Positions 1 through 64,000 of a stretch of DNA of 64,000 bases are shown one piece after another. Source of the stretch: Acidobacteriaceae bacterium (GTDB lineage Bacteria; Acidobacteriota; Terriglobia; Bryobacterales; Bryobacteraceae); NCBI GenBank assembly GCA_019240405.1, contig JAFAYL010000020.1, positions 158,865-222,864 on the forward strand. The letters run 5' to 3'. Both the position numbers and the translations under genes were made by a program. Positions within the stretch are counted from its first letter, which is position 1. Each line of letters starts with the position of its first letter. Under the pieces are notes generated by a model that searched no databases, was not told the origin of the DNA, and worked only from the letters and a program-made list of their open reading frames with translations.

Positions 1-417
1 ATCATCACGGAAGGCGGCTTACATTTCGGGTATGAGGGGACGTGTGGATGTCCAAATCGCGGCAGATCGTTTCTTGATCCCGGCTACTTCACTCAGATGT
101 GGAAGCAGCGTTCCGTAAGTGCGGTATCTACTCAGTTCGCAATTATCAGAGCGAGCTTTTTCGTGGAACTTGTAGAGGGTTTATCTAACCAAGCTTCGTT
201 CGCCTTCTTGGGAGCGTGGGCAGGCGCTCACGCCATGCGAACGGGAAAGAGAGTTGTATATTCGCCCTTTCTCAGCGGCATGTCAGATCTTGAGTGGAGC
301 TCACTCGTTCTCCCTTCCGAAGAACAATTATTTGTTGAAATGAATCGGGATCTCATTCCCGACAGGCGATACTATTCGCGGCATTTGTCGCTCGAAAAGC
401 CTTTCGCTCTGGCCTGA
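1..417 (+). CDS. Glycosyltransferase family 2, C-terminal part (truncated by window start)
   Basis: The frame is open from the first base of the window to a TGA at 415-417, leaving 138 residues of a longer protein. The remaining part resembles the C-terminal region of GT-A fold family 2 glycosyltransferases that add sugars to polysaccharides. It has a block like the acceptor-loop region (GAWAGAHAMRTGKRVVYSPF, where family members usually have an Asp-rich DxxLCLR-type run) and a C-terminal tail, PDRRYYSRHLSLEKPFAL, like the 'DPYYNPNLSLE' ending of that family. The nucleotide-sugar binding N-terminal half lies outside the window. The Met at 97 is internal and is not the start. The family assignment rests on the tail pattern and is moderate. 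Confidence 0.55.
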   Translation: MITEGGLHFGYEGTCGCPNRGRSFLDPGYFTQMWKQRSVSAVSTQFAIIRASFFVELVEGLSNQASFAFLGAWAGAHAMRTGKRVVYSPFLSGMSDLEWSSLVLPSEEQLFVEMNRDLIPDRRYYSRHLSLEKPFALA

Positions 418-445
418 ACCCGCCGATCTCGCATTAAACTAAGTT

Positions 446-1195
446 TTGCCTCGCAAGCTGGGCCAGCATTTCCTCGTTCGTGATTCGATTCTCCAAACTC
501 TGGCGGTCGCGCTCTGCGGAGATCATGCTCCCCGGGTGATTGAGATTGGAGCGGGTCGGGGCGCACTTACCAGGCATCTCTTGCCGCGCACCAATGAGTT
601 ACACGCAATCGAGTTGGATGGCTCGCTCGCAAGCTACCTCGAATCGAGGTTTGTCACTGAACCTAAACTGCGTGTCCACCGTGCTGATGTCCTTTCAATT
701 AACCTGGCACAATGGGGGCCCGCTGTAATCGCCGGCAATTTGCCGTACTACATCACGTCGCCCATCATTCATCGCTTTCTTCGACTTGATGACCGATTTC
801 CGGTTGCCGTATTCCTGATGCAATCGGAAGTGGCGGATCGAGTGCTGGCTGCACCTAGCACCCACTCCTACGGTTACTTGACAGTGACCACCCGACTTAT
901 ATGCAATGTCGAGCTTGTGTGCCGAGTTGCAGCTTCCGCATTTGTGCCGCCACCCAAAGTGGAGTCTTCCGCCGTGCGATTTCAGCGCAAAAGCGAGTTC
1001 CCGCCTGACATCGATGACCTGTTGACTTTCGTAAGCCGCTGTTTCGGGAAAAAGAGAAAAACGCTTCGTAACAATCTGCGACCCTTTTATGGAGCCGCAA
1101 TTGAAACACTGCCGGAATCGCGGCTACGCGCCGAGCAGTTGACCGTCGACCAATTCATCGATTTACATCGCAGGCTTTCGGGATCGGAGAACTGA
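446..1195 (+). CDS. rsmA: 16S rRNA (adenine1518/1519-N6) dimethyltransferase RsmA/KsgA
   Basis: This enzyme dimethylates two adjacent adenosines in the 3'-terminal hairpin of 16S rRNA, using S-adenosylmethionine, late in 30S assembly. The 249-residue protein has the family signature GQHFLVRDS near residue 6, the SAM-binding motif I (IEIGAGRGALT, about residues 32-42) and the catalytic NLPYYI motif near residue 98. It is slightly shorter than typical KsgA (about 270). Translation appears to start at a TTG at 446, which places the GQHFL motif at the usual distance from the N-terminus. No in-frame ATG fits. gltX follows after a 25-bp gap on the same strand, so the two may be co-transcribed. Confidence 0.93.
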   Translation: MPRKLGQHFLVRDSILQTLAVALCGDHAPRVIEIGAGRGALTRHLLPRTNELHAIELDGSLASYLESRFVTEPKLRVHRADVLSINLAQWGPAVIAGNLPYYITSPIIHRFLRLDDRFPVAVFLMQSEVADRVLAAPSTHSYGYLTVTTRLICNVELVCRVAASAFVPPPKVESSAVRFQRKSEFPPDIDDLLTFVSRCFGKKRKTLRNNLRPFYGAAIETLPESRLRAEQLTVDQFIDLHRRLSGSEN

Positions 1196-1220
1196 TACGC
1201 TTCTGTACACTTGATACTTC

Positions 1221-2642
1221 ATGATTCGCGCTCGCTTTGCGCCTTCCCCGACCGGCTACCTGCACATCGGTAGCGCGCGAACGTTCATTCTTAATTGGCT
1301 CTATGTGCGGAAGCATCACGGCACGATGGTCCTTCGCATCGACGACACGGACGTGGACCGCAATACTGAAGCGTCCCTGTTCTCGATTTATGAAGGACTG
1401 AACTGGCTCGCGCTCAATTGGGACGAGCTCTATCGGCAGTCGGAGCGTCTTGATCTCCACAGGAAATTGGCTTACGAACTGCTCGCGAGGGGGCTCGCAT
1501 ATCGCGACTTCACTCCTGCTGCGCCGGATTTAGAAGACAAACCACACAGCGAGGGTCCATGGCTCTTCAATCCAGATATGAGGGCCCTTTCGAAAGAAGG
1601 AAGCGATGCGCGAGCGGCCGCGGGGGAGCCGTTCGTGATTCGCTTTCGGGTGCCGCGTGAGAATTCGACCGAGGTCTCGTTCAAGGATGAGGTATACGGG
1701 CATCAATCAAAGCTCACCGCTGACATCGAAGACTTCGCGCTCTTACGCAGCAACGGAATGCCGACCTATCATCTTGCTTCTTGCGCTGACGATATCGATC
1801 TCAGGATCACACACATCATTCGCGGCCAAGACCATCTTTCGAACACGTTCAAGCACCTGCTTATTCTCCAAGCAGCAGGACCGCCGCTGCCGCGCTTTGC
1901 GCACTTACCTTTGCTGACTGCGCCCGATGGCTCTAAGCTGTCGAAGCGGAGGCACGGTCCCGTCGTGAGTGTCACAACCTATCGTGACCACGGCTTTCTC
2001 GCGCTGGCATACATCAACTTCTTGTGCCTGCTTGGATGGTCGCCCAAAGACGATCGAGAGCAGATGACCCTGTATGAGTTAACCAATGCATTCAGCTTCG
2101 AAGGGGTTCACCGCAGCAACGCCGTCGTGAACTTCAGCGACGCCGATCCGATCGATCCCAAGGCTCTGTGGCTAAATGCCCAGCACTTGCGGCACATCCC
2201 GGTTGAGCAGCTGGCTCCACTCGTCCGGAACTCACTCGAGGCTCAGAATCTGGCCCCCTATGCAGACGATGCATTCTTTCTGCACGTAGTGGACACAATT
2301 CGTACGCGCTTTTCCACTCTGCTCGATTTTCCGACGAAAGGGCGGGCCTATTTCGCTGATGAGTTTCCGATGGATCCGGCGGCTCTCGAAAAATTGAACG
2401 CGCCGGGCGCGAGAGAGTTGCTGCACGAGTTGGCTGATCGAATCGAGGCGAGCCATGAGTTCACAGAGGCTACTGTGGAGGCGGACTTGAGAAAGCTTGC
2501 CGAGGAGCGCGGAGTGAAAGCGGGCGTGTTGATCAACGCGAGCCGCGCCTCATTGACGGGTCAACCCGTAGGGCCGAGCGCTTTTGCAGTGTTCGTATGC
2601 ATCGGTCGAGAGCGCGTGCTTCGGAGGCTGCGAAGAGTATAG
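1221..2642 (+). CDS. gltX: Glutamyl-tRNA synthetase
   Basis: This class I aminoacyl-tRNA synthetase charges tRNA-Glu with glutamate in the cytosol. The HIGH-type motif appears as LHIGSAR at residues 14-20 after the hallmark RFAPSPTG, and the KMSKS-type loop as KLSKRRHG near residue 239. The protein has 473 residues, normal for bacterial GltX, and keeps a C-terminal anticodon-binding region, so it is not the short GluQ enzyme. Whether it also mischarges tRNA-Gln cannot be read from the sequence. The stop codon ends 1 base before the ATG of the carbamoyltransferase, so the two are translationally close. Confidence 0.95.
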   Translation: MIRARFAPSPTGYLHIGSARTFILNWLYVRKHHGTMVLRIDDTDVDRNTEASLFSIYEGLNWLALNWDELYRQSERLDLHRKLAYELLARGLAYRDFTPAAPDLEDKPHSEGPWLFNPDMRALSKEGSDARAAAGEPFVIRFRVPRENSTEVSFKDEVYGHQSKLTADIEDFALLRSNGMPTYHLASCADDIDLRITHIIRGQDHLSNTFKHLLILQAAGPPLPRFAHLPLLTAPDGSKLSKRRHGPVVSVTTYRDHGFLALAYINFLCLLGWSPKDDREQMTLYELTNAFSFEGVHRSNAVVNFSDADPIDPKALWLNAQHLRHIPVEQLAPLVRNSLEAQNLAPYADDAFFLHVVDTIRTRFSTLLDFPTKGRAYFADEFPMDPAALEKLNAPGARELLHELADRIEASHEFTEATVEADLRKLAEERGVKAGVLINASRASLTGQPVGPSAFAVFVCIGRERVLRRLRRV

Positions 2643-2643
2643 A

Positions 2644-4221
2644 ATGTCTGGAGTCATCGTCGGACTGGGCGGGTTACTGAGCGATCCGGCCTGCTGCGTC
2701 ATCAAAGACAGGAATCTTGCCTCGGCTGTTGAGCAGGCAAAGATATCTCGACAAGAACGGCTGGGCTCGTTTCCCGAGGAAGCATTCGATCAAGCTCTTA
2801 GAGTCGCGCACATCAAGCCGGAAGAAATTGAATGCGTAGCAGTGGCGCGCCCGTTTGCAAGAGGCGCGGAGAGCGCGATTCAGCTCGAGATCCGCGATCG
2901 CTTTCCGAACGCGCATGTCGTCGTAGTTGAGCATCATCACGCGCACGCTGCGTCCGCTTACTATGCCACGCAGTTTGATTCCGCATCAGTTCTAAGTATC
3001 GATCGCGCCGGAGACTTTCGATCAGCCGTGCTGTTCGAAGCAAAAGAGAATCGATTAACTCCTGTCCGAGAGCTCTATTTCCCTGATTCCCTCGGTGACT
3101 TGTTCAATCGCGTGACGGAGTTGCTTGGTTTCGAACCGAGGGCTGATGAACATAAAGTACAATGGCTCTCTGTACCGGGTCAACCAAGATTTGCCGGCGT
3201 GTTTCGGAAAATGCTCTATCGCGCGGCGGGTCACTGGCCTCAGATCGATCGGAACTTCTTTGATGCAGACCTGCTCACTCACGGAGGTTTTAGCAGCCGG
3301 TTCTACGATGCGGTCCAGATCAGGGCTGAAGAGCCGATTCCTCCTCAGATCAAATCCGATTTGGCAGCGAGCTTACAAGCTGCGATTTCTAATGCGGTCA
3401 TCGAAATGGCCGGATCTGCGGAGAACCTGTGCATTGCGGGGGGTCTAGCGCTCAATACGTTATTAATTCATTCGCTGGAGGAAAGGTTCAGCAATGTTTT
3501 CGTTCAACCGGTGGCGGGGAATGCGGGAACCGCGCTCGGCGCAGCGCTGTTCGCTTGGCACAATTTCCTCGGCGAAAAAACTCGCGTTCCATTCAACACG
3601 CTGTGTCTTGGACCGGCGTACTCGCCTGAAGAGATCAAGCAGGTACTTGAAAATTGCAAACTGCGCTTTTCTTATTTGATGACGAAGGAAGCGCTGATCG
3701 GCCAGGCCGTGAACGCCCTCAATGATCAGCAGATCGTTGCATGGATGCAAGGACGAATGGAATTCGGTCCGAGAGCATTGGGTAATCGCAGTATTCTTGC
3801 GTCGCCCATGAATCCGTACTCGACTGAGAACCTCAACGTTTATATCAAGCACCGAGAGGGCTCCCGGAAGTTTGCGGCTTCAGTTCCCGTTGAGCTTGCG
3901 GATAAGTATTTCGAAGTTGGCCCGAATGCCCGTTATCTGGCCACGGTTGGCCGCGTCCGGCCCGAATATCGCGATACGTTCGCAGCCGCCGTTCTCGCAA
4001 ATGATCTGATTCGCGTGCACACGGTCGATAAAGAGGAAAATCCGCTGTATCACGGGTTGCTGATGCAAGCAGGCGAATCGACGGGCTTGCCGGTTCTTTA
4101 CAACACGAGCTTCAATCTTTTTGGCGATCCGCTTGTCTGCACCCCGCGCGACGCGGTGCGAAGCTTCTACTCGTCAGGGATAGATGCGCTATTCGTCGGG
4201 AGCTTCTATTTGGAGAAATAG
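2644..4221 (+). CDS. NodU/CmcH-family carbamoyltransferase
   Basis: The 525-residue protein belongs to the family that moves a carbamoyl group from carbamoyl phosphate to hydroxyl groups of sugars or antibiotics, through an ATP-dependent carbamoyl-adenylate. The Kae1-like metal-binding run HHHAHAASAYY is at about residue 97, and the C-terminal YrdC-like part has MEFGPRALGNRS near residue 372 and a conserved YNTSFN segment. The open frame extends upstream to 2584 inside gltX, but ATG 2644 begins the family-typical N-terminus (MSGVIVGLGG) and clears the gltX stop. No biosynthetic cluster surrounds it. The glycosyltransferase end at 1-417 is the only possible polysaccharide partner in view, so the substrate is unknown. 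Confidence 0.88.
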   Translation: MSGVIVGLGGLLSDPACCVIKDRNLASAVEQAKISRQERLGSFPEEAFDQALRVAHIKPEEIECVAVARPFARGAESAIQLEIRDRFPNAHVVVVEHHHAHAASAYYATQFDSASVLSIDRAGDFRSAVLFEAKENRLTPVRELYFPDSLGDLFNRVTELLGFEPRADEHKVQWLSVPGQPRFAGVFRKMLYRAAGHWPQIDRNFFDADLLTHGGFSSRFYDAVQIRAEEPIPPQIKSDLAASLQAAISNAVIEMAGSAENLCIAGGLALNTLLIHSLEERFSNVFVQPVAGNAGTALGAALFAWHNFLGEKTRVPFNTLCLGPAYSPEEIKQVLENCKLRFSYLMTKEALIGQAVNALNDQQIVAWMQGRMEFGPRALGNRSILASPMNPYSTENLNVYIKHREGSRKFAASVPVELADKYFEVGPNARYLATVGRVRPEYRDTFAAAVLANDLIRVHTVDKEENPLYHGLLMQAGESTGLPVLYNTSFNLFGDPLVCTPRDAVRSFYSSGIDALFVGSFYLEK

Positions 4222-4260
4222 CTCCAGTTCCGTCGAACGGGCTCTCGATTAAATCGTTAT

Positions 4261-5706
4261 TCACGGCTGTTTGTTGAAATATGTGCCGATGCTTTCTTCG
4301 GCCAAGCCGAGCGCGCGGGCCAGCGAGACTTTGGCCACGTTGTATTGAAACTGGGCTGAGATAAGATTCTCGTTAGCATCGGCTACCGATTGCTGCGCCT
4401 GAACTACCTCGACCGTATTGGTTACACCGGCCGCGAATCTGTCGCGGGCCTGTCTGAGCGTTTGATTCGCAAGCTCGATATTGCTGTGGGCCACATCTAC
4501 TTGATCCGTTGCTGATTTCAAATCGAGCAGCGCGCTCCGAACCTCGTAATCAATTTGACCGCGCAAGTTTTCCAGCTCGTTGCGGCGATTCTTGAGCTCT
4601 GTATCGTTCTCGAGAATGTCTGCTTTGATCCGGCCGCCATCGAAAATATTGAACTGAATCGACCCCGTGGCTTGAAACACGCCATGCGAGTTTGTAAGTA
4701 CGCGAAGTCCTTCGTCGCCGTAGAAACCTGATGCCTGAAAAGCTGGGAAGCGTTCTGCCTTCGCGGCTCGCAACGCAAATTCTGCAGCGGTGACTTGCGC
4801 TTTAGCGGCTTGAAAATCGGGTCGGTGATCATACGCCTTAGAGAGCGCATCCTGGACCGACATGCTTTCAAGAGGAACTGAAGGCGATGGATCGGCTACT
4901 GTGAAGTCCTGCCCTGGGGCAAGACCGATAATTCGCCCTAATGCCAGCTTGTCTTTTTCGAACTGGTTTGTTTGAGCGACGAGAGACTGCTGGCGCTGCT
5001 TTAATTCAACTTGCGAGCGGAGCACGTCGATTCCGATGGCCACACCTGCATCGTGTCGGCGCGTAGCGTTAGTGTAGACGGCTCTATCGGCCTCAATCTC
5101 AGCTTGAGTGGCCGCGATGCGTGCAGCGTCGGCAATGATCTGAAGGTAAGCGTCGCCGACTGCCTGGACGACCAGATCGCGCGCGTTCTTGATAGAAAGA
5201 ACGGAAGCTTTCATGTTCTCGCGTGAGGAGCGGTAGTTATTAATCGCGGTGTAGTCGAAGAGCGGAACGTTCGCGTTCGCGAGAGCGGCTTGGTAGGAGT
5301 AAGGACCGACAATGGTCGGGACGTGGACTGGAAAATTGGGCGGGAAACTGACCAGGAAGCCAAGCGCCTGAAGATTGATTTCCTGTTCGGTCATGCTCAA
5401 CTGCCCGTTGATGGTGGGCAGAAGACCGGAAAGCGCTCGAAAACGCTGCGCCCGCGTTTGCCGGCTCGCCTGTTCGCTCGTGAGCAGGCCGAGATTGGCT
5501 TTCAAGCCGCGGTTGATTGCGTCCCCCATCGTGAGAGCTATGGGAGTTGCTGAGGCTGCTCCTTGAGGAACGCTGCCTTGATACGTTTGCGCCCCAATTT
5601 GCGAACCGGTGTTCGTCGAAGTAGGTGATTGCGCAAAAAGAGCGAATCCAGAAATGAAAGCTATGGATGGAAGGACAGAGGTCTGCACGCGTTTCCTATT
5701 CGTCAT
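4261..5706 (-). CDS. TolC-family outer-membrane efflux protein
   Basis: The product is a 481-residue outer-membrane factor of tripartite efflux or type I secretion systems, expected to form a trimeric barrel with a periplasmic alpha-helical tunnel. It starts with a basic stretch and hydrophobic signal peptide (roughly residues 1-25). Two copies of the OEP repeat follow, with long amphipathic helices rich in Ala/Gln, and a family-typical motif, AGVTNTVEVVQAQQSVADA, in the second half. No inner-membrane pump or adaptor gene is adjacent, so the partner is elsewhere. It is convergent with the carbamoyltransferase, and the neighbouring hydrolase gene is upstream on the same strand with about 20 bp between them. 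Confidence 0.9.
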   Translation of the reverse strand: MTNRKRVQTSVLPSIAFISGFALFAQSPTSTNTGSQIGAQTYQGSVPQGAASATPIALTMGDAINRGLKANLGLLTSEQASRQTRAQRFRALSGLLPTINGQLSMTEQEINLQALGFLVSFPPNFPVHVPTIVGPYSYQAALANANVPLFDYTAINNYRSSRENMKASVLSIKNARDLVVQAVGDAYLQIIADAARIAATQAEIEADRAVYTNATRRHDAGVAIGIDVLRSQVELKQRQQSLVAQTNQFEKDKLALGRIIGLAPGQDFTVADPSPSVPLESMSVQDALSKAYDHRPDFQAAKAQVTAAEFALRAAKAERFPAFQASGFYGDEGLRVLTNSHGVFQATGSIQFNIFDGGRIKADILENDTELKNRRNELENLRGQIDYEVRSALLDLKSATDQVDVAHSNIELANQTLRQARDRFAAGVTNTVEVVQAQQSVADANENLISAQFQYNVAKVSLARALGLAEESIGTYFNKQP

Positions 5707-5726
5707 TACTAGTCTCGATTAACAGT

Positions 5727-6785
5727 CTAGAGATTCCGCTTCAAAAATGAGCAGATCTCGTAACCGGTAATGTACTTGAACGGAAACTCGCCCATGGTGT
5801 AGTGGCCGCACGGCAGAACCGTGACATCGTGATCCCAGTTCTGCCTGCGCGCGCCCTTAATGACTTCGCGCGAGAGATGCACGGGGAACGTAGTGTCGTA
5901 GCGAGTGTAGATGAATTTGGAGCGTTTGTTTCTGGCGTCGAATAACTTCCAATAACTGGGCGGGCTGATACAGAGCCAGAGCTTGCGAAGGGTTTCTAAG
6001 TCGACCGCCTCTTCAAGACTCTCGCGTATGTGGCGGGTGGACAAGCCCTCCCAGACCGGGTCCGCGAAATACGTAGAGCAGTGATTAAATACATTGACCC
6101 GAATGCGGGGGTCATGGACGCTCGCGAGAAAGGCGTAGCAGGACCCGAGACTGGTTCCCACAACGCCGAGGCGATCGAAACCTTGCTGTGCGAGCCAATC
6201 GAAGCACGCTCGGGTGTCAATCACCGCTTGGCGGGTCGCGTCGATAGTGCGGCAGATATTCGATGAGACGGCATAATCGGCGCGGGTCAAGCCCGCGGGC
6301 GTGCGCGAATCGTGATAAGGCGGACTCAGGCGTAACGTCGAGATCCCGAGGCGCTGCAGACCCGTGCAGAGGCTGTTGTGTTGAGGGAGCTTCGCGTTCC
6401 AGTGCGGTATCACTACTACGGCTCTACGGCCGGGGCTGCGAGCGGGAAACCAGAGCGCACGGACGGTGTTGTTTTCCGGATACGGCGTGCGAATGGGCGA
6501 AGCGAATTCGAGCCATTCATTCTTCAGATCGAAGCGGGCAGGCGTTTCATAGCTGAAGAAATTCGCGCTATTTGCGATGGCGCACTCGTTTAGGCGAATG
6601 ATGTATTCGACCGGCTCGGAGCCGTTAAGCGGCTTGTGTCGCGCACACGGCCAATCGCGAGTCCATTCAAGGCCATAATCGAACGGGCGGACGATGCGGT
6701 CCGTGGCGCGAGAGCAAAGCTCATTTTCCCAGCGATACATCCAGGTCCGGTAGCGGTGCGCCATCGGCTTCAACAGAAACTTCAT
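5727..6785 (-). CDS. Alpha/beta-hydrolase fold protein
   Basis: This 352-residue protein has the alpha/beta-hydrolase layout: an oxyanion-region strand VVVIPHWNAKLPQHN, a nucleophile elbow GTSLGSCYA (GxSxG type) in the middle, and a C-terminal His in LPCGHYTMGEFPF. It resembles uncharacterised ABHD18-like hydrolases. There is no signal peptide; the N-terminus is basic and aromatic. The substrate is unknown. It lies directly upstream of the TolC-like gene on the same strand and is divergent from the Ppx/GppA gene (about 70 bp between starts, enough for two promoters). Confidence 0.75.
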   Translation of the reverse strand: MKFLLKPMAHRYRTWMYRWENELCSRATDRIVRPFDYGLEWTRDWPCARHKPLNGSEPVEYIIRLNECAIANSANFFSYETPARFDLKNEWLEFASPIRTPYPENNTVRALWFPARSPGRRAVVVIPHWNAKLPQHNSLCTGLQRLGISTLRLSPPYHDSRTPAGLTRADYAVSSNICRTIDATRQAVIDTRACFDWLAQQGFDRLGVVGTSLGSCYAFLASVHDPRIRVNVFNHCSTYFADPVWEGLSTRHIRESLEEAVDLETLRKLWLCISPPSYWKLFDARNKRSKFIYTRYDTTFPVHLSREVIKGARRQNWDHDVTVLPCGHYTMGEFPFKYITGYEICSFLKRNL

Positions 6786-6855
6786 GAGCGCAGTTCACAT
6801 GTGAGTTGCACGAATTTAGTTTATCGAGGGCCCCTGCACTGCTATAAAGGCGGAT

Positions 6856-8412
6856 ATGCCTCGTTACGCGGCGGTTGACATCGGCAGCAACTCTGTCCGG
6901 ATGATGGCTGCCGACGTTACGGGGACCGGGACCGAGATACTCGCGGAAGACCGGCAGGTCACAAGGCTCGGGGACAGCGTATTTCGATCGGGCAGGATCA
7001 GCAGAGACGCCCTGGATTTCCTTTGCGTCGTTCTTACGAGGATGGCGGACGCGTATCGAAGCCTGGATGTGATTGGAGTACGCGCGGTGGCGACAAGCGC
7101 CGTGCGTGATGCGAGCAACAGGCAGCAATTCCTGACTCGAACTGCTGCGGCGCTGGGAACCAATGTCGAGATTATTTCGGGCGCGGAAGAAGCCCGGCTG
7201 ATTCACTTGGGTGTGAACGCGCGGTGGCCGCGGCCGAAGGACGAACGGTTTCTCATTGTTGATATCGGCGGCGGCAGCGGCGAGTTGATCGTGAGCGAAG
7301 GCGGCGAGATGGTAGACGCTACTTCGAAGCCGCTTGGCGCGGTGCGATTGACAGAGGTTTTCCTAAAGACCGATCCGCCCCAACCGGAGGAGCTGCATCG
7401 CATGGAGGCTTACATCGAGGAAAAGCTGAGCTCCTTTTACGGGCGGCACGGCGCGGAACACTTCAGCCGCACCATCGCGACCTCAGCGACCGCGGCGGCG
7501 ATTGTGAGCGCGGCGAATCGAGTTCCTCGCGCGAAGCGCGACGAGGCAGACCGGATGCGGGCGGGGGTCAATCAGATCCGCCAGCTCTACAGTTTGCTGA
7601 TCGAAACCGATCTCACCAGGCGCCGGAAAATTCCCGGTATTGGACCGCGGCGCGCCGAAATCATCATCGCGGGCGTCGCTGCATTTCTCCGAGCGCTAGA
7701 GCTTTTCCACCAGCGGGCGTTGTATTACTGTGCGGCGGGTGTACGCGATGGGATCATTGCAGACCTGGCGGCACGCGGGGTCGGGCGTGAGCTCTCGCAG
7801 CTTTCTCGCGAACAACGAGCGGTAGTGGAAGGAATGGCGAAGCGGTATGGTGTCGCGTTGAAGCATGCCAAGCATGTAGCGTTTCTGGGGCACCGTCTTT
7901 TTGAGCTGTTGCGGCCCCTACATCAACTAGCGCCGGCAGCAGGCAAGTTATTGGAGGCCGCTTCGTATTTGCATGACATCGGGCATTTCGTTAGCGATAC
8001 AGGACACCACAAGCACTCCGCATATCTAGTTGCGAATTCGGGGATGCCTGGATTTACGAATCGGGAACGATTGATCATCGCGACACTTTGCCGGTTTCAC
8101 AGAAAGTCGGTGCCGGATCCGGCTCATCCACAGCTCCAAAATTTGGATGCGGATTCGAAGCGCACAGTGGCTAATCTTGTCCCTCTTCTGCGCATCGCTG
8201 ATTCGCTCGATCGCGGGCATGAACAAAAGGTGCGGGACATCAGCATCGGGTCGCGAAATGGAGCGGTAAACGTCCTCGTGCAGGATGAAGGGGACGCGGA
8301 TCTCGAAATTTGGGCGGCCAACGAAACCGCCAAAGCGTTTGCGAGCGTCTATCCGGCGCAAATATCGATTCGACGCCGGCGATTGCAGAAGTCAAGAGCC
8401 GCGGAAGCGTGA
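6856..8412 (+). CDS. Ppx/GppA exopolyphosphatase/guanosine pentaphosphatase family protein with C-terminal HD domain
   Basis: This 518-residue phosphatase of the ASKHA (actin-like) fold is expected to hydrolyse inorganic polyphosphate and/or pppGpp. The N-terminal phosphate-1 motif DIGSNSVRM is at residues 8-16 and the phosphate-2 loop DIGGGSGELIVS at about 136-147. A linker GIGPRRAEII follows, then a C-terminal HD-type domain with HDIGHF near residue 373, as in longer Ppx proteins. Which substrate dominates cannot be told. It is the last host gene before the CRISPR-Cas locus: its stop is about 56 bp from the decayed terminal repeat. Confidence 0.88.
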   Translation: MPRYAAVDIGSNSVRMMAADVTGTGTEILAEDRQVTRLGDSVFRSGRISRDALDFLCVVLTRMADAYRSLDVIGVRAVATSAVRDASNRQQFLTRTAAALGTNVEIISGAEEARLIHLGVNARWPRPKDERFLIVDIGGGSGELIVSEGGEMVDATSKPLGAVRLTEVFLKTDPPQPEELHRMEAYIEEKLSSFYGRHGAEHFSRTIATSATAAAIVSAANRVPRAKRDEADRMRAGVNQIRQLYSLLIETDLTRRRKIPGIGPRRAEIIIAGVAAFLRALELFHQRALYYCAAGVRDGIIADLAARGVGRELSQLSREQRAVVEGMAKRYGVALKHAKHVAFLGHRLFELLRPLHQLAPAAGKLLEAASYLHDIGHFVSDTGHHKHSAYLVANSGMPGFTNRERLIIATLCRFHRKSVPDPAHPQLQNLDADSKRTVANLVPLLRIADSLDRGHEQKVRDISIGSRNGAVNVLVQDEGDADLEIWAANETAKAFASVYPAQISIRRRRLQKSRAAEA

Positions 8413-8468
8413 TCGGCACAAGCTTCACCGAATTCACTGGTGAGTCCCGCATCCGAGGATCGTTTTCA

Positions 8469-8505
8469 CAAACATCCGCTTCGAAAATCGTGATTACTTT
8501 GTAAC
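8469..8505 (-). repeat. Degenerate terminal CRISPR repeat (trailer end)
   Basis: The last 14 bases, GATTACTTTGTAAC (8492-8505), are identical to the repeat. The palindromic half is decayed, with only scattered matches. A 36-nt spacer (8506-8541) separates it from the first intact repeat, the same size as the other spacers. This marks the oldest, leader-distal end of the array. Because the hairpin is lost, the terminal spacer may not be processed normally. Confidence 0.85.
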
Positions 8506-9964
8506 TGGAGTGGCGCTTAATACCAGTGGTACGCTGAGTAAATTTCAGTCCCCTTCGCGAAGGGGATTACTTTGTAACTCGTGATTGAACCATGCCGAAC
8601 TACCAGAGTCATAATTTCAGTCCCCTTCGCGAAGGGGATTACTTTGTAACGTCAGATCCAGCTGGCACAGGCGCAAGCAGCTGCGAATTTCAGTCCCCTT
8701 CGCGAAGGGGATTACTTTGTAACTCACGCATATATTCGGTCAGCCGGTCTACGCCAAGCATTTCAGTCCCCTTCGCGAAGGGGATTACTTTGTAACTCAG
8801 GCATGGGAACACCGCGCATCGCTTGCAATCCTGATTTCAGTCCCCTTCGCGAAGGGGATTACTTTGTAACGGGGTTTGGCTTCGCGAAACCGGGCGGCTA
8901 CCCGTTATTTCAGTCCCCTTCGCGAAGGGGATTACTTTGTAACCCGTTCGCGGCGGTAGACGAGCGCTGTTTGAGAATTTATTTCAGTCCCCTTCGCGAA
9001 GGGGATTACTTTGTAACTCTTTGCATTACTCCCGTCGTTTAATTGTTTGTAGATTTCAGTCCCCTTCGCGAAGGGGATTACTTTGTAACACGTAAATTTG
9101 CCTGACGTGGCGCAATTGAAATGGAGATTTCAGTCCCCTTCGCGAAGGGGATTACTTTGTAACTTCCGAAAAAAGAAATCGACTGATCCACGTTGGCCGC
9201 ATTTCAGTCCCCTTCGCGAAGGGGATTACTTTGTAACAGCGACATTATCGCTAGTGAGCAGAGTTATGGCATAATTTCAGTCCCCTTCGCGAAGGGGATT
9301 ACTTTGTAACAAGGCTGCGAAGGTGCTAGGCGCTACATCCTTCGAATTTCAGTCCCCTTCGCGAAGGGGATTACTTTGTAACGATTCTTCTTAGCCAGCT
9401 TGATAGCAGCGTTCAATATTTCAGTCCCCTTCGCGAAGGGGATTACTTTGTAACGCCTTGCGAGGCGCTGCGAAACATCGGTCAAGTACATTTCAGTCCC
9501 CTTCGCGAAGGGGATTACTTTGTAACTATATCGAACTCTGGCTAGACTCAGGAAGAACTGCGATTTCAGTCCCCTTCGCGAAGGGGATTACTTTGTAACG
9601 GTATAAGGTGATGATAAGCGACATTATCGTGAGCATTTCAGTCCCCTTCGCGAAGGGGATTACTTTGTAACAAACAGAGCTTCGCCGGGATGCCAGGAGA
9701 TTTGAAATTTCAGTCCCCTTCGCGAAGGGGATTACTTTGTAACGCCAATATCGCCCACGAACGCACGTAGTAAATTGATCATTTCAGTCCCCTTCGCGAA
9801 GGGGATTACTTTGTAACAACCGGGGCAGCTACGAGAGCGTGGGGCGCAATAACATTTCAGTCCCCTTCGCGAAGGGGATTACTTTGTAACCACATGACAC
9901 AAACGAACATCACAGAAGATCATAAGCATTTCAGTCCCCTTCGCGAAGGGGATTACTTTGTAAC
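8469..9964 (-). CRISPR. Type I-D CRISPR array: 20 identical 37-nt repeats, 20 spacers, one decayed terminal repeat
   Basis: Perfect repeats start at 8542, 8614, 8687, 8760, 8834, 8907, 8981, 9053, 9127, 9201, 9274, 9346, 9418, 9490, 9563, 9635, 9707, 9781, 9854 and 9928. Spacers are 35-37 nt. Each repeat contains a perfect 16-bp palindrome (CCCCTTCGCGAAGGGG) that would form the Cas6 hairpin. Read on the minus strand the repeat ends GACTGAAAT, the usual form of the 8-nt crRNA 5' handle, so transcription runs right to left. That agrees with the decayed repeat at the low-coordinate end and with cas1-cas2-cas4 lying just upstream on the minus strand. No repeat variants were seen. The spacers find no obvious match inside this window. 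Confidence 0.99.
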
Positions 9965-10068
9965 CGCTCCAGAAATATACAGTTTTCAAAGACCTAGAGC
10001 AGGCCCGCAAGCCGCCCGTTACTCGGATCGCCTGATTGCGCGAAAACCCGGCCAATCCTCGAACATGC
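9965..10068 (-). promoter_or_regulatory. CRISPR leader region
   Basis: These 104 bp between the cas4 stop and the first (newest) repeat sit at the leader position for minus-strand transcription of the array. On the minus strand a TTGAAA followed by an AT-rich TATATT stretch lies within about 40 bp of the first repeat. A clean promoter with standard spacing was not found, so pre-crRNA may also be read through from the cas1-cas2-cas4 transcript. Confidence 0.6.
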
Positions 10069-10644
10069 TCACCAAACGTCCGCGCAGTAGTTTGCAAATT
10101 CACACTCGGTACACCGCGCCCGAACCGGTGTCGCGGCTGGCATCCATTCGGTCCGCTCCAGTGCGCGTATACCCTCCACCGCAGCACGCACCGCATCCCG
10201 CAATTTCACCGTGATCTCCACAGCAAACACCCGGTTATCTGGAATGCGGTAGAGGAAAGCCCGTCTCGCGGGCAGTCCATAAGCCTTCTCCGCAAGCAGG
10301 CTATATCCCGCTAATTGGGTCCTCTGATTTTCTCCCGGCTCTCCCGAGGTCAGTTTAAAATCCACCACTGCAATCTCTTCTGCGGCCTCCAGCACCAGAT
10401 CCGCCTTCCCGGACAGGCTCAGAATCTCGTCAGACAACCACACATTGAACCGCCGCCGCGCATTCTCAAATCCATATTCCTTCAAACACCGGCGCATCTC
10501 CAAGCCCTCGATCAGCTCCTGCGCCGCAATCGCCTCCCTCATCTTAAAGGTCGGCTTTCCAACCGCTGGCATCACCCGGTGATAATACACAATGCGCGGG
10601 CAATAGACCCACTGCTTCAGATCAGTCACCGCAATCAGATCCAT
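10069..10644 (-). CDS. cas4: CRISPR-associated exonuclease Cas4
   Basis: This 191-residue RecB-like nuclease trims prespacers and selects their PAM end before Cas1-Cas2 integration. Four cysteines for a 4Fe-4S cluster are present: C15 (WVYCPR) and C178, C181 and C187 near the C-terminus. The nuclease core shows GKADLVLE and VVDFKLTSGE (the Asp and Asp-x-Lys metal and catalytic residues) followed by QLAGYSLLAE (the QhxxY-type motif). Its ATG abuts the cas2 stop codon, so cas1-cas2-cas4 form one operon that runs into the array leader. Confidence 0.95.
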   Translation of the reverse strand: MDLIAVTDLKQWVYCPRIVYYHRVMPAVGKPTFKMREAIAAQELIEGLEMRRCLKEYGFENARRRFNVWLSDEILSLSGKADLVLEAAEEIAVVDFKLTSGEPGENQRTQLAGYSLLAEKAYGLPARRAFLYRIPDNRVFAVEITVKLRDAVRAAVEGIRALERTEWMPAATPVRARCTECEFANYCADVW

Positions 10645-11031
10645 TCAGTCCTCGGGAGATACAATCCGCAACCGCGGAGCCGCGCGCTCCGCCCGTTCCT
10701 TCAACTCATCCGCATCCTGCCGGTACTGATCCAGTTCCCACATCTCTTTCAAATCCTGCTCGCACACGGGAATGATTCGAATGCGCCCCGACTCCTTACC
10801 TACCTCGCGCTGCAGCCGAAGCGCAAGCTCCTGACGCCGGTTGCGGTTCAGCTTGCCGAAAAACGCGCTGAACTGAATGCGCTCCAGCCCATAGTTCAAG
10901 CAAATTTCAGAGACGCGCGTGCGCAACCGGTCGTCCTCGATGTCGTAGATCAAAACGAGCGATACCTCGGGGCTGCCCCTACCAACCGGAAGCGGCTTGA
11001 GAACTCCCGTATACCTGTTCTTCCGCGCCAA
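10645..11031 (-). CDS. cas2: CRISPR-associated endonuclease Cas2
   Basis: The product is the ferredoxin-fold dimeric core of the spacer-integration complex. Of its 128 residues, about 20 extend the N-terminus before the usual first strand VLIYDIEDD, whose Asp at position 30 corresponds to the conserved Cas2 Asp. The stretch NYGLERIQFSAFFGKL matches the second-strand/loop signature. The C-terminal charged tail after about residue 100 is longer than in minimal Cas2. It sits between cas1 (about 21 bp upstream) and cas4 (immediately adjacent). Confidence 0.95.
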   Translation of the reverse strand: MARKNRYTGVLKPLPVGRGSPEVSLVLIYDIEDDRLRTRVSEICLNYGLERIQFSAFFGKLNRNRRQELALRLQREVGKESGRIRIIPVCEQDLKEMWELDQYRQDADELKERAERAAPRLRIVSPED

Positions 11032-11052
11032 GCCCTTACCATTTAAACCACG

Positions 11053-12237
11053 TCACCATTTGAACGAGAAGGGCCGGTAAGAACGAAGGCCTCGCACCGT
11101 GCTCGCCGCAAGCCGCGCCTGCATTTGAATGATCGAGCGCACCTGGTGCTGCTTGCCGCGATGCTGCTCGACCGCAACTAACCGGCGGAACACCCGCTCC
11201 GCAACGGCTTCACGCGATTCGCCATCCAGCAACCCTTTCTGCAAATTGAGCTGGCCGCCTTTGTTGAGCCATGACAAGATGGCGCGATCCACGACGGGTT
11301 GGCGAAATTCCTCTACTAAATCCAGAACGAGCGACGGTTTACCGCTGCGGTCGACGTGCAGGAAGCCGGCGAAAGGCTCGAGCCCGGCATTCATCACCGC
11401 GCCCCATACGTGCGAGGTCAGAATGCCATAGCCGTAATTCAACGCAGCATTGACCGCGTCGGTTGCGCCTTGATGATTGCGGCCCGAGAAGCCGAGGTCC
11501 CCAGGCAGCAAGTTTCCGATCTGCTGCCAGTAGAGGCGGCCGCCGGTGCCTTCGAGGCCCATCAATTCAGCACGCAAGTCATCGGGCGTTGTGCCGCAGG
11601 TTCCGAGCGCGCTACGACGCAGCCTCCGAATCGAAGCAGCAGCGCTTTCGAGTGCGTGCCTCTTTTCGCCGTTGCGATTTTTCGCAAAATAGAGCAGTAG
11701 CTTTTCCTGATTGTGGAGTTTGCCGGCAACGATCCAACGGCACACATCGCCGCCGGTGTTGTTATGGAAGGCGGCAAACTGCGCCCGGCGCGTTTCGACG
11801 GTTGCGGTGAGCATGGGAGAGGTGATCAAGGCGAAGGGCTTGCCGCTGGAGGAAAGGCAAGCGATTCGGATGCCGCGCTCGCAGAGTTCTTCGATGAGAT
11901 CGGACGAGAAGCTCACGCCTCGCGAGCCGATGATGATCTCTTGTAGGCGCATGAGCGGGACTTGCGCGCAAACCGATTTGCCTTGTTTGACGATGACGCG
12001 CTCGCTCTTTTTGCCGATGAAGAGGCCGAAGCCGGAAACGAAGAGCTGCGAGCCGTTTTCGGTGGCGAGGAGGATGGCGCGGTCGTCGCCGGGGAGGATG
12101 GTGTCATCGATGGGCGGGAGCGGCAGCGCGAGCTGTTCGGGGAGGAAGTCGAGCGCGCCGGTGATCCAGTTGTATTGGGCGGGCGTGGGAGGCTTGCGGA
12201 GGGAATGACCGAAAGAATCATACGCGAACTCAGGCAC
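11053..12237 (-). CDS. cas1: CRISPR-associated integrase Cas1
   Basis: This metal-dependent integrase catalyses insertion of new spacers at the leader end. It has 394 residues, with about 50-60 residues before the usual N-terminal beta domain. The catalytic triad is visible as E229 (MGLEGTGG), H294 (FLHVDRSG) and D306 (LDLVEEFR). Translation starts at GTG 12235-12237, with a purine-rich GGAGGGG about 12 nt upstream. The promoter proposed at 12279-12307 is shared back-to-back with that of the effector operon. Confidence 0.96.
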   Translation of the reverse strand: MPEFAYDSFGHSLRKPPTPAQYNWITGALDFLPEQLALPLPPIDDTILPGDDRAILLATENGSQLFVSGFGLFIGKKSERVIVKQGKSVCAQVPLMRLQEIIIGSRGVSFSSDLIEELCERGIRIACLSSSGKPFALITSPMLTATVETRRAQFAAFHNNTGGDVCRWIVAGKLHNQEKLLLYFAKNRNGEKRHALESAAASIRRLRRSALGTCGTTPDDLRAELMGLEGTGGRLYWQQIGNLLPGDLGFSGRNHQGATDAVNAALNYGYGILTSHVWGAVMNAGLEPFAGFLHVDRSGKPSLVLDLVEEFRQPVVDRAILSWLNKGGQLNLQKGLLDGESREAVAERVFRRLVAVEQHRGKQHQVRSIIQMQARLAASTVRGLRSYRPFSFKW

Positions 12238-12278
12238 AGTTGACTTGAGCCCCTCCGAGGACCAGAAAATGAATTTAG

Positions 12279-12307
12279 ATTGTACCTATATTTTTGTGAC
12301 TTGACAA
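12279..12307 (-). promoter_or_regulatory. Predicted sigma70-type promoter of cas1-cas2-cas4
   Basis: On the minus strand, TTGTCA (12302-12307) and TACAAT (12279-12284) are separated by exactly 17 bp (12285-12301). Transcription would begin near 12272, giving a leader of about 35 nt before the cas1 GTG. Its -35 box overlaps the -35 box of the plus-strand cas10d promoter. Confidence 0.7.
12288..12303 (+). promoter_or_regulatory. Predicted target site (protospacer) of the crRNA-like guide in the cas10d leader
   Basis: These 16 bp match 12461-12476, the bases directly after the solitary repeat handle, with one mismatch at guide position 6. The site fills the -35/-10 spacer of the cas1 promoter and overlaps the first bases of the -35 of the cas10d promoter, so a bound effector complex would cover both. 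The bases 5' of the site are CCT (12285-12287). That differs from the GTH PAM known for cyanobacterial I-D systems, so the PAM of this system needs to be known to judge it. Confidence 0.65.
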
Positions 12308-12330
12308 GGCGCCTGATGGGGGACTACACT
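12301..12330 (+). promoter_or_regulatory. Predicted sigma70-type promoter of the cas10d operon
   Basis: A consensus TTGACA (12301-12306) is followed after 18 bp by TACACT (12325-12330). Transcription would start near 12337, leaving a leader of about 150 nt before the cas10d ATG. The CRISPR-repeat-like element at 12421-12460 would be part of this leader RNA. Confidence 0.65.
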
Positions 12331-12420
12331 CTTCTCAAATCGCGATTCCGCTAACCGGTTCATAACTGCCCGTCCAAACGGCATCCCGGGACGGTTGGCG
12401 GCACGGTTATCTGTTGACCA

Positions 12421-12480
12421 TTACTAAGACCAAGTTCCCCTTCGCGAAGGGGACTGAAAGATATTCTTGTGACTTGGAGG
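12421..12480 (+). ncRNA. Solitary CRISPR-repeat-like unit plus guide: candidate crRNA-like cas autoregulatory RNA
   Basis: Bases 12436-12459 are identical to the array repeat read in its transcribed orientation, including the full 16-bp palindrome and the handle ACTGAAA. The handle then ends in G instead of T. Upstream, TTAC and AAG of the repeat's 5' half are recognisable with a short insertion (12421-12435). Cas6 cleavage at the hairpin base would expose a guide beginning at 12461. Its first 16 nt match the promoter region 12288-12303 with one mismatch at position 6. Known parallels are CreA of CreTA modules and CasR RNAs, which use short guide matches to repress without cutting. Transcription, processing and repression are inferred. 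Confidence 0.65.
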
Positions 12481-12500
12481 TTCCCCGTGATGAAGGGGAT
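12481..12500 (+). promoter_or_regulatory. Second repeat-like hairpin enclosing the cas10d start codon
   Basis: A CCCC (12483-12486) and a GGGG (12495-12498), extended by U12482-A12499, form a 5-bp stem with an 8-nt loop holding the AUG at 12490. Aligned to the array repeat it keeps TCCCC and AAGGGGA but has a changed loop and lacks one base of the handle. It may be a degenerate second repeat bounding the guide RNA, a translation-control hairpin, or both. The Shine-Dalgarno GGAGG (12476-12480) lies just before it. Confidence 0.45.
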
Positions 12501-15141
12501 GTCTCGCGATCCCGAAGAAATTCTCAAACGTTCCGATAAATGGATGCGATCGCAAGCTTGGCATAAAAAGCTTGCGAAGAGCGCGACCGGCCAATCGCTT
12601 CTTGAACATACACTTATTGAGCTGGATGTATTTCTTTCGCTTGAGCCAATTCTCGCAAATCCTAAGACCTTCGCACTTAGCGACACTGAACGCTCTATCG
12701 TCCTCGGGGCTTTGCTCTGTCATGATATCGGGAAAGCAAGCGAGTTATGGCAGCGTTACGTTCGGGGTGAAGCGGATGAATACGTTCCTCACATAGACAA
12801 AAACTTATTGCGCTCAATTGCACCCGAGGTGTGCGCCGTCATTGGAGCGGACTCAGTTGCAACGGACGTTGAGCGTACGGTTGAACTTTGCGCCCGATAT
12901 CACCACTCCCGACCGGAACGCGATGATGCGACCATTCTCGAAGCTCTTTTAGATGGTACGCCTTCGTTCTTGCCGCTTGCGCACATAGTAATGGACATCG
13001 ATCGGCTTTGCTCCGCGCAAACGCCCCAATCAGCCGTTTCCCATATCCGCGCCTCGGATCTCGGCAAGCATATCTCCGCCGAATGGCATCAGCTCAGCGT
13101 TCGAGGAGTATCGTCGACCTTCTTCCATAAGGCCGTCCAGCAAGCTTTCGAGGCCGCTGGGTGGCGCCCTTTGATCTATTTCGGGCATGCGACAGTATAT
13201 TTTGCTGACCGTGCTGAGGACTGCGTGGCACCTAATATCGAATCGATCCGGAAGAATCTCGAAAGGGTTATCGCGGATACGTTCACCCGTGAAGTGTCGT
13301 CCTTGATTGTCGGGAATCCGACGGCAAATATTCTTCCTAAGCCTGATCTCGTGTCATGGAATGAGACGCGAACTTACCTAGAGCAAGCTGGCCGCAAGAT
13401 GAGCCCGTCGAGTTTTGCCAAGAAGAGACGAGAGGCGCGGGTCAAAGTCATCGAGAAATATCTGGATACGCTGGGAGCCTCGGTGCTCATTGATGACGAT
13501 ACGCTCGAACGGCAATCACAGCGTATCTCGCATGCCCAACCAGAAATGGTCGTATTCAAGCTGTTCAAAGCACTAACGGATACGAGAAAAGTTCCAGAAC
13601 TTGGTGATCAAGCTGCGCAGATCGCGGCAGAATTGTATGAAAAAGTTTTCGGAAAAGGCACTTGGCAAAAACTACAATCGACGTCGACGTTAATGCCAGC
13701 CAACGACATGGCCGCGACGGTTGATTCCTACTGGGATCTCGACGCTGGTGCCATCGGGCGTGCACCCGGGACGAAAATCGAGACGCTTCCGGACAAGGAG
13801 CGCATGTCAGGATTGATCACAGTATTAGATCGCATCATCGAGCATGTCGTGAAGGCTGTGGGAGCGGTTTCACCTCGAAACGCGCTGGCGGCCAGCATGG
13901 CTAGCGCGTTTCTACGGGACCTAGTCTACCCTTCAGAGACAAGCTCCGACCCGCGCATTATCGCCGGGGTGCAGGTTGAACATTACAGTCAATCGAAACC
14001 AATCGCAGGCAAAGACAAAGACTCAGGTGCATTCACGTGTCCAATCTGCAACTGCGCATTTGAAAGCGGACGCAAAGCGTCTGCGGATTTCATAGATAAC
14101 CCCCAGTCGCACACGAATCGCGGTGTCTCGCATGGCGCGTTCGGTTACGTCGTAGTCTGCAAATCCTGCTATTACGAACGCTTGCTGAGGCAAGTCCTCA
14201 TGGAGACGAGGCCAGCCGAGATCATTACCTTGCTACCGCCGTGGAACATTGGACCACGAAATGGCGACCTCATTGTCAAAAGAGTACATGCAATGGTCGA
14301 TCAGGCTTCAGCAGAAATGCGCGGCGAGACCGGCGATGTTACTTCGGGATTTTCATTCAGTCTGACCGAGCACATTGCTCGGCGAATGGAAGAGAAACTC
14401 GCGGGCGATGCCGGAACTATTAACCTTATAAGTCTGTTCCGGTATCGTGTAGGCAGCGAAACCGCCAGGAAACGAAAACGCGAACTGGAATTGCGACTTC
14501 AGGAGGAATACGGCGGCGACCTCGCCGCACTGAATGCTATGTGCGGAACAAGGTATTCCTCATGGGGTGCCGTCCTTGACGCAGTTTCGTCCCCGGGTCC
14601 GCTTCCGGATGATCTTCATGAAATAAGGCGTGAAATTCTGAGACTCGACCCGAATATGGGACTCGCTTGCGAGACCCCTAATCTGGTATTCATTCCACTT
14701 ACTTACGAAATAGGATCTTCGGATGAATCCGATGCCAACAAAGCGCTGCGGCGGCTATTTGCAGCTCTCCTAATTCATACAGTGTTTGGAGCAACGGTCG
14801 CAATTCACTCAGAGCCTTCTGACATCGATCCCTCCAATGCGGTGGGAGCGGCCTGGGTGCCTCCAGTCCCGGCAGTTCGTAACGTGATCGGGACGGATTG
14901 GATCTCAGCCGATTCGGCTGAACTCTGGCTTGAACGCATTGGTGCTGCAGCCCGCTTGGCACAAGCTACAGGGTATCCATCAAGATCAGCAATGTACCAG
15001 ACATTCATCACCGACCCCGCTGAAAAGGTAATGCAGCGCATTGAGAGCCAGAGAGGAATCGCCTCGCCAAATGAAGCTGAGCTTATTCGAAAGCTGCCGT
15101 TTTTCAGAACTTCAACCTTATACATGGAGGCCCAAGCTTGA
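12490..15141 (+). CDS. cas10d: Type I-D CRISPR large subunit Cas10d/Csc3 with HD nuclease domain
   Basis: This is the large subunit of the I-D effector, carrying the HD nuclease that in other type I systems belongs to Cas3. The 883-residue protein has an N-terminal HD domain, with HD at residues 78-79 (LCHDIGKA) and a second His pair in ARYHHSRPE. A mid-protein zinc finger of type CPIC...CKSC is at C517, C520, C557 and C560. The frame is open to a GTG at 12469, but ATG 12490 has GGAGG 9 nt upstream (an ATG at 12499 is the alternative). It leads an operon with overlapping genes. It is on the short side for Cas10d, which matters for the next gene. Confidence 0.9.
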   Translation: MKGMSRDPEEILKRSDKWMRSQAWHKKLAKSATGQSLLEHTLIELDVFLSLEPILANPKTFALSDTERSIVLGALLCHDIGKASELWQRYVRGEADEYVPHIDKNLLRSIAPEVCAVIGADSVATDVERTVELCARYHHSRPERDDATILEALLDGTPSFLPLAHIVMDIDRLCSAQTPQSAVSHIRASDLGKHISAEWHQLSVRGVSSTFFHKAVQQAFEAAGWRPLIYFGHATVYFADRAEDCVAPNIESIRKNLERVIADTFTREVSSLIVGNPTANILPKPDLVSWNETRTYLEQAGRKMSPSSFAKKRREARVKVIEKYLDTLGASVLIDDDTLERQSQRISHAQPEMVVFKLFKALTDTRKVPELGDQAAQIAAELYEKVFGKGTWQKLQSTSTLMPANDMAATVDSYWDLDAGAIGRAPGTKIETLPDKERMSGLITVLDRIIEHVVKAVGAVSPRNALAASMASAFLRDLVYPSETSSDPRIIAGVQVEHYSQSKPIAGKDKDSGAFTCPICNCAFESGRKASADFIDNPQSHTNRGVSHGAFGYVVVCKSCYYERLLRQVLMETRPAEIITLLPPWNIGPRNGDLIVKRVHAMVDQASAEMRGETGDVTSGFSFSLTEHIARRMEEKLAGDAGTINLISLFRYRVGSETARKRKRELELRLQEEYGGDLAALNAMCGTRYSSWGAVLDAVSSPGPLPDDLHEIRREILRLDPNMGLACETPNLVFIPLTYEIGSSDESDANKALRRLFAALLIHTVFGATVAIHSEPSDIDPSNAVGAAWVPPVPAVRNVIGTDWISADSAELWLERIGAAARLAQATGYPSRSAMYQTFITDPAEKVMQRIESQRGIASPNEAELIRKLPFFRTSTLYMEAQA

Positions 15142-15779
15142 GAAAGCCTATAACCGTCGAAGTTACTTCCTTCGACCTTAATAATGCTGAGCCGCAGATT
15201 GACGCGGCGGTTAAAGCCTTTGCTGAGTATGCAGAGCAAGTGCCGGCCGCAAAAAGCACACGCTCAAAATACGGACTCCTTGGCCCATCGGGAAAGGCGA
15301 TAACGGAACTCAAGGCAGGCAGATACCACCGCGACTCCTTGATTGGCTACACTCTACGAACGCACGAAAGCGCCCGTACTCGTCGCTGGGTCCCTGAGCC
15401 GCAACCAGAAGCAATCAGCGCACTTGAAAGAGCAGTGGATCAGATCCTCGAGGTGTTAAAGAGCGCTCCAAAGCCGTACCATTCGGAGATCTTGGACCGA
15501 TTACATTACGGCCTATATTACCGGCTGCGACGGAAACAGATTGAGCGTAAAGAGGCCCTGCGTCAGAAATGGGTTCAATTTCTCGAAAAACGCTACAAGA
15601 CGAAAGAGGCCATAGGAGAGGCTTGGAAACGCGAGATGCCAGAGCTCGACGCTGCCATTCTTCCAAAGAAACAGGCCACGGCCACCAGACGACAGGGACG
15701 CTCCGCAATCGAGCAAAAGGATATTGAGGAGTTTTATGCATCGCTCACTGAGCCATTTACGGATGAGGACAACGAATGA
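15138..15779 (+). CDS. Unrecognised protein in the type I-D operon; possible separate small subunit (Cas11d-like)
   Basis: The 213-residue protein starts at TTG 15138, overlapping the cas10d stop (TTGA), with GGAGG 7 nt upstream. Its own stop overlaps the csc2 ATG. No family was recognised. The first third looks mixed alpha/beta, and the rest is strongly charged and probably helical (for example RKQIERKEALRQKWVQFLEK), ending in an acidic tail. In known I-D systems the small subunit Cas11d is made by internal translation of the cas10d 3' end. Here cas10d is short and this helical protein follows directly, so a free-standing small subunit is a fair hypothesis, not a demonstrated function. Confidence 0.5.
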   Translation: MRKPITVEVTSFDLNNAEPQIDAAVKAFAEYAEQVPAAKSTRSKYGLLGPSGKAITELKAGRYHRDSLIGYTLRTHESARTRRWVPEPQPEAISALERAVDQILEVLKSAPKPYHSEILDRLHYGLYYRLRRKQIERKEALRQKWVQFLEKRYKTKEAIGEAWKREMPELDAAILPKKQATATRRQGRSAIEQKDIEEFYASLTEPFTDEDNE

Positions 15780-16687
15780 ACACCATTAATGATTACTTGG
15801 TTGTAAAACCTCGACCGCTCCTTAGCGCTGAGGCCATTCAGTTGCTGTTGTTACGTGAGGTTCTGGATTACACTGTCCTTCGCACTGAAGATAGCCGGGA
15901 AATTAACTCAGTGGACACACCGCTGTCAATAAAAGACTCCAAAACCGTTAAGCGAGTGGCGTTTCTCGGGTCCAAACAGAAAGCTGCAGAGTCGCGCGAA
16001 CTCGAATCCCTGCTTAGATCGGCCTGCTCGGCAGCAAACTTCGACGCGAAGGAGTGCTGGCTAAAGGACAATCTCTGCCTGGAGTGTCCCCGGTGCGCGC
16101 TATTTGGAGCAACCGCGCTGAGCGAGGCGCCAAATATCCGGCACCGGATCGAGTACTCGACGGCGTTCTCACTCTTAACCTTCGATTTACTAACTGAAGA
16201 GATTACATTTAATGCTGTTGATGAGAAGACTCAAACTACGGGACAGGCGCTGGGCGTACGACACGTCGTGCGCCCAGCGTCACTGTTTGCGTCTATTGTC
16301 ACCCTGCGAAGCGTTACTCGATCGGAGCTGATCCTTGCCGTCAAAACACTGCTTTCATCAAAAAGCTATGGTGGCGAGACCAGAATCGGCGGCGACTGCC
16401 GTAATACGGTTATCGGGATAGTAGCGGGATGGGAGGAAATTATCACACCGCTAGAACTCACACTGGAGCTTTACGAACGTCGCACAAATATCGACCGAGC
16501 AATCATCGCGAGCTTCCTAGAGCGCGAATACAAACCCAAAGCGGGCACTCCGGCAAAAGTGAAGGTATTGTCTGATTCGGAAATCGAATCAGTGATCAGC
16601 GAATGCGCCAACACTAATATCGACAACGCATTTCTTGCAGACGCCTACAAAGCCGTAAAGGAATACCGAGGCCAGCAGGGCGGGTAA
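15776..16687 (+). CDS. csc2: Type I-D backbone subunit Csc2 (Cas7d)
   Basis: This RAMP-fold protein polymerises along the crRNA spacer to form the effector backbone. It has 303 residues, typical for Csc2. Seen in the sequence are the opening NDYLVVKPRPLLSAEAIQLL, a Cys pair region LCLECPRCALFGA about residues 98-112, and the glycine-containing segment GGETRIGGDCRNTVIGIVAGW about 198-218. ATG 15776 overlaps the preceding stop by 4 nt (ATGA). The csc1 ATG follows 2 nt after its stop. Confidence 0.9.
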   Translation: MNTINDYLVVKPRPLLSAEAIQLLLLREVLDYTVLRTEDSREINSVDTPLSIKDSKTVKRVAFLGSKQKAAESRELESLLRSACSAANFDAKECWLKDNLCLECPRCALFGATALSEAPNIRHRIEYSTAFSLLTFDLLTEEITFNAVDEKTQTTGQALGVRHVVRPASLFASIVTLRSVTRSELILAVKTLLSSKSYGGETRIGGDCRNTVIGIVAGWEEIITPLELTLELYERRTNIDRAIIASFLEREYKPKAGTPAKVKVLSDSEIESVISECANTNIDNAFLADAYKAVKEYRGQQGG

Positions 16688-16689
16688 AC

Positions 16690-17454
16690 ATGCCCGAAGC
16701 TCTTGACCTGAGCGCCGCAGGAGTCCGTATTTACGGGGGGCAATTCTTCCATCATGATTATCTGTGGTTTTCCTCGTTCGAGGTTTCCAAAGTCACGAGA
16801 ACTGCACCGATAGTTCATAACTACGCGCTTTCGTATGCCACCTCGCGGTATGAGTATGCGATCTACTACGGCTCAAGGCCGTCCTACGACGCTGATCTAC
16901 GGGCAATGCCGGTGTACACGACGCCAGCCAGACCGGGCACGTCACATAGAATCGGCTGGACGCGCCTAACCCAAAATGCGATTGATACGAGAACCCAGCG
17001 GACTGAGGGACCTCGGGGCATAAACACCCCGTCCATCGGCTGGCGAATCGTGCTCAATCCATGTTGGGAAACGGGTCACGAAGATCAGGGTTTCCATTTC
17101 TACGCCTTCGTCAGGAATGGTTACTCCTTGCCCACGGTTATACGGTTAGGGAAAAAAGGCTGCCCCGTTCGGCTACGCTGGGCCGCGCTTGCAGCCTCAC
17201 GAGCAATGCATGTTGCGGGGCCGGTACAACCCACGCACGCTCTGAACCCTCTCGACGTCCAGGGTCAAATCCTAAGCTATGAACCCATATCGATACCACC
17301 CCATTTGGTATTTCGTCAGGCGGAAATCGCAGATGATTGGTTTGTATTCGAGGGGAAACACTGCATCCATGTTCCTAGGAGATTTACTCCCGCCGGACCT
17401 TTACCCCTGAGTCCGGGCAACACAGGTCAACGTAGAAGACGAAGCCGCCGATGA
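16690..17454 (+). CDS. csc1: Type I-D subunit Csc1 (Cas5d)
   Basis: This Cas5-type RAMP protein caps the crRNA 5' handle and takes part in PAM recognition. Its 254 residues fit Csc1. The N-terminal VRIYGGQFFHHDYLWFSSFE and the block IVHNYALSYAT match the family pattern. The C-terminus is unusually basic, ending in an Arg-rich tail (GQRRRRSRR) that could bind nucleic acid. The stop overlaps the cas3' ATG (ATGA), indicating coupled translation. Confidence 0.88.
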   Translation: MPEALDLSAAGVRIYGGQFFHHDYLWFSSFEVSKVTRTAPIVHNYALSYATSRYEYAIYYGSRPSYDADLRAMPVYTTPARPGTSHRIGWTRLTQNAIDTRTQRTEGPRGINTPSIGWRIVLNPCWETGHEDQGFHFYAFVRNGYSLPTVIRLGKKGCPVRLRWAALAASRAMHVAGPVQPTHALNPLDVQGQILSYEPISIPPHLVFRQAEIADDWFVFEGKHCIHVPRRFTPAGPLPLSPGNTGQRRRRSRR

Positions 17455-19424
17455 TAAGCCGGGTGCTAGGGCTCGAAATGCCCTTGGTCGAACATCCCGA
17501 CTCGCGCAGGCCGCTGTATCCGCATCAGGCCGCAATGTTAGAGGCCTGGAACGCTCATTCTTCGTTGTTGTTAGCTTCCAAAACTGGTTCCGGGAAGACT
17601 CGTGCAGCGATGTTTCCCGTTCTCTGGCATCGTGAGTATGCGATCGCTGTATACCCAACAAATGAGCTATTGCGGGACCAAGTACGTGCGGTCGAGAAGA
17701 TTGCACTCGACGAGGGGATCAGGGCTGAAATACATAGGCCCGATAAGCCGCATTCGCCTCATGCCGATCACGTACTAATTCCCATCGACGCTCCGCTTTT
17801 GGATCTGTGGCAGCGCGGGCGAACCCGCTCGAGGGGAGAGGCTCTTCGAAATCTTCTATCGCGAGAACGCCCACGCATAATCTTCACGAATCCAGACATT
17901 CTGTTCAACATCCTCTCAGCTCAGTACCACCTCGATGCCTTGGCACCCCTTGACATATACAACACGATAATCTTCGATGAGTTTCATCTTTATCAGAATG
18001 TGGAGCTCGCACATGCATTGATGATGGTTTATCTCGCGCGCGGCCTGGGTTTCTTTAGGAGAGTGGTCCTTCTCACGGCCACTCCCCACCCGGAAGTGAG
18101 AGATCTCTTGGACAAAATCATCCAGCCGACCGAAATTTCCAGTAAGCACGGCTCGGACGATACGAGGACTCGCACGGCTGTTCACGATGTCTACATCTCA
18201 CCAATTGTTGCTGCAGAAGATCCCGTCGACCAAATAACCTCGCGAATTCTCAAAGCGCTTCCGGATCTTAAGCGCCTGCGCGAGAAGAATCCTGACGATT
18301 CATATATTCCAGCCGTGGCGATCGTTAACTCAGTTCTCGATGCAATTCGGGTCGAGGACGAAATCGTCGCGCGAGACTTCGATAGAAATCTGATCGCCGT
18401 TATTCGGGGCCTTTCAAATCGCGCTCTGCGCGAACGCGCTGGAAAGCTGATCGCTGTCGGGACCTCTGCAATCGAGGTCGGCGTCGACTTCGACTGCGAC
18501 CTGCTATTCTTCGAGGCTTTTGAGGCGGCCTCGTTTCTACAGCGGTTTGGTCGTGCAGGCCGGCACAGAGAGTCCCATGCACTCATGTTTGTTCCCCCAA
18601 ACGCTTTTGAGGCGATGTCTGCATGCCCGGAATCAATGGACAGATCTTCTTTCGAACGTCTGATTCACATCTGTTATCCATTAGCCGAGGCTCGGCCTTG
18701 GTTTGCCGCGACAGAATACGGTTTGCTCGCAGCGGCTTCTATTGCAGAACGACTTTTTCGAACCGTCCAGAAAGACCATAAGGCGGGGAAGCAGTATCTC
18801 TCGCGCTTTCAGCAGCGATTAGACAATATTTTCAGTGCTTACGCCGCTGCGCTCGGATGCGATCAGCAACTGTTGAGTCGTGTTGAGGCTAAGGTAAATT
18901 ATTCTCGCAACGGAAATCCCAAAATGTCTTGGTATCGTGCGTATCTGCAGTTGGAGCGTTTTCGAACGTCGATGCCATCTGTAGAGATTCACGATTGGCT
19001 AGAGCAAGCCAGAAGGGGCAATTGGAATCTTGGTACGTACGAGATTGACCTTAGTGCGCTACTCAGGCGTGGTAGAAATATCCGGCGAAATACAAAAGCT
19101 GGGCTTACAATCACCGGGGTTGGCTCTACTCGACGGGTCCATGCCGGGGAAAGCGTCGCACATTTGAGCCGGGGTGTACCGCTGCGAACCTCTGTGTATC
19201 CGATACACCTACTTCAGGACGGGCTGGACACTCCAATTTCCGGATGGCTGTCGGACACCGATCATGTATTCACCGTCGTTCCTCGTGCCGATGTTGATGC
19301 TTTGATCGATTGGCGATTGACATGCTTCGAGGCCGGCTCAAACGTCCTGGCTTTCGATGGCGCTGCCTTGCTGCTAATCGAAATCTACAGACGTCGGCAG
19401 GAACTTAGTACGCGCGTGCTCTAA
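17451..19424 (+). CDS. cas3: Type I-D helicase Cas3' (no HD domain)
   Basis: This superfamily 2 DNA helicase is recruited to the R-loop to unwind the target. The 657-residue protein has a Walker A motif ASKTGSGKT ending near residue 50, a Walker B/motif II DEFH at 176-179, motif III (LLTATPHPE) and the motif VI-like RFGRAGRH. No HD nuclease domain is fused, as expected for I-D, where the HD domain is on Cas10d. It is the last gene of the plus-strand operon. Its stop is 1 bp from the convergent cas6 stop. Confidence 0.92.
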   Translation: MISRVLGLEMPLVEHPDSRRPLYPHQAAMLEAWNAHSSLLLASKTGSGKTRAAMFPVLWHREYAIAVYPTNELLRDQVRAVEKIALDEGIRAEIHRPDKPHSPHADHVLIPIDAPLLDLWQRGRTRSRGEALRNLLSRERPRIIFTNPDILFNILSAQYHLDALAPLDIYNTIIFDEFHLYQNVELAHALMMVYLARGLGFFRRVVLLTATPHPEVRDLLDKIIQPTEISSKHGSDDTRTRTAVHDVYISPIVAAEDPVDQITSRILKALPDLKRLREKNPDDSYIPAVAIVNSVLDAIRVEDEIVARDFDRNLIAVIRGLSNRALRERAGKLIAVGTSAIEVGVDFDCDLLFFEAFEAASFLQRFGRAGRHRESHALMFVPPNAFEAMSACPESMDRSSFERLIHICYPLAEARPWFAATEYGLLAAASIAERLFRTVQKDHKAGKQYLSRFQQRLDNIFSAYAAALGCDQQLLSRVEAKVNYSRNGNPKMSWYRAYLQLERFRTSMPSVEIHDWLEQARRGNWNLGTYEIDLSALLRRGRNIRRNTKAGLTITGVGSTRRVHAGESVAHLSRGVPLRTSVYPIHLLQDGLDTPISGWLSDTDHVFTVVPRADVDALIDWRLTCFEAGSNVLAFDGAALLLIEIYRRRQELSTRVL

Positions 19425-19425
19425 C

Positions 19426-20373
19426 CTAAAGCTGCAGCTTCATCTCCCCCTTCCCCCATACCGTCTGCCTTCCCACTCCCGTCCATTGCGCGGCTCGGAG
19501 ATATGGCACAAATTCCGTCAACTCGCCTTCGTACTCGGCTTCGCCGATGAAGCCGCCGATCGGGTGCACCTGTCCTGTCCGGCTGCTGCGTCGGCGCACA
19601 TCCACCTGCTCGATATCGCAGCGCACCATGCGCACACGCGTGGCTCGCTCGCCGAATGCGCGAAAGTCAATCTCGAGCGGTCCCGAATCATAAAGCTCGC
19701 GCAGCGTGCTCAATCGATCGCGAATGCGAGCAATAAGCACTCCGAACTCGGGGCGCTCGGCCAAATGCTGACCTGCTTTCAGCTCGGTCGGAGTCACGAA
19801 TCGCACGCGCACTCGCTCGATCTGCTCGACCTGCCCTCCGTGGGGCGCTTCCAAATTCAGCACTAGAGGCTCCGCACAATTCTGCAACAGAAACGTCTTG
19901 CCATCATAGATCCTTGTCGCCGGCTCGCCATTTTCATCACGCGCGAAAACCTCGGTTAACTCGGCACGCCCGCGGCCCGGGCCTAAACCTTCGCGTGATA
20001 ACTGCGCGAACGCGAGGACAAGATATGCGATCGCGGGACTGCGCATATCGAACAAGTTGAGATCGAAGAAAAAATTCTCGCCGGCGAGTACTGTGCGCCC
20101 GTCCAAATGCGTTGCCCGAAAAACAAACGGTCGCGGCCAGTCAACGAGCCCGCTTGGTCCCTGCGCAGTGGCTCGGGGCTCGAACATGCGCGCGTAGGGA
20201 CATTCCGCGCGCAAATCGCAAGACACCGCGCCCGGGCAATGCTGGACGCACGCAATCCGGCGAAAGATCATGCCGAAAGCGCCGCGCAGCAGATTCGCCG
20301 GCTTGCCGGGCGGAAAGTGAACCGGCTGCCGCGCGACGAACGAAAATCTCAAGGCGTAGAGCCGGAATTGCAA
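19426..20373 (-). CDS. cas6: CRISPR pre-crRNA endoribonuclease Cas6
   Basis: This RAMP-fold RNase cuts pre-crRNA at the 3' base of the repeat hairpin, leaving the 8-nt handle. It has 315 residues. The C-terminal glycine-rich RNA-binding loop of Cas6 is visible in GGFIGEAEYEG and GVGRQTVWGKGEM. A Cys cluster in the first third (CVQHC, CDLRAEC) may bind a metal. Unlike the effector genes it is on the minus strand and is GC-rich. By its activity it would also process the repeat-like unit at 12421-12460. It is probably co-transcribed with the gene starting at 21231. Confidence 0.9.
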   Translation of the reverse strand: MQFRLYALRFSFVARQPVHFPPGKPANLLRGAFGMIFRRIACVQHCPGAVSCDLRAECPYARMFEPRATAQGPSGLVDWPRPFVFRATHLDGRTVLAGENFFFDLNLFDMRSPAIAYLVLAFAQLSREGLGPGRGRAELTEVFARDENGEPATRIYDGKTFLLQNCAEPLVLNLEAPHGGQVEQIERVRVRFVTPTELKAGQHLAERPEFGVLIARIRDRLSTLRELYDSGPLEIDFRAFGERATRVRMVRCDIEQVDVRRRSSRTGQVHPIGGFIGEAEYEGELTEFVPYLRAAQWTGVGRQTVWGKGEMKLQL

Positions 20374-20391
20374 GCTGCCAGCGCGGTGCTT

Positions 20392-21231
20392 CTATTTCTC
20401 TTTGGATTGCTCGGAGTCTTCCGCGAACACGGAGTAACCGGCGGGAGGGAGATAAAACGATTTCAGTAGGTTCAACCGCTTTCGGAGATAGCGGCTGGGG
20501 AGCTGCCGCGGCCCTGTCTCAACGTCGATGTCGCAGCAGATGCCGTGCAGGTAAAGCGTGAGCGTATCGATGAACGACTGCCGGACATAGTCGCCGAACA
20601 GCGGGCTCTCGCGCTTCACATTGGGTTGACGCCGCAGCAGAAGCTGCTTGGCTTGCCAGCTATCGTCGTCCACCTCGCCATGAACGCTCGCGACGAGCTC
20701 TTCGCGGATCATTGATTTGTACGCAAGGGCGACTTCGGTTGACCACTTCTCCGCAACCAGACCCGCCAGCCGGCGGTAGAGCCGGTAATGGTATTCGGCA
20801 ACGTCCTGCTCTTTCAGGGCGAAGACGAGTATGGTCTCATTCTCGAAACTCACTTGAGATGCCCACGATTGCTGGCCCTCAGCCGGCCTTTCCGAAACAA
20901 CGAAATCTGCGACCTTTTCTAGCGAAGCTCGGGTCTTCCTTCTCGCTGTGCCGGCGGATCCCCGTTCATGGCAGCGCTCGAGATATGGCACCAGCAGAAT
21001 GGAGATGCGCGGCAGCATTTGCGCAATGGCCGGCGGCAACGCCGCGACCGGCTCCTCCAAATACTCCTTCAGCACTTCCTCGCTCATCGGAAGCGAGGCG
21101 CAGAAGTACGCAAAAGTGTTGCTTAACGGAATGACTTCGCTTCGAATTCGTTCCGCAAATTGACCCACGCTGACTCGGGCAAGGTTGACCTGAGTCGAGC
21201 TGGCCGGGGTGGGTTCCCGTTGGCTGGACAT
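20392..21231 (-). CDS. Unrecognised protein upstream of cas6
   Basis: This is a 279-residue protein from ATG 21231. The frame stays open to 21363, but that start would run into lpxB and its leader. No signal peptide, transmembrane segment or known motif was seen. The sequence is mostly helical with mixed charge and ends in a Glu/Lys/Ser tail. Only 18 bp separate its stop from the cas6 start, so the two likely share a transcript, with a promoter in the gap to lpxB (21232-21322). It may be a CRISPR accessory protein or simply a host gene that cas6 landed behind. Confidence 0.6.
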   Translation of the reverse strand: MSSQREPTPASSTQVNLARVSVGQFAERIRSEVIPLSNTFAYFCASLPMSEEVLKEYLEEPVAALPPAIAQMLPRISILLVPYLERCHERGSAGTARRKTRASLEKVADFVVSERPAEGQQSWASQVSFENETILVFALKEQDVAEYHYRLYRRLAGLVAEKWSTEVALAYKSMIREELVASVHGEVDDDSWQAKQLLLRRQPNVKRESPLFGDYVRQSFIDTLTLYLHGICCDIDVETGPRQLPSRYLRKRLNLLKSFYLPPAGYSVFAEDSEQSKEK

Positions 21232-21322
21232 CTGGGTTTTCGACCTCGATTCTAGCAGAGGCGGGGTGGGGTGCTTGGCCCGGCTAGCACGCCTTCCGCT
21301 GTTACACTTGAAGCACACGAAA

Positions 21323-22504
21323 GTGCGGTTTTTGATTTCCGCCGGCGAAGCATCGGGCGACATGTATGCCGCCGGAGTGGTTTCCGAGCTATCTCGCCGC
21401 TACCCCGGCGCGGAATTCTACGGATCTGCGGGGCCGAAGCTCCAACAGGCGGGTGTTAGGCCAGTGATGGACTTCGCAAAATTGAACGTAGTTGGGCTCG
21501 CAGAAGTCGCAGGTCATCTCCCCGGAATTTATCGCGAATACCGCAAGCTGATTCGCTTTGCTGAGGAACAACCCCCTGATGCGGCGCTTCTGACCGACAG
21601 CCCCGATTTTCACCTCCGCCTGGCGCGCCATCTCAAACGGCTGAAAGTGCCGGTGTTCTATCTAGTGGCTCCCCAGGTTTGGGCCTGGCGTCCAGGGCGA
21701 GTCAAGGCAATTCGAGACGTTGTCGGCAAACTCTTCTGCCTTTTTCCGTTCGAGGAGGCATGGTTTCGCGATCGAGGCGTAGACGCCATATATATAGGAC
21801 ATCCGCTAGCGCGAATGGCCCGCATTCAAACGCCGCGAGATCAGTTTTTTGCAAGACACGGATTGACTCAAAATGCCACGCTGCTGGTACTACTCCCAGG
21901 CAGCCGGGTTGGCGAGGCCGGGAGGCATCTTCCCATCCTCCTCGAAACGGTCGCCAAGCTTCGTCAGGAATTCGCCTTTTCAGCGATCTGGACGATCCCG
22001 CCTGCGTTTCAGGTTCACACGCTGTTGACAACTTTTCGGGAACGCGTTCGAGCATTATCCATCCAAATAATTGAAAACGAGACTTGGGACTGCATAGGTC
22101 ACGCCGATCTTGCGCTAGCCGCCAGCGGAACCGTAACGGTGGAAGCGGCCGTACTGGGCACTCCCATGATCACCTTCTATAAGGTTTCCCCGCTGAGCTG
22201 GTGGGCGGGGAGGCGGCTCGTCAAGGTTCCCTTTTTATCCATGGTCAATTTAATCGCAAATCGCGAGATCGTTCCCGAACTCATACAACAGGACATGACG
22301 GCGGATAACATCGCGCGAGAGGCCGAGGAGTTGATTGCAAACCCGGCGCGTGCCGGCCGCATGCGGGCCGAATTAGAAGCGGTTCGCCTGGCGCTTCGAG
22401 GCGAAGATGATCCGTTCGAGCGCGCTGCCGATGGGATCGTGCAGGCGCTTTCTGGTCAATCCACCGCGCAGGCAGCAAGTTTCTTGCGCTCGGGAGAGAA
22501 TTAA
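21323..22504 (+). CDS. lpxB: Lipid-A-disaccharide synthase
   Basis: This peripheral inner-membrane GT-B glycosyltransferase (family 19) joins UDP-diacylglucosamine and lipid X into the lipid A disaccharide. The N-terminal signature is SAGEASGDMYAA. Further family blocks are YLVAPQVWAWRPGR, ALLPGSR-type LLVLLPGSRVGE and the C-terminal LAASGTVTVEAAVLGTPMI. GTG 21323 is taken as the start because it directly precedes RFLISAGEASGD, the usual N-terminus; the upstream open frame is not conserved. The length is 393 residues. It supports an LPS-bearing outer membrane. Confidence 0.94.
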   Translation: MRFLISAGEASGDMYAAGVVSELSRRYPGAEFYGSAGPKLQQAGVRPVMDFAKLNVVGLAEVAGHLPGIYREYRKLIRFAEEQPPDAALLTDSPDFHLRLARHLKRLKVPVFYLVAPQVWAWRPGRVKAIRDVVGKLFCLFPFEEAWFRDRGVDAIYIGHPLARMARIQTPRDQFFARHGLTQNATLLVLLPGSRVGEAGRHLPILLETVAKLRQEFAFSAIWTIPPAFQVHTLLTTFRERVRALSIQIIENETWDCIGHADLALAASGTVTVEAAVLGTPMITFYKVSPLSWWAGRRLVKVPFLSMVNLIANREIVPELIQQDMTADNIAREAEELIANPARAGRMRAELEAVRLALRGEDDPFERAADGIVQALSGQSTAQAASFLRSGEN

Positions 22505-22508
22505 GGTA

Positions 22509-24470
22509 ATGCTACGCAGTTTCAGATGGACATTCGTTTTCCTGGCCGCCGCGACGCTGTGGGCGCAAGATAAGCGGCCCCGCATCCAGGTTCAGAGTTA
22601 CACGATCGATGCGGATATCAACCCGCGCACCCAGTCCATCTCAGCCACCGCGAAAATCAACTTCACGCCGCTCGAGGATGCCTCAGACGCGGTATTTGAC
22701 TTGAACAACGCCGTGACAGTCTCAAAGGCCGTCGACAGTTCGGGCAATCAACTACAAACAACTCATAATCCCCAGGACTTTACGCTCAAGGTTTCGTTTC
22801 CCGGCACCCTCCACAAAAATCAGGCGACCGCAATTTCCGTGACCTACGACGGCAAGTTTACGGGCAACGAAGATTCTCCGGTATCTGGAATCAAATTCGC
22901 GGCGCTTCATCCGGATTTCGGCTACCTGCTTTATCCGTCGCGCTGGTTTCCAGTGAGTGAGTACACGGTCAATCGCTTTGCCGCTGATATTCATGTGACG
23001 ACTCCCTCCGCCTACCGCGTGATCGCCAGCGGCGACGTGAAGACAGATCGCGCGTCGAACGACCGGACGCTGTATTCATTCCACTACGACAAAGCGAGTT
23101 TCCCGGGAAGTATCGCCATTGTGAAAGGCGAGCCTGCAAGGGTTTCGTCGCAGGGAATCACGAGCCAAGTCTATTTTCGAGATCAGCAAGCTGCCGACGC
23201 CCAAGCGTACGGCTATGAAGCCGGAAAGGTTTTGACGTTTTTGACATCCGAGTACGGCCTCGCGCCGCAAGCAAATCTGACGTTCGTCGAAACTGAAGCG
23301 GGTGCGGTGAACGGCTACTCCGCCCCCGGTATCATCTTCCTGGCGCCCGCATCCATCACGCATCAAGTGAACACGCGCATTCTGGCGAATCAGATTTCGC
23401 GTCAATGGTGGGGCGTTTTGGTTTCTCCGAGCTCGCGCAATCACCTTTGGCTCATGAATGGTCCGGCGCGATTCTCTGAGCTGCTCTATACAGAACACAC
23501 AGCCGGCGCGGGAGCCGAGGAAAACGATCTCCACTCGACTTACGTGGAGGCGCTGACCGTAAAAGATCCACCCGTATTGCAAGCCGCGCGGCTCGAAGAT
23601 TATTCGCCTGAATACTGGGCGCTCACCGCCGCGAAAGGAGCCGCAATTTTGAACATGCTTCGCGGCATCGTGGGCGATGCGGATCTCAAGAAAGGCTTTC
23701 AGGCGTTCATTGACCGGTTCAGCTACAAATCCGTCACGAGCGAGGATTTTCAAAAAGCTATGGAGCAGGCCTCAAACCAGGATCTTCGCGGCTTTTTCCT
23801 GCAATGGCTTGAATCGAGCGGCTCGCCCGAATTCAAACTCGAGTACACGGTACTCAGAACCGCGAAGGGTTTCCGCGTGGTCGGCAAAATCAACCAGGAC
23901 CTGGACACTTTCCGCATGCCGGTTGATCTCCGCATCGAAACGGAAGGCAACCCTGAAGACAAGAAAATTGAGGTGACTGGTACTTCTTCCGAGTTCAGCG
24001 TCGACACTTTCGGCAAGCCGCGCAAGCTCACTCTTGACCCGCAGCATCGAATCCTGCGGTTTGATCCAAGCACTCAGATTGCCGTCGCCATCCGGCGCGG
24101 AGAGCAGTTCGTCGAAGTAAACGACTACGCCAGTGCTTTGCGGGAATACCAAAGAGCATTAGAAGTAAATCGCAATAGTTCGCTTGCGCATTACCGGATC
24201 GCCGAGCTGTTCTTCAAGCAAAACAACTTTCAGTCCGCCGCCAACGAGTTTCGAGCTGCGATCAACGGCGATCTGGAACCCAAATGGACGGAAGTCTGGT
24301 CCCACGTGAATCTCGGAAAAATCTTCGACATCACGGGGCAACGTGATCGAGCAGTTAACGAATACAAACTGGCAATCCGGACTCACGACAATACGGCGGG
24401 AGCCCAGGAAGAAGCTGCGCGATACTCGACCAAGCCCTACGAGCGTCCGAATTTGTTAGGTGAACGCTAG
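22509..24470 (+). CDS. M1-aminopeptidase-like protein lacking the zinc site, with C-terminal TPRs
   Basis: The 653-residue exported protein has a signal peptide ending near WAQ (residue 18). Next come an M1-type N-terminal beta domain, the substrate-loop region GAVNGYSAPGIIFLAP and a thermolysin-like domain. The expected HExxH(18)E zinc motif is replaced: N294-Q295-I296-S297-R298, and N317 at the distal Glu position (LMNGPARFSE), with spacing intact. Three TPR-like repeats follow from about residue 530. It therefore cannot be a standard zinc peptidase and may be a scaffold or binding protein. ATG 22509 lies 4 bp after lpxB, so they are likely co-transcribed. Confidence 0.85.
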   Translation: MLRSFRWTFVFLAAATLWAQDKRPRIQVQSYTIDADINPRTQSISATAKINFTPLEDASDAVFDLNNAVTVSKAVDSSGNQLQTTHNPQDFTLKVSFPGTLHKNQATAISVTYDGKFTGNEDSPVSGIKFAALHPDFGYLLYPSRWFPVSEYTVNRFAADIHVTTPSAYRVIASGDVKTDRASNDRTLYSFHYDKASFPGSIAIVKGEPARVSSQGITSQVYFRDQQAADAQAYGYEAGKVLTFLTSEYGLAPQANLTFVETEAGAVNGYSAPGIIFLAPASITHQVNTRILANQISRQWWGVLVSPSSRNHLWLMNGPARFSELLYTEHTAGAGAEENDLHSTYVEALTVKDPPVLQAARLEDYSPEYWALTAAKGAAILNMLRGIVGDADLKKGFQAFIDRFSYKSVTSEDFQKAMEQASNQDLRGFFLQWLESSGSPEFKLEYTVLRTAKGFRVVGKINQDLDTFRMPVDLRIETEGNPEDKKIEVTGTSSEFSVDTFGKPRKLTLDPQHRILRFDPSTQIAVAIRRGEQFVEVNDYASALREYQRALEVNRNSSLAHYRIAELFFKQNNFQSAANEFRAAINGDLEPKWTEVWSHVNLGKIFDITGQRDRAVNEYKLAIRTHDNTAGAQEEAARYSTKPYERPNLLGER

Positions 24471-24580
24471 TAAACCCCGGGTCAACCCTAGGCCAGTGCT
24501 CGTAATGTAAACAAATCCTATGAGTACTCGGGGACAAATTATCAGCAAAGCCGCACGCTGCACAGGCACTAGTACTCTAG

Positions 24581-24979
24581 ATGTTGCTCTGTTACATCAT
24601 GCAGTGCCTGACCTGGATGTGGAAAAGCGAATTGAGTGATAACCTGAAGGTGCCCGAAGAAGAGGTCATTTTGGACGACAGACTCAAGGAGTTGATGCAG
24701 GAGCTGGGCAACGCAATCAACGAATCCCTGTCTGATTCGGATCGCATCGCAGGCGCAATTGGCGACATTAAGCGCGCCGGCTACGATGTGTTTTTGGTAC
24801 TCGAGGCAACCATCGGCTTCAACAAGCGGGAAGACGGCTCAGATTCCGACGGCACGGGAGAAGAATTCGCTTCGGAGCATCCCGTCCAGCATGAGTCAAA
24901 CGGAAAAATCCGGCTAACCACACAAGACCAGAAATTCCTTCGTGCGCTGAAAATTTCGCTCGAAGACGAAAAGAAGTAG
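24581..24979 (+). CDS. Hypothetical protein, acidic, soluble
   Basis: The protein has 132 residues from ATG 24581; ATG 24617 (120 residues, MWKSELSD...) is an equally possible start, and none has a clear ribosome-binding site. The conserved-looking core, DRIAGAIGDIKRAGYDVFLVLE (written here in part), suggests a small alpha/beta domain. It is followed by a disordered acidic stretch and a Lys/Glu-rich helix. No family was recognised. It is convergent with the glycosyltransferase, whose stop is immediately adjacent. The 110 bp upstream show no obvious structure. Confidence 0.6.
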   Translation: MLLCYIMQCLTWMWKSELSDNLKVPEEEVILDDRLKELMQELGNAINESLSDSDRIAGAIGDIKRAGYDVFLVLEATIGFNKREDGSDSDGTGEEFASEHPVQHESNGKIRLTTQDQKFLRALKISLEDEKK

Positions 24980-26026
24980 TTACATCCCGTTCAACAATTC
25001 CCGGTAGATCGAATACGTGGCTTCAACAGCGCGTTCCCACGTGTACGATCTTGCGCGCGCCCGTCCCAAATCCGAAAGCTTCCCTCTGAGATCCGGATCT
25101 TGAATGAGCCGCACCAGAGCAGACGCCAGCTCATCGACGGAATAAGGATCGACCAGTATCGCGGCCTCCCCTGCAACTTCCACGAGCGCGGAGCGGTTCG
25201 ATGTCACCACCGGTGCGCCGTGAGCCATAGCCTCCAAAACAGGAATTCCAAATCCTTCGTCGAGCGATGGAAGCACAAAAATGGACGCGCGCGAGTATAA
25301 TCCGGCCAACTCCGCTCCCGACACATAGCCTGTCAATCGGATGCGCTCACGGCAGGCGCTTCGCTCGATCCGCTCAAGAATTCCTCGCGCCTGATAACCC
25401 GATTGCGCTCCGGCAAGCACAAGCCGCCAATGACGCCCTTCATCAGGCAATCGCTCAAAAGCTTCTACCAAGCGCGCGACGTTCTTCCGAATCTGCAGCG
25501 CGCCCACAAAAAGGATGATCGGCTCTCTCTGCACAACCGCATCGGAGCTTGGTTGGCGAACGCCATGCGGCACTACGCGAATCCTTGACCGATCCACCGC
25601 AAGCAAACTGCTCACCTGATTCGCCGTAAACTCCGACACAGCAATGATGAGATCAGAATTTCGCGCGGCTCGCTTGGCCTGCTTCGTAAAGCGTTCCCGG
25701 AATTCCCGGCTAGAATACTCGCCCGTAATTACGAACAGGTCATGAAAAGTAGAAACAACCTTCTTCCCAGGCCGCCAATCAACTCTCTGATTCAGTCCGT
25801 GGAAGACATCAGCCGAAAATGTCGAAAAAAGCGGATGCAAAAGACGAAGGCGGACGTTTCCCTGCCCCGAACGAGGCGCGCGTATCCGCTGCTTCGCCCG
25901 ATAGCAGAACAGAAATTGATCCTGCGTGTACTTCTGCGACAGGCCGGAGAGCAACTCGCGCGAGTAGATTGCGATGCCTGACGGCTGTGGATCAAGGCTG
26001 TAGGTCGCATCGAGTGCAATTCGCAC
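24980..26026 (-). CDS. Glycosyltransferase, GT4 (GT-B fold) family
   Basis: The product is a 348-residue retaining glycosyltransferase of the RfaB/mannosyltransferase type. The N-terminus, MRIALDATYSLDPQPSGIAIY, has the glycine-containing acceptor loop. The C-terminal domain carries the donor-binding LFVGALQIRKNVARLVEAF and the EX7E motif within PSLDEGFGIPVLEAMAHGAP. It likely adds a sugar to a cell-envelope polysaccharide or lipid; donor and acceptor are unknown. The sigma-54 regulator gene lies 10 bp upstream on the same strand. Confidence 0.9.
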   Translation of the reverse strand: MRIALDATYSLDPQPSGIAIYSRELLSGLSQKYTQDQFLFCYRAKQRIRAPRSGQGNVRLRLLHPLFSTFSADVFHGLNQRVDWRPGKKVVSTFHDLFVITGEYSSREFRERFTKQAKRAARNSDLIIAVSEFTANQVSSLLAVDRSRIRVVPHGVRQPSSDAVVQREPIILFVGALQIRKNVARLVEAFERLPDEGRHWRLVLAGAQSGYQARGILERIERSACRERIRLTGYVSGAELAGLYSRASIFVLPSLDEGFGIPVLEAMAHGAPVVTSNRSALVEVAGEAAILVDPYSVDELASALVRLIQDPDLRGKLSDLGRARARSYTWERAVEATYSIYRELLNGM

Positions 26027-26035
26027 GACCCAATC

Positions 26036-27016
26036 TTACAGTCCGTATTCCTTCAACTTCCGGTACAGAGTCGTTCGCCCGATTCCCAACATTGCCGCGG
26101 CCACCGTTCGATCACCCTTTGTATAGTCGAGCGCATCGAGAATCGCTTTCTTCTCTATCTCCGCCAAAGGCATGATGCCCTTGGGCGCTGAGCTACTACT
26201 CATCCCGGATGACCCCGAATGCCGGTTTTCGATCTGCCGTTCAAACGAACGATTCATGACGGTCGACGGGAGCTCGGCCACCGTAATCCAGGGTCCGGAG
26301 TTCATTGCGACCATCCGCTGCACGGTGTGCTCCAGCTCGCGAACGTTGCCCGGCCAGTCATAAGCGATGAGCGAATCCATCACTTCATCGGTCACTTTGT
26401 GATCGTTTCCGTACCGCTGTAGGAAATGCGCGATTAATGGCGGGATATCGTCCTTGCGCTCGCGCAGCGGAGTCAACCGCAGCCGCATGACGTTTAAACG
26501 ATAGTAGAGATCCTGTCGAAACCGTTTTGCTTCTACTTCGCCGAGGAGATCGCGATTGGTCGCGGCAATCACGCGAAAATTCGAGCTGCGCTGCGTAAGC
26601 CCGCCCACGGCGCGAAACTCCTTCTCCTGAAGAACGCGCAACAGTTTCATCTGCAGTTCGAGCGGAAGCTCTCCGATCTCATCGAAGAAGGCCGTCCCGC
26701 CGTTCGCCGCGTCAAGCAGCCCCAGCTTTTGGTTGACAGCTCCGGTAAATGCACCTTTGGCGTAGCCGAAAAGCTCGCTCTCCATGAGCTGCCCAACAAG
26801 CGACGAGCAATCGACGACTACAAAAGGGCCGCGCCCTTCCATGTTGTGAATCGCGCGCGCAACGATTTCCTTCCCCGTCCCCGTCTCCCCAAGGATGAGC
26901 ACGGGGAAACGCGACTTGCCCATGCGCGAGACCAGCCGGTGCACCTGTTTCATCGCCGGAGAGTTTCCAACCAGCGTGGAAAGAGGCGAAACGTCTAGCG
27001 CGATCTGAGGGGTCAC
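26036..27016 (-). CDS. Sigma-54-dependent transcriptional activator without a sensor domain
   Basis: This bacterial enhancer-binding protein remodels sigma-54 RNA polymerase using ATP. It has 326 residues: an AAA+ domain with Walker A GETGTGKE (43-50), the sigma-54 contact loop GAFTGA (88-93) and Walker B FFDEIGE (about 109-115), then a C-terminal Fis-type helix-turn-helix ([18 protein letters not shown]). The usual N-terminal receiver, PAS or GAF domain is missing; only about 15 residues precede the AAA+ domain. Activity must be controlled by amount or by a partner. It is likely co-transcribed with the downstream GT4 gene. Confidence 0.93.
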
Positions 27017-27073
27017 GAGAGTAGGGGCAGCCTCGTTATTTAGTGGCAGGGCTGCGAAGAAACTCTCGATACC

Positions 27074-27937
27074 CTATTCCGGCTGTGATGTGACGGCGCT
27101 TGGAGCCAGGCTTGGAACGATGTTCGTTCCGGGTTTGATGACTGTTTCATCGAGACGGACAACAAATACATTCCGGTTCTCCGCGCCCAATACGGTTGCC
27201 AGTTCCTGCGCCGCTTTAACCGACGGCTCCTTGCCGATGAGAACGCGCCAGAGCGGAACCTTGCCTTGCTTTATGGCGAGTTGAGCGGTTCCGAAACGCT
27301 CGGCATATTTCGCTCGCAGGCGCTCAGCATTTTCAGGAACTGAGAATGCGCCGATCTGAACCGCGTAAAAATCATTTAAAGGAATATCAGCCGGGGCGCC
27401 AATCACCTCTAGCCGCACTTGCCCAATGCCGGGCCCGAGCAGATCAATCTGGCGTGCCGCCGCTTTCGAAAGATCTAGAATGCGCCCCTGGACGAACGGA
27501 CCGCGATCGATCACCCGAACGTTGACACTCTTGTTATTCGCAAGATTTGTCACCTTAAGCCACGTGTTGAAAGGCAGCAGGCGATGCGCCGCGACAAGCG
27601 TCTCCATGTCGTAGATCTCGCCATCTGCCGCCGGGCGTCCGTGATAAGGCACTCCGTACCAGCTTGCGATCCCCTCTTCTGAGTAGCCGACGGAAATCGC
27701 CGGCTTCTCTCTCGGCACTTGTGATTCGGTTGTGGGGGCCTGTGCAGCAACGGAAGGACGGGGAGCTGCTGGAACTCTCGCCACCTGATGATGCTTTCGG
27801 CAACCGAGAGAGATGAGCAATGCCGCAGTTATTGCTGCCACTACCGTCATGACGCTGTGGCGCCGCTTCGTTCCTGAGTCCGGCATCACTGTCGCAATCC
27901 GATTCCTTCGTTCGATGACCTGATCATAACTGGCCAT
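27074..27937 (-). CDS. rlpA: RlpA-like septal ring protein with double-psi beta-barrel and SPOR domain
   Basis: The 287-residue envelope protein has an N-terminal hydrophobic segment (about residues 29-46) ending at a Cys in ISLGCRK, consistent with a membrane anchor or lipoprotein. The RlpA double-psi beta-barrel begins at GIASWYGVPYHGRPAADG and includes RVIDRGPFVQGRILDLSKAA. A C-terminal SPOR-type domain (FYAVQIGAFSVPENAERLRA) binds denuded septal peptidoglycan. Some RlpA proteins are lytic transglycosylases; activity here is inferred. It lies upstream of the sigma-54 regulator on the same strand. Confidence 0.9.
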   Translation of the reverse strand: MASYDQVIERRNRIATVMPDSGTKRRHSVMTVVAAITAALLISLGCRKHHQVARVPAAPRPSVAAQAPTTESQVPREKPAISVGYSEEGIASWYGVPYHGRPAADGEIYDMETLVAAHRLLPFNTWLKVTNLANNKSVNVRVIDRGPFVQGRILDLSKAAARQIDLLGPGIGQVRLEVIGAPADIPLNDFYAVQIGAFSVPENAERLRAKYAERFGTAQLAIKQGKVPLWRVLIGKEPSVKAAQELATVLGAENRNVFVVRLDETVIKPGTNIVPSLAPSAVTSQPE

Positions 27938-28059
27938 GAGCCTTGCTCGAAAGACGAAAAATCGCCCTTGAACGGGTAAAACAAATTTCCTTATCGCCGT
28001 TTTTCACCCCTCAAAAGCATCAAGACCCACTCATCGGAGGATGTCAAGTCATTTTTTGC

Positions 28060-28088
28060 TTGACTTCTTATGCGAAGAATCTTATATA
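28060..28088 (+). promoter_or_regulatory. Strong sigma70-type promoter with overlapping inverted repeat
   Basis: TTGACT (28060-28065) and TATATA (28083-28088) are 17 bp apart, upstream of the tiny gene at 28145. An inverted repeat GTCAAG (28043-28048) and CTTGAC (28059-28064), spaced by 10 bp, overlaps the -35 box and could be an operator. Confidence 0.65.
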
Positions 28089-28144
28089 TGAATCACACTG
28101 CGATCTGTAATGGATTGCAAATTTACGTTAGGGAGAATCGTTCG

Positions 28145-28228
28145 ATGAAGAACGCAACTAAGAAGTCCGGTGGCTCGAAGAAGTCCGCAAAGAAGAGCTC
28201 CGGCAGCAGCAAGAAAAAAGGGAAGTAG
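28145..28228 (+). CDS. 27-residue Lys/Ser-rich basic peptide
   Basis: A short gene lies between a well-formed promoter (28060-28088) and a textbook terminator (28273-28299). It encodes a 27-residue peptide made almost only of Lys, Ser and Gly with KKS/KKSS repeats, 12 Lys and no acidic residue. A purine-rich AGGGAG lies about 10 nt before the ATG. The composition resembles the basic tails of histone-H1-like or RNA-binding proteins, so nucleic-acid binding is plausible. Alternatively the transcript itself may be the functional product. The gene is too short for standard ORF callers. Confidence 0.6.
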   Translation: MKNATKKSGGSKKSAKKSSGSSKKKGK

Positions 28229-28272
28229 ATTTCAACCCCGTGAGAGCGGGGAAGCAAGAAATCTAGACTCTT

Positions 28273-28299
28273 CGCCCCCGGGTTTCCGGGGGCGTTTTC
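28273..28299 (+). terminator. Rho-independent terminator of the small basic-peptide gene
   Basis: A perfect 9-bp GC stem (28273-28281 with 28286-28294), a GTTT loop and a T-rich tail follow the 28145-28228 gene by 45 bp. Confidence 0.9.
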
Positions 28300-28350
28300 T
28301 TTTTTAGGTTCCTGCTTTTTGTAAACTTTACCTGCCCACCAAATAGAAAA

Positions 28351-28372
28351 GGCGCCAGCTTGTGCCGGCGCC
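28351..28372 (-). terminator. Rho-independent terminator of the porin gene
   Basis: GGCGCC (28351-28356) pairs with GGCGCC (28367-28372), extended by two more pairs with one mismatch. On the minus strand it is followed by TTTTC, about 25 bp after the porin stop. Confidence 0.75.
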
Positions 28373-28397
28373 CTTAGTCCTGATCGGTTCCTTCTTT

Positions 28398-30098
28398 TTA
28401 CGGCAGCGTGTATCGAAGATCCACCCAGATCATATTTGTCTTCGCATACCGCGATGCGCCAGGCGCTAGGGACCAGGGATTGCGCCACAGGTAGGAATAC
28501 TGCGTGATCAGCGACAGCGCTCCGTAGCTTGGATTCTTCCAGAAAGTTTGGACCAGATCGAACGTAGCTTCCTGGACAGTGCGGTTATTGTTGGTTGCTG
28601 ATCCGGAGAAGCCGTAGCCGATAGGCTTACCGGTCGTATCGATCGCCACATCCCGATCGAAGTAGGCGCCGCCGTACAGCATCGATATCAGCGTGTTCTT
28701 CGTGATGTTTGCCTCGAATCCGTCGACTGTCGAGTACGCGTGAACCGGTGAAATGCTGCCATCTGGTTTAACGATGAGATCAGGACCGAGGCCGAAGATA
28801 TACCGCCCGCCACCAGAGCCGAAGAAAGTATTCGCGATTAGGCGGACATTCTTCACGATCTCGAGATTCGCATTCACCTCTCCACTTGCAGCCGTCGAGC
28901 TGGATGAAGAGTAGACCGTAGGCTTCGTTCCGACGGAATTTTCGAACTTGAAGCTTCTGATCAAAGCTCCCGCCTCGAAGTGCAGAAGGCGGTCTCCGGG
29001 ATGGCCATCGAAAGCCGCCTTGAAGATAATGTCCGGATGAAGGTTAGGGGCTGTATAAGTCGTGGTCGTGTTATTGAACTCTCCGGTGGCGGCCATCGAG
29101 AGCGCAGCAGGAAAAGTAATGACTCCGTTCCCTACATACTGCTGAGGATTTTCGAGTGAAACCCCAAATGCGATGTCATCGTTCGGGTGAGCAATGAACC
29201 GCAACTGGGATTGCCTCGACCAAATCAGACCCGCTTGGTAGTTGGTGTCCATGTCCTGCGAATAGAAGATATCGCTGGGAAGCGGCGATAGCCCTTTCCG
29301 GTTCGGAGTGAACATGCTCCAATCCTGACCGCCGAGCACTTCCAGACTCCCCTTCTGAACATCAACAAAGAAATTCCGCATTCGGAAAGCATTCGAATTG
29401 CTCGTCACAAAAACGTTGCCAGGCGCGGCGCCCAAAAAGTCAGCTTCCACGTAGCCGAGGATCTTAGCCCCGAGAAACTCTGAATCGACCCGAAATCCAA
29501 TGCGTGAGTTCTGTGTGCTGAAGTTGTTCTCCCAGATCCGCCCCGTGACCGAGTTGTTGTAAGGGATTCCGCCAAAACTCGTACCGATGCCGCTCCCGAC
29601 GTTCGTCGTGCGGCCATACCAGGTGAAGTCAACAAAGCCCAAGGGAGTAAAGGTGGTGTTCCCGATGCTGATCGAAAGCGGAGACGGATTTTCTGCCACT
29701 TTCTGTCCCGCTCCACCGGCATTGCCGAGACTGGGATGCGCGACATTCACCGCGGGCACCAGCTTTACCGGATTACTTTCCGCGGGAGCCGAAGCTAACT
29801 GCGGAGCAGCCGCACCGTTCTGAAGCGCTTTCTCGAGCAGCGCCCGCTGCTCCTCAACAGATTTCTGCAGGCGTTGAATCTCCTCTTCCTGTTTTGTTAT
29901 GCGCTCGCGAAGTTGATCGAGATCGGCAGCGGAAATCGCCTGTGAAGACTCTCGTTTATTGATATCTTCCGGTGTCGTGTTCGTTGCTGCTGCGGGTTGT
30001 GCGGACGGTGTGTCACCTCCACTCGGTGATTGGCCTGCAGTGATTGGCAATGCCATGCCAAAAATACACAGCACCATCAGAATCTGTTTCATTCTCAT
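28398..30098 (-). CDS. Outer-membrane porin-like beta-barrel protein with periplasmic coiled coil
   Basis: The 566-residue exported protein has a signal peptide, then a Ser/Pro/Ala-rich linker. A Glu/Gln-rich coiled coil (about residues 60-90, RERITKQEEEIQRLQKSVEE) resembles the trimerising or peptidoglycan-facing segment of long porins. The remainder alternates aromatic and polar residues as in a transmembrane barrel, with GFVDFTWYGRT and a C-terminal strand WVDLRYTLP ending near an aromatic residue. It resembles DcaP-type porins. The start is set at ATG 30098 with AAGGAG 4 nt upstream; ATG 30092 is the alternative. Its substrate is unknown. Confidence 0.8.
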   Translation of the reverse strand: MRMKQILMVLCIFGMALPITAGQSPSGGDTPSAQPAAATNTTPEDINKRESSQAISAADLDQLRERITKQEEEIQRLQKSVEEQRALLEKALQNGAAAPQLASAPAESNPVKLVPAVNVAHPSLGNAGGAGQKVAENPSPLSISIGNTTFTPLGFVDFTWYGRTTNVGSGIGTSFGGIPYNNSVTGRIWENNFSTQNSRIGFRVDSEFLGAKILGYVEADFLGAAPGNVFVTSNSNAFRMRNFFVDVQKGSLEVLGGQDWSMFTPNRKGLSPLPSDIFYSQDMDTNYQAGLIWSRQSQLRFIAHPNDDIAFGVSLENPQQYVGNGVITFPAALSMAATGEFNNTTTTYTAPNLHPDIIFKAAFDGHPGDRLLHFEAGALIRSFKFENSVGTKPTVYSSSSSTAASGEVNANLEIVKNVRLIANTFFGSGGGRYIFGLGPDLIVKPDGSISPVHAYSTVDGFEANITKNTLISMLYGGAYFDRDVAIDTTGKPIGYGFSGSATNNNRTVQEATFDLVQTFWKNPSYGALSLITQYSYLWRNPWSLAPGASRYAKTNMIWVDLRYTLP

Positions 30099-30288
30099 TC
30101 GTCTCCTTGTCGCAAGAAATGCGGACATACTTCAGGCGCAGCACAATTGGGGGCGAGAGCCGCTGCCCTGATGCACGCTCCAACTTACAGGAGTACTGTT
30201 ACATAGCCATTAACATTTGATTACGGTAAAGAGACCCGCTGCTGTCCCTAGTACCCGGTCGGTCCCGCTAAACTGGAGGGGAAACAGC

Positions 30289-33200
30289 ATGTCCGAACGC
30301 CCGTTCGTTCACCTCCACTGCCACACAGACTATTCACTGCTCGATGGAGCATGTGACATCAAGAAGTTAATGGCTGTCGTTGAAAGCCAGAAAATGCCGG
30401 CCGTTGCCATGACGGATCACGGCAATCTCTTCGGCGCAGTGGAGTTCTATAACGAGGCCGCGAGCCGCGGGATTCATCCCATCATCGGCTGCGAAGTGTA
30501 CGTTTCGCAGCAAGGTCATAAACTGCGTTCGGAAAGCGACCGCTATAACCATCTGTTGCTGCTATCCGAGACGCAAGAAGGATACAAAAATCTGATCAGA
30601 TTGGTCTCGACAGGCTATCTCGAGGGCTTCTATTACAAGCCGCGAATCGATAAAGATCTTTTGTCACAACATTCGCGCGGCTTAATCGCGATGTCGGCAT
30701 GCCTGCGAGGTGACATTAATGAAACCCTTCTCGCGGAGCGCTATGAGGAAGCGAAGCGCCTGGCAAACGAATATGCAGACCTGTTCGGTCGCTCGAACTT
30801 CTTCCTCGAGATGCAGAATCATTCGCTCGACCAAGACAAGATCGTTCTGCCACAGATCCGGCGCATATCTACTGAGACCGGCATTCCGCTTGTGGCGAGT
30901 AACGACGCGCACTACCTCACGCGAGATGATGTTCGCGCTCATGAAATTCTTCTTTGCATTCAGACTGGAAAAACGATGTCTGACGCCAACCGGATGCGCT
31001 TTGCGACGCCTGACTTCTATGTGAAATCGCGAGCAGAAATGATGACTCTGTTCGGTGAGGTGGAAGACGCGCTCGACCGAACATGGGACATCGCCCAGCG
31101 TTGCCAGGTCAAGCTCGAAAAAGTCAAAGACCCGTTCCCCCGGTTTGATGTCCCCCAGGGCCACACGTCTGACACATACTTCGCATGGGTCGCTCGCGAG
31201 GGATTCGAGAAACGGCGTCCACGCCTCGAAGCCATGCGCAAGCAGGGATACCTCAAGCACGATCTGCCGGAATATGTCGCCCGGCTGGAATCAGAGATTC
31301 AGATGATCCAGCAGATGAAGTTCTCGAGTTACTTTCTAATCGTCTGGGACTTTATCCGCTTCGCGAAGCTGAAAGGCATTCCTGTCGGGCCAGGCCGCGG
31401 ATCGGCTGCCGGCAGCTTGGTCGCCTACGCGATGGAGATCACTGACATCGATCCCTTGCAGTACGGTTTGCTGTTCGAGCGGTTCCTGAATCCGGAGCGC
31501 ATCAGCATGCCCGATATCGATATCGATTTCTGCACGCGAGGGCGCGGTGCCGTCATTCAGTACGTCACAGAGAAATACGGACGCGAGCAGGTCGCGCAAA
31601 TCATCACGTTCGGCACTCTCGCCGCGAAGGCAGCCATTAAGGATGTCGGCCGCGTTCTCGATATGAGCTTCGCAGAGGTAGACCGCATCTCGAAGCTAGT
31701 CCCGAGGCAGTTGAACATCAAGCTGAAAGATGCGATTCAGGATCCGGAGTTGAACGAGCTTGCCTCCAAAGAGCCGCGGATCAAGGAAGTCCTCGATATC
31801 AGCCTCAAGCTCGAAGGCGTGTCCCGAAATGCGGGAATGCACGCGGCCGGCGTGGTCATCTCATCGCTGCCGCTCATGGAACTCGTTCCGCTCTTCGTCA
31901 CGAACAAAGACGAAATTGTCACGCAATACGACATGATCGGCCTTGAAAAGCTGGGCCTCTTGAAAATGGATTTTCTCGGCCTTACTACGCTGACGATCAT
32001 CGCCGATGCCGTGAAGCTCATCGAGCAGTACCGGGGAGAAAAAATTGTCCCCGAGAATCTTCCGCTTGATGACGCCGAAACTTATGCCAAGATCTTCAGC
32101 ACCGGGTTGACCAGCGGTGTATTCCAATTCGAATCCCCAGGGATGAAAGACGTGCTGCGGCGATACCAGCCGAATCGGATTGAAGACTTGTGCGCTCTCA
32201 ATGCGCTTTATCGTCCCGGCCCGATACAAGGCGGCATGATTCCTGATTTCATCGATCGCAAGCACGGGCGCAAGCCGGTGACATACGATTTGCCCGAGCT
32301 CAAAGAAATTCTGGAGGAAACGTACGGGGTCATCGTCTACCAGGAACAGGTGATTCAGATTTCCAATCGCCTGGCCGGCTATTCGCTAGGCGAAGCCGAC
32401 GTCCTACGCCGCGCGATGGGCAAAAAGAACGTTCTCGAAATGGCCATGCAGCGTGAAAGCTTCATCAAACGAGCTACCGAACGGGGCTATCCTCCGAAAA
32501 GGATCGCAAAAATCTTCGATTTTATGCAGCAGTTCGCCGGCTATGGATTTACCAAGTCTCATTCCGCCGCCTACGCCTATCTCGCTTATGTGACCGCATA
32601 CTTGAAGACCCACTATTCCGTTGAATTCATGTCCGCTCTGCTCACCTCTGAAGCTGGCAATACGGACAAGATCGTGAAGTACATCAACGAGTGCCGCGAG
32701 ATGGGCATCCCAGTGCTACCACCCGACGTGAATGAAAGTAATTTCGACTTCACACCTGTAAATGACGCAATTCGTTTCGGTCTTGGCGCCGTGAAGAACG
32801 TGGGTCAAGGCGCAGTTCAGGCGATTGTCGAGGCGCGACAAGATGGCGGGCGATTCTCATCCATCTATAACTTCTGTGAGCGAGTCAATCTGAACGGCGT
32901 CAACCGTCGTGTAATGGAAAGCCTGATCAAGGCCGGCGCTTTTGACTCTACTGGCGCAAATCGCGCGCAGCTCACGGAAGCTCTCGACCGGGCGCTCGAG
33001 TCGGGAATGCGCGCATCACGCGATCGAGCAATGGGCCAGCACGGTCTTTTCGGATTCTTCGCCGGCGATCAGAAAACCGAACATCCGTTAGCTAACTTGC
33101 CTGACTGGACCATGGAGCAGAAGCTGGCGGGAGAGAAGGAAGTCCTCGGGATCTATGTTTCCGGACATCCGCTCGATCGTTTCAAAGACAAAGTCGCGGA

Positions 33201-33750
33201 GCTGGCTACGCATTCGACTGACACCCTCGAGGATCTCGAGAGGAATACAACCGTTGCGCTTTGCGGTATTCTCACTAACATCGTCCGCAAAACAAACCGC
33301 GAGGGGAAATATTGGGCTTCGTTGAAGCTCGAAGATGGCCGTGGTACTGCCGATGCCATGATATTCGCCAACCGCTACGAGGATCTCCTTTCCTCCCTTA
33401 GAGAAGATGCGGCAGTTTTCGTTCGCGGGTCCGTTTTACCCGAAGAGAGCGGTCCGCCCAAAATTTCGGTTCAAGAAATGGTGAGACTCGAGGACGCTCG
33501 CCTCGATCTCCCATCGCTGATCTCCATCCGGATCTGGCTCAAGGACGAAGCGTCCACCGAAAAGGCAAGCGCACTAAATGAATTGTTCGGAAGAAAGCGT
33601 GGGGAAACAGAAGTGCGGCTCCGTTTGGAAAAGCCTCGCGACTTCTCCGTCATCATGGATGTAACCACAAAAGTTCGGCCCGATCGTGAATTTCAAGCCG
33701 AAATAGAAAAAATCTGTGGACCCGAATCAATGCAGATCCTCGCGAACTAG
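30289..33750 (+). CDS. dnaE: DNA polymerase III alpha subunit
   Basis: This is the replicative polymerase (C-family). Its 1153 residues match DnaE1. The N-terminal PHP domain begins [14 protein letters not shown]. The palm has the catalytic Asp run PDIDIDF and the block [16 protein letters not shown] helix-hairpin-helix and an OB domain follow toward the C-terminus ([16 protein letters not shown]). ATG 30289 with an upstream GGAGGGG is chosen over the longer open frame from 30217, because it directly precedes the PHP motif. accA follows 2 bp after the stop, an order also found in Proteobacteria. Confidence 0.96.
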
Positions 33751-33752
33751 GT

Positions 33753-34625
33753 ATGGCTGAAGGCGAATCGCCGGCTCTATCTCCCGAAGGCGCCGAATCC
33801 GCCGAAGGACCGCCCTCTAATCCAAGCTGGGAGCGCGTTCAGCTTGCGCGCCATCCCAAACGCCCCCATTCGCGCGATTATATTCAACGATTGTTCACTA
33901 ATTTCGAAGAGCTGCACGGGGACCGGCTGTTCGGTGACGATAAATCGATCGTGGCCGGAATGGCGAAATTCGAAGGCCAGTCGGTGATGGTCATCGGCCA
34001 ACAGAAAGGCCGCGATACTCGCGAAAAGTTGCTTCGCAATTTCGGCATGCCCAAGCCTGAAGGTTACCGAAAAGCGCTCCGGCTGATGCAGCTTGCGTCC
34101 AAGTTCCGCCGTCCTGTCATCACGTTCATAGACACCCCGGGCGCATATCCCGGTATAGATGCCGAAGAGCGCGGCCAGGCAGAGGCAATCGCCTTCAACC
34201 TGCGTGAAATGGCGCGGCTTCTCAGTCCCGTGATTTCCATCATCATCGGCGAAGGTGGAAGCGGAGGAGCTCTTGCGCTCGGTGTCGGCAATCGCGTCTA
34301 CATGCTCGAAAACGCCTATTACAGCGTCATCGCTCCTGAAAGTTGCGCCGCAATTATCTGGAGAGACTCAGGCAAAGCGCCGCTTGCCGCCGCTGCGCTG
34401 CGTCTAACGGCTAACGACCTACTCGCAATGAAGTTGATTGACGGAATCATTCCCGAGCCGCCGGCAGGCGCCCATATGGATCCTGACCTGGCTGCGCACT
34501 TGCTCCGTCAACCTTTGAAGCAGGCGCTCGATGAACTGGCAAGTCTCTCAACCGAGCAGATCGTAACAGAGAGATATTTGAAGTTCCGCCACATGGGCAA
34601 CTTTTTCGATGAAGCCCGCGCCTGA
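33753..34625 (+). CDS. accA: Acetyl-CoA carboxylase, carboxyltransferase alpha subunit
   Basis: Together with AccD this subunit moves the carboxyl group from biotin to acetyl-CoA in the first step of fatty-acid synthesis. It has 290 residues plus a Ser/Glu/Pro-rich N-terminal stretch. Family blocks are RPHSRDYI...[26 protein letters not shown], the oxyanion region [19 protein letters not shown] and [18 protein letters not shown]. It is shorter than the E. coli protein (319). ATG 33753 follows the dnaE stop by 2 nt, so translation is probably coupled. Confidence 0.95.
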
Positions 34626-34640
34626 AGAAACGAGCTTTAC

Positions 34641-34919
34641 CTGAACAGAATCGGAATTGCTATCGCGCTATTCGTGGTCGCATTTCTTGCAACAGTCGCA
34701 TACTTCACCGTTGCCGGACCTCGATACCGCGTAGAGGTTTGCATGGCCTATCAAGGGCATACCAATTGCCGGACCGTTTCTGCCAAGAGCGAAGAATCCG
34801 CATTGCGCTCGGCGACCGAGAACGCCTGCGCCGATATTGCCACCGGCGTAACCGAAACCATGCGATGCCAGCAATTAGCGCCCCAGCGCATGAGGTGGAT
34901 CGAGCGGCCGAGACCTTGA
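34641..34919 (+). CDS. Small single-pass membrane protein, unknown function
   Basis: The frame encodes about 92 residues from a CTG at 34641, or 81 from GTG 34674. Only the longer version keeps a complete N-terminal hydrophobic helix (GIAIALFVVAFLATVAYF) and so is preferred, although CTG starts are rare. The rest is a short soluble domain with three Cys (VEVCMAYQG, TNCRT, NACAD) and a basic C-terminus. No family was recognised. It follows accA by 15 bp and is convergent with the hydrolase gene, 2 bp away. Confidence 0.5.
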   Translation: MNRIGIAIALFVVAFLATVAYFTVAGPRYRVEVCMAYQGHTNCRTVSAKSEESALRSATENACADIATGVTETMRCQQLAPQRMRWIERPRP

Positions 34920-34921
34920 TC

Positions 34922-37303
34922 CTAGATCGCTCGCTCGAAGCCGATCTCGCTTAAAATCACCACTCTCGTTGGAGTTCGATCAAATCTTAAACGAATCGTT
35001 TTCAGCTTCGCGGGGTCGAATCTGCCATCATTTTGAACAAAAGCATCCAATGGCAGTTCGATTGTTTGAAAGATCGGCTCCGAAGCTTTTTGGTAAGCGA
35101 ACTTATCCAAAAACGCGAGCTTCGTAAACTGCACTTTGAAAGGGGGCAATAGCGCCCGAAATTTGCTCAGCGGCAATCTCGCCGATATCCCGGCCGCGGT
35201 CTCCAGTTCCACGCTGAAGTCCGTCGTCTCCGGTTTCTGTTTTGATTCCTTCTCATTCTCTTCCGCCTCGTCCTTCGCTTTCTTGCCAGGTAATGGTGCC
35301 TTCTCATCCGTCACTGCCATGGACAAAGTGATCACGGACTGCCGGTCCAGCTTCCAATCGCGCGCGAGATTTTCGGGCAGCGTAATCGCATAAACGGGCG
35401 TAGGCGGGTCACTCCGTTTCTTCGCGGACACACTGTTCCAACCGAGAAACACACCGTTATAGTCTCGATCGCCTTGGCGATAAGGAATCCTTCCTTCGCG
35501 CCAGACGGTCAGCCCGTCTCCGGCGAGCCGGCCGCCCGCTACTGTGGTCGTCGTTACATCCGTATCTTCGGTAAAGTCACTGACTATTCTGTTCGTCGAA
35601 TCCAAATAGCGACTGACATAGAGCGTGTTGGGCAGCCAGTCACGAATGCGGCGGTGATCTTGAAACAAACGCTTGTATTCGCGCCGGTTATGAAGCGTAG
35701 CTTCAAGGAATGCGGAAATGTAAACTTTCGCAATCCGGCGCTGATCCTCTCCGCTTAGCAGCGGGTGCAAATTCAAGAACCAGTTATTGGGCGCGCCTAT
35801 ATCGGTTCGGCCCCACACTGTGTTGAACTGGCCATGATTCGCCCGGTAAATATACAACTCGGTTTTGAAGAACGATCCCGCACCGGTAAAGCGCACATGG
35901 TCCCACTGCCGGCTACCCGAGAACGAGGAAACGTCCGCATCATGGGCGCCCTGCAGCGTGAAATAATTCACGTCCTGTAACACTCGCCATTCGCCTGCAG
36001 GCTTGTACTGCCCGTCCGCCGGTGCGATGGCAACGATCGACTTAATTGGGAATCCGTAATTGAAGTGAATCGTTGCGTCATCGGGATAATAAGCGAGTTT
36101 GTTGAAGAGCGCAGCCGTTGCGGCAGCTTCGCCCCCTCTCGAGTGGCCCATTAAAGCGACATTTTCGACATCAACCTTCCCGTAGAACGGATTGGCGGTG
36201 GTTCTATTCCACTTGCGCCAGAGGCTCAGGTGCTCGAGCAGCATCCAACCTCGGACTGCCTGCTGCTTAGGCGGATCGTGAAATAAACCGCTATTCAGAA
36301 AATTTTCGTCAATTGAGGCCAAAATGAAGCCACGGCTGGCCAGCAATTCGCCGAGATATCCATAACCTGGATCCGAAAATTCGGCCATATTGTGATTCCC
36401 ATGCACAATTAAAACCAGCGGAAACGGCCCGGCACCATCCGGATACCAAACTCGCCCGTTCAACGGAAGTCTATCCATCCCAAAGCCCCAATAGCGTTCT
36501 CGGAGGTAAGCCTTCCACCCGCTGAAATCCTTGAAGAAAGAGGAAGCGTCCACAAAACCCGTCCGTATCGCAACCTGTTTCCCATACTCCGGCCGGCGAA
36601 GATCGTTGCCGCTTCCGTAAAATAGCGTTTTCACGGCAAATGGGCCTCGCTCAGCAGGATTTGCGGCGTTCAATTTGGGAGGGAGTTCCCCCCGCGTGGC
36701 TTGCTGAATTCGAATCAGCTCTTCATTAATGCCATCGCGTCGAAAAAAAACAAAAAAGCTTGCGTTTGCGGCAATCGCGGCAACACAGATTACAATCGTC
36801 AAAACCCGCTTAATCAGGGCCATATTCCTGAAATCCCCGACTAACATGGTTGCGATGCTCGCCCCGAGCGCCGCCTCGACCGCTACTACTAGAAATCCCG
36901 TCACTTGGCCAAGCGGCGGAATCCACAACAATGAAACGTAAATCACCGCTGCAATAAAGAATCCCGAGACCAGCCGCGGGAGGTGCCGCAGAATCGTAAG
37001 AACAAACGCAAGCAGAAGCGTCGTGATTGGAATTCCAATCGCCGCAATGCACACCGCAAAAAGCAGATCGACTCCGAAGCCGAATCCGGACTTCAGGTTC
37101 CAAGCGCCGATCACAGCGGCCCACACAACCGTTGTGAGCGTGGCCCAAACTAGCCCCTTCCGCGCTTCCGGTCCTGGCCGTAATCTGGTCCAAGCACGCT
37201 TAAAAAACGAGCGAGTTGCCTCCCAGCGCTCACTTAACCAGAGACGAACGTTCCGTTTTGGTGCCACGGAGGAAAGAAACATTTTTTCTCCTGACCGGAT
37301 CAC
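34922..37303 (-). CDS. Membrane-anchored alpha/beta hydrolase (PAF-acetylhydrolase-like)
   Basis: The protein has 793 residues. The N-terminal 210 contain about five hydrophobic segments (for example LLLAFVLTILRHLP, FIAAVIYVSLLWI). The catalytic domain then shows LVLIVHGNHNMAEF (oxyanion strand), a GHSRGGEAA nucleophile elbow and a late His in YRANHGQFNTVWG. A C-terminal region of about 200 residues, predicted beta-rich and interrupted by a Lys/Glu run (KKAKDEAEENEKESKQK), has no recognised family. It is probably an inner-membrane hydrolase of lipids or esters; the substrate is unknown. It is divergent from the AsmA-like gene, only 14 bp apart. Confidence 0.75.
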   Translation of the reverse strand: MIRSGEKMFLSSVAPKRNVRLWLSERWEATRSFFKRAWTRLRPGPEARKGLVWATLTTVVWAAVIGAWNLKSGFGFGVDLLFAVCIAAIGIPITTLLLAFVLTILRHLPRLVSGFFIAAVIYVSLLWIPPLGQVTGFLVVAVEAALGASIATMLVGDFRNMALIKRVLTIVICVAAIAANASFFVFFRRDGINEELIRIQQATRGELPPKLNAANPAERGPFAVKTLFYGSGNDLRRPEYGKQVAIRTGFVDASSFFKDFSGWKAYLRERYWGFGMDRLPLNGRVWYPDGAGPFPLVLIVHGNHNMAEFSDPGYGYLGELLASRGFILASIDENFLNSGLFHDPPKQQAVRGWMLLEHLSLWRKWNRTTANPFYGKVDVENVALMGHSRGGEAAATAALFNKLAYYPDDATIHFNYGFPIKSIVAIAPADGQYKPAGEWRVLQDVNYFTLQGAHDADVSSFSGSRQWDHVRFTGAGSFFKTELYIYRANHGQFNTVWGRTDIGAPNNWFLNLHPLLSGEDQRRIAKVYISAFLEATLHNRREYKRLFQDHRRIRDWLPNTLYVSRYLDSTNRIVSDFTEDTDVTTTTVAGGRLAGDGLTVWREGRIPYRQGDRDYNGVFLGWNSVSAKKRSDPPTPVYAITLPENLARDWKLDRQSVITLSMAVTDEKAPLPGKKAKDEAEENEKESKQKPETTDFSVELETAAGISARLPLSKFRALLPPFKVQFTKLAFLDKFAYQKASEPIFQTIELPLDAFVQNDGRFDPAKLKTIRLRFDRTPTRVVILSEIGFERAI

Positions 37304-37317
37304 TGTAACAGGCTAAT

Positions 37318-38988
37318 GTGCCAGAATCCATTTCACCCGGGGAGCTGGCCATGTCACCCGAGACGCTTCAGATACCGCCAGCCTTAGGGAAAACGAATCC
37401 CGGGCCTCCTCAGTTCCCCATTTGGGCAACTCGGGGACTGATTGTGGCTGCGCTAGTCTTAGTCATCTTCATTGGCATTCTTGCGCTCAAGTGGCCTTTT
37501 ACGAAGCAGGCCGTGATTGACGCCCTTCAGGAAAGCTCGTTGCATTCGGTCGTCATCGACCAGTTCCATAAAACCTACTTCCCTCCAGGCTGTGTAGCTG
37601 AGCAAATCAAGTTTTTGAATCTGAGGCACAAAGATAAACCGCCTCTAATCACCATCCAGCGTCTTACGATTCAGGGTAACTATGCCCTGCTCTTGACGTT
37701 TCAGCGGCGCGTTTCGCTTGTTCGCGTTCAAGGGCTGCGCATTACCGTGCCTCCGAAGGCGCCAAATGGCGTCCCAACTCCGGTGATGCCCGTCACCCAG
37801 AAGCAATCCGGCCCGAAAGTAAAGATCGGTACCGTCATCGCTGATGGCACAGTTCTTGCAATTGATTCCGGCCGCCCGGGTAAGCAGCCTTTTCGAATCA
37901 TCGTTGATAAGTTGGCGCTCGACGCCGTGGGAACCAACCAGCCGATCACCTTTCACGCGACGATCTCCAATCCAAAGCCACCGGGTGAAATTCAATGCGA
38001 TGGGCGGTTTGGACCTTGGAATGCTGACGATCCAGCCCGCACATCGGTTGCCGGTTCGTACGCGTTTCGCAATGCCGATCTCGGCTTTTTCAAAACGTTC
38101 AGTGGAATTCTATTTTCGAACGGCAAATTCAGCGGCACGCTAGATCACATTGAAGTCGCCGGTACCACCGACACTCCTGATTTTCATGTCTCGGACTCTG
38201 GCCATACCCGGCGTTTGACTACTCAATTTCACGCCGCCGTAGACGCAACGAACGGAGACACGCTGCTTGAGAACGTGGTGGGGCAGTTTAACCGGACGAC
38301 AATCGTCTCGGAAGGGCGCGTCGTTGGGGAGAACGGTAAAATGACCTCCCTCGACATGTTCGCAACCGATGCGCATATTGAGGATCTTCTCAATCTGTTT
38401 ATCGAGGCGAAGCGCGCGCCGATGAACGGCAGCGTAAGCTTCGGCGCTCATATCGAAATTCCGCCGGGCGACCAGCCATTTTTGAAGAAGTTGAAACTGC
38501 ACGGCGACTTCGGTCTTCAAGGGGGCAAGTTTACGAATCCCCGTACGCAGGGTTCCGTCGAGAAGCTTAGCGAAAGCGCTCAAAAAGCGGAACGAGGCGA
38601 TCATTCGCAGGAAGATCTCGAAACTGCGCTCTCGAACCTCAGAGGACACGTTTCCGTGAGTGACGGAATCGCCACGCTCTCTAATCTCTCGTTTAGCGTT
38701 CCTGGAGCTTACGCGCGGATGAACGGAACCTACAGCCTGATCGACTATCGCATTGATGTTCGCGGCATCCTCCTAACAAGAGGCACTGTGGCGAACGCCA
38801 CCTCAGGAGTCAGATCAGTATTCCTGAAAGCCATCTCTCCGTTTTTGAAAAAGAAAAACGGAGTTCAGATCGTGCCTTTCAGAATCACGGGCAGATACCG
38901 CCACACCATGGTGTCACTCGATCTGCACGGAAAGGAAAAGCGGCCGCGCTCAGCTCCGCGCGAGCAGACAGTCACTGCCCGCCATTAA
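37318..38988 (+). CDS. AsmA-like envelope protein
   Basis: The 556-residue protein has a cytoplasmic N-terminal stretch of about 35 residues, one transmembrane helix (GLIVAALVLVIFIGILAL) and a long periplasmic beta-rich domain. Patterns of the AsmA/YhdP bridge-protein superfamily are visible: the opening TKQAVIDALQESS after the helix, and later repeats such as HIEDLLNLFIEAKRAPMNGS and VSDGIATLSNLSFSVPGAYA. Such proteins are thought to move phospholipid between membranes or affect outer-membrane assembly; the role here is inferred. Its 3' end overlaps the convergent phospholipase-like gene by 17 bp. Confidence 0.75.
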   Translation: MPESISPGELAMSPETLQIPPALGKTNPGPPQFPIWATRGLIVAALVLVIFIGILALKWPFTKQAVIDALQESSLHSVVIDQFHKTYFPPGCVAEQIKFLNLRHKDKPPLITIQRLTIQGNYALLLTFQRRVSLVRVQGLRITVPPKAPNGVPTPVMPVTQKQSGPKVKIGTVIADGTVLAIDSGRPGKQPFRIIVDKLALDAVGTNQPITFHATISNPKPPGEIQCDGRFGPWNADDPARTSVAGSYAFRNADLGFFKTFSGILFSNGKFSGTLDHIEVAGTTDTPDFHVSDSGHTRRLTTQFHAAVDATNGDTLLENVVGQFNRTTIVSEGRVVGENGKMTSLDMFATDAHIEDLLNLFIEAKRAPMNGSVSFGAHIEIPPGDQPFLKKLKLHGDFGLQGGKFTNPRTQGSVEKLSESAQKAERGDHSQEDLETALSNLRGHVSVSDGIATLSNLSFSVPGAYARMNGTYSLIDYRIDVRGILLTRGTVANATSGVRSVFLKAISPFLKKKNGVQIVPFRITGRYRHTMVSLDLHGKEKRPRSAPREQTVTARH

Positions 38989-40264
38989 TCGCGGCTGGTA
39001 TTTTCGCCGTTTTCAGCCTCTCTAATTCTGCCAGCAGCCGCGTCCAGTCCTTTGAATGTTTCTTCGTGTGCAAAGGAGCATTCAGGTTGCTGTAAAAGCT
39101 GACCAACTCAATTTGAATGGCTGGTGTAACGTTGCTGAAATTCTTTTCGGCGAGCTTGTCCAGCCAATAGGCGTGCGTGTCATCATTGAGCCTGTATTGG
39201 CCCGGACCGGTTCCTGTTCCTACGTCGTAATTCGTGTTTTCGAGTTGCAGACGGTTTTGAGCCGCGGCTTCAGCTTTAGCCCGGCACGCAGCAGTAGACC
39301 GATCAAAGCTGAGCATAAACAGTTTCTCTACTTCAGGCGTGAGCATCCTAAATCTTAGCGCTCTGAGCGGGCCGACCGGCGGCAACAGCTTCACCAAGAA
39401 CGCCAGAATGTGATCGCTCGCAGAGGGACGGTCGTACTGTTTGCCCCATTCGCGTTCATAACTCGACCGTTTCATTACGTATACGAACTTGCCTTCCGTT
39501 ACGCCTGGATTCGCTCGTTGGATCTCATCTTTGCGCTCAGCCCACGCAATTCGCGTCGCCTTCGGAATCGTTTTGCTGGCGGCCCGCCGAAACGACCCAA
39601 CCGTTCGATCGAAATCTTTGAATAAATCCTTCAACTCGAGCCCGTAAGTATCGCGGAACGCTCTCTCGAGCGCCAGTTTCGCCACATTGAAGCCAATGAA
39701 ATCGTGATAAGCCTGGGGGGCAAAATTCCCTTTCGCGATCTCGAGAACATCAAACCCAAACTCCGTCTTAATGTGCCCGCCCGGATTCTGCTCATAAGTA
39801 ATGAAATTTCCGTACTCTCGCTGTAGCTTGGGATATACCAGCGGCTCGCCCGGATTCGTTGCAAATCTGTGGCCGTCAACATCGGCCAAGTAATGCGATA
39901 ACGCACCCAACGCAAACGCCAGCTCGTCTATGTTTTGCGACTCCGACACAAGCGCCACAATGAAATCGCCCGTGCGTACGTAATGCGTTAAATCGCTGAA
40001 GCGTTGATTGCCGCGCGGGTAATAGCCCATGTCCTGGATAACAGCGCCACCGTAGGCGTAACTGTGCGCTTCCTTGAGCTGCTCGGATGTCGCACCGGGA
40101 AACCTGGCGACGAGAATTGGCTTCAACTCAACGTCCCAAAGTGCGTCTACCAATGCTTCGTGCGCGAATAACGAATAGGAATATGAAGGCGTGATGGGGT
40201 TAAGAAAGAAGCATATTGCCGCCAGCACACGAAATCGACTCATGCCCAAAAGAGTAGAGGGCAC
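38972..40264 (-). CDS. Zinc-dependent phospholipase C-like protein, copy 1
   Basis: The 430-residue exported protein has an N-terminal signal-like hydrophobic stretch. The N-terminal half has the His/Asp pattern of zinc-dependent phospholipase C/S1-P1 nuclease folds: FAHEALVDALWD, YAYGGAVIQDMGYYP, FSDLTHYVRTGDF and ALGALSHYLADVDGH, then GHIKTEFGFD. The C-terminal half is unassigned. Membrane phospholipid is the likely substrate, but bacterial members of this group are mostly uncharacterised. It is a tandem paralogue of the next gene upstream (5 bp apart). Confidence 0.75.
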   Translation of the reverse strand: MPSTLLGMSRFRVLAAICFFLNPITPSYSYSLFAHEALVDALWDVELKPILVARFPGATSEQLKEAHSYAYGGAVIQDMGYYPRGNQRFSDLTHYVRTGDFIVALVSESQNIDELAFALGALSHYLADVDGHRFATNPGEPLVYPKLQREYGNFITYEQNPGGHIKTEFGFDVLEIAKGNFAPQAYHDFIGFNVAKLALERAFRDTYGLELKDLFKDFDRTVGSFRRAASKTIPKATRIAWAERKDEIQRANPGVTEGKFVYVMKRSSYEREWGKQYDRPSASDHILAFLVKLLPPVGPLRALRFRMLTPEVEKLFMLSFDRSTAACRAKAEAAAQNRLQLENTNYDVGTGTGPGQYRLNDDTHAYWLDKLAEKNFSNVTPAIQIELVSFYSNLNAPLHTKKHSKDWTRLLAELERLKTAKIPAAINGGQ

Positions 40265-40269
40265 GGGCT

Positions 40270-41562
40270 TTAGAAAGTCTCCCGACCATTCGCCCCAAGA
40301 GCTGCCCGCGTCGCCTTCAGCTCATCCAGTTCGGTTAGAACGCGTCGCCAATTCTCTTTGTCTTTTTTCGTGTCCAGCAGAGCTTTAAAATTGCTGTAAT
40401 AGCCGAGAATCTCATCCCCGATCCGAGGCGTCACACCCGAAAATTTGTCTTCCGCCAGCGCATGCAACCAGTATGCGTAAGTATCATCCTGTAAGCGATA
40501 TTCGCCAGGACGGGCAGCCCGGCCTAAATCAAAATTCGTATTTGCAAGCTGAAGGTTACCGCCAGCGGTATCGCTTAGGCGGCTCCGATAACCCGCCGTT
40601 GCTGCTTCGAAACTTCGCATGAAGATCTGCTCGACTTGTGGCGTCGGCATTTTGAAACGAAGCGCTTTGAGAGGACCGATCGGCGGAACTAATTTGAGGA
40701 AGAACGCAAGCACATAGTCGCCGAAGGTGGGCCGGTCATATCGCTTGCCCCACTCCCGTTCATAACTTGAGCGCCTCATGATGTACACAAACTCTCGCCG
40801 CGTAATACTTGGTCTAATGCGCCGTATCTCGCTCTCTCGCTGCGCCCACGCCACACGGGTAGCCGTAGGGACGGTTTTGCTTACGGCGTGCCGGTAGGAC
40901 CCAATCGCGCCATCGAAATCCTGAAACATGGTCCCCAAATCAAATCCATATGTGTCGCGAAACGCTCTTTCAAGCACGGGCCGCGCCACGTTGAAACCGA
41001 TGAAGTCATGGTATGCCTGCGGGGCAAAATTCCCTTTTGCCACTTCGAGCACATCAAAACCAAACTCCGTCTGAAGGTGGACACGCGGCATGTCCTCGTA
41101 AGTAATCACGTCCCCAAATTTGCGCCGCAATTTCGGATAGAGCAGGGGTTCCGCAATATTCGTCGCAAGCCGGTGACCGTCGTTGTCGGAAAAGTAATGA
41201 GAGAGCGCCCCCAGGGCAAACGCGAGCTCATTCAGATTTTGCGATTCCGATATCAGAGCAATGATGAAATCGCCCGCCAGCGCGTAATGAGTTAAGTCGC
41301 TGAAATAACCATTCCCGTGCGGATAAAACCCGATGTCTTGAATGATTGCGCCGCCGTATGCGTAACCGTGCGCCTCTTTCAATTGTTCCGGGGTCGCGCT
41401 CGGGAATCGAGCGAGGAGCGTGGGTTTCAACTGCACATCCCAGAGCGCGTCGATCATCGCCTCGTGCGACAAAACCGAGTAGCCTGGAGCCGGCTTAACA
41501 GCCAGGAGCGGTAAGCAGACCGCGATCAGCCCGCGAAAGCCTGCCCTTCGTAGTAAGGCCAT
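40270..41562 (-). CDS. Zinc-dependent phospholipase C-like protein, copy 2
   Basis: This protein also has 430 residues and is colinear with its neighbour over the whole length, sharing all metal-ligand motifs (LSHEAMIDALWD, YAYGGAIIQDIGFYP, FSDLTHYALAGDF, ALGALSHYFSDNDGH). The motif residues are kept while linkers have diverged, so both copies look functional and the duplication is not recent. The N-terminus is signal-like. It is the first gene of the pair and probably drives both; hsp20 lies further upstream on the same strand behind a terminator. Confidence 0.75.
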   Translation of the reverse strand: MALLRRAGFRGLIAVCLPLLAVKPAPGYSVLSHEAMIDALWDVQLKPTLLARFPSATPEQLKEAHGYAYGGAIIQDIGFYPHGNGYFSDLTHYALAGDFIIALISESQNLNELAFALGALSHYFSDNDGHRLATNIAEPLLYPKLRRKFGDVITYEDMPRVHLQTEFGFDVLEVAKGNFAPQAYHDFIGFNVARPVLERAFRDTYGFDLGTMFQDFDGAIGSYRHAVSKTVPTATRVAWAQRESEIRRIRPSITRREFVYIMRRSSYEREWGKRYDRPTFGDYVLAFFLKLVPPIGPLKALRFKMPTPQVEQIFMRSFEAATAGYRSRLSDTAGGNLQLANTNFDLGRAARPGEYRLQDDTYAYWLHALAEDKFSGVTPRIGDEILGYYSNFKALLDTKKDKENWRRVLTELDELKATRAALGANGRETF

Positions 41563-41602
41563 TCAGATTCCATGTTGACAAACATGCGTGACGAGGATGG
41601 AA

Positions 41603-41653
41603 CCAAAAGGAAAAAGCGCGGCGGCTAGGCTTCCGTGCCCAGCCTACCGCGCC
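41603..41653 (-). terminator. Rho-independent terminator of hsp20
   Basis: An imperfect GC-rich stem (41616-41653, outer GCGCGG with CCGCGC) is followed on the minus strand by CTTTTTCCTTTT (41603-41615), about 30 bp after the hsp20 stop. Confidence 0.7.
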
Positions 41654-41682
41654 GGAACTTCTTCCGAAAAGATTTGTCTACG

Positions 41683-42135
41683 TTAGCTGTTTGATACTTC
41701 GATATTGACCGTTCGAGGCTTTGCCACTTCCTTTTTCGGAAGCGTGATGGTCAGAACGCCATTCTTGTAGTCGGCCTTCACCTTCTCGGGATCGACAGTC
41801 TCCGGCAAGCTGAACGCTCTCACGAAAGAGCCATAACCACGCTCGATTCGGTGGAACCCGCGGCCATTTCTCTGTTCATCGAACTTCCGTTCACCTTTCA
41901 GCGTCAGCGTCCCATTTTCCATCTGAATTCCGACGTGCTTCGGATCGACATCCGGAACATCCGCCTTCAGAACAAGTTCGTTCTCTGTCTCATAAATGTC
42001 CACGGGAGGCGACCACGGTCGGGACGTCTGCTCGCTTAAAAGGCGCGACAAGGAATCCTGGAACAGCCGCAGCCCAGTCGGGAAATCTTCAGTCTCAGTG
42101 CTAATTGGGTTGTATCGGGTAATTGGCATCTTCAT
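41683..42135 (-). CDS. Small heat-shock protein, Hsp20/alpha-crystallin family
   Basis: This 150-residue ATP-independent chaperone holds unfolded proteins. The alpha-crystallin domain runs from about residue 43 (WSPPVDIYETENELVLKADV) to ADYKNGVLTITLPKKE, with the closing VNIEVS tail in place of the common IxI motif. A short N-terminal arm has the usual form. It has its own promoter (42179-42207) and terminator, so it forms a single-gene unit, which is normal for stress genes. Confidence 0.93.
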   Translation of the reverse strand: MKMPITRYNPISTETEDFPTGLRLFQDSLSRLLSEQTSRPWSPPVDIYETENELVLKADVPDVDPKHVGIQMENGTLTLKGERKFDEQRNGRGFHRIERGYGSFVRAFSLPETVDPEKVKADYKNGVLTITLPKKEVAKPRTVNIEVSNS

Positions 42136-42178
42136 TCCTCCTATCTAAATCTCGCTATCCAGTCTTGGATACACTTCC

Positions 42179-42207
42179 ACTATATAATATGCGCGGATCT
42201 TTGTCAA
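42179..42207 (-). promoter_or_regulatory. Predicted promoter of hsp20
   Basis: On the minus strand, a consensus TTGACA (42202-42207) and TATAGT (42179-42184) are separated by 17 bp. A 10-bp palindrome AAGAATTCTT (42206-42215) overlaps the upstream edge of the -35 box and may be a regulator site. Confidence 0.65.
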
Positions 42208-42286
42208 GAATTCTTATTGCCACTGACTAAGAGCTTCACAGATTCTCACCAGAGCCGTTTTCGATATCTTCCGCATCTTTTGTTGT

Positions 42287-42748
42287 ATGGCAGCGCTAGA
42301 AGAAGGCCAGCTCGCACCAGGGATCTCCCTCCCGGCAGACTCAGGAGAGATCTTTCATTTAGAATCACTTAGGGGAAAGAACGTGGTTTTGTACTTCTTT
42401 CCCAAAGCCAACACTCCGGGCTGTACCAAGGAATCCTGCGAGTTCCGCGACGCGTCCCGGAAATTCACCAAAGCCAATACGGTGATTGTTGGCATCTCGC
42501 CCGATCCCGCCAGTGCGCAAGCCAAGTTCAAGCAGCAATTCGATTTACCGTTTGTCTTGCTAGCCGATGCGGATCACCAGGCGGCCGAAGCGTACGGCGT
42601 CTGGAAAGAGAAAAGCATGTACGGGAAGAAGTACATGGGAATCGAGCGGACGACCTTTGTTATCGATCCCCAAGGCACGATTAAGAAAATCTTCCCCAAA
42701 GTGAAAGTAGAAGGCCACGCCGAACAGGTCTTAGCCGCCGTAAGCTGA
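42287..42748 (+). CDS. bcp: Thioredoxin-dependent peroxiredoxin, Bcp/PrxQ type
   Basis: This 153-residue enzyme reduces hydrogen peroxide and organic hydroperoxides with electrons from thioredoxin. The peroxidatic motif is [19 protein letters not shown], with the peroxidatic Cys (PGCT) and the PrxQ-type resolving Cys five residues later. [14 protein letters not shown] and a C-terminal family block complete the fold. It is the first of three close plus-strand genes: the NUDIX gene follows after 4 bp and mutS2 overlaps that. Confidence 0.94.
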
Positions 42749-42752
42749 AGAG

Positions 42753-43250
42753 GTGAGCGATACCCGCCGGTACCCGTCGCGCCCGGTACTCGGCGTGGGC
42801 GCCCTCATTCTGGATGCAGGACGCGTCCTGCTGGTCGAGCGCGGCCGAGAACCGCTCGCAGGATGCTGGTCACTTCCTGGCGGTGCAGTTGAAACAGGCG
42901 AGCGCCTCGAAGATGCACTCAAGCGCGAAGTGTTTGAGGAGACCGGTCTGCGCGTGAGCCCCGAGGCAATAGCGACCGTCTTTGAGCGCATTATTCCAAA
43001 TAGCGCCCCGGACAGCGATGCTCCATGCGAGTATCACTACGTACTGATCGATTTCTATTGCAGGATTGAGAGCGGAGAGCTTCGTCCCGGCGACGATTCC
43101 CGGCGTGTTGACTGGTTCGAGATCGACTCACTGGAAACTCTCGCGATTACCGAAGGCACGCGCGAGGTGATTCAGGCCTGTCGCGCACACGCAATTACCC
43201 AGCCCTTCGTGACTCGTCCCCAGGGGACTTGGCATGCCCTTCAGCAGTGA
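42753..43250 (+). CDS. NUDIX hydrolase
   Basis: This 165-residue pyrophosphohydrolase acts on nucleoside-diphosphate-linked compounds. The Nudix box is complete: [20 protein letters not shown] followed by ETGL, with the metal-binding Glu residues in REVFEE. The N-terminal [17 protein letters not shown] is the usual first strands. Substrate specificity (ADP-ribose, 8-oxo-dGTP or another) cannot be told. It starts at GTG 42753, and its 3' end overlaps mutS2 by 17 bp, pointing to coupled expression in an oxidative-damage context with bcp and mutS2. Confidence 0.93.
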
Positions 43251-45642
43251 GTCCCTGCTTCAATTCGGCGAACTGAAAGAGCTCCTTGCAAAATACGCAG
43301 GCAGCATCGCCGGCCGAAGCCTTGTGCTCGAACTGGTGCCGCGCAGAGATCGCGCTGCGCTCGAAGCTGATCTGGCCGAAGCCAGCGAGGCCATCGGCTA
43401 CCTCCGTGAAGTTTCGGGCGCGCAAGAACCCTCGCATGGCGCCGCCATACGGCTGCGCTTCGATCAACTCCGGGACATTGCGCTCTCTCTACGCACGCTT
43501 CGTGTCGAAGGCGCTTCTCTCGACGGTCGGCAAATTCTAGACCTGTTTCACACGCTTGCGCTCGCAGGTGAATATCGCGGCATTCTGTTATCAGTTTCGA
43601 ACCGTTATCCGCGCTTGGCGCATCGCGGCGGCAGTTTGGCGGATCTTCGCGGAATTTCACGCCGCTATCAGCGCGCTTTTCTTCCCGACGGCAGCCTGGC
43701 TGACGAGGCGAGCGTCACACTCGGGCGGATCCGGCGCGAGATCGAGCGGCAGCAAAGGAATATTCAAGATTCACTCGCGCGTTTTATGCGGGCTCACCGT
43801 GACGACGGCACCCTTCAGGAAGACTTCGTCACCATCCGCGAAGACCGCTACGTGGTTCCGATTGTCGCCGGACAGAAAGGGCGCGTAGACGGCGTTATTC
43901 ATGGCGCGAGCGGTACCGGCCGCACGCTTTTCGTCGAGCCGCTCGACACAATTGAGCTGAACAATCAACTTGTCAGGCTGCGCGAAGACGAGCTTCGCGA
44001 AATCGATCGCATTCTTGCCGAGATCACCGACGCGCTTCGCGAACACAGCCCTGAAATCATGGCCAGCGCTGACACCCTTGCAGAATTCGATTGCATTTTC
44101 GCCAAGGCCGGATTCGCGCACGATTACGAAGCAGCGATTCCACGGTTCAGCGACACGCCCCGAAAGCTGAGGCTCCGAGAAGCGCGCCATCCTTTACTCG
44201 AAACCGTGCTGCGGAAACAACGCAAACCCATTATTCCGATTTCTTTTGAGCTCGATGAAGATCGCCACTGTTTGCTGATCAGTGGTCCGAACACGGGCGG
44301 CAAAACCGTCACTCTAAAGACCGCAGGATTGTTAGCTGTGATGGCGCATGCCGCTATTCCGGTGCCTTGCGCCGAAGCCGAGTTCCCTCTGCTTGAGGAC
44401 GTGCTCGCCGATATCGGCGACACGCAATCGATCGCTGAAAGCCTTAGCAGTTTTTCCGGACATTTACTACACGTCAAGGAAATGCTTGCGCGCGTCACGC
44501 CAGACACTCTGGTGTTGCTCGATGAGCTGGGCCGCGCAACCGACCCTGAAGAAGGAGGCGCGCTTGGCGTCGCGGTCCTCGATCAGTTCCGTCAATCGGG
44601 CGCATTCTGTCTCGCTTCAACGCATCTGCTTCCGTTAAAGCTGTACGGCGCGAATACGCCCGGTGTCTTGAACGGCTCCATGGGTTTCAACGAAGCCACT
44701 CTGCAGCCCACATACGAGCTGCGCCTCGGTATGCCTGGTAAATCCGCGGGACTCGATATCGCAACCCGCCTCGAGATGCCGGAACCCGTGCTCACGCATG
44801 CGCGGCAGGTACTCCCACGAATTCAGGCTGATTTTCAGGAACTGCTCGCGGAGCTGCACCGCCAAGTCGATGAAAATGCTCAGCGCGCCAGGCAGATGGA
44901 GGAAGCTACTCGCCGGCTTTCAAAACGTCAGGCTGAGGTAGAGCGCGAAGCTGCTCAACATGAACAGCAACGCCAGAGCGAGTGGGAGAAAAAATCGGAG
45001 TCGATCATTGCCGATTTCGAAGCGCGAGCCCAGATCGCGATGGACCGCCTGGCTGAAGCGGCCGAACAGCGCAAAGCGGCCGAGCAGGCACAGCGCATAC
45101 TCGCCAAAACCAAACGCGAGTTTCGGGAAGAAGCCGCCGAGGCAATCACCTTAGCCAGCGCAAAAGGAGCCGCAGCCGAGCGCCTGCCCATCGAAGAGGG
45201 CGCAACGGTGCGTTTGAGGGATGTTCGCGAGCCCGCGACGGTTAGGCGACTGCTCAAAAATGGAATGTTCGAGGTAGAAGCGGGTTTCCTCAAAATGCAG
45301 GTCCCCGGCGAAGACATTTTGGAAGTAGTGCCGGCCACCGCAAAGAGCAGACTTCCTAAAAACGTTCGATTCGACGCCGGGCCATCATGGAATTTATTGC
45401 AAAGGGAACTCAACATCATCGGCCAGCGCGCCGAAGAAGCAGTCGAACACGTCGATAAGTTCCTGGACTCCGCCGCGCTCGCTTCGGTAAATCGCGTGCG
45501 CATCGTTCACGGCCACGGAATGGGAGTGCTGAAGAAAGCAGTCGGTGAATTCCTAGCCTCCAGTCCCCACGTCAGCCGGTTCTACCCTGCCACACAATCA
45601 GAAGGGGGTGCCGGAGCAACCATCGTGGAACTGCGGGAGTAA
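43234..45642 (+). CDS. mutS2: MutS2 family ATPase with C-terminal Smr domain
   Basis: The 802-residue MutS-like protein lacks the mismatch-binding domain and acts in recombination control or ribosome-collision rescue, depending on species. The core ABC-type ATPase shows Walker [15 protein letters not shown], Walker [19 protein letters not shown] and the signature SLSSFSGH. A long coiled coil rich in Glu/Gln/Ala (about residues 530-640) precedes a C-terminal Smr endonuclease domain with [12 protein letters not shown]. It overlaps the end of the NUDIX gene. Confidence 0.95.
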
Positions 45643-45748
45643 AGCTTTTCCGGGTCAGAGTTTCTTACCTTTTGCCACCTGAGAGCGCTGCAAGAAGGTT
45701 TTCGGGTAAGCTCCTCGACCGCACACCTTGAATTCTCGAGCTTCGGCA

Positions 45749-46027
45749 TCAGCCAGAGAAGATCATGCGGCCCAATTCATCACCAAGTCGTCTCACTTCT
45801 TCCGGATCAGTGCTCCTCCGGAAGCGCTCGGCGAGATCAAAGAAGTCCTGCCGCTTGCGGCTCTCAACTTCGATTCCATTCTCGATCAGTTCAACCAGCA
45901 TGCGGTTTGCACTCAGCCGGCGCGCTCTTGCCATAACGCGGACTTTAGTAGCCGTCCCTGACGGCAAAGTGACGCTCTGCCGAACAGCCCGTTTCATTCT
46001 AGAGCTCACTTCACCAGTATGCACCAA
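45749..46027 (-). CDS. Ribbon-helix-helix DNA-binding protein (CopG-like)
   Basis: The protein has 92 residues (82 if the start is ATG 45997). The N-terminal part has the ribbon-helix-helix pattern: a polar beta strand (RQSVTLPSGTATKVRVMAR) followed by two helices (SANRMLVELIENGIE). The C-terminal half is helical and acidic. Such proteins are often antitoxins or small autoregulatory repressors. No toxin gene is next to it: the neighbours are mutS2 and a DUF1684 gene. It may be an orphan antitoxin or a transcription regulator. Confidence 0.7.
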   Translation of the reverse strand: MVHTGEVSSRMKRAVRQSVTLPSGTATKVRVMARARRLSANRMLVELIENGIEVESRKRQDFFDLAERFRRSTDPEEVRRLGDELGRMIFSG

Positions 46028-46104
46028 AATGGTGCACTGAAATCAACCGAAGCCGGACCTTTGGCCCGCCGTCTATCTTTCGCTCCCCTTGCTAAAATCC
46101 CGTT

Positions 46105-46962
46105 GTGCATCGGTTCTTGGCTGGGATGGCCATTTTCGTCGCCGCTCTCGCCGCGGCCGCCAGCAACGTGCCGTCCAACTATCTCGATTCCATCCGCAAA
46201 TGGCAAAAACATCGCGACGCAGGCCTACGTTCCGAAGATAGCTGGTTGACTCTAGTGGGACTCTTCTGGCTGAAGCCAGGCGATAACACGATCGGCTCGG
46301 CCGATTCGAACGACTTCGTTCTGCCGAAATCCGCTCCCGCGCAGCTTGGTAAGCTCCGGCTCAACGGCGACCAAGTCACCTTCGTCAGCGCTGAAGGCGC
46401 CTCGCGCGCGCTCTCCTGGAGCGAGGAAAAACCCGACGTCGTTCGCTCCGGCACAGTCTCGTTTTACGTGATCAAGCGTGGAAACCGGTTAGGCATCCGC
46501 GCCAAAGATAACGGCAGCGAGGTTCGCAAGAACTTCACGGGACTCAAATATTTCCCGATCAACCCCCAGTTCCGGTTTCAAGCTAAATTAATTTCCGATC
46601 CGAAGACGATCCCCATCTTAAACGTGCTCGGCGAAACAGAGCTCCAGCAAAGCCCCGGTATCGTTGAATTCACATACAAAGGGCAGAATTTTCATCTCCG
46701 CCCGATCTACGAAGGTCAAACTCTTTTCTTCCTCTTCAAAGATCCGACTAACAAAACGCAGACCTATCAAGCCGGTCGCATGCTGAACACACCGCTTCCC
46801 GTGAACGGCACAGTCGATCTCGATTTCAACAAGGCCTACAATCCGCCGTGTACGTTTACGCCATACGCCACTTGCCCGCTGCCGCCCAGCGAGAATCGTT
46901 TGCCGATCTCAATCGAAGCAGGCGAACTGCGTTATGGGAAAGGTCATCCGAATAGCCGTTAA
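46105..46962 (+). CDS. DUF1684 family protein, exported
   Basis: This 285-residue protein has a short N-terminal signal-like segment (MAIFVAALAAAASN). The DUF1684 signature is clear: YLDSIRKWQKHRDAGL, SEDSWLTLVGLFWLKPGDN, FPINPQFRFQAKL and a C-terminal Cys-Pro block (YNPPCTFTPYATCPLPPSEN). The family is widespread in soil bacteria but has no established biochemical role. It starts at GTG 46105. It is probably independent of the rlu gene 17 bp downstream, or co-transcribed with it. Confidence 0.85.
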   Translation: MHRFLAGMAIFVAALAAAASNVPSNYLDSIRKWQKHRDAGLRSEDSWLTLVGLFWLKPGDNTIGSADSNDFVLPKSAPAQLGKLRLNGDQVTFVSAEGASRALSWSEEKPDVVRSGTVSFYVIKRGNRLGIRAKDNGSEVRKNFTGLKYFPINPQFRFQAKLISDPKTIPILNVLGETELQQSPGIVEFTYKGQNFHLRPIYEGQTLFFLFKDPTNKTQTYQAGRMLNTPLPVNGTVDLDFNKAYNPPCTFTPYATCPLPPSENRLPISIEAGELRYGKGHPNSR

Positions 46963-46979
46963 TTCCCTACCATAGGATC

Positions 46980-47918
46980 GTGGTTCTAACCGCCGAGCAG
47001 TACGATCGCGGCAAGCGCCTCGACGCATTCCTGCATGAACGGTTACCCGAGTACAGCCGTTCACGTCTTCAATCGTGGATTAAAGAGGGCACAGTCGTGC
47101 TAGACGGAAAGGCTTCGCGCGCGTCTTACACTCTTCGAGGCGGCGAACAAGTATCCGTAACTCCGGCCATCCGCGCACCGCTAAAAGCCGAACCCGAAAA
47201 TCTGCCGCTCAAAATTCTTTACGAAGATCCAGATGTAGTCGTCATAGATAAGCCCGCAGGCATGGTGGTTCATGCGGGCGCAGGCCACTCTCAAGGTACG
47301 CTTGTCAATGCCCTTCTACATCATTTCGGAGTGCTTTCTTCCGTCAACGGCGATCTGCGCCCCGGCATCGTCCATCGTCTCGATCGCGACACGAGCGGCG
47401 TGCTCGTCGTTGCTCGTACGGACCGAGCGCACCAATCATTAGCCGGGCAGTTCCACCACAGGCAGGTAGAAAAAACGTATTTAGCCCTCGTGCATGGACG
47501 CATGAAGCAGGCTCAAGGTCGAATCAGCGCACCGATCACGCGTGATCCCGTCCGTCGCACACGTATGAGCGCTCGCTCCCGTTCAGGCCGCACCGCCCTC
47601 ACCGAGTACCGCGTTCTCGAGCAATTCGCTCGCTTCAGCCTTCTCGAAGTTCGAATCAAAACCGGACGTACCCATCAAATTCGGGTTCACCTTTCAAGCC
47701 TCGGGCATCCCATCGTAGGCGACCGGCTCTACGGCGCGCCGGCAAAACCTCCCGGCCTCCCTCCTCTTGAGCGTTTCTTCCTGCATGCTCACAAGCTCGG
47801 GTTCCGTTCGCCTTCGACAGGCGATCCCATCCGCATCGAAAGCCCGCTGCCTCCTGAGCTTTCCGCTATTTTGGATTTTCTCCCCACACCCGATCCCAAG
47901 CCGGCACAGGTAGAATAA
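46980..47918 (+). CDS. RluA/RluD-family rRNA pseudouridine synthase with S4 domain
   Basis: This 312-residue enzyme isomerises uridine to pseudouridine in 23S rRNA. The N-terminal S4 RNA-binding domain (KRLDAFLHERLPEYSRSRLQ) is followed by the catalytic domain with VVIDKPAGMVVHAGAGHS and the catalytic-Asp motif HRLDRDTSG. A later block, TGRTHQIRVHLSSLGHPIVG, is typical of RluD-type members. It starts at GTG 46980. Which positions it modifies cannot be stated. Confidence 0.92.
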   Translation: MVLTAEQYDRGKRLDAFLHERLPEYSRSRLQSWIKEGTVVLDGKASRASYTLRGGEQVSVTPAIRAPLKAEPENLPLKILYEDPDVVVIDKPAGMVVHAGAGHSQGTLVNALLHHFGVLSSVNGDLRPGIVHRLDRDTSGVLVVARTDRAHQSLAGQFHHRQVEKTYLALVHGRMKQAQGRISAPITRDPVRRTRMSARSRSGRTALTEYRVLEQFARFSLLEVRIKTGRTHQIRVHLSSLGHPIVGDRLYGAPAKPPGLPPLERFFLHAHKLGFRSPSTGDPIRIESPLPPELSAILDFLPTPDPKPAQVE

Positions 47919-47928
47919 AGTCATCTCA

Positions 47929-48894
47929 ATGAAGTTTCGAGCAGCACCTTCGGTGGGCCTCGCCCTGCTTGCCGCCCTGTTTCTCGTCCCGATTCAGGGT
48001 CAGCAAAATCAAACCAATCCGCAATCCTCGCCGCCGGAACAGATCCATCAGCCCGGCGCAATCGTAACCGAAGTCACGCGGGTGAACATGCTGTTCACCG
48101 TCACAGACAAGCACGGCCGGTTCGTAACCGATCTCAATAAGAACGATTTCGAAGTATTCGAGAGCAAAAAGCCGCAGGCTATCCTCGAGTTCACCTCCGA
48201 AACCGATCTCCCGCTCCGCCTTGCGATCTTGATTGACACCAGCAACAGCATTCGCGAGCGATTCAAATTTCAGCAAGAAGCGGCGACAAATTTCATTAAC
48301 AGCGTTATGCGCGAGCAGGATAAGGCGATTGTGGTGAGTTTCGATACCGCAGCGGAGCTAGTCGCCGATCTCACCAATGACACAGGCACGCTGGAGAATG
48401 CGGTGCGCCGTCTGCGCCCCGGTGGCGGAACGTCACTTTACGACGCCATCTATTTCGCCTGCAAAGAAAAATTGATGCAAGACAAGCCGCTCTACAAATT
48501 TCGGCGCGCCATGGTGATCTTGAGCGACGGCGAAGATAACGAGAGCCGCTACAGCCGCGATCAGGCGCTCGAGATGGCGCAGCGTGCTGATACCGTCATC
48601 TACACCATCTCGACAAACATCAGCCACATCGAGACCGATGGCGACAAGGTGATGCGCTACTTCGCTCAACAGACCGGAGGCGTTGCCTTCTTCCCTTTTC
48701 AAGCCAAGGATCTGAACCAATCCTTTGAAAACATCGCGAACGAGCTGCGCCACCAGTACAACCTGTTCTATCGGCCTGAGCCTCTCAGAACGGATGGCCA
48801 GTATCATCCCGTCGAAATCAAGATCAAAGGTCGCAAAGACTTGGTCGTGCGGGCGCGCAAGGGATATTACGCGCGCCGGTCTGCAAATACATAA
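47929..48894 (+). CDS. VWFA-related protein of acidobacterial type, secreted
   Basis: The 321-residue protein has a signal peptide ending near IQGQ. A short N-terminal beta domain (VNMLFTVTDKHGRFVTDLNK) precedes a von Willebrand factor A domain. The metal-ion-dependent adhesion site is LIDTSNSIRE (DxSxS), with the distal elements GGGTSLYDAI and LSDGEDNESR. It matches the VWFA-related family that is strongly expanded in Acidobacteriota and is one of the taxonomic hints of this window. It probably mediates protein-protein or surface interactions; no partner is visible. Confidence 0.92.
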   Translation: MKFRAAPSVGLALLAALFLVPIQGQQNQTNPQSSPPEQIHQPGAIVTEVTRVNMLFTVTDKHGRFVTDLNKNDFEVFESKKPQAILEFTSETDLPLRLAILIDTSNSIRERFKFQQEAATNFINSVMREQDKAIVVSFDTAAELVADLTNDTGTLENAVRRLRPGGGTSLYDAIYFACKEKLMQDKPLYKFRRAMVILSDGEDNESRYSRDQALEMAQRADTVIYTISTNISHIETDGDKVMRYFAQQTGGVAFFPFQAKDLNQSFENIANELRHQYNLFYRPEPLRTDGQYHPVEIKIKGRKDLVVRARKGYYARRSANT

Positions 48895-48949
48895 GAAACA
48901 AAACCGCTTCTATTTGTTTTGGCTATACTGACTGGAAAGGATCTCCGAA

Positions 48950-50026
48950 ATGGATGAAAAAGAGCGCAACCGCACCTTAGCCCTCACAATGGGCCAAATC
49001 GAAAAGCAATTCGGCAAAGGCTCTATCCTGCGCCTCGGCGCGAAGGAAGCCATCGTTCCCGTGTCGTCCATCTCAACGGGATCGATTTCGGTCGATTACG
49101 CGCTTGGCGTCGGCGGATTTCCGCGCGGCCGTATTTGCGAGATCTTCGGTCCTGAGTCATCCGGCAAGACGACGATTGCATTGCAAGTGGTCGCCGAAGC
49201 CCAGAAGCAGGGCGGAATGGCGGCTTTCATTGATGTAGAGCACGCGCTCGACCCGGTCTATGCAAAGCAACTAGGCGTGGATGTGGATAATCTCCTGGTT
49301 TCTCAGCCCGACTTCGCTGAGCAAGCGCTGGAAATCACGAGTACGCTCATTAGCTCCGGATCTATTGATGTGCTGGTTGTCGATTCCGTCGCGGCTTTGG
49401 TACCCAAGGCAGAGCTCGATGGCGAAATGGGCGATACACATATGGGCGTGCAGGCCCGGTTGATGTCGCAGGCAATGCGCAAACTCACCGGCATCGTTTC
49501 GAAATCGAATACGTGCCTCATCTTCATCAACCAGATTCGTGAAAAAATCGGCGTGATGTTCGGCAACCCGGAGACCACCACCGGCGGCCGCGCCCTAAAA
49601 TTCTATTCTTCAATTCGCGTCGATATCCGCCGGATTGCCGCTATCAAGGATGGCGAAGCAGTTACGGGTAGCCGCACTAAAGTAAAGGTCGTGAAAAACA
49701 AGGTCGCCCCGCCATTTCGAGAAGCCGAATTCGACATCATTTACGGCGAGGGCATTTCACGTGAAGGCGATCTGCTCGATCTCGGCGCCGCAAACAATAT
49801 CATTGAGAAGAGCGGCTCCTGGTTCAGTTACAAAGGCGAGCGCATCGGCCAAGGCCGCGAGAACGCGCGCCAATTCTTGAAAGACAATCCCGATATCCGC
49901 GCCAAGATCGATACTGAGCTGCGCAAAACTTTGGGCCTGACAAAAGTCTCCGAGCCGCAGCCATCAGCGCCGAATCCCACTCCCATCGATACGGCGAAGC
50001 AGAGCGTCGCGGCACGCGGCCGTTAG
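48950..50026 (+). CDS. recA: Recombinase RecA
   Basis: This protein forms filaments on single-stranded DNA, catalyses strand exchange and stimulates LexA cleavage. It has 358 residues. Walker A is GPESSGKTT, Walker [16 protein letters not shown]...[13 protein letters not shown]; the L2-region block [19 protein letters not shown] is intact. The C-terminus is Pro/Ser-rich and basic. A TATACT (48924-48929) lies just upstream, but no good -35 and no recognisable SOS box was found, so its regulation is open. Confidence 0.97.
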
Positions 50027-50047
50027 TTTTCGCAGAGTACGCCAGGA

Positions 50048-50080
50048 TTAGCGTATCTACGGGAAGTCGTGATACGCTAA
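50048..50080 (+). terminator. Perfect 10-bp hairpin after recA
   Basis: TTAGCGTATC (50048-50057) and GATACGCTAA (50071-50080) are exact inverted repeats with a 13-nt loop, 22 bp after the recA stop. There is no T-run, so it may be a factor-dependent terminator, an mRNA 3'-end stabiliser or a protein site. Confidence 0.45.
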
Positions 50081-50150
50081 CGGAAAATTCAAGCCTGCTT
50101 CGAGATCGGGAGTCTCAGGCGCCTTGATAGTCCATTCAGGGGTGAACACA

Positions 50151-53100
50151 ATGCGAACTCTCACTGTTGTAGCTCTCGCTTTTCTCTTCTGCTTCGCTCA
50201 AATTCAAGCACAGGAAGCAACGGGAAAAATCACGGGAACCGTTACCGATCCTAGCGGCAGCGTGGTTCCCGATGCGCGGATCACAGTCACGAATGTGGAA
50301 ATTGGTATCGACCATCAAACCACCTCCGATCGCAACGGCACATATCAGGCGCTGGATCTTCCAATCGGCCCTTATCGAGTAACAGCAGCGGCAACAGGAT
50401 TTAAAACCATCGTTGTCGATTCCAAGACTCGGCTTGAGATTAATCAGACATTGCGCATCGACATCACACTCCAAATCGGTCAGGTAAGCAGCGCTATAGA
50501 GGTACAAAGCCAACCTTCCATGGTGGAAACGGAGAATCAGACGGTCGGGGCTACAGTCACTGGCCAAGCGATCTACGAGCTCCCGCTAAACGGCCGCGAT
50601 ACGCTTGACCTACTCAAGACCCAGCCCGGTATAACCCCATCGAACCCCGATAACGGGGGCGCCGGCAACTACAGCATAGGCGGCCAGCGAACCGATTCCG
50701 TTACGTATCTGCTCGATGGCGGCAACAATACTGCGCTTCTAGCGAATACCGTTGTGGCGGATCCAAATCCGGATGCAGTCGCGGAGTTTCGCGTTTTGGA
50801 GAGCGATTACAGCGCAGAATACGGCCGAAATGCGGGCGGCATTGTCAGTGTCGTGACAAAGAGCGGCACTAACCAGCTCCACGGGACGGCTTACGATTAC
50901 GTCCGCAACAATTTCTTCGACGCGAATCCATTTTTCAACAACGAGCAGAACCTTCCCGTTCCCGTGTTGAAGCGCAATCAGTTCGGAGGGACGCTCGGCG
51001 GCCCAATTATTATTCCAAAGGTCTTTAACGGTCGCGACAAGCTCTTCTTCTTTTTCTCGTACGAAGGACAGCGCCAAACTTCAACCGACACTAGCCAAGG
51101 CAAAGTCAACACGTTTACTCCCGCCGAAGCAAGCGGCGATTTTGGCCCCGGACCCGTAGCTAACTTCCTGCTCGCGAACCCGCAATACCAGCCCAACCCC
51201 GCGCTCGCGGCCCAAGGCATCATCGCTCCCTCGGCCATCAGCCCCGCCGCCCAAGCGTATTTCACGAATAATCTGATTCCAACGTCCCCGGCAGGCTTCC
51301 TGTTCCCCCAAGCCATTTCGACTTCAAATTACGATTCGTATCTCGGCCGCTTCGATTACAACATCACATCAAGAGATGTGATTTCCGGAACGTTCAGTTA
51401 CAAGAACTGGCCCGTTCTCTATCCGTTCACCGAAAATAACGTGGCCGGTTACCCGGTCACCTCGGGTGATATTAGCTATTACGGAACTGTCTCCTACACG
51501 CATACCTTCACTCCCAACCTGCTGAATGAATTCCGCGCGACCGCGCAACGTCTCAACCATCAGAGAGATATTCCGGCGGTCAGCCTGCCGACCCCAACGC
51601 AACTTGGGTTCAACATCGCTTCGGATAATCCGACCGGTCCGCCCGTCATCTTCTTCGATACCTCCGCTCTCACCGTCGGCCTGGACGGACACGGCCCCAC
51701 CTACGAGATAGACAACACCTACGCTTATTACGACAATCTTTCGTGGACGAAAGGCAGTCACAACTGGAAGTTTGGCTTCTATTTTTCGCCGTATCAGAAC
51801 AACACGAGTTATAGCTACTTTACGAACGGCGCCTTCGATTTCTATGGGTCGACGACCGGTTTGGATTTTGCGGATTTCCTCCTCGGCCTACCCGATGACT
51901 ACTTCCAAAACGGCAAAGCTCCGTCTAACATTCGCTCGCATCAGTACGCCGGGTTTGCCCAGGATGCTTGGAAAGTGACGAGGCGGCTCACCCTGTCGCT
52001 TGGCTTGCGCTACGAATACAATCAGCCGAAATACGACACTCAGGGCCGCACCTTCGACTTCATCCCTGGCCTGCAATCGCAGCGTTTCGTGAACGCTCCT
52101 CCCGGCCTTGTTTTTCCTGGCGATCCGGGCGCTCCGAAGGGCGTGAATTTCCCCGATTATCACGATTGGGCGCCGCGCTTCGGCTTCGCTTGGGACGTTT
52201 TTGGAAACGCGAAAACGAGTATTCGCGGAGGTTGGGGCATCTTCTACGACATTTTGAAAGGCGAGGACAACCTCCAGTTCAACGGGGTCATTCCGTTCTT
52301 CGGCGGGGCAACGCTGTACGCCGGCCAAACGCCCACTGGCGCGTTGACCCTGCAGGATCCATACGGATCTTCAGGCGTGCCGGATCCGTTCCCGTCCACG
52401 CCACCGAGCAAAGACGTGAGCTTCGCCCAGTATCTTCCGTTCGGTGATCAAGGTATTTATCTGGTGGATCCCAAGCTCAAGACACCGTACGTGTATCAAT
52501 ACAATCTGTCTATCCAGCAGCAACTGCCTTGGAGCATGATGTTCGAAATCGGCTATTTGGGATATTCCGCTCACGGGCTAACCGGGATCGTCGATATCAA
52601 CCCGATGATTCCCGGCACCGGCACGCGCATCTACAACGCCCCGTACGGCTTCGATGAATTCAGTTATCTAGACGAATTCCAAAACGTTACCCGAGCCAAT
52701 TACAACGGCATGGAAGTGAAGCTGCGCCGCGAGACCACCTCGGCCGCCGGCTTGGGGAAAATGTTCTTTACAATCGGCTACACGTGGTCGCACGAGATCG
52801 ACAACGTATCCGGGTACCGCCAGAGAAATTCCACAGTTCCGGCATTCGATCACGAGCTGTTTCGCGCTTCCGGCGACACGGATGTCAGGCAGGTGTTCAC
52901 GCTGTCCGGCGGTTGGGAGCTGCCGTTCGATCGCCTATGGCAGCAGGGGCCGAAACTCCTCACATCGGGCTGGAGTTTGTATCCCATTTTCACTTGGCGC
53001 ACCGGATTTCCGCTCGATGTTTTCGCATACTCGCTCTTTACCTCAACTGACGATCCTGGCCCTTCGGGCGCGGGCGACGCCGGGATCGTTCACGCGGATC

Positions 53101-53522
53101 TTGTCGGAAACGGCGTAACCACTCTGAATCCTTTTACGTACCAGACGCTCACGAATCCGAATAATTCGAACAGCGTATCGTCGGGGAATTACTGGTTCAA
53201 TCCCGTCAATTTCAGCCAGACGCGGTTGGTGAATGCCGACGACTCCGGCACAATCCTGACGTCCTACCCGTACGGAACTTTGCCGCGCAACTCCTTCCGC
53301 GGCCCCGGCGACATCAATCTCGACATTGCCATCTCCAAGCACTTCCGTCCCACCGAGCGGTTGGATATCGAGCTGCGCATGGACGCCTTTGACGCGCTCA
53401 ACCATGCGAATTTCGCCAATCCCGACACGACCATTACCGATCCGACGTTCGGCCAAATTTCCGCTACCGATCCGTTGAGCCCAGCCCGGATTCTGCAGCT
53501 CGCGCTACACTTCGCATTCTGA
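50151..53522 (+). CDS. Oar-like TonB-dependent outer-membrane receptor, copy 1
   Basis: The protein has 1123 residues. A signal peptide (about residues 1-21) is followed by a carboxypeptidase-regulatory/Cna-B-like beta-sandwich (GKITGTVTDPSGSVVPDARI), a plug domain (GQAIYELPLNGRDTLDLLKT) and a large barrel ending in an aromatic residue (LQLALHFAF). This architecture is the hallmark of the large receptor families of Acidobacteriota, thought to import polymers or to serve as surface adhesins. The upstream extension to 50124 lacks a signal peptide, so ATG 50151 is preferred. The ligand is unknown. Confidence 0.9.
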   Translation: MRTLTVVALAFLFCFAQIQAQEATGKITGTVTDPSGSVVPDARITVTNVEIGIDHQTTSDRNGTYQALDLPIGPYRVTAAATGFKTIVVDSKTRLEINQTLRIDITLQIGQVSSAIEVQSQPSMVETENQTVGATVTGQAIYELPLNGRDTLDLLKTQPGITPSNPDNGGAGNYSIGGQRTDSVTYLLDGGNNTALLANTVVADPNPDAVAEFRVLESDYSAEYGRNAGGIVSVVTKSGTNQLHGTAYDYVRNNFFDANPFFNNEQNLPVPVLKRNQFGGTLGGPIIIPKVFNGRDKLFFFFSYEGQRQTSTDTSQGKVNTFTPAEASGDFGPGPVANFLLANPQYQPNPALAAQGIIAPSAISPAAQAYFTNNLIPTSPAGFLFPQAISTSNYDSYLGRFDYNITSRDVISGTFSYKNWPVLYPFTENNVAGYPVTSGDISYYGTVSYTHTFTPNLLNEFRATAQRLNHQRDIPAVSLPTPTQLGFNIASDNPTGPPVIFFDTSALTVGLDGHGPTYEIDNTYAYYDNLSWTKGSHNWKFGFYFSPYQNNTSYSYFTNGAFDFYGSTTGLDFADFLLGLPDDYFQNGKAPSNIRSHQYAGFAQDAWKVTRRLTLSLGLRYEYNQPKYDTQGRTFDFIPGLQSQRFVNAPPGLVFPGDPGAPKGVNFPDYHDWAPRFGFAWDVFGNAKTSIRGGWGIFYDILKGEDNLQFNGVIPFFGGATLYAGQTPTGALTLQDPYGSSGVPDPFPSTPPSKDVSFAQYLPFGDQGIYLVDPKLKTPYVYQYNLSIQQQLPWSMMFEIGYLGYSAHGLTGIVDINPMIPGTGTRIYNAPYGFDEFSYLDEFQNVTRANYNGMEVKLRRETTSAAGLGKMFFTIGYTWSHEIDNVSGYRQRNSTVPAFDHELFRASGDTDVRQVFTLSGGWELPFDRLWQQGPKLLTSGWSLYPIFTWRTGFPLDVFAYSLFTSTDDPGPSGAGDAGIVHADLVGNGVTTLNPFTYQTLTNPNNSNSVSSGNYWFNPVNFSQTRLVNADDSGTILTSYPYGTLPRNSFRGPGDINLDIAISKHFRPTERLDIELRMDAFDALNHANFANPDTTITDPTFGQISATDPLSPARILQLALHFAF

Positions 53523-53669
53523 TTCGAGGGGTTGTTCGCGCGCCCCTCGAATTCACAAACAATTTACAATTTGTCCTTCATAGCCGTGCCCTGCTGGTGA
53601 CACACTCCCGGCAATGGTGCTAAAATCGCGCAAACTACGCTGTTTAGCACACTGTTTTGGGGGTCAAAC

Positions 53670-56600
53670 ATGACGAGAATCCACTCACTGCCATTTTCTT
53701 TTTTCGTTGCTGCTATTCTTAGCGTCAGCCCGCTTTGGGGCCAAGCCGAGACTTCGCTTCGCGGCGTCATCACCGATCCGAGCGGCGCCTCCGTTCCCAT
53801 CGCGCAAGTGACGCTCGCAAATCCGGCCACAGGCCTGGAACGCCACAGTTCCAGCAACGCTAAAGGTGAATATGAAATGCTGCAGTTGCCGCCCGGCACA
53901 TACCGCCTCACCGTGGAAGCATCCGGTTTCAAGAAATACGAAGTGACCGATTTGCAGCTCCAAGTTAACAGTCCCGCCACTGTTAATGCCGCGCTTCAGG
54001 TAGGTGGAACGACTGAAACTGTTGAGGTCACCGGCGAAGCCGCATTGTTAAACACCGTCGACGCATCCATCGGTGCCGTAATGACGGAAAACCAAGTGAA
54101 GGAGCTGCCCATCGAAGGCCGTGACGTCGCCGCGCTGTACAGTCTTCAGCCCGGCGTCATTTATCTCGGAAACAATCCGAATATCAACCCTGACCAGGAT
54201 ACTCGGAGCGGAGCCGTCAACGGAGCCAGAAGCGACCAGAGCAACATCCTGCTAGATGGCGTCGATTCAAACGATCAAACCCGCGGGTACGCATTTACTT
54301 CTGTCTTGCGCATGACGCCCGATTCCATCCAGGAATTTCGCGTGGCGACAACCAACTACGACGCTGAATCCGGGCGCTCGTCAGGCGCGGAAATATCGAT
54401 CGTCACGAAAAGCGGCACCAACAGTTTTCACGGCTCCGCATACGAATACAACCGCAACACCGCTACCGAAGCAAACGACTATTTCCTGAAGCTCTCCCAG
54501 CTTCAGCACGGAGAGCCGAACAAGCCTCTCGAATTTATTCGAAATGTTTTCGGCGCCAGCCTCGGCGGCCCCATTAAGAAAGATCGTGCATTCTTCTTCC
54601 TAAATTGGGAATCCCGCCGCGACGCGCAGCAAGAGAGTATATTGCGCGTCGTTCCAAGCCTAACTTTGCGTGAAGGCATTATGCAATATCAAAATGTCGA
54701 TGGCGGAGTCACGACCCTTTCACCGCAACAACTGGCCGCAATGGACCCGCTAGGTATCGGCCCGAACCCGGTGATGTTGAAGTTCTTTCAAAGCTATCCT
54801 CTGCCGAACGACCTCGGAGCCGGAGATGGCCTGAACTACTCCGGCTACCGGTTCGCTGCTCCCATTCACAACAGCTTCAATACCTATATCGCGCGATTCG
54901 ATTACATGCTCACGCAGGATGGAAAGCACACCCTTTTCTGGCGCGGGAACCTGATGGACGATCAGCAGAATGGCGTGCCGTATTTGCCGGGACAAAGTCC
55001 CCTGAAAACAAACGTCGATCACAGCAAGGGTTTTGTGGCAGGTGAGACCGCAATCCTCACCCCCTCAATGGTCAACAATTTCCGTTACGGATTTACGCGC
55101 CAAAGTGTGGGCATGGAGGGTAACTCGCAACAGCCCTGGATCCTGTTCCGCGGATTGAATGACAGTACCACGAACCCGGAAACGATCAATAACTTTTACT
55201 ACACAAATGCCTTTCAGGCTCCGGTGCACAACTTTGTCGATGACCTCTCTTGGAAAAAAGGCACCCATTCCTTCTCGTTTGGCACGAATGTCCGGTTCAT
55301 TCGCAGTCCCAGTTTTAATTTGACGAATTCGTTTAGTTCTGGAATTACGAACGCTTCCTGGCTTTCAGCGGCAGCCATTGCGAATACAGGAACCTATATG
55401 GACCCCGCGGTTTACGGCTATCCGGCAGTCGCGAGCACTTTCGACAACGCATACGATTACCCGCTTATCGCGCTGCTCGGCGCTGTTACGCAAGGAAACG
55501 CTGTCTATAACTACACCAAAACCGGCGCCCCCCTGGCGCAAGGCACGCCTATCAAACGTGATTTCGCAGTAGATCAATATGAGTTCTACGCTCAGGATTC
55601 CTGGCGGCTGAAGCCGAACTTCACCGTCACTTACGGACTGCGTTACAGCCTCGAATCGCCTCCCTGGGAAGTGAACGGACTCGAAGTCGCTCCTACCATC
55701 AATATGACGCAGTTCTTCAATATCCGCGCCTTACATGGGGCCGACGGAATTCCCTCGAACCAGGATCCTAAAATCAGCTACGATCTCGCCGGCAACGGCA
55801 AGCCTGGATTTTATCCTTGGCAGACCAAAAATTTCGCTCCGCGCCTGGGAATTGCTTGGGTTCCGGGTGGCGGTCCCTTGGGCTTGGGTCGCTTACTCGG
55901 AAAGGACAAAACCTCGATCCGCGCGGGCTTCGGAATTGTCTACGACAATATCGGCGAAGGCCTCATTCATACGTTCGACACGAGCGGTGGAGCTTACGGT
56001 CTTTCCACCACGATCACTAACCCCTCGGCTACGCTAACCCTCGTAGACGCGCCGCGGCTAACCAGTTTGAATGCCATTCCCAGCTCTGTGCTCGAGCCCG
56101 CGCCCGCTGGAGGTTTTCCCCAAACCCCGCCCCCCAGCGTCGGGCAAATTGTCTGGGGCGTGGATAACGGCCTGAAGATTCCTTACGCCTATCAGCTCGA
56201 TTTCTCGATTAGCCGGGAATTACCTCACAACATGATTTTCGAGGCCTCCTACGTGGGGCATTTGGCTCATCGATTGCTAACGCAGGAGGATCTCGACATG
56301 CCTCTCGACCTAGTCGACACAGCGAGTGGCGTCGACTACTTCAGAGCAGCCACGCGATTTTCGCAGCTCGCGGAAGCCGGTACACCCGTTTCGGCCATCA
56401 CTCCCTCGTTGGTTGGGCCAACAGCCGCATACTGGGGTGATATTTTCCCGAATCTCCCCGCCCTCGGCGGCTTCCCTGGTTTGACTCCGCTGCAGGCCGC
56501 GTATTCGATCATGAGTACATATCTGCATAACGAGACCACCGGCCTGTTCGTGCTCGATTATCCTGGGGTCAGGTGTCCGAACGGCTGCAGCAAATTCGGT

Positions 56601-57434
56601 CCAAACGCCTTCTATAATCCGCAGTTCGCCTCTCTATATGGCTGGCGCACAATTGGCAATTCGTCCTATAACGCTGCTCAGTTCACGCTTCGCAAGCGCT
56701 TCTCACAAGGCGTCCAGTTCGATTTGTATTACACGTTTTCTAAGTCTCTCGATCTCACCTCCGATGCCGAGCGCATTCAGCCGTGGGGTGGGTTGACCAG
56801 TAGCCAAATCATCAATTCCTGGGATTACAAGGCTCTTCGAGCCGTTTCAGACTTCGACACTACCCACCAGATCACTGCGAATTTTGTCGCCGAGCTTCCG
56901 TTCGGACGGAACAGGCTGATCGCCAGAAATGCAAATGGATGGCTCGACGCAATTATTGGCGGATGGCAGCTCACCGGCATTTACCGATGGACAAGCGGAT
57001 TCCCGGTGAGCGTCTCAAATGGCGCTACTTGGCCGACCAACTGGCAGTTGAGCGGCGAAGCCATGCCGGTCGGCACTTTGCCGCAAACCGGTACCTTTAA
57101 GAACGGCGATGGAATCGTGAACATCTTCCCGGAACCCCAAGGTGCGCTTTCCGATTTCCGGCACGACTATCCGGGCGAATCGGGCGCGCGCAATAATCTG
57201 CGAGGCGACGGCATATTCAACATCGATCTGGGCCTGGATAAGCGATGGAAGATGCCTTGGAAGGAAACTCACAGCCTTCAGTTTCGCTGGGAAGTCTTCA
57301 ACGTCACAAATAGCGTCCGATTCGACGTGCAATCGCTTAGCCTGGCTCTGGACCAGCAGAGGTCTTTCGGCAACTATACCCAGGAGCTCTCGACGCCTCG
57401 GGTGATGCAGTTCGCGTTGCGGTACGAGTTTTAA
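53670..57434 (+). CDS. Oar-like TonB-dependent outer-membrane receptor, copy 2
   Basis: This 1254-residue protein has the same architecture as its neighbour: signal peptide ending near WGQ, carboxypeptidase-regulatory domain (LRGVITDPSGASVPIAQVTL), plug domain (ENQVKELPIEGRDVAALYSL) and a barrel ending in RVMQFALRYEF. Its sequence has diverged well beyond a recent duplicate, and it is about 130 residues longer in the barrel loops. It starts at ATG 53670 with GGGGG 6-10 nt upstream. The 147-bp gap to copy 1 may hold a separate promoter, but none was assigned. It is followed by a strong bidirectional hairpin. Confidence 0.9.
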   Translation: MTRIHSLPFSFFVAAILSVSPLWGQAETSLRGVITDPSGASVPIAQVTLANPATGLERHSSSNAKGEYEMLQLPPGTYRLTVEASGFKKYEVTDLQLQVNSPATVNAALQVGGTTETVEVTGEAALLNTVDASIGAVMTENQVKELPIEGRDVAALYSLQPGVIYLGNNPNINPDQDTRSGAVNGARSDQSNILLDGVDSNDQTRGYAFTSVLRMTPDSIQEFRVATTNYDAESGRSSGAEISIVTKSGTNSFHGSAYEYNRNTATEANDYFLKLSQLQHGEPNKPLEFIRNVFGASLGGPIKKDRAFFFLNWESRRDAQQESILRVVPSLTLREGIMQYQNVDGGVTTLSPQQLAAMDPLGIGPNPVMLKFFQSYPLPNDLGAGDGLNYSGYRFAAPIHNSFNTYIARFDYMLTQDGKHTLFWRGNLMDDQQNGVPYLPGQSPLKTNVDHSKGFVAGETAILTPSMVNNFRYGFTRQSVGMEGNSQQPWILFRGLNDSTTNPETINNFYYTNAFQAPVHNFVDDLSWKKGTHSFSFGTNVRFIRSPSFNLTNSFSSGITNASWLSAAAIANTGTYMDPAVYGYPAVASTFDNAYDYPLIALLGAVTQGNAVYNYTKTGAPLAQGTPIKRDFAVDQYEFYAQDSWRLKPNFTVTYGLRYSLESPPWEVNGLEVAPTINMTQFFNIRALHGADGIPSNQDPKISYDLAGNGKPGFYPWQTKNFAPRLGIAWVPGGGPLGLGRLLGKDKTSIRAGFGIVYDNIGEGLIHTFDTSGGAYGLSTTITNPSATLTLVDAPRLTSLNAIPSSVLEPAPAGGFPQTPPPSVGQIVWGVDNGLKIPYAYQLDFSISRELPHNMIFEASYVGHLAHRLLTQEDLDMPLDLVDTASGVDYFRAATRFSQLAEAGTPVSAITPSLVGPTAAYWGDIFPNLPALGGFPGLTPLQAAYSIMSTYLHNETTGLFVLDYPGVRCPNGCSKFGPNAFYNPQFASLYGWRTIGNSSYNAAQFTLRKRFSQGVQFDLYYTFSKSLDLTSDAERIQPWGGLTSSQIINSWDYKALRAVSDFDTTHQITANFVAELPFGRNRLIARNANGWLDAIIGGWQLTGIYRWTSGFPVSVSNGATWPTNWQLSGEAMPVGTLPQTGTFKNGDGIVNIFPEPQGALSDFRHDYPGESGARNNLRGDGIFNIDLGLDKRWKMPWKETHSLQFRWEVFNVTNSVRFDVQSLSLALDQQRSFGNYTQELSTPRVMQFALRYEF

Positions 57435-57524
57435 CCGAAGCAGCACACCGATAACGGCGCCGATAAGCGACAAACTGAACTTCCTCTACGGTGGTTTGCG
57501 ACGAATGAGGCGAAATCTGATCAC

Positions 57525-57559
57525 GGAGAGGAGTTGGGAATCAAGCCCAACTCCTCTCC
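57525..57559. terminator. 14-bp perfect hairpin between convergent genes
   Basis: GGAGAGGAGTTGGG (57525-57538) pairs perfectly with 57546-57559 around a 7-nt loop. It lies between the ends of the receptor gene and the protease-like gene, so it probably terminates both strands even though the T-tracts are short. Confidence 0.75.
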
Positions 57560-57574
57560 TTCGAGTACAGTCCG

Positions 57575-58807
57575 CTATTTACATGCGGACGGTGTAGAAC
57601 TGCACGCCGAATTCAGAAGTGAAAGAATATTGTTGCTCGTGAACGGACTAGCCCCTACTTCCTTCGGAGCGGTCGATGTGTAGTACCAGGCCATTACTCC
57701 AACGACCATGTTCGGGTAGGCAGCACCGCCATTCGTTTCGCCTGTCAAGGTCGGCGCTATGCCAAACTTGACGATCCACGGACCACCGATTGCGCCCGCA
57801 TTCATGTTCGAGCCGATGACCGTGTTATCTGAATAGGACGCGCTGACATAACCATACGAGTCATTGCGCTCCATCAAGCTTCCATTGTCCAGGCCGGCGG
57901 CGTATCCGAGCTGTGTGATCTGGGTGAGACCGTTTGTCGTAAAACCGAAGCCGTTATAACCAAACCCGTACCAGCCCACCGCAGTTCCGACATATGCGCC
58001 CTTCTGAGTGTTCAGTGTTAGAAGCGCAACGTCGTCCGGACACACACTGGCGGCTACGGCGCAGTTGTCGGTGCCATCCAAGTACGCGCTTTTGACCCAA
58101 ACGTGAGCGACCGTCCAGGTGCCGAACGGGGCGACTCCATTTCGATAGCCTGGGATGAACTGAAAGTCACTATAGAACTGCTTTTTTCCATAATTAGCCA
58201 CACAGGCCGCTGCGGTCACAACGATGCCGGGCTTGATCAAAGACGCGGAACAGTAATACGTTGTATTGTTGATGTTCAGATACAACTTGCCCGCCGCCCT
58301 ATATGGGTACGCCGTGTTGGTGTTCAGGTCCTGTAGGTCTGCTCTCGCCGTCGTGAATGGGTGATTACTCGACCCGGAGTCGTCCCTTCTGACGCCGTCT
58401 TCAGCAATTATGCCGTCTTCAGCCTGCACCGGCGCGCCAACGAAAACCGGGCTCTGAATTCCATTTCCCTCGCCACCAGGCGAATATCCAGGCGCAGCAA
58501 ATGCCGGCGGGGATAGCAAGGCCTGTACCATCATCTGTGTGGTGTCGATTGATACGGGATTGCTGGGAAGTGGCATGGGCTTGGCATTCACAAAATCCAC
58601 GGTCTCATTGCCTTGGACAGTGAGGACAGTGTTGTCACCTACTCGCGCAACCTGCGCGTTCGCTAAGCCCTGGCCGGTGTATCCGAACGCTGCTAGGGCC
58701 AAGATCGCACTCCATGCCCTGCGGTTGAACGCGAACATTGTGCCTGTTGACGTTTTCTCAAACTCAGCGAGAGCCGAGCCGATTGTCTTACTTATGTTTT
58801 TCATCAT
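57575..58807 (-). CDS. Trypsin-like (S1) protein with catalytic His and Ser replaced
   Basis: The 410-residue exported protein has a long N-terminal region: a signal segment about residues 33-52, then a Pro/Gly-rich stretch. A chymotrypsin-fold domain begins near residue 165. The usual TAAHC is TAAACV (Ala201 in place of His) and the usual GDSGGP is GAIGGP (Ile340 in place of Ser). Only the Asp (DDVALL, D259) is kept. It is therefore predicted to be inactive as a protease and may bind ligands. The Cys pair flanking the former His (YYCSAS, AACVAN) is retained. It lies downstream of the first 72-residue peptide gene. Confidence 0.75.
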   Translation of the reverse strand: MMKNISKTIGSALAEFEKTSTGTMFAFNRRAWSAILALAAFGYTGQGLANAQVARVGDNTVLTVQGNETVDFVNAKPMPLPSNPVSIDTTQMMVQALLSPPAFAAPGYSPGGEGNGIQSPVFVGAPVQAEDGIIAEDGVRRDDSGSSNHPFTTARADLQDLNTNTAYPYRAAGKLYLNINNTTYYCSASLIKPGIVVTAAACVANYGKKQFYSDFQFIPGYRNGVAPFGTWTVAHVWVKSAYLDGTDNCAVAASVCPDDVALLTLNTQKGAYVGTAVGWYGFGYNGFGFTTNGLTQITQLGYAAGLDNGSLMERNDSYGYVSASYSDNTVIGSNMNAGAIGGPWIVKFGIAPTLTGETNGGAAYPNMVVGVMAWYYTSTAPKEVGASPFTSNNILSLLNSACSSTPSACK

Positions 58808-58893
58808 GTGTTTTCCTCTTTCTTTGTTGAATTACGTTCTAACGGAATGAATCGCTATTGCGGTTTTGGAGGATCTCTCGCGGTAATGGGCCG

Positions 58894-59112
58894 CTAAGGA
58901 AGAAGCCAGTCCAATAACTCGCCAGCGTCTGTCTCCTCGGTGTTGCTGTTCAGCACGGCTTGAATTAACGCCTCGCGTGAGGACAATTCCGCATCCTCAT
59001 CGCGCGTCCGTCGGTGTGAGGCCGCACCAGGAAAATTCCCGGCTTTTTCTTGCGACGAAAAAATTGATTGCAATTCCGCCGTGATGCCGGTGTTGTTCTT
59101 TCTTTGTTGCAT
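58894..59112 (-). CDS. 72-residue duplicated small protein, copy A
   Basis: The protein is unrecognised. It begins MQQRKNNTGITAELQ, has a polar Ser/Arg-rich middle (ASHRRTRDEDAELSSREALI) and ends in a hydrophobic LLDWLLP. About 59 of 72 residues are identical to copy B, and the N-terminus is the best conserved part. There is no signal peptide or Cys. Many DNA differences change amino acids, so constraint on the protein is modest. The ribosome-binding site is weak. It precedes the dead trypsin-like gene by 86 bp on the same strand. A leader peptide, a small regulator or a natural-product precursor are possible; none is shown. Confidence 0.55.
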   Translation of the reverse strand: MQQRKNNTGITAELQSIFSSQEKAGNFPGAASHRRTRDEDAELSSREALIQAVLNSNTEETDAGELLDWLLP

Positions 59113-59142
59113 TGCTAACTACGATCGGTACCGGCGGTAAGA

Positions 59143-59215
59143 GCAAATAGAGCGCAGGCCGCTTTCTGGCCGTTGTGCGCGGTCTTATCTTAAGAGAGCG
59201 AATCGCTCTATTTGC
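59143..59215. repeat. 12-bp inverted repeat / hairpin element, copy A
   Basis: GCAAATAGAGCG (59143-59154) is an exact inverted repeat of 59204-59215, enclosing inner hairpins (GGCC...GGCC). It lies in the 5' region of the 72-residue gene. Confidence 0.6.
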
Positions 59216-59345
59216 AAGGCTTACTTAGCCGAGCTAACGATCAACCTCCACTCAGGAGGACGACGTTTTGCCCTTGATCCCATCAGCGCGGCCATTTCAT
59301 TCTGCGCTGAACGCTCGCAAACCTTCATCACGAAAATGGTCGTCT

Positions 59346-60311
59346 TTAGACGTGTATCCAGTTGAATAAGATGAGAGCCAGCGTGCCCGTTCCGACAACG
59401 ATCCAAAGTGCGAGTCCCTGAAGAAGCGGACGAAAACCGACGCGCTTGAGCGTATTTTGGTTTAAGCCGGTTCCGATCAGGAAAAGCGTGGCGGTAAGTC
59501 CGACCTTGCCCAAGTGATTCAAAGCAGCAAACGTCGAGTTGAATGCCGGTAGCAGACTTTTCAACAAAGCCGCAAGACAGAAGAGCAGGATGAACCGCGG
59601 CCACTGAATGGTCGTATTGCTTCTCTCTCCATTTTTCGGTCGCCTCTTCAACAAGGCGGCGACCAGCAGAGAAAGAGGAAGGATCCAAAGAGCGCGCGCC
59701 AGCTTGATCGTGGTCCCGATGGCGAGCGCCGTGGGGCCATACCTCGCGGTCGTCCCGACCACGGAGCTAGTATCGTGGATGGCCAGAGCAGACCATAAGC
59801 CAAACTGTTCCTGGTTGAGGTGAAATAAGACTCCGATTACTGGAAAGAGAAACAGGGCCACCGAATTAAGAACGAAGATAGTACCGAGAGATACTGCCAT
59901 TTCTTCCTCATTGGCGTCCGCGATTGGCCCGACGGCGGCGATGGCGCTGCCCCCACAAATAGCAGTGCCAGTGCTGATCAGAAAGGCCGATTTCTTGTCG
60001 ACACGAATGAGCGAGCCGAGCCCCAGACCCAGCGACATCGCCACGATGATGCTGGCAGCGGTATAAAGAAAACCGGAACGCCCAGCTTGAAGAATGTCCT
60101 GCAGGTTCATGCCAAAGCCGAGCGAGACGACGGACACCTGTAGTAGAAATTTCGCAAGTCGCTTGGTTTCGAGATGAAACGGATGTTCGAGGCAAAATCC
60201 ATAAATAAGTCCGCTAAGGAGAGCAAGCGGCGGCGAAACCAGGCCACTTGCTGTAAGAATAAGCGCGAGGAAAAACAAGTTCTTACTGGTATTGTTTGAT
60301 TTCACGAACAT
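59346..60311 (-). CDS. YeiH-family putative sulfate exporter
   Basis: The 321-residue inner-membrane protein has about ten predicted transmembrane helices. Family blocks are SVVSLGFGMNLQDILQAGRS, STGTAICGGSAIAAVGPI and ALAIHDTSSVVGTTARYG. The family (UPF0324) is annotated as anion, possibly sulfate, exporters on limited evidence. Its ATG is 13 bp downstream of the stop of the second 72-residue gene, so those two are probably co-transcribed. The whole gene sits between the two 419-bp direct repeats. Confidence 0.88.
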   Translation of the reverse strand: MFVKSNNTSKNLFFLALILTASGLVSPPLALLSGLIYGFCLEHPFHLETKRLAKFLLQVSVVSLGFGMNLQDILQAGRSGFLYTAASIIVAMSLGLGLGSLIRVDKKSAFLISTGTAICGGSAIAAVGPIADANEEEMAVSLGTIFVLNSVALFLFPVIGVLFHLNQEQFGLWSALAIHDTSSVVGTTARYGPTALAIGTTIKLARALWILPLSLLVAALLKRRPKNGERSNTTIQWPRFILLFCLAALLKSLLPAFNSTFAALNHLGKVGLTATLFLIGTGLNQNTLKRVGFRPLLQGLALWIVVGTGTLALILFNWIHV

Positions 60312-60324
60312 GGCACTGGCCCCG

Positions 60325-60543
60325 CTAAGCGAGAAGCCAGTCCAATAACTCTTCGGCGTATCTCTCCTCGGTGTTGCTGCTCAGCACGACTTGAATTAAC
60401 GCCTCGCGCGAGGACAATTCTGCATCCTTATCGCGCGGTACTCGGTGTGAGGCCGTACCAGGAAAATACCCGGCGTCCTCTTGTGACGAAAAAATTAATT
60501 GCAATTCCGCCGTAATGCCAGTGTTGTTCTTTCGTTGTTGCAT
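60325..60543 (-). CDS. 72-residue duplicated small protein, copy B
   Basis: This is the paralogue of the 58894-59112 product, differing at 13 of 72 positions (mostly in the Arg/Asp-rich middle and near the C-terminus), with the same ends MQQRKNNTGITAELQ and LLDWLLA. It is probably co-transcribed with the YeiH gene 13 bp downstream and follows the kinase by 184 bp. The function is unknown. Retention of an open frame in both copies, despite about 13% DNA divergence, supports a real gene. Confidence 0.55.
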   Translation of the reverse strand: MQQRKNNTGITAELQLIFSSQEDAGYFPGTASHRVPRDKDAELSSREALIQVVLSSNTEERYAEELLDWLLA

Positions 60544-60575
60544 CGCTAATTACGATCGGTTACCGGGCGGTAAGA

Positions 60576-60647
60576 GCGAATAGAGCGTGCGGGCCGCTTG
60601 GCCGTTGTGCGCGGTCTTATTTTAAGATTGCGAACCGCTCTATTTGC
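60576..60647. repeat. Inverted repeat / hairpin element, copy B
   Basis: 60576-60587 and 60636-60647 pair as in copy A. The one base that differs in the left arm (A to G) gives a G-U wobble, so pairing in RNA is preserved. Confidence 0.55.
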
Positions 60648-60727
60648 AAGCCTGACTTCGCCGAGCTAACGATCAACCTCCACTCAGGAGGACGACGTTT
60701 TGCGCTTCATCCCATCATCGTGGGTTG

Positions 60728-63553
60728 TTATTCTGCGCTGGCTAGGACGTTCAGATGGGTGCGCGCTTGCTTCGAATATATCGGCCGCGGATCAGAAACC
60801 AGCTTGTTCTGGCTCAGCTGCAATAAGCGTTGTGCCTCTCGTCTATCGCCGAGCGCATGTAAACACCAACCAAGCGCGCTTTCGGTTTCGCCAACCTGCC
60901 AGGCGGGTATGCGGAATGGTGGAGCGTAAGCCGACGCGAGAGCGTTTCGCAAGATCGGTTCCGCGGCATCAGGTTTTCCTTCTGCCGTGAGAGCTTCCCC
61001 CAATCTGACTTCGGCAGTGGTGACCGGAGGATATCCGGGCGGGAGTTTCGTTTTGAAAATCGTGAGAGCTTTGCGCAGCATCGGCTCCGCGCTCGCCGCA
61101 TCACCCTGGAAGACTCTCGCTTCCGCCAGAGCTATCATTGTCCACGCGGTTTCGGGCGCAGTCTCTCCGCCACGCGCGGCGCGTTGAATTTTGAGTGCGC
61201 GCTTGGCCAGTTCTTCTGCTTTCGAATAATGGCCGCTATCAAGTTCGAGCAACGCATATTTTGACAGAATCTTAGCTGTTCTGTATGCATCGATGTTTGG
61301 GGGTTGCTGCGCAACAGCGAGGGCCCGTTCAAAATACTGCCCGGCCTCGTTGTATTTCCCCTCTGCCTGAAGCACTCTGGCCCAGCTGCTCAGAATAACT
61401 GCCATGTGAGTCTGACCTTGCTTCGACCAGAGTGCGAACGATTCACGAAGCACGGGCTCCGCATTGCGCCAATCTCCCTCATCCAAGAGCACGCCTCCTA
61501 GGAGATTCAATGGGTACCCAAGGTCGGGATGGGTGTTGCCTAAAACCCGGCGCTCGGTAGTCAGGCTTTCGCGAAGCTTGGTCTCGGCTGTGAAAAGATT
61601 TCCCAAGCGCTGCAGCGCTCCAGCCAGGTTGTGCAAGTCTATCGTGTAGTCGGGGCTATCACTGCCTTCGATGTGCTTGACGATCTCCACGGCCTCGTTG
61701 AGAAGCTGGGTCGCCTCCATATACTCGCCCTTTTTTTCAAGAACCAGCGCCAGGTAATTTCGAGCCACACTCCCAAGATTTGTGCTGTGTCGGCTATAAA
61801 TCCCAAGCGCCTGTCGCAGTTTCGATTCGGCCTCCGTATCCTTACCTTCCAGGTAAAGGCACTCGCCGAGGTCCGTGAGGCTATCGGCAACTACGGTGCT
61901 ATCGCTACCGAATTTCATCTGCCTGATAGAGAGCGCCTGCCGGAACAGTGGCTCGGCTCGCCCGTACTCGCCCCTCAGTCGAGTGGCGGTTGCGAGGAGC
62001 AACAGCGAGTCGGCCGTGAAAGGGTTTTGAAATCCCAACGATTGGGCACGGAGTTTAAAAGAGCGCTCGGCGAGCTTCTGGGCCCGGTCGTAGACGCCGA
62101 GCAGCTTATAAGCATGGGCGATGGCGTAAAGCAAGGAGGCTCGAATCACGGGCTCGCCGGCCAATTCCTTGTCGACTCGACTGGCGCCTCGGTCCAGCAG
62201 CTCGCGCGCCGTAACCGTTCTTCCGCGCGCTTCCGCCGGTGTTGCAGCCTGAAACATATCCGTAAGGAACGTGGCCTCCCGTTCTGCGCTGAGCCGTTCC
62301 TTTTCGGCCCTGACCCGCTCTTCATTCGCCCGCTGGGTCAGTATCGCCATAGCCGCACTGAACCCGGCTAATGACAACGCCAATAGCATCGCTGTGATCG
62401 CGGCAAGCTTGTGGCGGGACACAAACTTTCGTGCCCGATACACCCAGCCGTTATCACAAGCGATGACCGGATAACCATTTAGATAACTGGACAGGTCAGC
62501 GCCTAAGTCAGCCGCGGAAGAATAGCGCCGTTCCGGCTCTTTTCGCATCGTCATCAACACGATGTGATCTAAATCGCCCTTTAACTCGCGCGCCTCGGAA
62601 TGTCGACGATCCGGGCTGCGCAACACAACTGCGCTCGGGGGACGCGGATCCACTTCACAGATTTGACGTGCCATTTCAACTGGGTTGCCGGTCTGTTCTG
62701 CGAAAGGGTGCTCTCCGGCTAGCAACTCATACAAGAGAACGCCCAGCCCATAAACATCCGTAGCGGTGGTGATTGATTCTCCCGAGAGTTGCTCCGGGCT
62801 CGCATATTCCGGAGTCATCAAACGTTCGGTGGGCCGTGTCGTTGACACCATTTGCCAATCGCTGTCGGGATCCAGAAGTTTAGCGATGCCGAAGTCGAGA
62901 AGTTTCGGAGTGCCCTCCTCCGTGACGAGAACGTTGGCCGGTTTAATATCCCTGTGAACGACCAAATTCTTATGGGCATACTCCACTGCCGAGCAGACCT
63001 GCCGGAATAATTCGAGCTTGGCCTCTATAGAAGGACACTTTTCGCGGCAGTACTCGTCGATCGCCGTTCCGTCTACGTACTCCATCACCAAATATGGCGA
63101 TCCATCCGATGTCATTCCTCCATCGAGCAGGTCTGCAATATTGGGATGATTCAGGTTCGCGAGAATCTGGCGCTCACGTTCGAATCGCTGCAACATCGTC
63201 TCGCTCTGCCACAGGGCTGCGTGCATCAGCTTGATGGCAACGAACTGCTGATACTGTTCGTCCGCCCGAGCGGCGAGGAAAACTCTTCCCATGCCGCCTT
63301 CACCTAACACGCGCACCAGCACGTAAGATCCAATGCGCCGGCCTATGAATGTAAGTTCGCGAGCCGCCTCCACCACCGCCGTCTGCAACGAGCCGAGCGG
63401 CCTATCGGCGTGTGCCAGCAATCGTTCCACTTCGTTTTGAAGTTCCAGGTCGTCGCCGCACGCTTCGCTTACAAATGCAGTGCGCTCCGCAGGGTCCAAC
63501 TCCAACGATCGCTGAAACAGGTTATCCACCTGTTCCCACCGCTCTGCGATCAT
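60728..63553 (-). CDS. Membrane-bound Ser/Thr protein kinase with C-terminal TPR array
   Basis: The 941-residue protein has a cytoplasmic Hanks-type kinase domain: the glycine loop VLGEGGMGRVFLA, the catalytic loop HRDIKPANVLV and DFGIAKLL, all intact. A short linker leads to one transmembrane helix (AITAMLLALSLAGFSAAMAIL, about residue 390). The remaining 500 residues form many TPR units with repeating LG...Y..AE patterns, probably periplasmic. It follows the ECF sigma gene with a 4-bp overlap, a standard acidobacterial and planctomycete pairing, so it likely controls or responds to that sigma factor. Confidence 0.93.
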   Translation of the reverse strand: MIAERWEQVDNLFQRSLELDPAERTAFVSEACGDDLELQNEVERLLAHADRPLGSLQTAVVEAARELTFIGRRIGSYVLVRVLGEGGMGRVFLAARADEQYQQFVAIKLMHAALWQSETMLQRFERERQILANLNHPNIADLLDGGMTSDGSPYLVMEYVDGTAIDEYCREKCPSIEAKLELFRQVCSAVEYAHKNLVVHRDIKPANVLVTEEGTPKLLDFGIAKLLDPDSDWQMVSTTRPTERLMTPEYASPEQLSGESITTATDVYGLGVLLYELLAGEHPFAEQTGNPVEMARQICEVDPRPPSAVVLRSPDRRHSEARELKGDLDHIVLMTMRKEPERRYSSAADLGADLSSYLNGYPVIACDNGWVYRARKFVSRHKLAAITAMLLALSLAGFSAAMAILTQRANEERVRAEKERLSAEREATFLTDMFQAATPAEARGRTVTARELLDRGASRVDKELAGEPVIRASLLYAIAHAYKLLGVYDRAQKLAERSFKLRAQSLGFQNPFTADSLLLLATATRLRGEYGRAEPLFRQALSIRQMKFGSDSTVVADSLTDLGECLYLEGKDTEAESKLRQALGIYSRHSTNLGSVARNYLALVLEKKGEYMEATQLLNEAVEIVKHIEGSDSPDYTIDLHNLAGALQRLGNLFTAETKLRESLTTERRVLGNTHPDLGYPLNLLGGVLLDEGDWRNAEPVLRESFALWSKQGQTHMAVILSSWARVLQAEGKYNEAGQYFERALAVAQQPPNIDAYRTAKILSKYALLELDSGHYSKAEELAKRALKIQRAARGGETAPETAWTMIALAEARVFQGDAASAEPMLRKALTIFKTKLPPGYPPVTTAEVRLGEALTAEGKPDAAEPILRNALASAYAPPFRIPAWQVGETESALGWCLHALGDRREAQRLLQLSQNKLVSDPRPIYSKQARTHLNVLASAE

Positions 63554-64000
63554 GCTGAAAGCGCTGGCGTGAGTTCGCTATATAGCCATGCCTTAGCTGC
63601 CCTGAGTTCGCGATAAAGCGTCATCGGCGAAATGTCCAGAACAGCCGCACACTCATCGTAGGTCAAGCCTCCGAAAAAGAGGAGTTCGATGATACGGCTC
63701 TTGCGGATGTCGCGCTGCGCAAGTCTTTCGAGCGCCTGATCCAGGTCCAAAAGATCCGGCGCGGCTTCTCTCCCAATCGCAATCCCCTCGTCGAGTGTCA
63801 CTTTCCTGGGACGGCAACCGCGCTTCAGGCGGGCTTGACTCTTCGCATGGTCTACCAGAATGTGCCGCATCGCACTTGCGGCAACCGCCAAAAACTTGCT
63901 CTTGTCGTGCCATTCCGTATGGCCGGTCGCAAGCTTAACGTACATTTCGTGAACCAGAGCCGTTGGACGCAATGTGTGTCCCGGTCTTTGATCGAGAAGA
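63550..64000 (-). CDS. ECF-family RNA polymerase sigma factor (truncated by window end)
   Basis: The frame continues beyond the right window edge; 150 residues are visible. They include region 2 (RPTALVHEMYVKL, with the preceding LLDQRPGHT) and region 4 with an HTH-like ECAAVLDISPMTLYRELRAAKAWL. The linker AHSILVDHAK-type run appears as MRHILVDHAKSQARLKRG. It matches the TIGR02999-like sigma group paired with Ser/Thr kinases. The TTG at 63972 is internal. The stop overlaps the kinase ATG by 4 bp. Confidence 0.9.
   Translation of the reverse strand, partial: LLDQRPGHTLRPTALVHEMYVKLATGHTEWHDKSKFLAVAASAMRHILVDHAKSQARLKRGCRPRKVTLDEGIAIGREAAPDLLDLDQALERLAQRDIRKSRIIELLFFGGLTYDECAAVLDISPMTLYRELRAAKAWLYSELTPALSA

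What the first reader, a model, noticed from the sequence alone, without database searches (positions are those of the whole stretch)
12421..12480. crRNA-like guide in the cas10d leader matches the shared cas promoter: candidate type I-D CasR-type autoregulation
Seen: a lone repeat unit 24 nt identical to the array repeat (palindrome and ACTGAAA handle) lies between cas1 and cas10d. The bases right after the handle (12461-12476) match 12288-12303 at 15 of 16 positions, and the only mismatch is guide position 6, which type I effectors flip out. The match begins exactly where a guide begins, not a base earlier, and it falls on the overlapping promoters of both cas operons. Known: CreA and CasR RNAs use repeat-like units with short guides to repress promoters through Cas complexes. 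Inferred: the I-D effector represses its own operon and cas1-cas2-cas4, releasing them when effector or Cas6 is low or blocked. I am not aware of such a circuit in type I-D, nor of one embedded in the leader of the operon it controls.
Basis: partly seen in the sequence, partly recalled or inferred. Interest (0 to 1): 0.95.

Follow-up and report, generated by a model that had tools for sequence, protein, structure and literature searches.

The report
Type I-D CRISPR self-silencing guide RNA
A lone CRISPR repeat in front of this bacterium's CRISPR effector genes is followed by 16 bases, 15 of which match the predicted shared promoter region of its own cas genes, and the same repeat-plus-matching-site pairing sits before the cas genes of dozens of other type I-D systems, so it likely encodes a small guide RNA that would let the CRISPR complex turn its own genes down.

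Summary
A repeat outside the array (12436-12460) is followed by a guide (12461-12476) matching 12288-12303 at 15 of 16 bases, with the mismatch at guide position 6. The target overlaps predicted divergent cas1 and cas10d promoters. Six of 23 loci of the window's Cas10d subfamily carry such a pair, flanked by CC[ACT], perfect at positions 1-5 and mismatched at position 6 (11 of 3450 control pseudo-guides match as well). Of 40 cyanobacterial type I-D loci, 26 carry a pair flanked by GT[CT], the known I-D PAM. Over 33 distinct pairs, identity is 94-100% at positions 1-5, 27% at positions 6, 12 and 18, and 12-36% from position 20 on. That is the imprint of a type I effector flipping out every sixth base. 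I read this as a type I-D version of the known CreR autorepression RNAs. The window is the only one of 37 pairs whose creR lies inside the leader of the operon it targets, with a degenerate second repeat around the cas10d start codon. Expression and repression are untested.

The parts
8542..9964 (-). CRISPR array, 20 repeats GTTACAAAGTAATCCCCTTCGCGAAGGGGACTGAAAT read on the minus strand
10069..10644 (-). cas4
   Evidence: PADLOC Cas4 1.8e-37
10645..11031 (-). cas2
   Evidence: PADLOC Cas2 8e-26
11053..12237 (-). cas1
   Evidence: PADLOC Cas1 3.7e-76
12279..12307 (-). predicted cas1-cas2-cas4 promoter, -35 TTGTCA 12307-12302, -10 TACAAT 12284-12279
   Evidence: consensus scan only
12285..12287 (+). 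CCT flanking the target on the non-target strand, putative PAM
   Evidence: CC[ACT] in the same place in five other loci
12288..12303 (+). target (protospacer-like) site, 15/16 identical to the guide
12301..12330 (+). predicted cas10d operon promoter, TTGACA 12301-12306, TACACT 12325-12330
   Evidence: consensus scan only
12436..12460 (+). R1, lone repeat unit: palindrome 12436-12453 and handle ACTGAAAG 12453-12460
12461..12476 (+). guide of the predicted creR RNA
12475..12479 (+). Shine-Dalgarno-like GGAGG before cas10d, overlapping the guide end
   Evidence: sequence, inference
12482..12499 (+). psiR2, degenerate second repeat TCCCCGTGATGAAGGGGA, 14/18 to the repeat palindrome, cas10d start codon in its loop
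   Evidence: 0.3 such matches expected per 64 kb in shuffles; two others of 14-15/18 elsewhere in the window
12490..15141 (+). cas10d (ATG 12490; GTG 12487 also possible)
   Evidence: PADLOC PDLC01192 6.2e-272
15138..15779 (+). cas11d as a separate gene
   Evidence: PADLOC PDLC01194 9.3e-48
15776..16687 (+). cas7d/csc2
   Evidence: PADLOC 5.8e-37
16690..17454 (+). cas5d/csc1
   Evidence: PADLOC 1.2e-23
17451..19424 (+). cas3' helicase
   Evidence: PADLOC Cas3d 4.1e-42
19426..20373 (-). cas6
   Evidence: PADLOC 1.4e-77, Pfam PF10040

Best explanation
A lone repeat and 15-of-16 matching guide in the cas10d leader likely form a crRNA-like RNA (a type I-D creR) that would direct the cell's own I-D effector to the predicted shared cas promoter and repress it. 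Steps. (1) Shown: repeat, handle, guide, target and CCT flank exist, and pairs of the same design were found upstream of the cas genes in 35 other I-D loci. (2) Inferred: the leader RNA is cut by Cas6 3' of the R1 hairpin, leaving the 8-nt handle ACUGAAAG and the guide. (3) Inferred: Cas5d/Cas7d/Cas10d/Cas11d assemble on it and bind 12288-12303 beside CCT. Pairing over about 16 nt, broken at the flipped-out position 6, holds the complex without the full R-loop that licenses Cas3' cutting. (4) Inferred: because the site spans the shared -35 region of both predicted promoters, cas1-cas2-cas4 and cas10d-cas11d-cas7d-cas5d-cas3' are both held down. (5) Inferred from the CreR precedent: array crRNAs compete for the effector, so more crRNA, less Cas6 or a blocked effector would lift repression. 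(6) Peculiar to the window: creR lies downstream of the promoter it targets, on the cas10d coding strand, so its supply would fall when the operon is shut.
For: Uniqueness and chance. Subfamily: all 8 motifs of the form [AG]GN[AG]CTGAAA within 1.2 kb upstream of cas10d in 23 loci were tested; 6 (window, L024, L037, L173, L174, L175) have a CC[ACT]-flanked target of at least 12/16 within 400 nt with positions 1-5 perfect. With the same flank rule 39 of 3450 random pseudo-guides reach 12/16, 11 of them with positions 1-5 perfect, 6 reach 13/16 and none 15/16. L173, L174 and L175 were fetched after CCT and position 6 had been noted for the first three; a scan with no flank rule listed 15 motif hits with a neighbour of 12/16 or more in 7 stretches, and the 4 with CC[ACT] are these three and L037 again. 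Cyanobacteria: 23 of 40 loci have a pair of at least 12/16 with a GT[ACT] flank; L099, L103 and L111 fail that script's arm filter but fit, making 26. Controls: of 652 array spacers used as pseudo-guides 7 reach 12/16 and 1 reaches 13/16. Position profile of 33 distinct pairs: 100, 100, 100, 94, 97, 27, 91, 100, 94, 73, 88, 27, 88, 94, 88, 70, 42, 27% at positions 1 to 18. Guides fall into 17 families and targets follow their own guide: mean 13.3/16 for own pairs, 4.4/16 for 958 swaps between guides differing at 6 or more positions. A review states that I-D Cascade flips out every sixth base, allowing mismatches there, and gives the PAM GTN/GTH (PMC10212523, passages). I-D effector genes and Cas6 present.
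Against: No RNA or expression data. Promoters in the window are consensus matches; in the relatives my promoter scan gave no consistent placement of target and -35. CCT is not the PAM known for I-D; support for CC[ACT] in this subfamily is only the six pairs themselves, and one of them (L024) has a better-scoring site with another flank (13/16, GAT). In L037, L173, L174 and L175 no array was detected in the fetched stretch, so their repeat is recognised by motif alone. 15 of the 23 subfamily loci show no handle-like motif upstream of cas10d (some contigs hold under 1.2 kb there), and L034's motif has no target. The one Cas10d relative found in the same family (G1639, interrupted cas10d) shows no such element. 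No orthologue close enough to test guide-target change within the window's own lineage could be fetched. Four cyanobacterial loci have a lone repeat without a match of 12/16 (best 8 to 11; two of them keep the seed), ten have none. Synechocystis 6803, Stanieria 7437, Pseudanabaena galeata, Gloeothece 7822 (lone repeat, no match) and Halorussus pelagicus gave no pair, and 4 of about 309 array spacers in the ten named records do reach 12/16 next to GT.
Confidence: 0.84

Rival explanations
1. The two copies of ATATTYTTGTGACTTG are a pair of operator sites for a protein regulator (for instance a WYL or other DNA-binding protein), and the nearby repeat is incidental.
For: Direct repeats in promoters are common operators (general knowledge), and WYL regulators accompany I-D loci (annotated in several of the named plasmids).
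Against: The identity starts at the first base after the handle and ends at 16. The same boundary, with dips at positions 6, 12 and 18, holds for 33 distinct pairs with 17 guide families, which a protein operator would not give. No regulator was recognised among the ten cas-locus proteins scanned, though that library may lack WYL models.
Confidence: 0.06
2. R1 and its guide are a relic: a stray repeat with a self-derived spacer, or a decayed mini-array, without regulatory effect today.
For: The window has a single example; the upstream half of R1 is diverged and psiR2 is degenerate; many relatives lack the element.
Against: The match is retained in the window, and recurs in distant loci with the seed kept and the flip-out positions drifting, as expected under selection on the pairing. 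Between L024 and L029 the mini-CRISPR is nearly invariant, more so than the rest of the intergenic region.
Confidence: 0.06
3. The leader hairpins act on RNA only: Cas6 (or Cas6 with Cas5d/Cas7d) binds R1/psiR2 in the cas10d leader and blocks translation or cuts the message, with no DNA targeting.
For: The guide ends in the Shine-Dalgarno-like GGAGG and psiR2 encloses the start codon; R1 and psiR2 can also pair with each other.
Against: It does not explain the 15/16 match to promoter DNA, nor the other pairs, in which the creR does not lie between target and cas10d (36 of 37).
Confidence: 0.04

Closest known systems
CreR, cas-regulating crRNA-like RNAs (Liu et al., known here only through passages of the reviews PMC13131331, PMC12737573, PMC12948488; the original paper was not read)
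   Same: Mini-CRISPR-derived RNA with partial complementarity to a cas promoter that makes the Cas effector repress its own genes; not coupled to a toxin.
   Different: The reviews name types I-B, I-E and V-A (PMC13131331) or type I and V-A (PMC12737573); type I-D is not named for CreR in the passages seen. Here the effector is I-D with a CC[ACT] flank, and the creR sits inside the leader of the operon it targets.
CreA of CreTA toxin-antitoxin pairs (PMC9458426, passages)
   Same: One or two ectopic repeats around a short guide partly complementary to a promoter, used by type I Cascade for repression.
   Different: CreA represses a toxic RNA; here the only genomic site within one mismatch of the pattern is between cas1 and cas10d.
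SpyCas9 autorepression (mentioned in PMC13131331, passage)
   Same: A Cas effector represses its own expression and anti-CRISPRs relieve it.
   Different: Type II effector, unrelated machinery.
Racr, viral solitary repeat units (PMC10651486, passages)
   Same: A solitary repeat outside arrays.
   Different: Virus-encoded inhibitors; here the repeat is in the host cas locus and carries a matching guide.
WYL regulator Sll7009 of Synechocystis I-D (PMC10212523, section 10 read)
   Same: A negative regulator of a type I-D system.
   Different: A protein, not an RNA guide.

Membership tests
CreR (crRNA-like autorepressor of cas genes) | Repeat-like unit(s) outside the array, near the cas promoter | tested here: met
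   R1 12436-12460, only extra-array copy found in the assembly; degenerate psiR2 12482-12499
CreR (crRNA-like autorepressor of cas genes) | Guide with limited complementarity to a cas promoter, starting right after the 5' handle | tested here: met
   15/16 from 12461, ending at 16; the promoters are predicted only
CreR (crRNA-like autorepressor of cas genes) | Target flanked by a PAM of the resident effector | tested here: inconclusive
   CCT here and CC[ACT] in five relatives, but this effector's PAM is not known independently; array searches against phages and plasmids gave no protospacer
CreR (crRNA-like autorepressor of cas genes) | RNA made and processed by Cas6, loaded in the effector | not testable with these tools
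   no RNA data
CreR (crRNA-like autorepressor of cas genes) | Effector-dependent repression of cas genes, relieved by crRNA competition or anti-CRISPRs | not testable with these tools
   needs reporter assays
Type I-D CRISPR-Cas | Cas10d, Cas7d/Csc2, Cas5d/Csc1, Cas3' and Cas6 together | tested here: met
Type I-D CRISPR-Cas | GTN/GTH PAM as in Synechocystis and Microcystis (known property, not strictly defining) | tested here: not met
   the flank of this target is CCT, and CC[ACT] in five loci of the same Cas10d subfamily; the cyanobacterial pairs show GTC/GTT
CreTA | Guide aimed at the promoter of a toxin RNA | tested here: not met
   the only genomic site within one mismatch of the pattern lies between cas1 and cas10d; no toxin RNA was searched for

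The most novel reading that the evidence does not exclude
The cas10d message is itself the creR precursor and the switch has two layers. Cas6 cuts at R1, so the effector's own handle becomes the 5' end of the mRNA; Cas5d/Cas7d assembling on handle and guide cover the Shine-Dalgarno (12475-12479), and a second cut at psiR2 frees the guide but severs the message inside its first codons. Each guide RNA then costs one cas10d mRNA, and the freed complex returns to shut the promoter that made it: one transcript is either effector message or effector guide. More widely, I-D systems across several phyla, with two PAM classes (GTN and CCN), would share RNA-guided autorepression.
Probability: 0.25. Interest if true: 0.88.

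Novelty: new variant of a known kind. Interest (0 to 1): 0.8.

Why it matters
It would extend RNA-guided Cas autorepression to type I-D, the type I/III hybrid, and suggest that it is common there. The 33 pairs give an evolutionary read-out of effector-target contacts: a 5-nt core, then dips every sixth base, fading after about 19. That would let PAMs and seeds be read from genomes without phage data, as the CC[ACT] class here. It offers a route by which I-D systems could sense loss or inhibition of their own effector. It is directly testable in cultured strains that carry a pair, such as Picosynechococcus PCC 7002 and PCC 7117, and I-D is used as a genome-editing tool (PMC10212523, passage) whose expression control matters.

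Tried and rejected
Phage and plasmid records were searched with the array for protospacers that would give the PAM: none. Viral contigs with a Cas10d relative: none. Plasmids with the window's Cas10d: none; with a cyanobacterial Cas10d: 14 records, 10 opened (of the four not opened three are further Synechocystis records). L024 has a second possible target of 13/16 with flank GAT at 9926, inside a small open frame; the CCT site (12/16) was preferred because flank and position-6 mismatch agree with the other loci, which is a choice. L029 keeps the mini-CRISPR but its target is cut after the seed by a deletion relative to L024; it was not counted as a pair. The loose scan of the subfamily loci listed 30 motif hits with a neighbour of 12/16 or more, many of them array spacers or far from cas10d; CC[ACT] flanks appear in four (window, L024, L037, and one array spacer of L030). 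A motif in L026/L041 with a 14/16 neighbour and repeated motifs in L042 were set aside as lying away from cas10d. L039 and L040 lack the cas10d 5' end and were left out; L041/L042 are the contig of L026, L177/L178 those of L036/L037. The first cyanobacterial scan exempted positions 6 and 12; therefore all counts come from later scans with plain identity. Of the five named-strain pairs, PCC 7117 is the same plasmid as L125 and collapses as a duplicate. The 40 cyanobacterial regions are 40 of the 41 best-scoring places (G576, a partial match, was skipped).

Full report
1. What was checked. The repeat is the only copy outside the array in the assembly at up to 3 mismatches. Allowing C or T at guide position 6, only guide and target match without error, no site has one mismatch and three have two. 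A local match of 15/16 is rare: 6 of 15,120 pseudo-guides of the window, sampled at every 8th position with the array region left out; the 20 array spacers reach at most 12/16 in the same region. The match begins at the first base after the handle and stops at base 16.

2. Surroundings. cas1-cas2-cas4 run leftward; cas10d, cas11d, cas7d, cas5d and cas3' run rightward; cas6 is convergent. Two predicted sigma-70 promoters face away from each other and share the -35 region, TTGACA/TTGTCA at 12301-12307; the target lies on it. Downstream of the guide the letters TCCCCGTGATGAAGGGGA (12482-12499) match the repeat palindrome at 14 of 18. I read this as a degenerate second repeat, as in creA genes (one or two repeat-like units, PMC9458426, passages). 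Shuffles give 0.3 such matches per 64 kb, though two others of 14-15/18 occur in the window. The cas10d start codon is in its loop and a Shine-Dalgarno-like GGAGG overlaps the end of the guide. R1 and psiR2 can form separate hairpins (-10.1 and -9.4 kcal/mol) or pair with each other (-28.4).

3. The window's own subfamily. Cas10d relatives are distant: the best-scoring one is 48% identical. A scan of genome contigs gave 19 loci, and five whole-genome searches gave a few more. In 23 loci I tested every motif [AG]GN[AG]CTGAAA within 1.2 kb upstream of cas10d: eight motifs. Six have a target of at least 12/16 within 400 nt, flanked by CC[ACT], perfect at positions 1-5 and mismatched at position 6: window CCT 15/16, L024 CCT 12/16, L037 CCT 12/16, L173 CCA 13/16, L174 CCC 13/16, L175 CCT 13/16. 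L029 keeps the seed only (9/16) and L034 has none; the other 15 loci show no motif, some of them on contigs that end close to cas10d. Of 3450 random pseudo-guides from the same regions and with the same flank rule 39 reach 12/16 and 11 of these have perfect positions 1-5. CCT and position 6 were noted from window, L024 and L037 before L173-L175 were fetched; these were then found by a scan without a flank rule, in which they and L037 are the only 4 of 15 listed hits with CC[ACT]. In L037 and L173-L175 no array was detected in the stretch held, so the repeat there rests on the motif.

4. Cyanobacteria. Of 386 genomes 62 match the classical Cas10d family. I fetched 40 of the 41 best-scoring places and looked upstream of cas10d. 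Within 3.2 kb and with an arm filter 27 of 40 have lone repeats (37 repeat units, second units included), and 23 have a target of at least 12/16 with a GT[ACT] flank (GTC or GTT in each) within 400 nt. Three more (L099, L103, L111; all GTC) fail the filter but fit, giving 26 of 40. Four have a lone repeat without such a match (L102, L113, L117, L132) and ten have none. Array spacers as pseudo-guides: 7 of 652 reach 12/16 and 1 reaches 13/16. In annotated records the element lies between cas3 and cas10d (Anabaena sp. 90, PCC 7117) or between the WYL gene and cas3 (PCC 7002); nine sampled loci read by open frames look like the former, their frames not searched against a library. Several have two target sites. 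Among ten named plasmid records five have a pair: Anabaena sp. 90 (GTC), Picosynechococcus PCC 7117 (GTC, the same plasmid as L125), PCC 7002 (GTG), Dolichospermum UHCC 0315A (GTC, 16/16) and Ca. Chlorohelix allophototropha (GTT; Chloroflexota). Five do not; about 309 array spacers of the ten records served as a further control, 4 reaching 12/16 next to GT.

5. The imprint. The 37 pairs collapse to 33 distinct ones with 17 guide families. Identity by position: 1-5, 94-100%; 6, 27%; 7-9, 91-100%; 10-11, 73-88%; 12, 27%; 13-15, 88-94%; 16, 70%; 17, 42%; 18, 27%; 19, 55%; 20-28, 12-36%. Choosing pairs by a plain count raises all counted positions alike and cannot make dips at 6 and 12, and position 18 was not counted. 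A review says I-D Cascade flips out every sixth base, allowing mismatches there, and that the type I seed excludes position 6 (PMC10212523, passages). Targets follow their own guide: 13.3/16 on average against 4.4/16 for 958 swaps between guides that differ at 6 or more positions, 4 of 958 reaching 12. Relatedness of the cyanobacterial loci means the pairs are not fully independent; the 17 families are the safer count.

6. Geometry. In 36 of 37 pairs the target lies between the lone repeat and the cas genes, with the repeat on the opposite strand in 34. The window is the only pair with the repeat between target and cas10d on the coding strand. The consensus scan reported no promoter-like site on the + strand between 12330 and the repeat, so the RNA most likely comes from the cas10d transcript. 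My promoter scan of the relatives was inconsistent and is not used as evidence.

7. What is known. Reviews describe CreR as a crRNA-like RNA by which type I-B, I-E and V-A effectors repress their own genes, sensing crRNA supply and anti-CRISPRs (PMC13131331, PMC12737573, PMC12948488; passages). The primary paper was not found in the library and was not read, so it may list type I-D among predictions. Searches with CreR, CreT/CreA, autorepression or autoregulation, crRNA-like, mini-CRISPR, cas promoter, type I-D, Cas10d and cyanobacteria in various pairings listed nothing on such a circuit in I-D; at most 20 papers of each were shown. The expression section of a review of I-D names protein regulators only: WYL proteins such as Sll7009 in cyanobacteria, and Csa3 in Sulfolobus (PMC10212523, section 10).

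8. Verdict. Function (RNA production, repression, release) is inferred from design and from the pattern of conservation, not measured. The embedded layout, psiR2 over the start codon and the CC[ACT] flank make the window a variant of a known kind.

Noticed in passing
L024:9666-9760 and L029:9769-9851: A two-repeat mini-CRISPR is nearly identical between a Pelotomaculum and a Bacillota MAG while much of the flanking intergenic DNA differs; a short open frame of about 36 codons, read by eye and membrane-like, lies between it and cas10d in both.
   Followed up: partly
L107, L110, L118, L120, L126, L131, L133 upstream of the cas10d operon: A second GT[CT]-flanked site matches the same guide seed, in tandem or on the other strand, which could mean cooperative sites for the effector.
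   Followed up: partly
window 8492-8505: A truncated repeat (GATTACTTTGTAAC, no palindrome) closes the array at its cas-distal end.
   Followed up: no
window 15138-15779: Cas11d is a separate gene here, whereas the review describes it as an internal start in cas10d for classical I-D.
   Followed up: no
window 20392-21363 (minus): A 323-aa open frame next to cas6 has no PADLOC or Pfam hit; function unknown.
   Followed up: partly
L191 (G1639:C443), 6697-8524: The only Cas10d relative found in the same family is interrupted: two matching pieces, the middle of the profile missing; no lone repeat upstream, only an ACTGAAAA without hairpin arms (seen by eye, not tested).
   Followed up: partly
L037:9225-9290: By eye, the guide lies in the loop of a long imperfect inverted repeat followed by a T-rich run, which could serve as a terminator for the creR RNA.
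   Followed up: no
L042:5567-6896: Several copies of a block ACTGAAAT-GATC(A/G)T(A/T)TGGGG spaced about 150-300 nt apart on the contig of an I-D locus.
   Followed up: no
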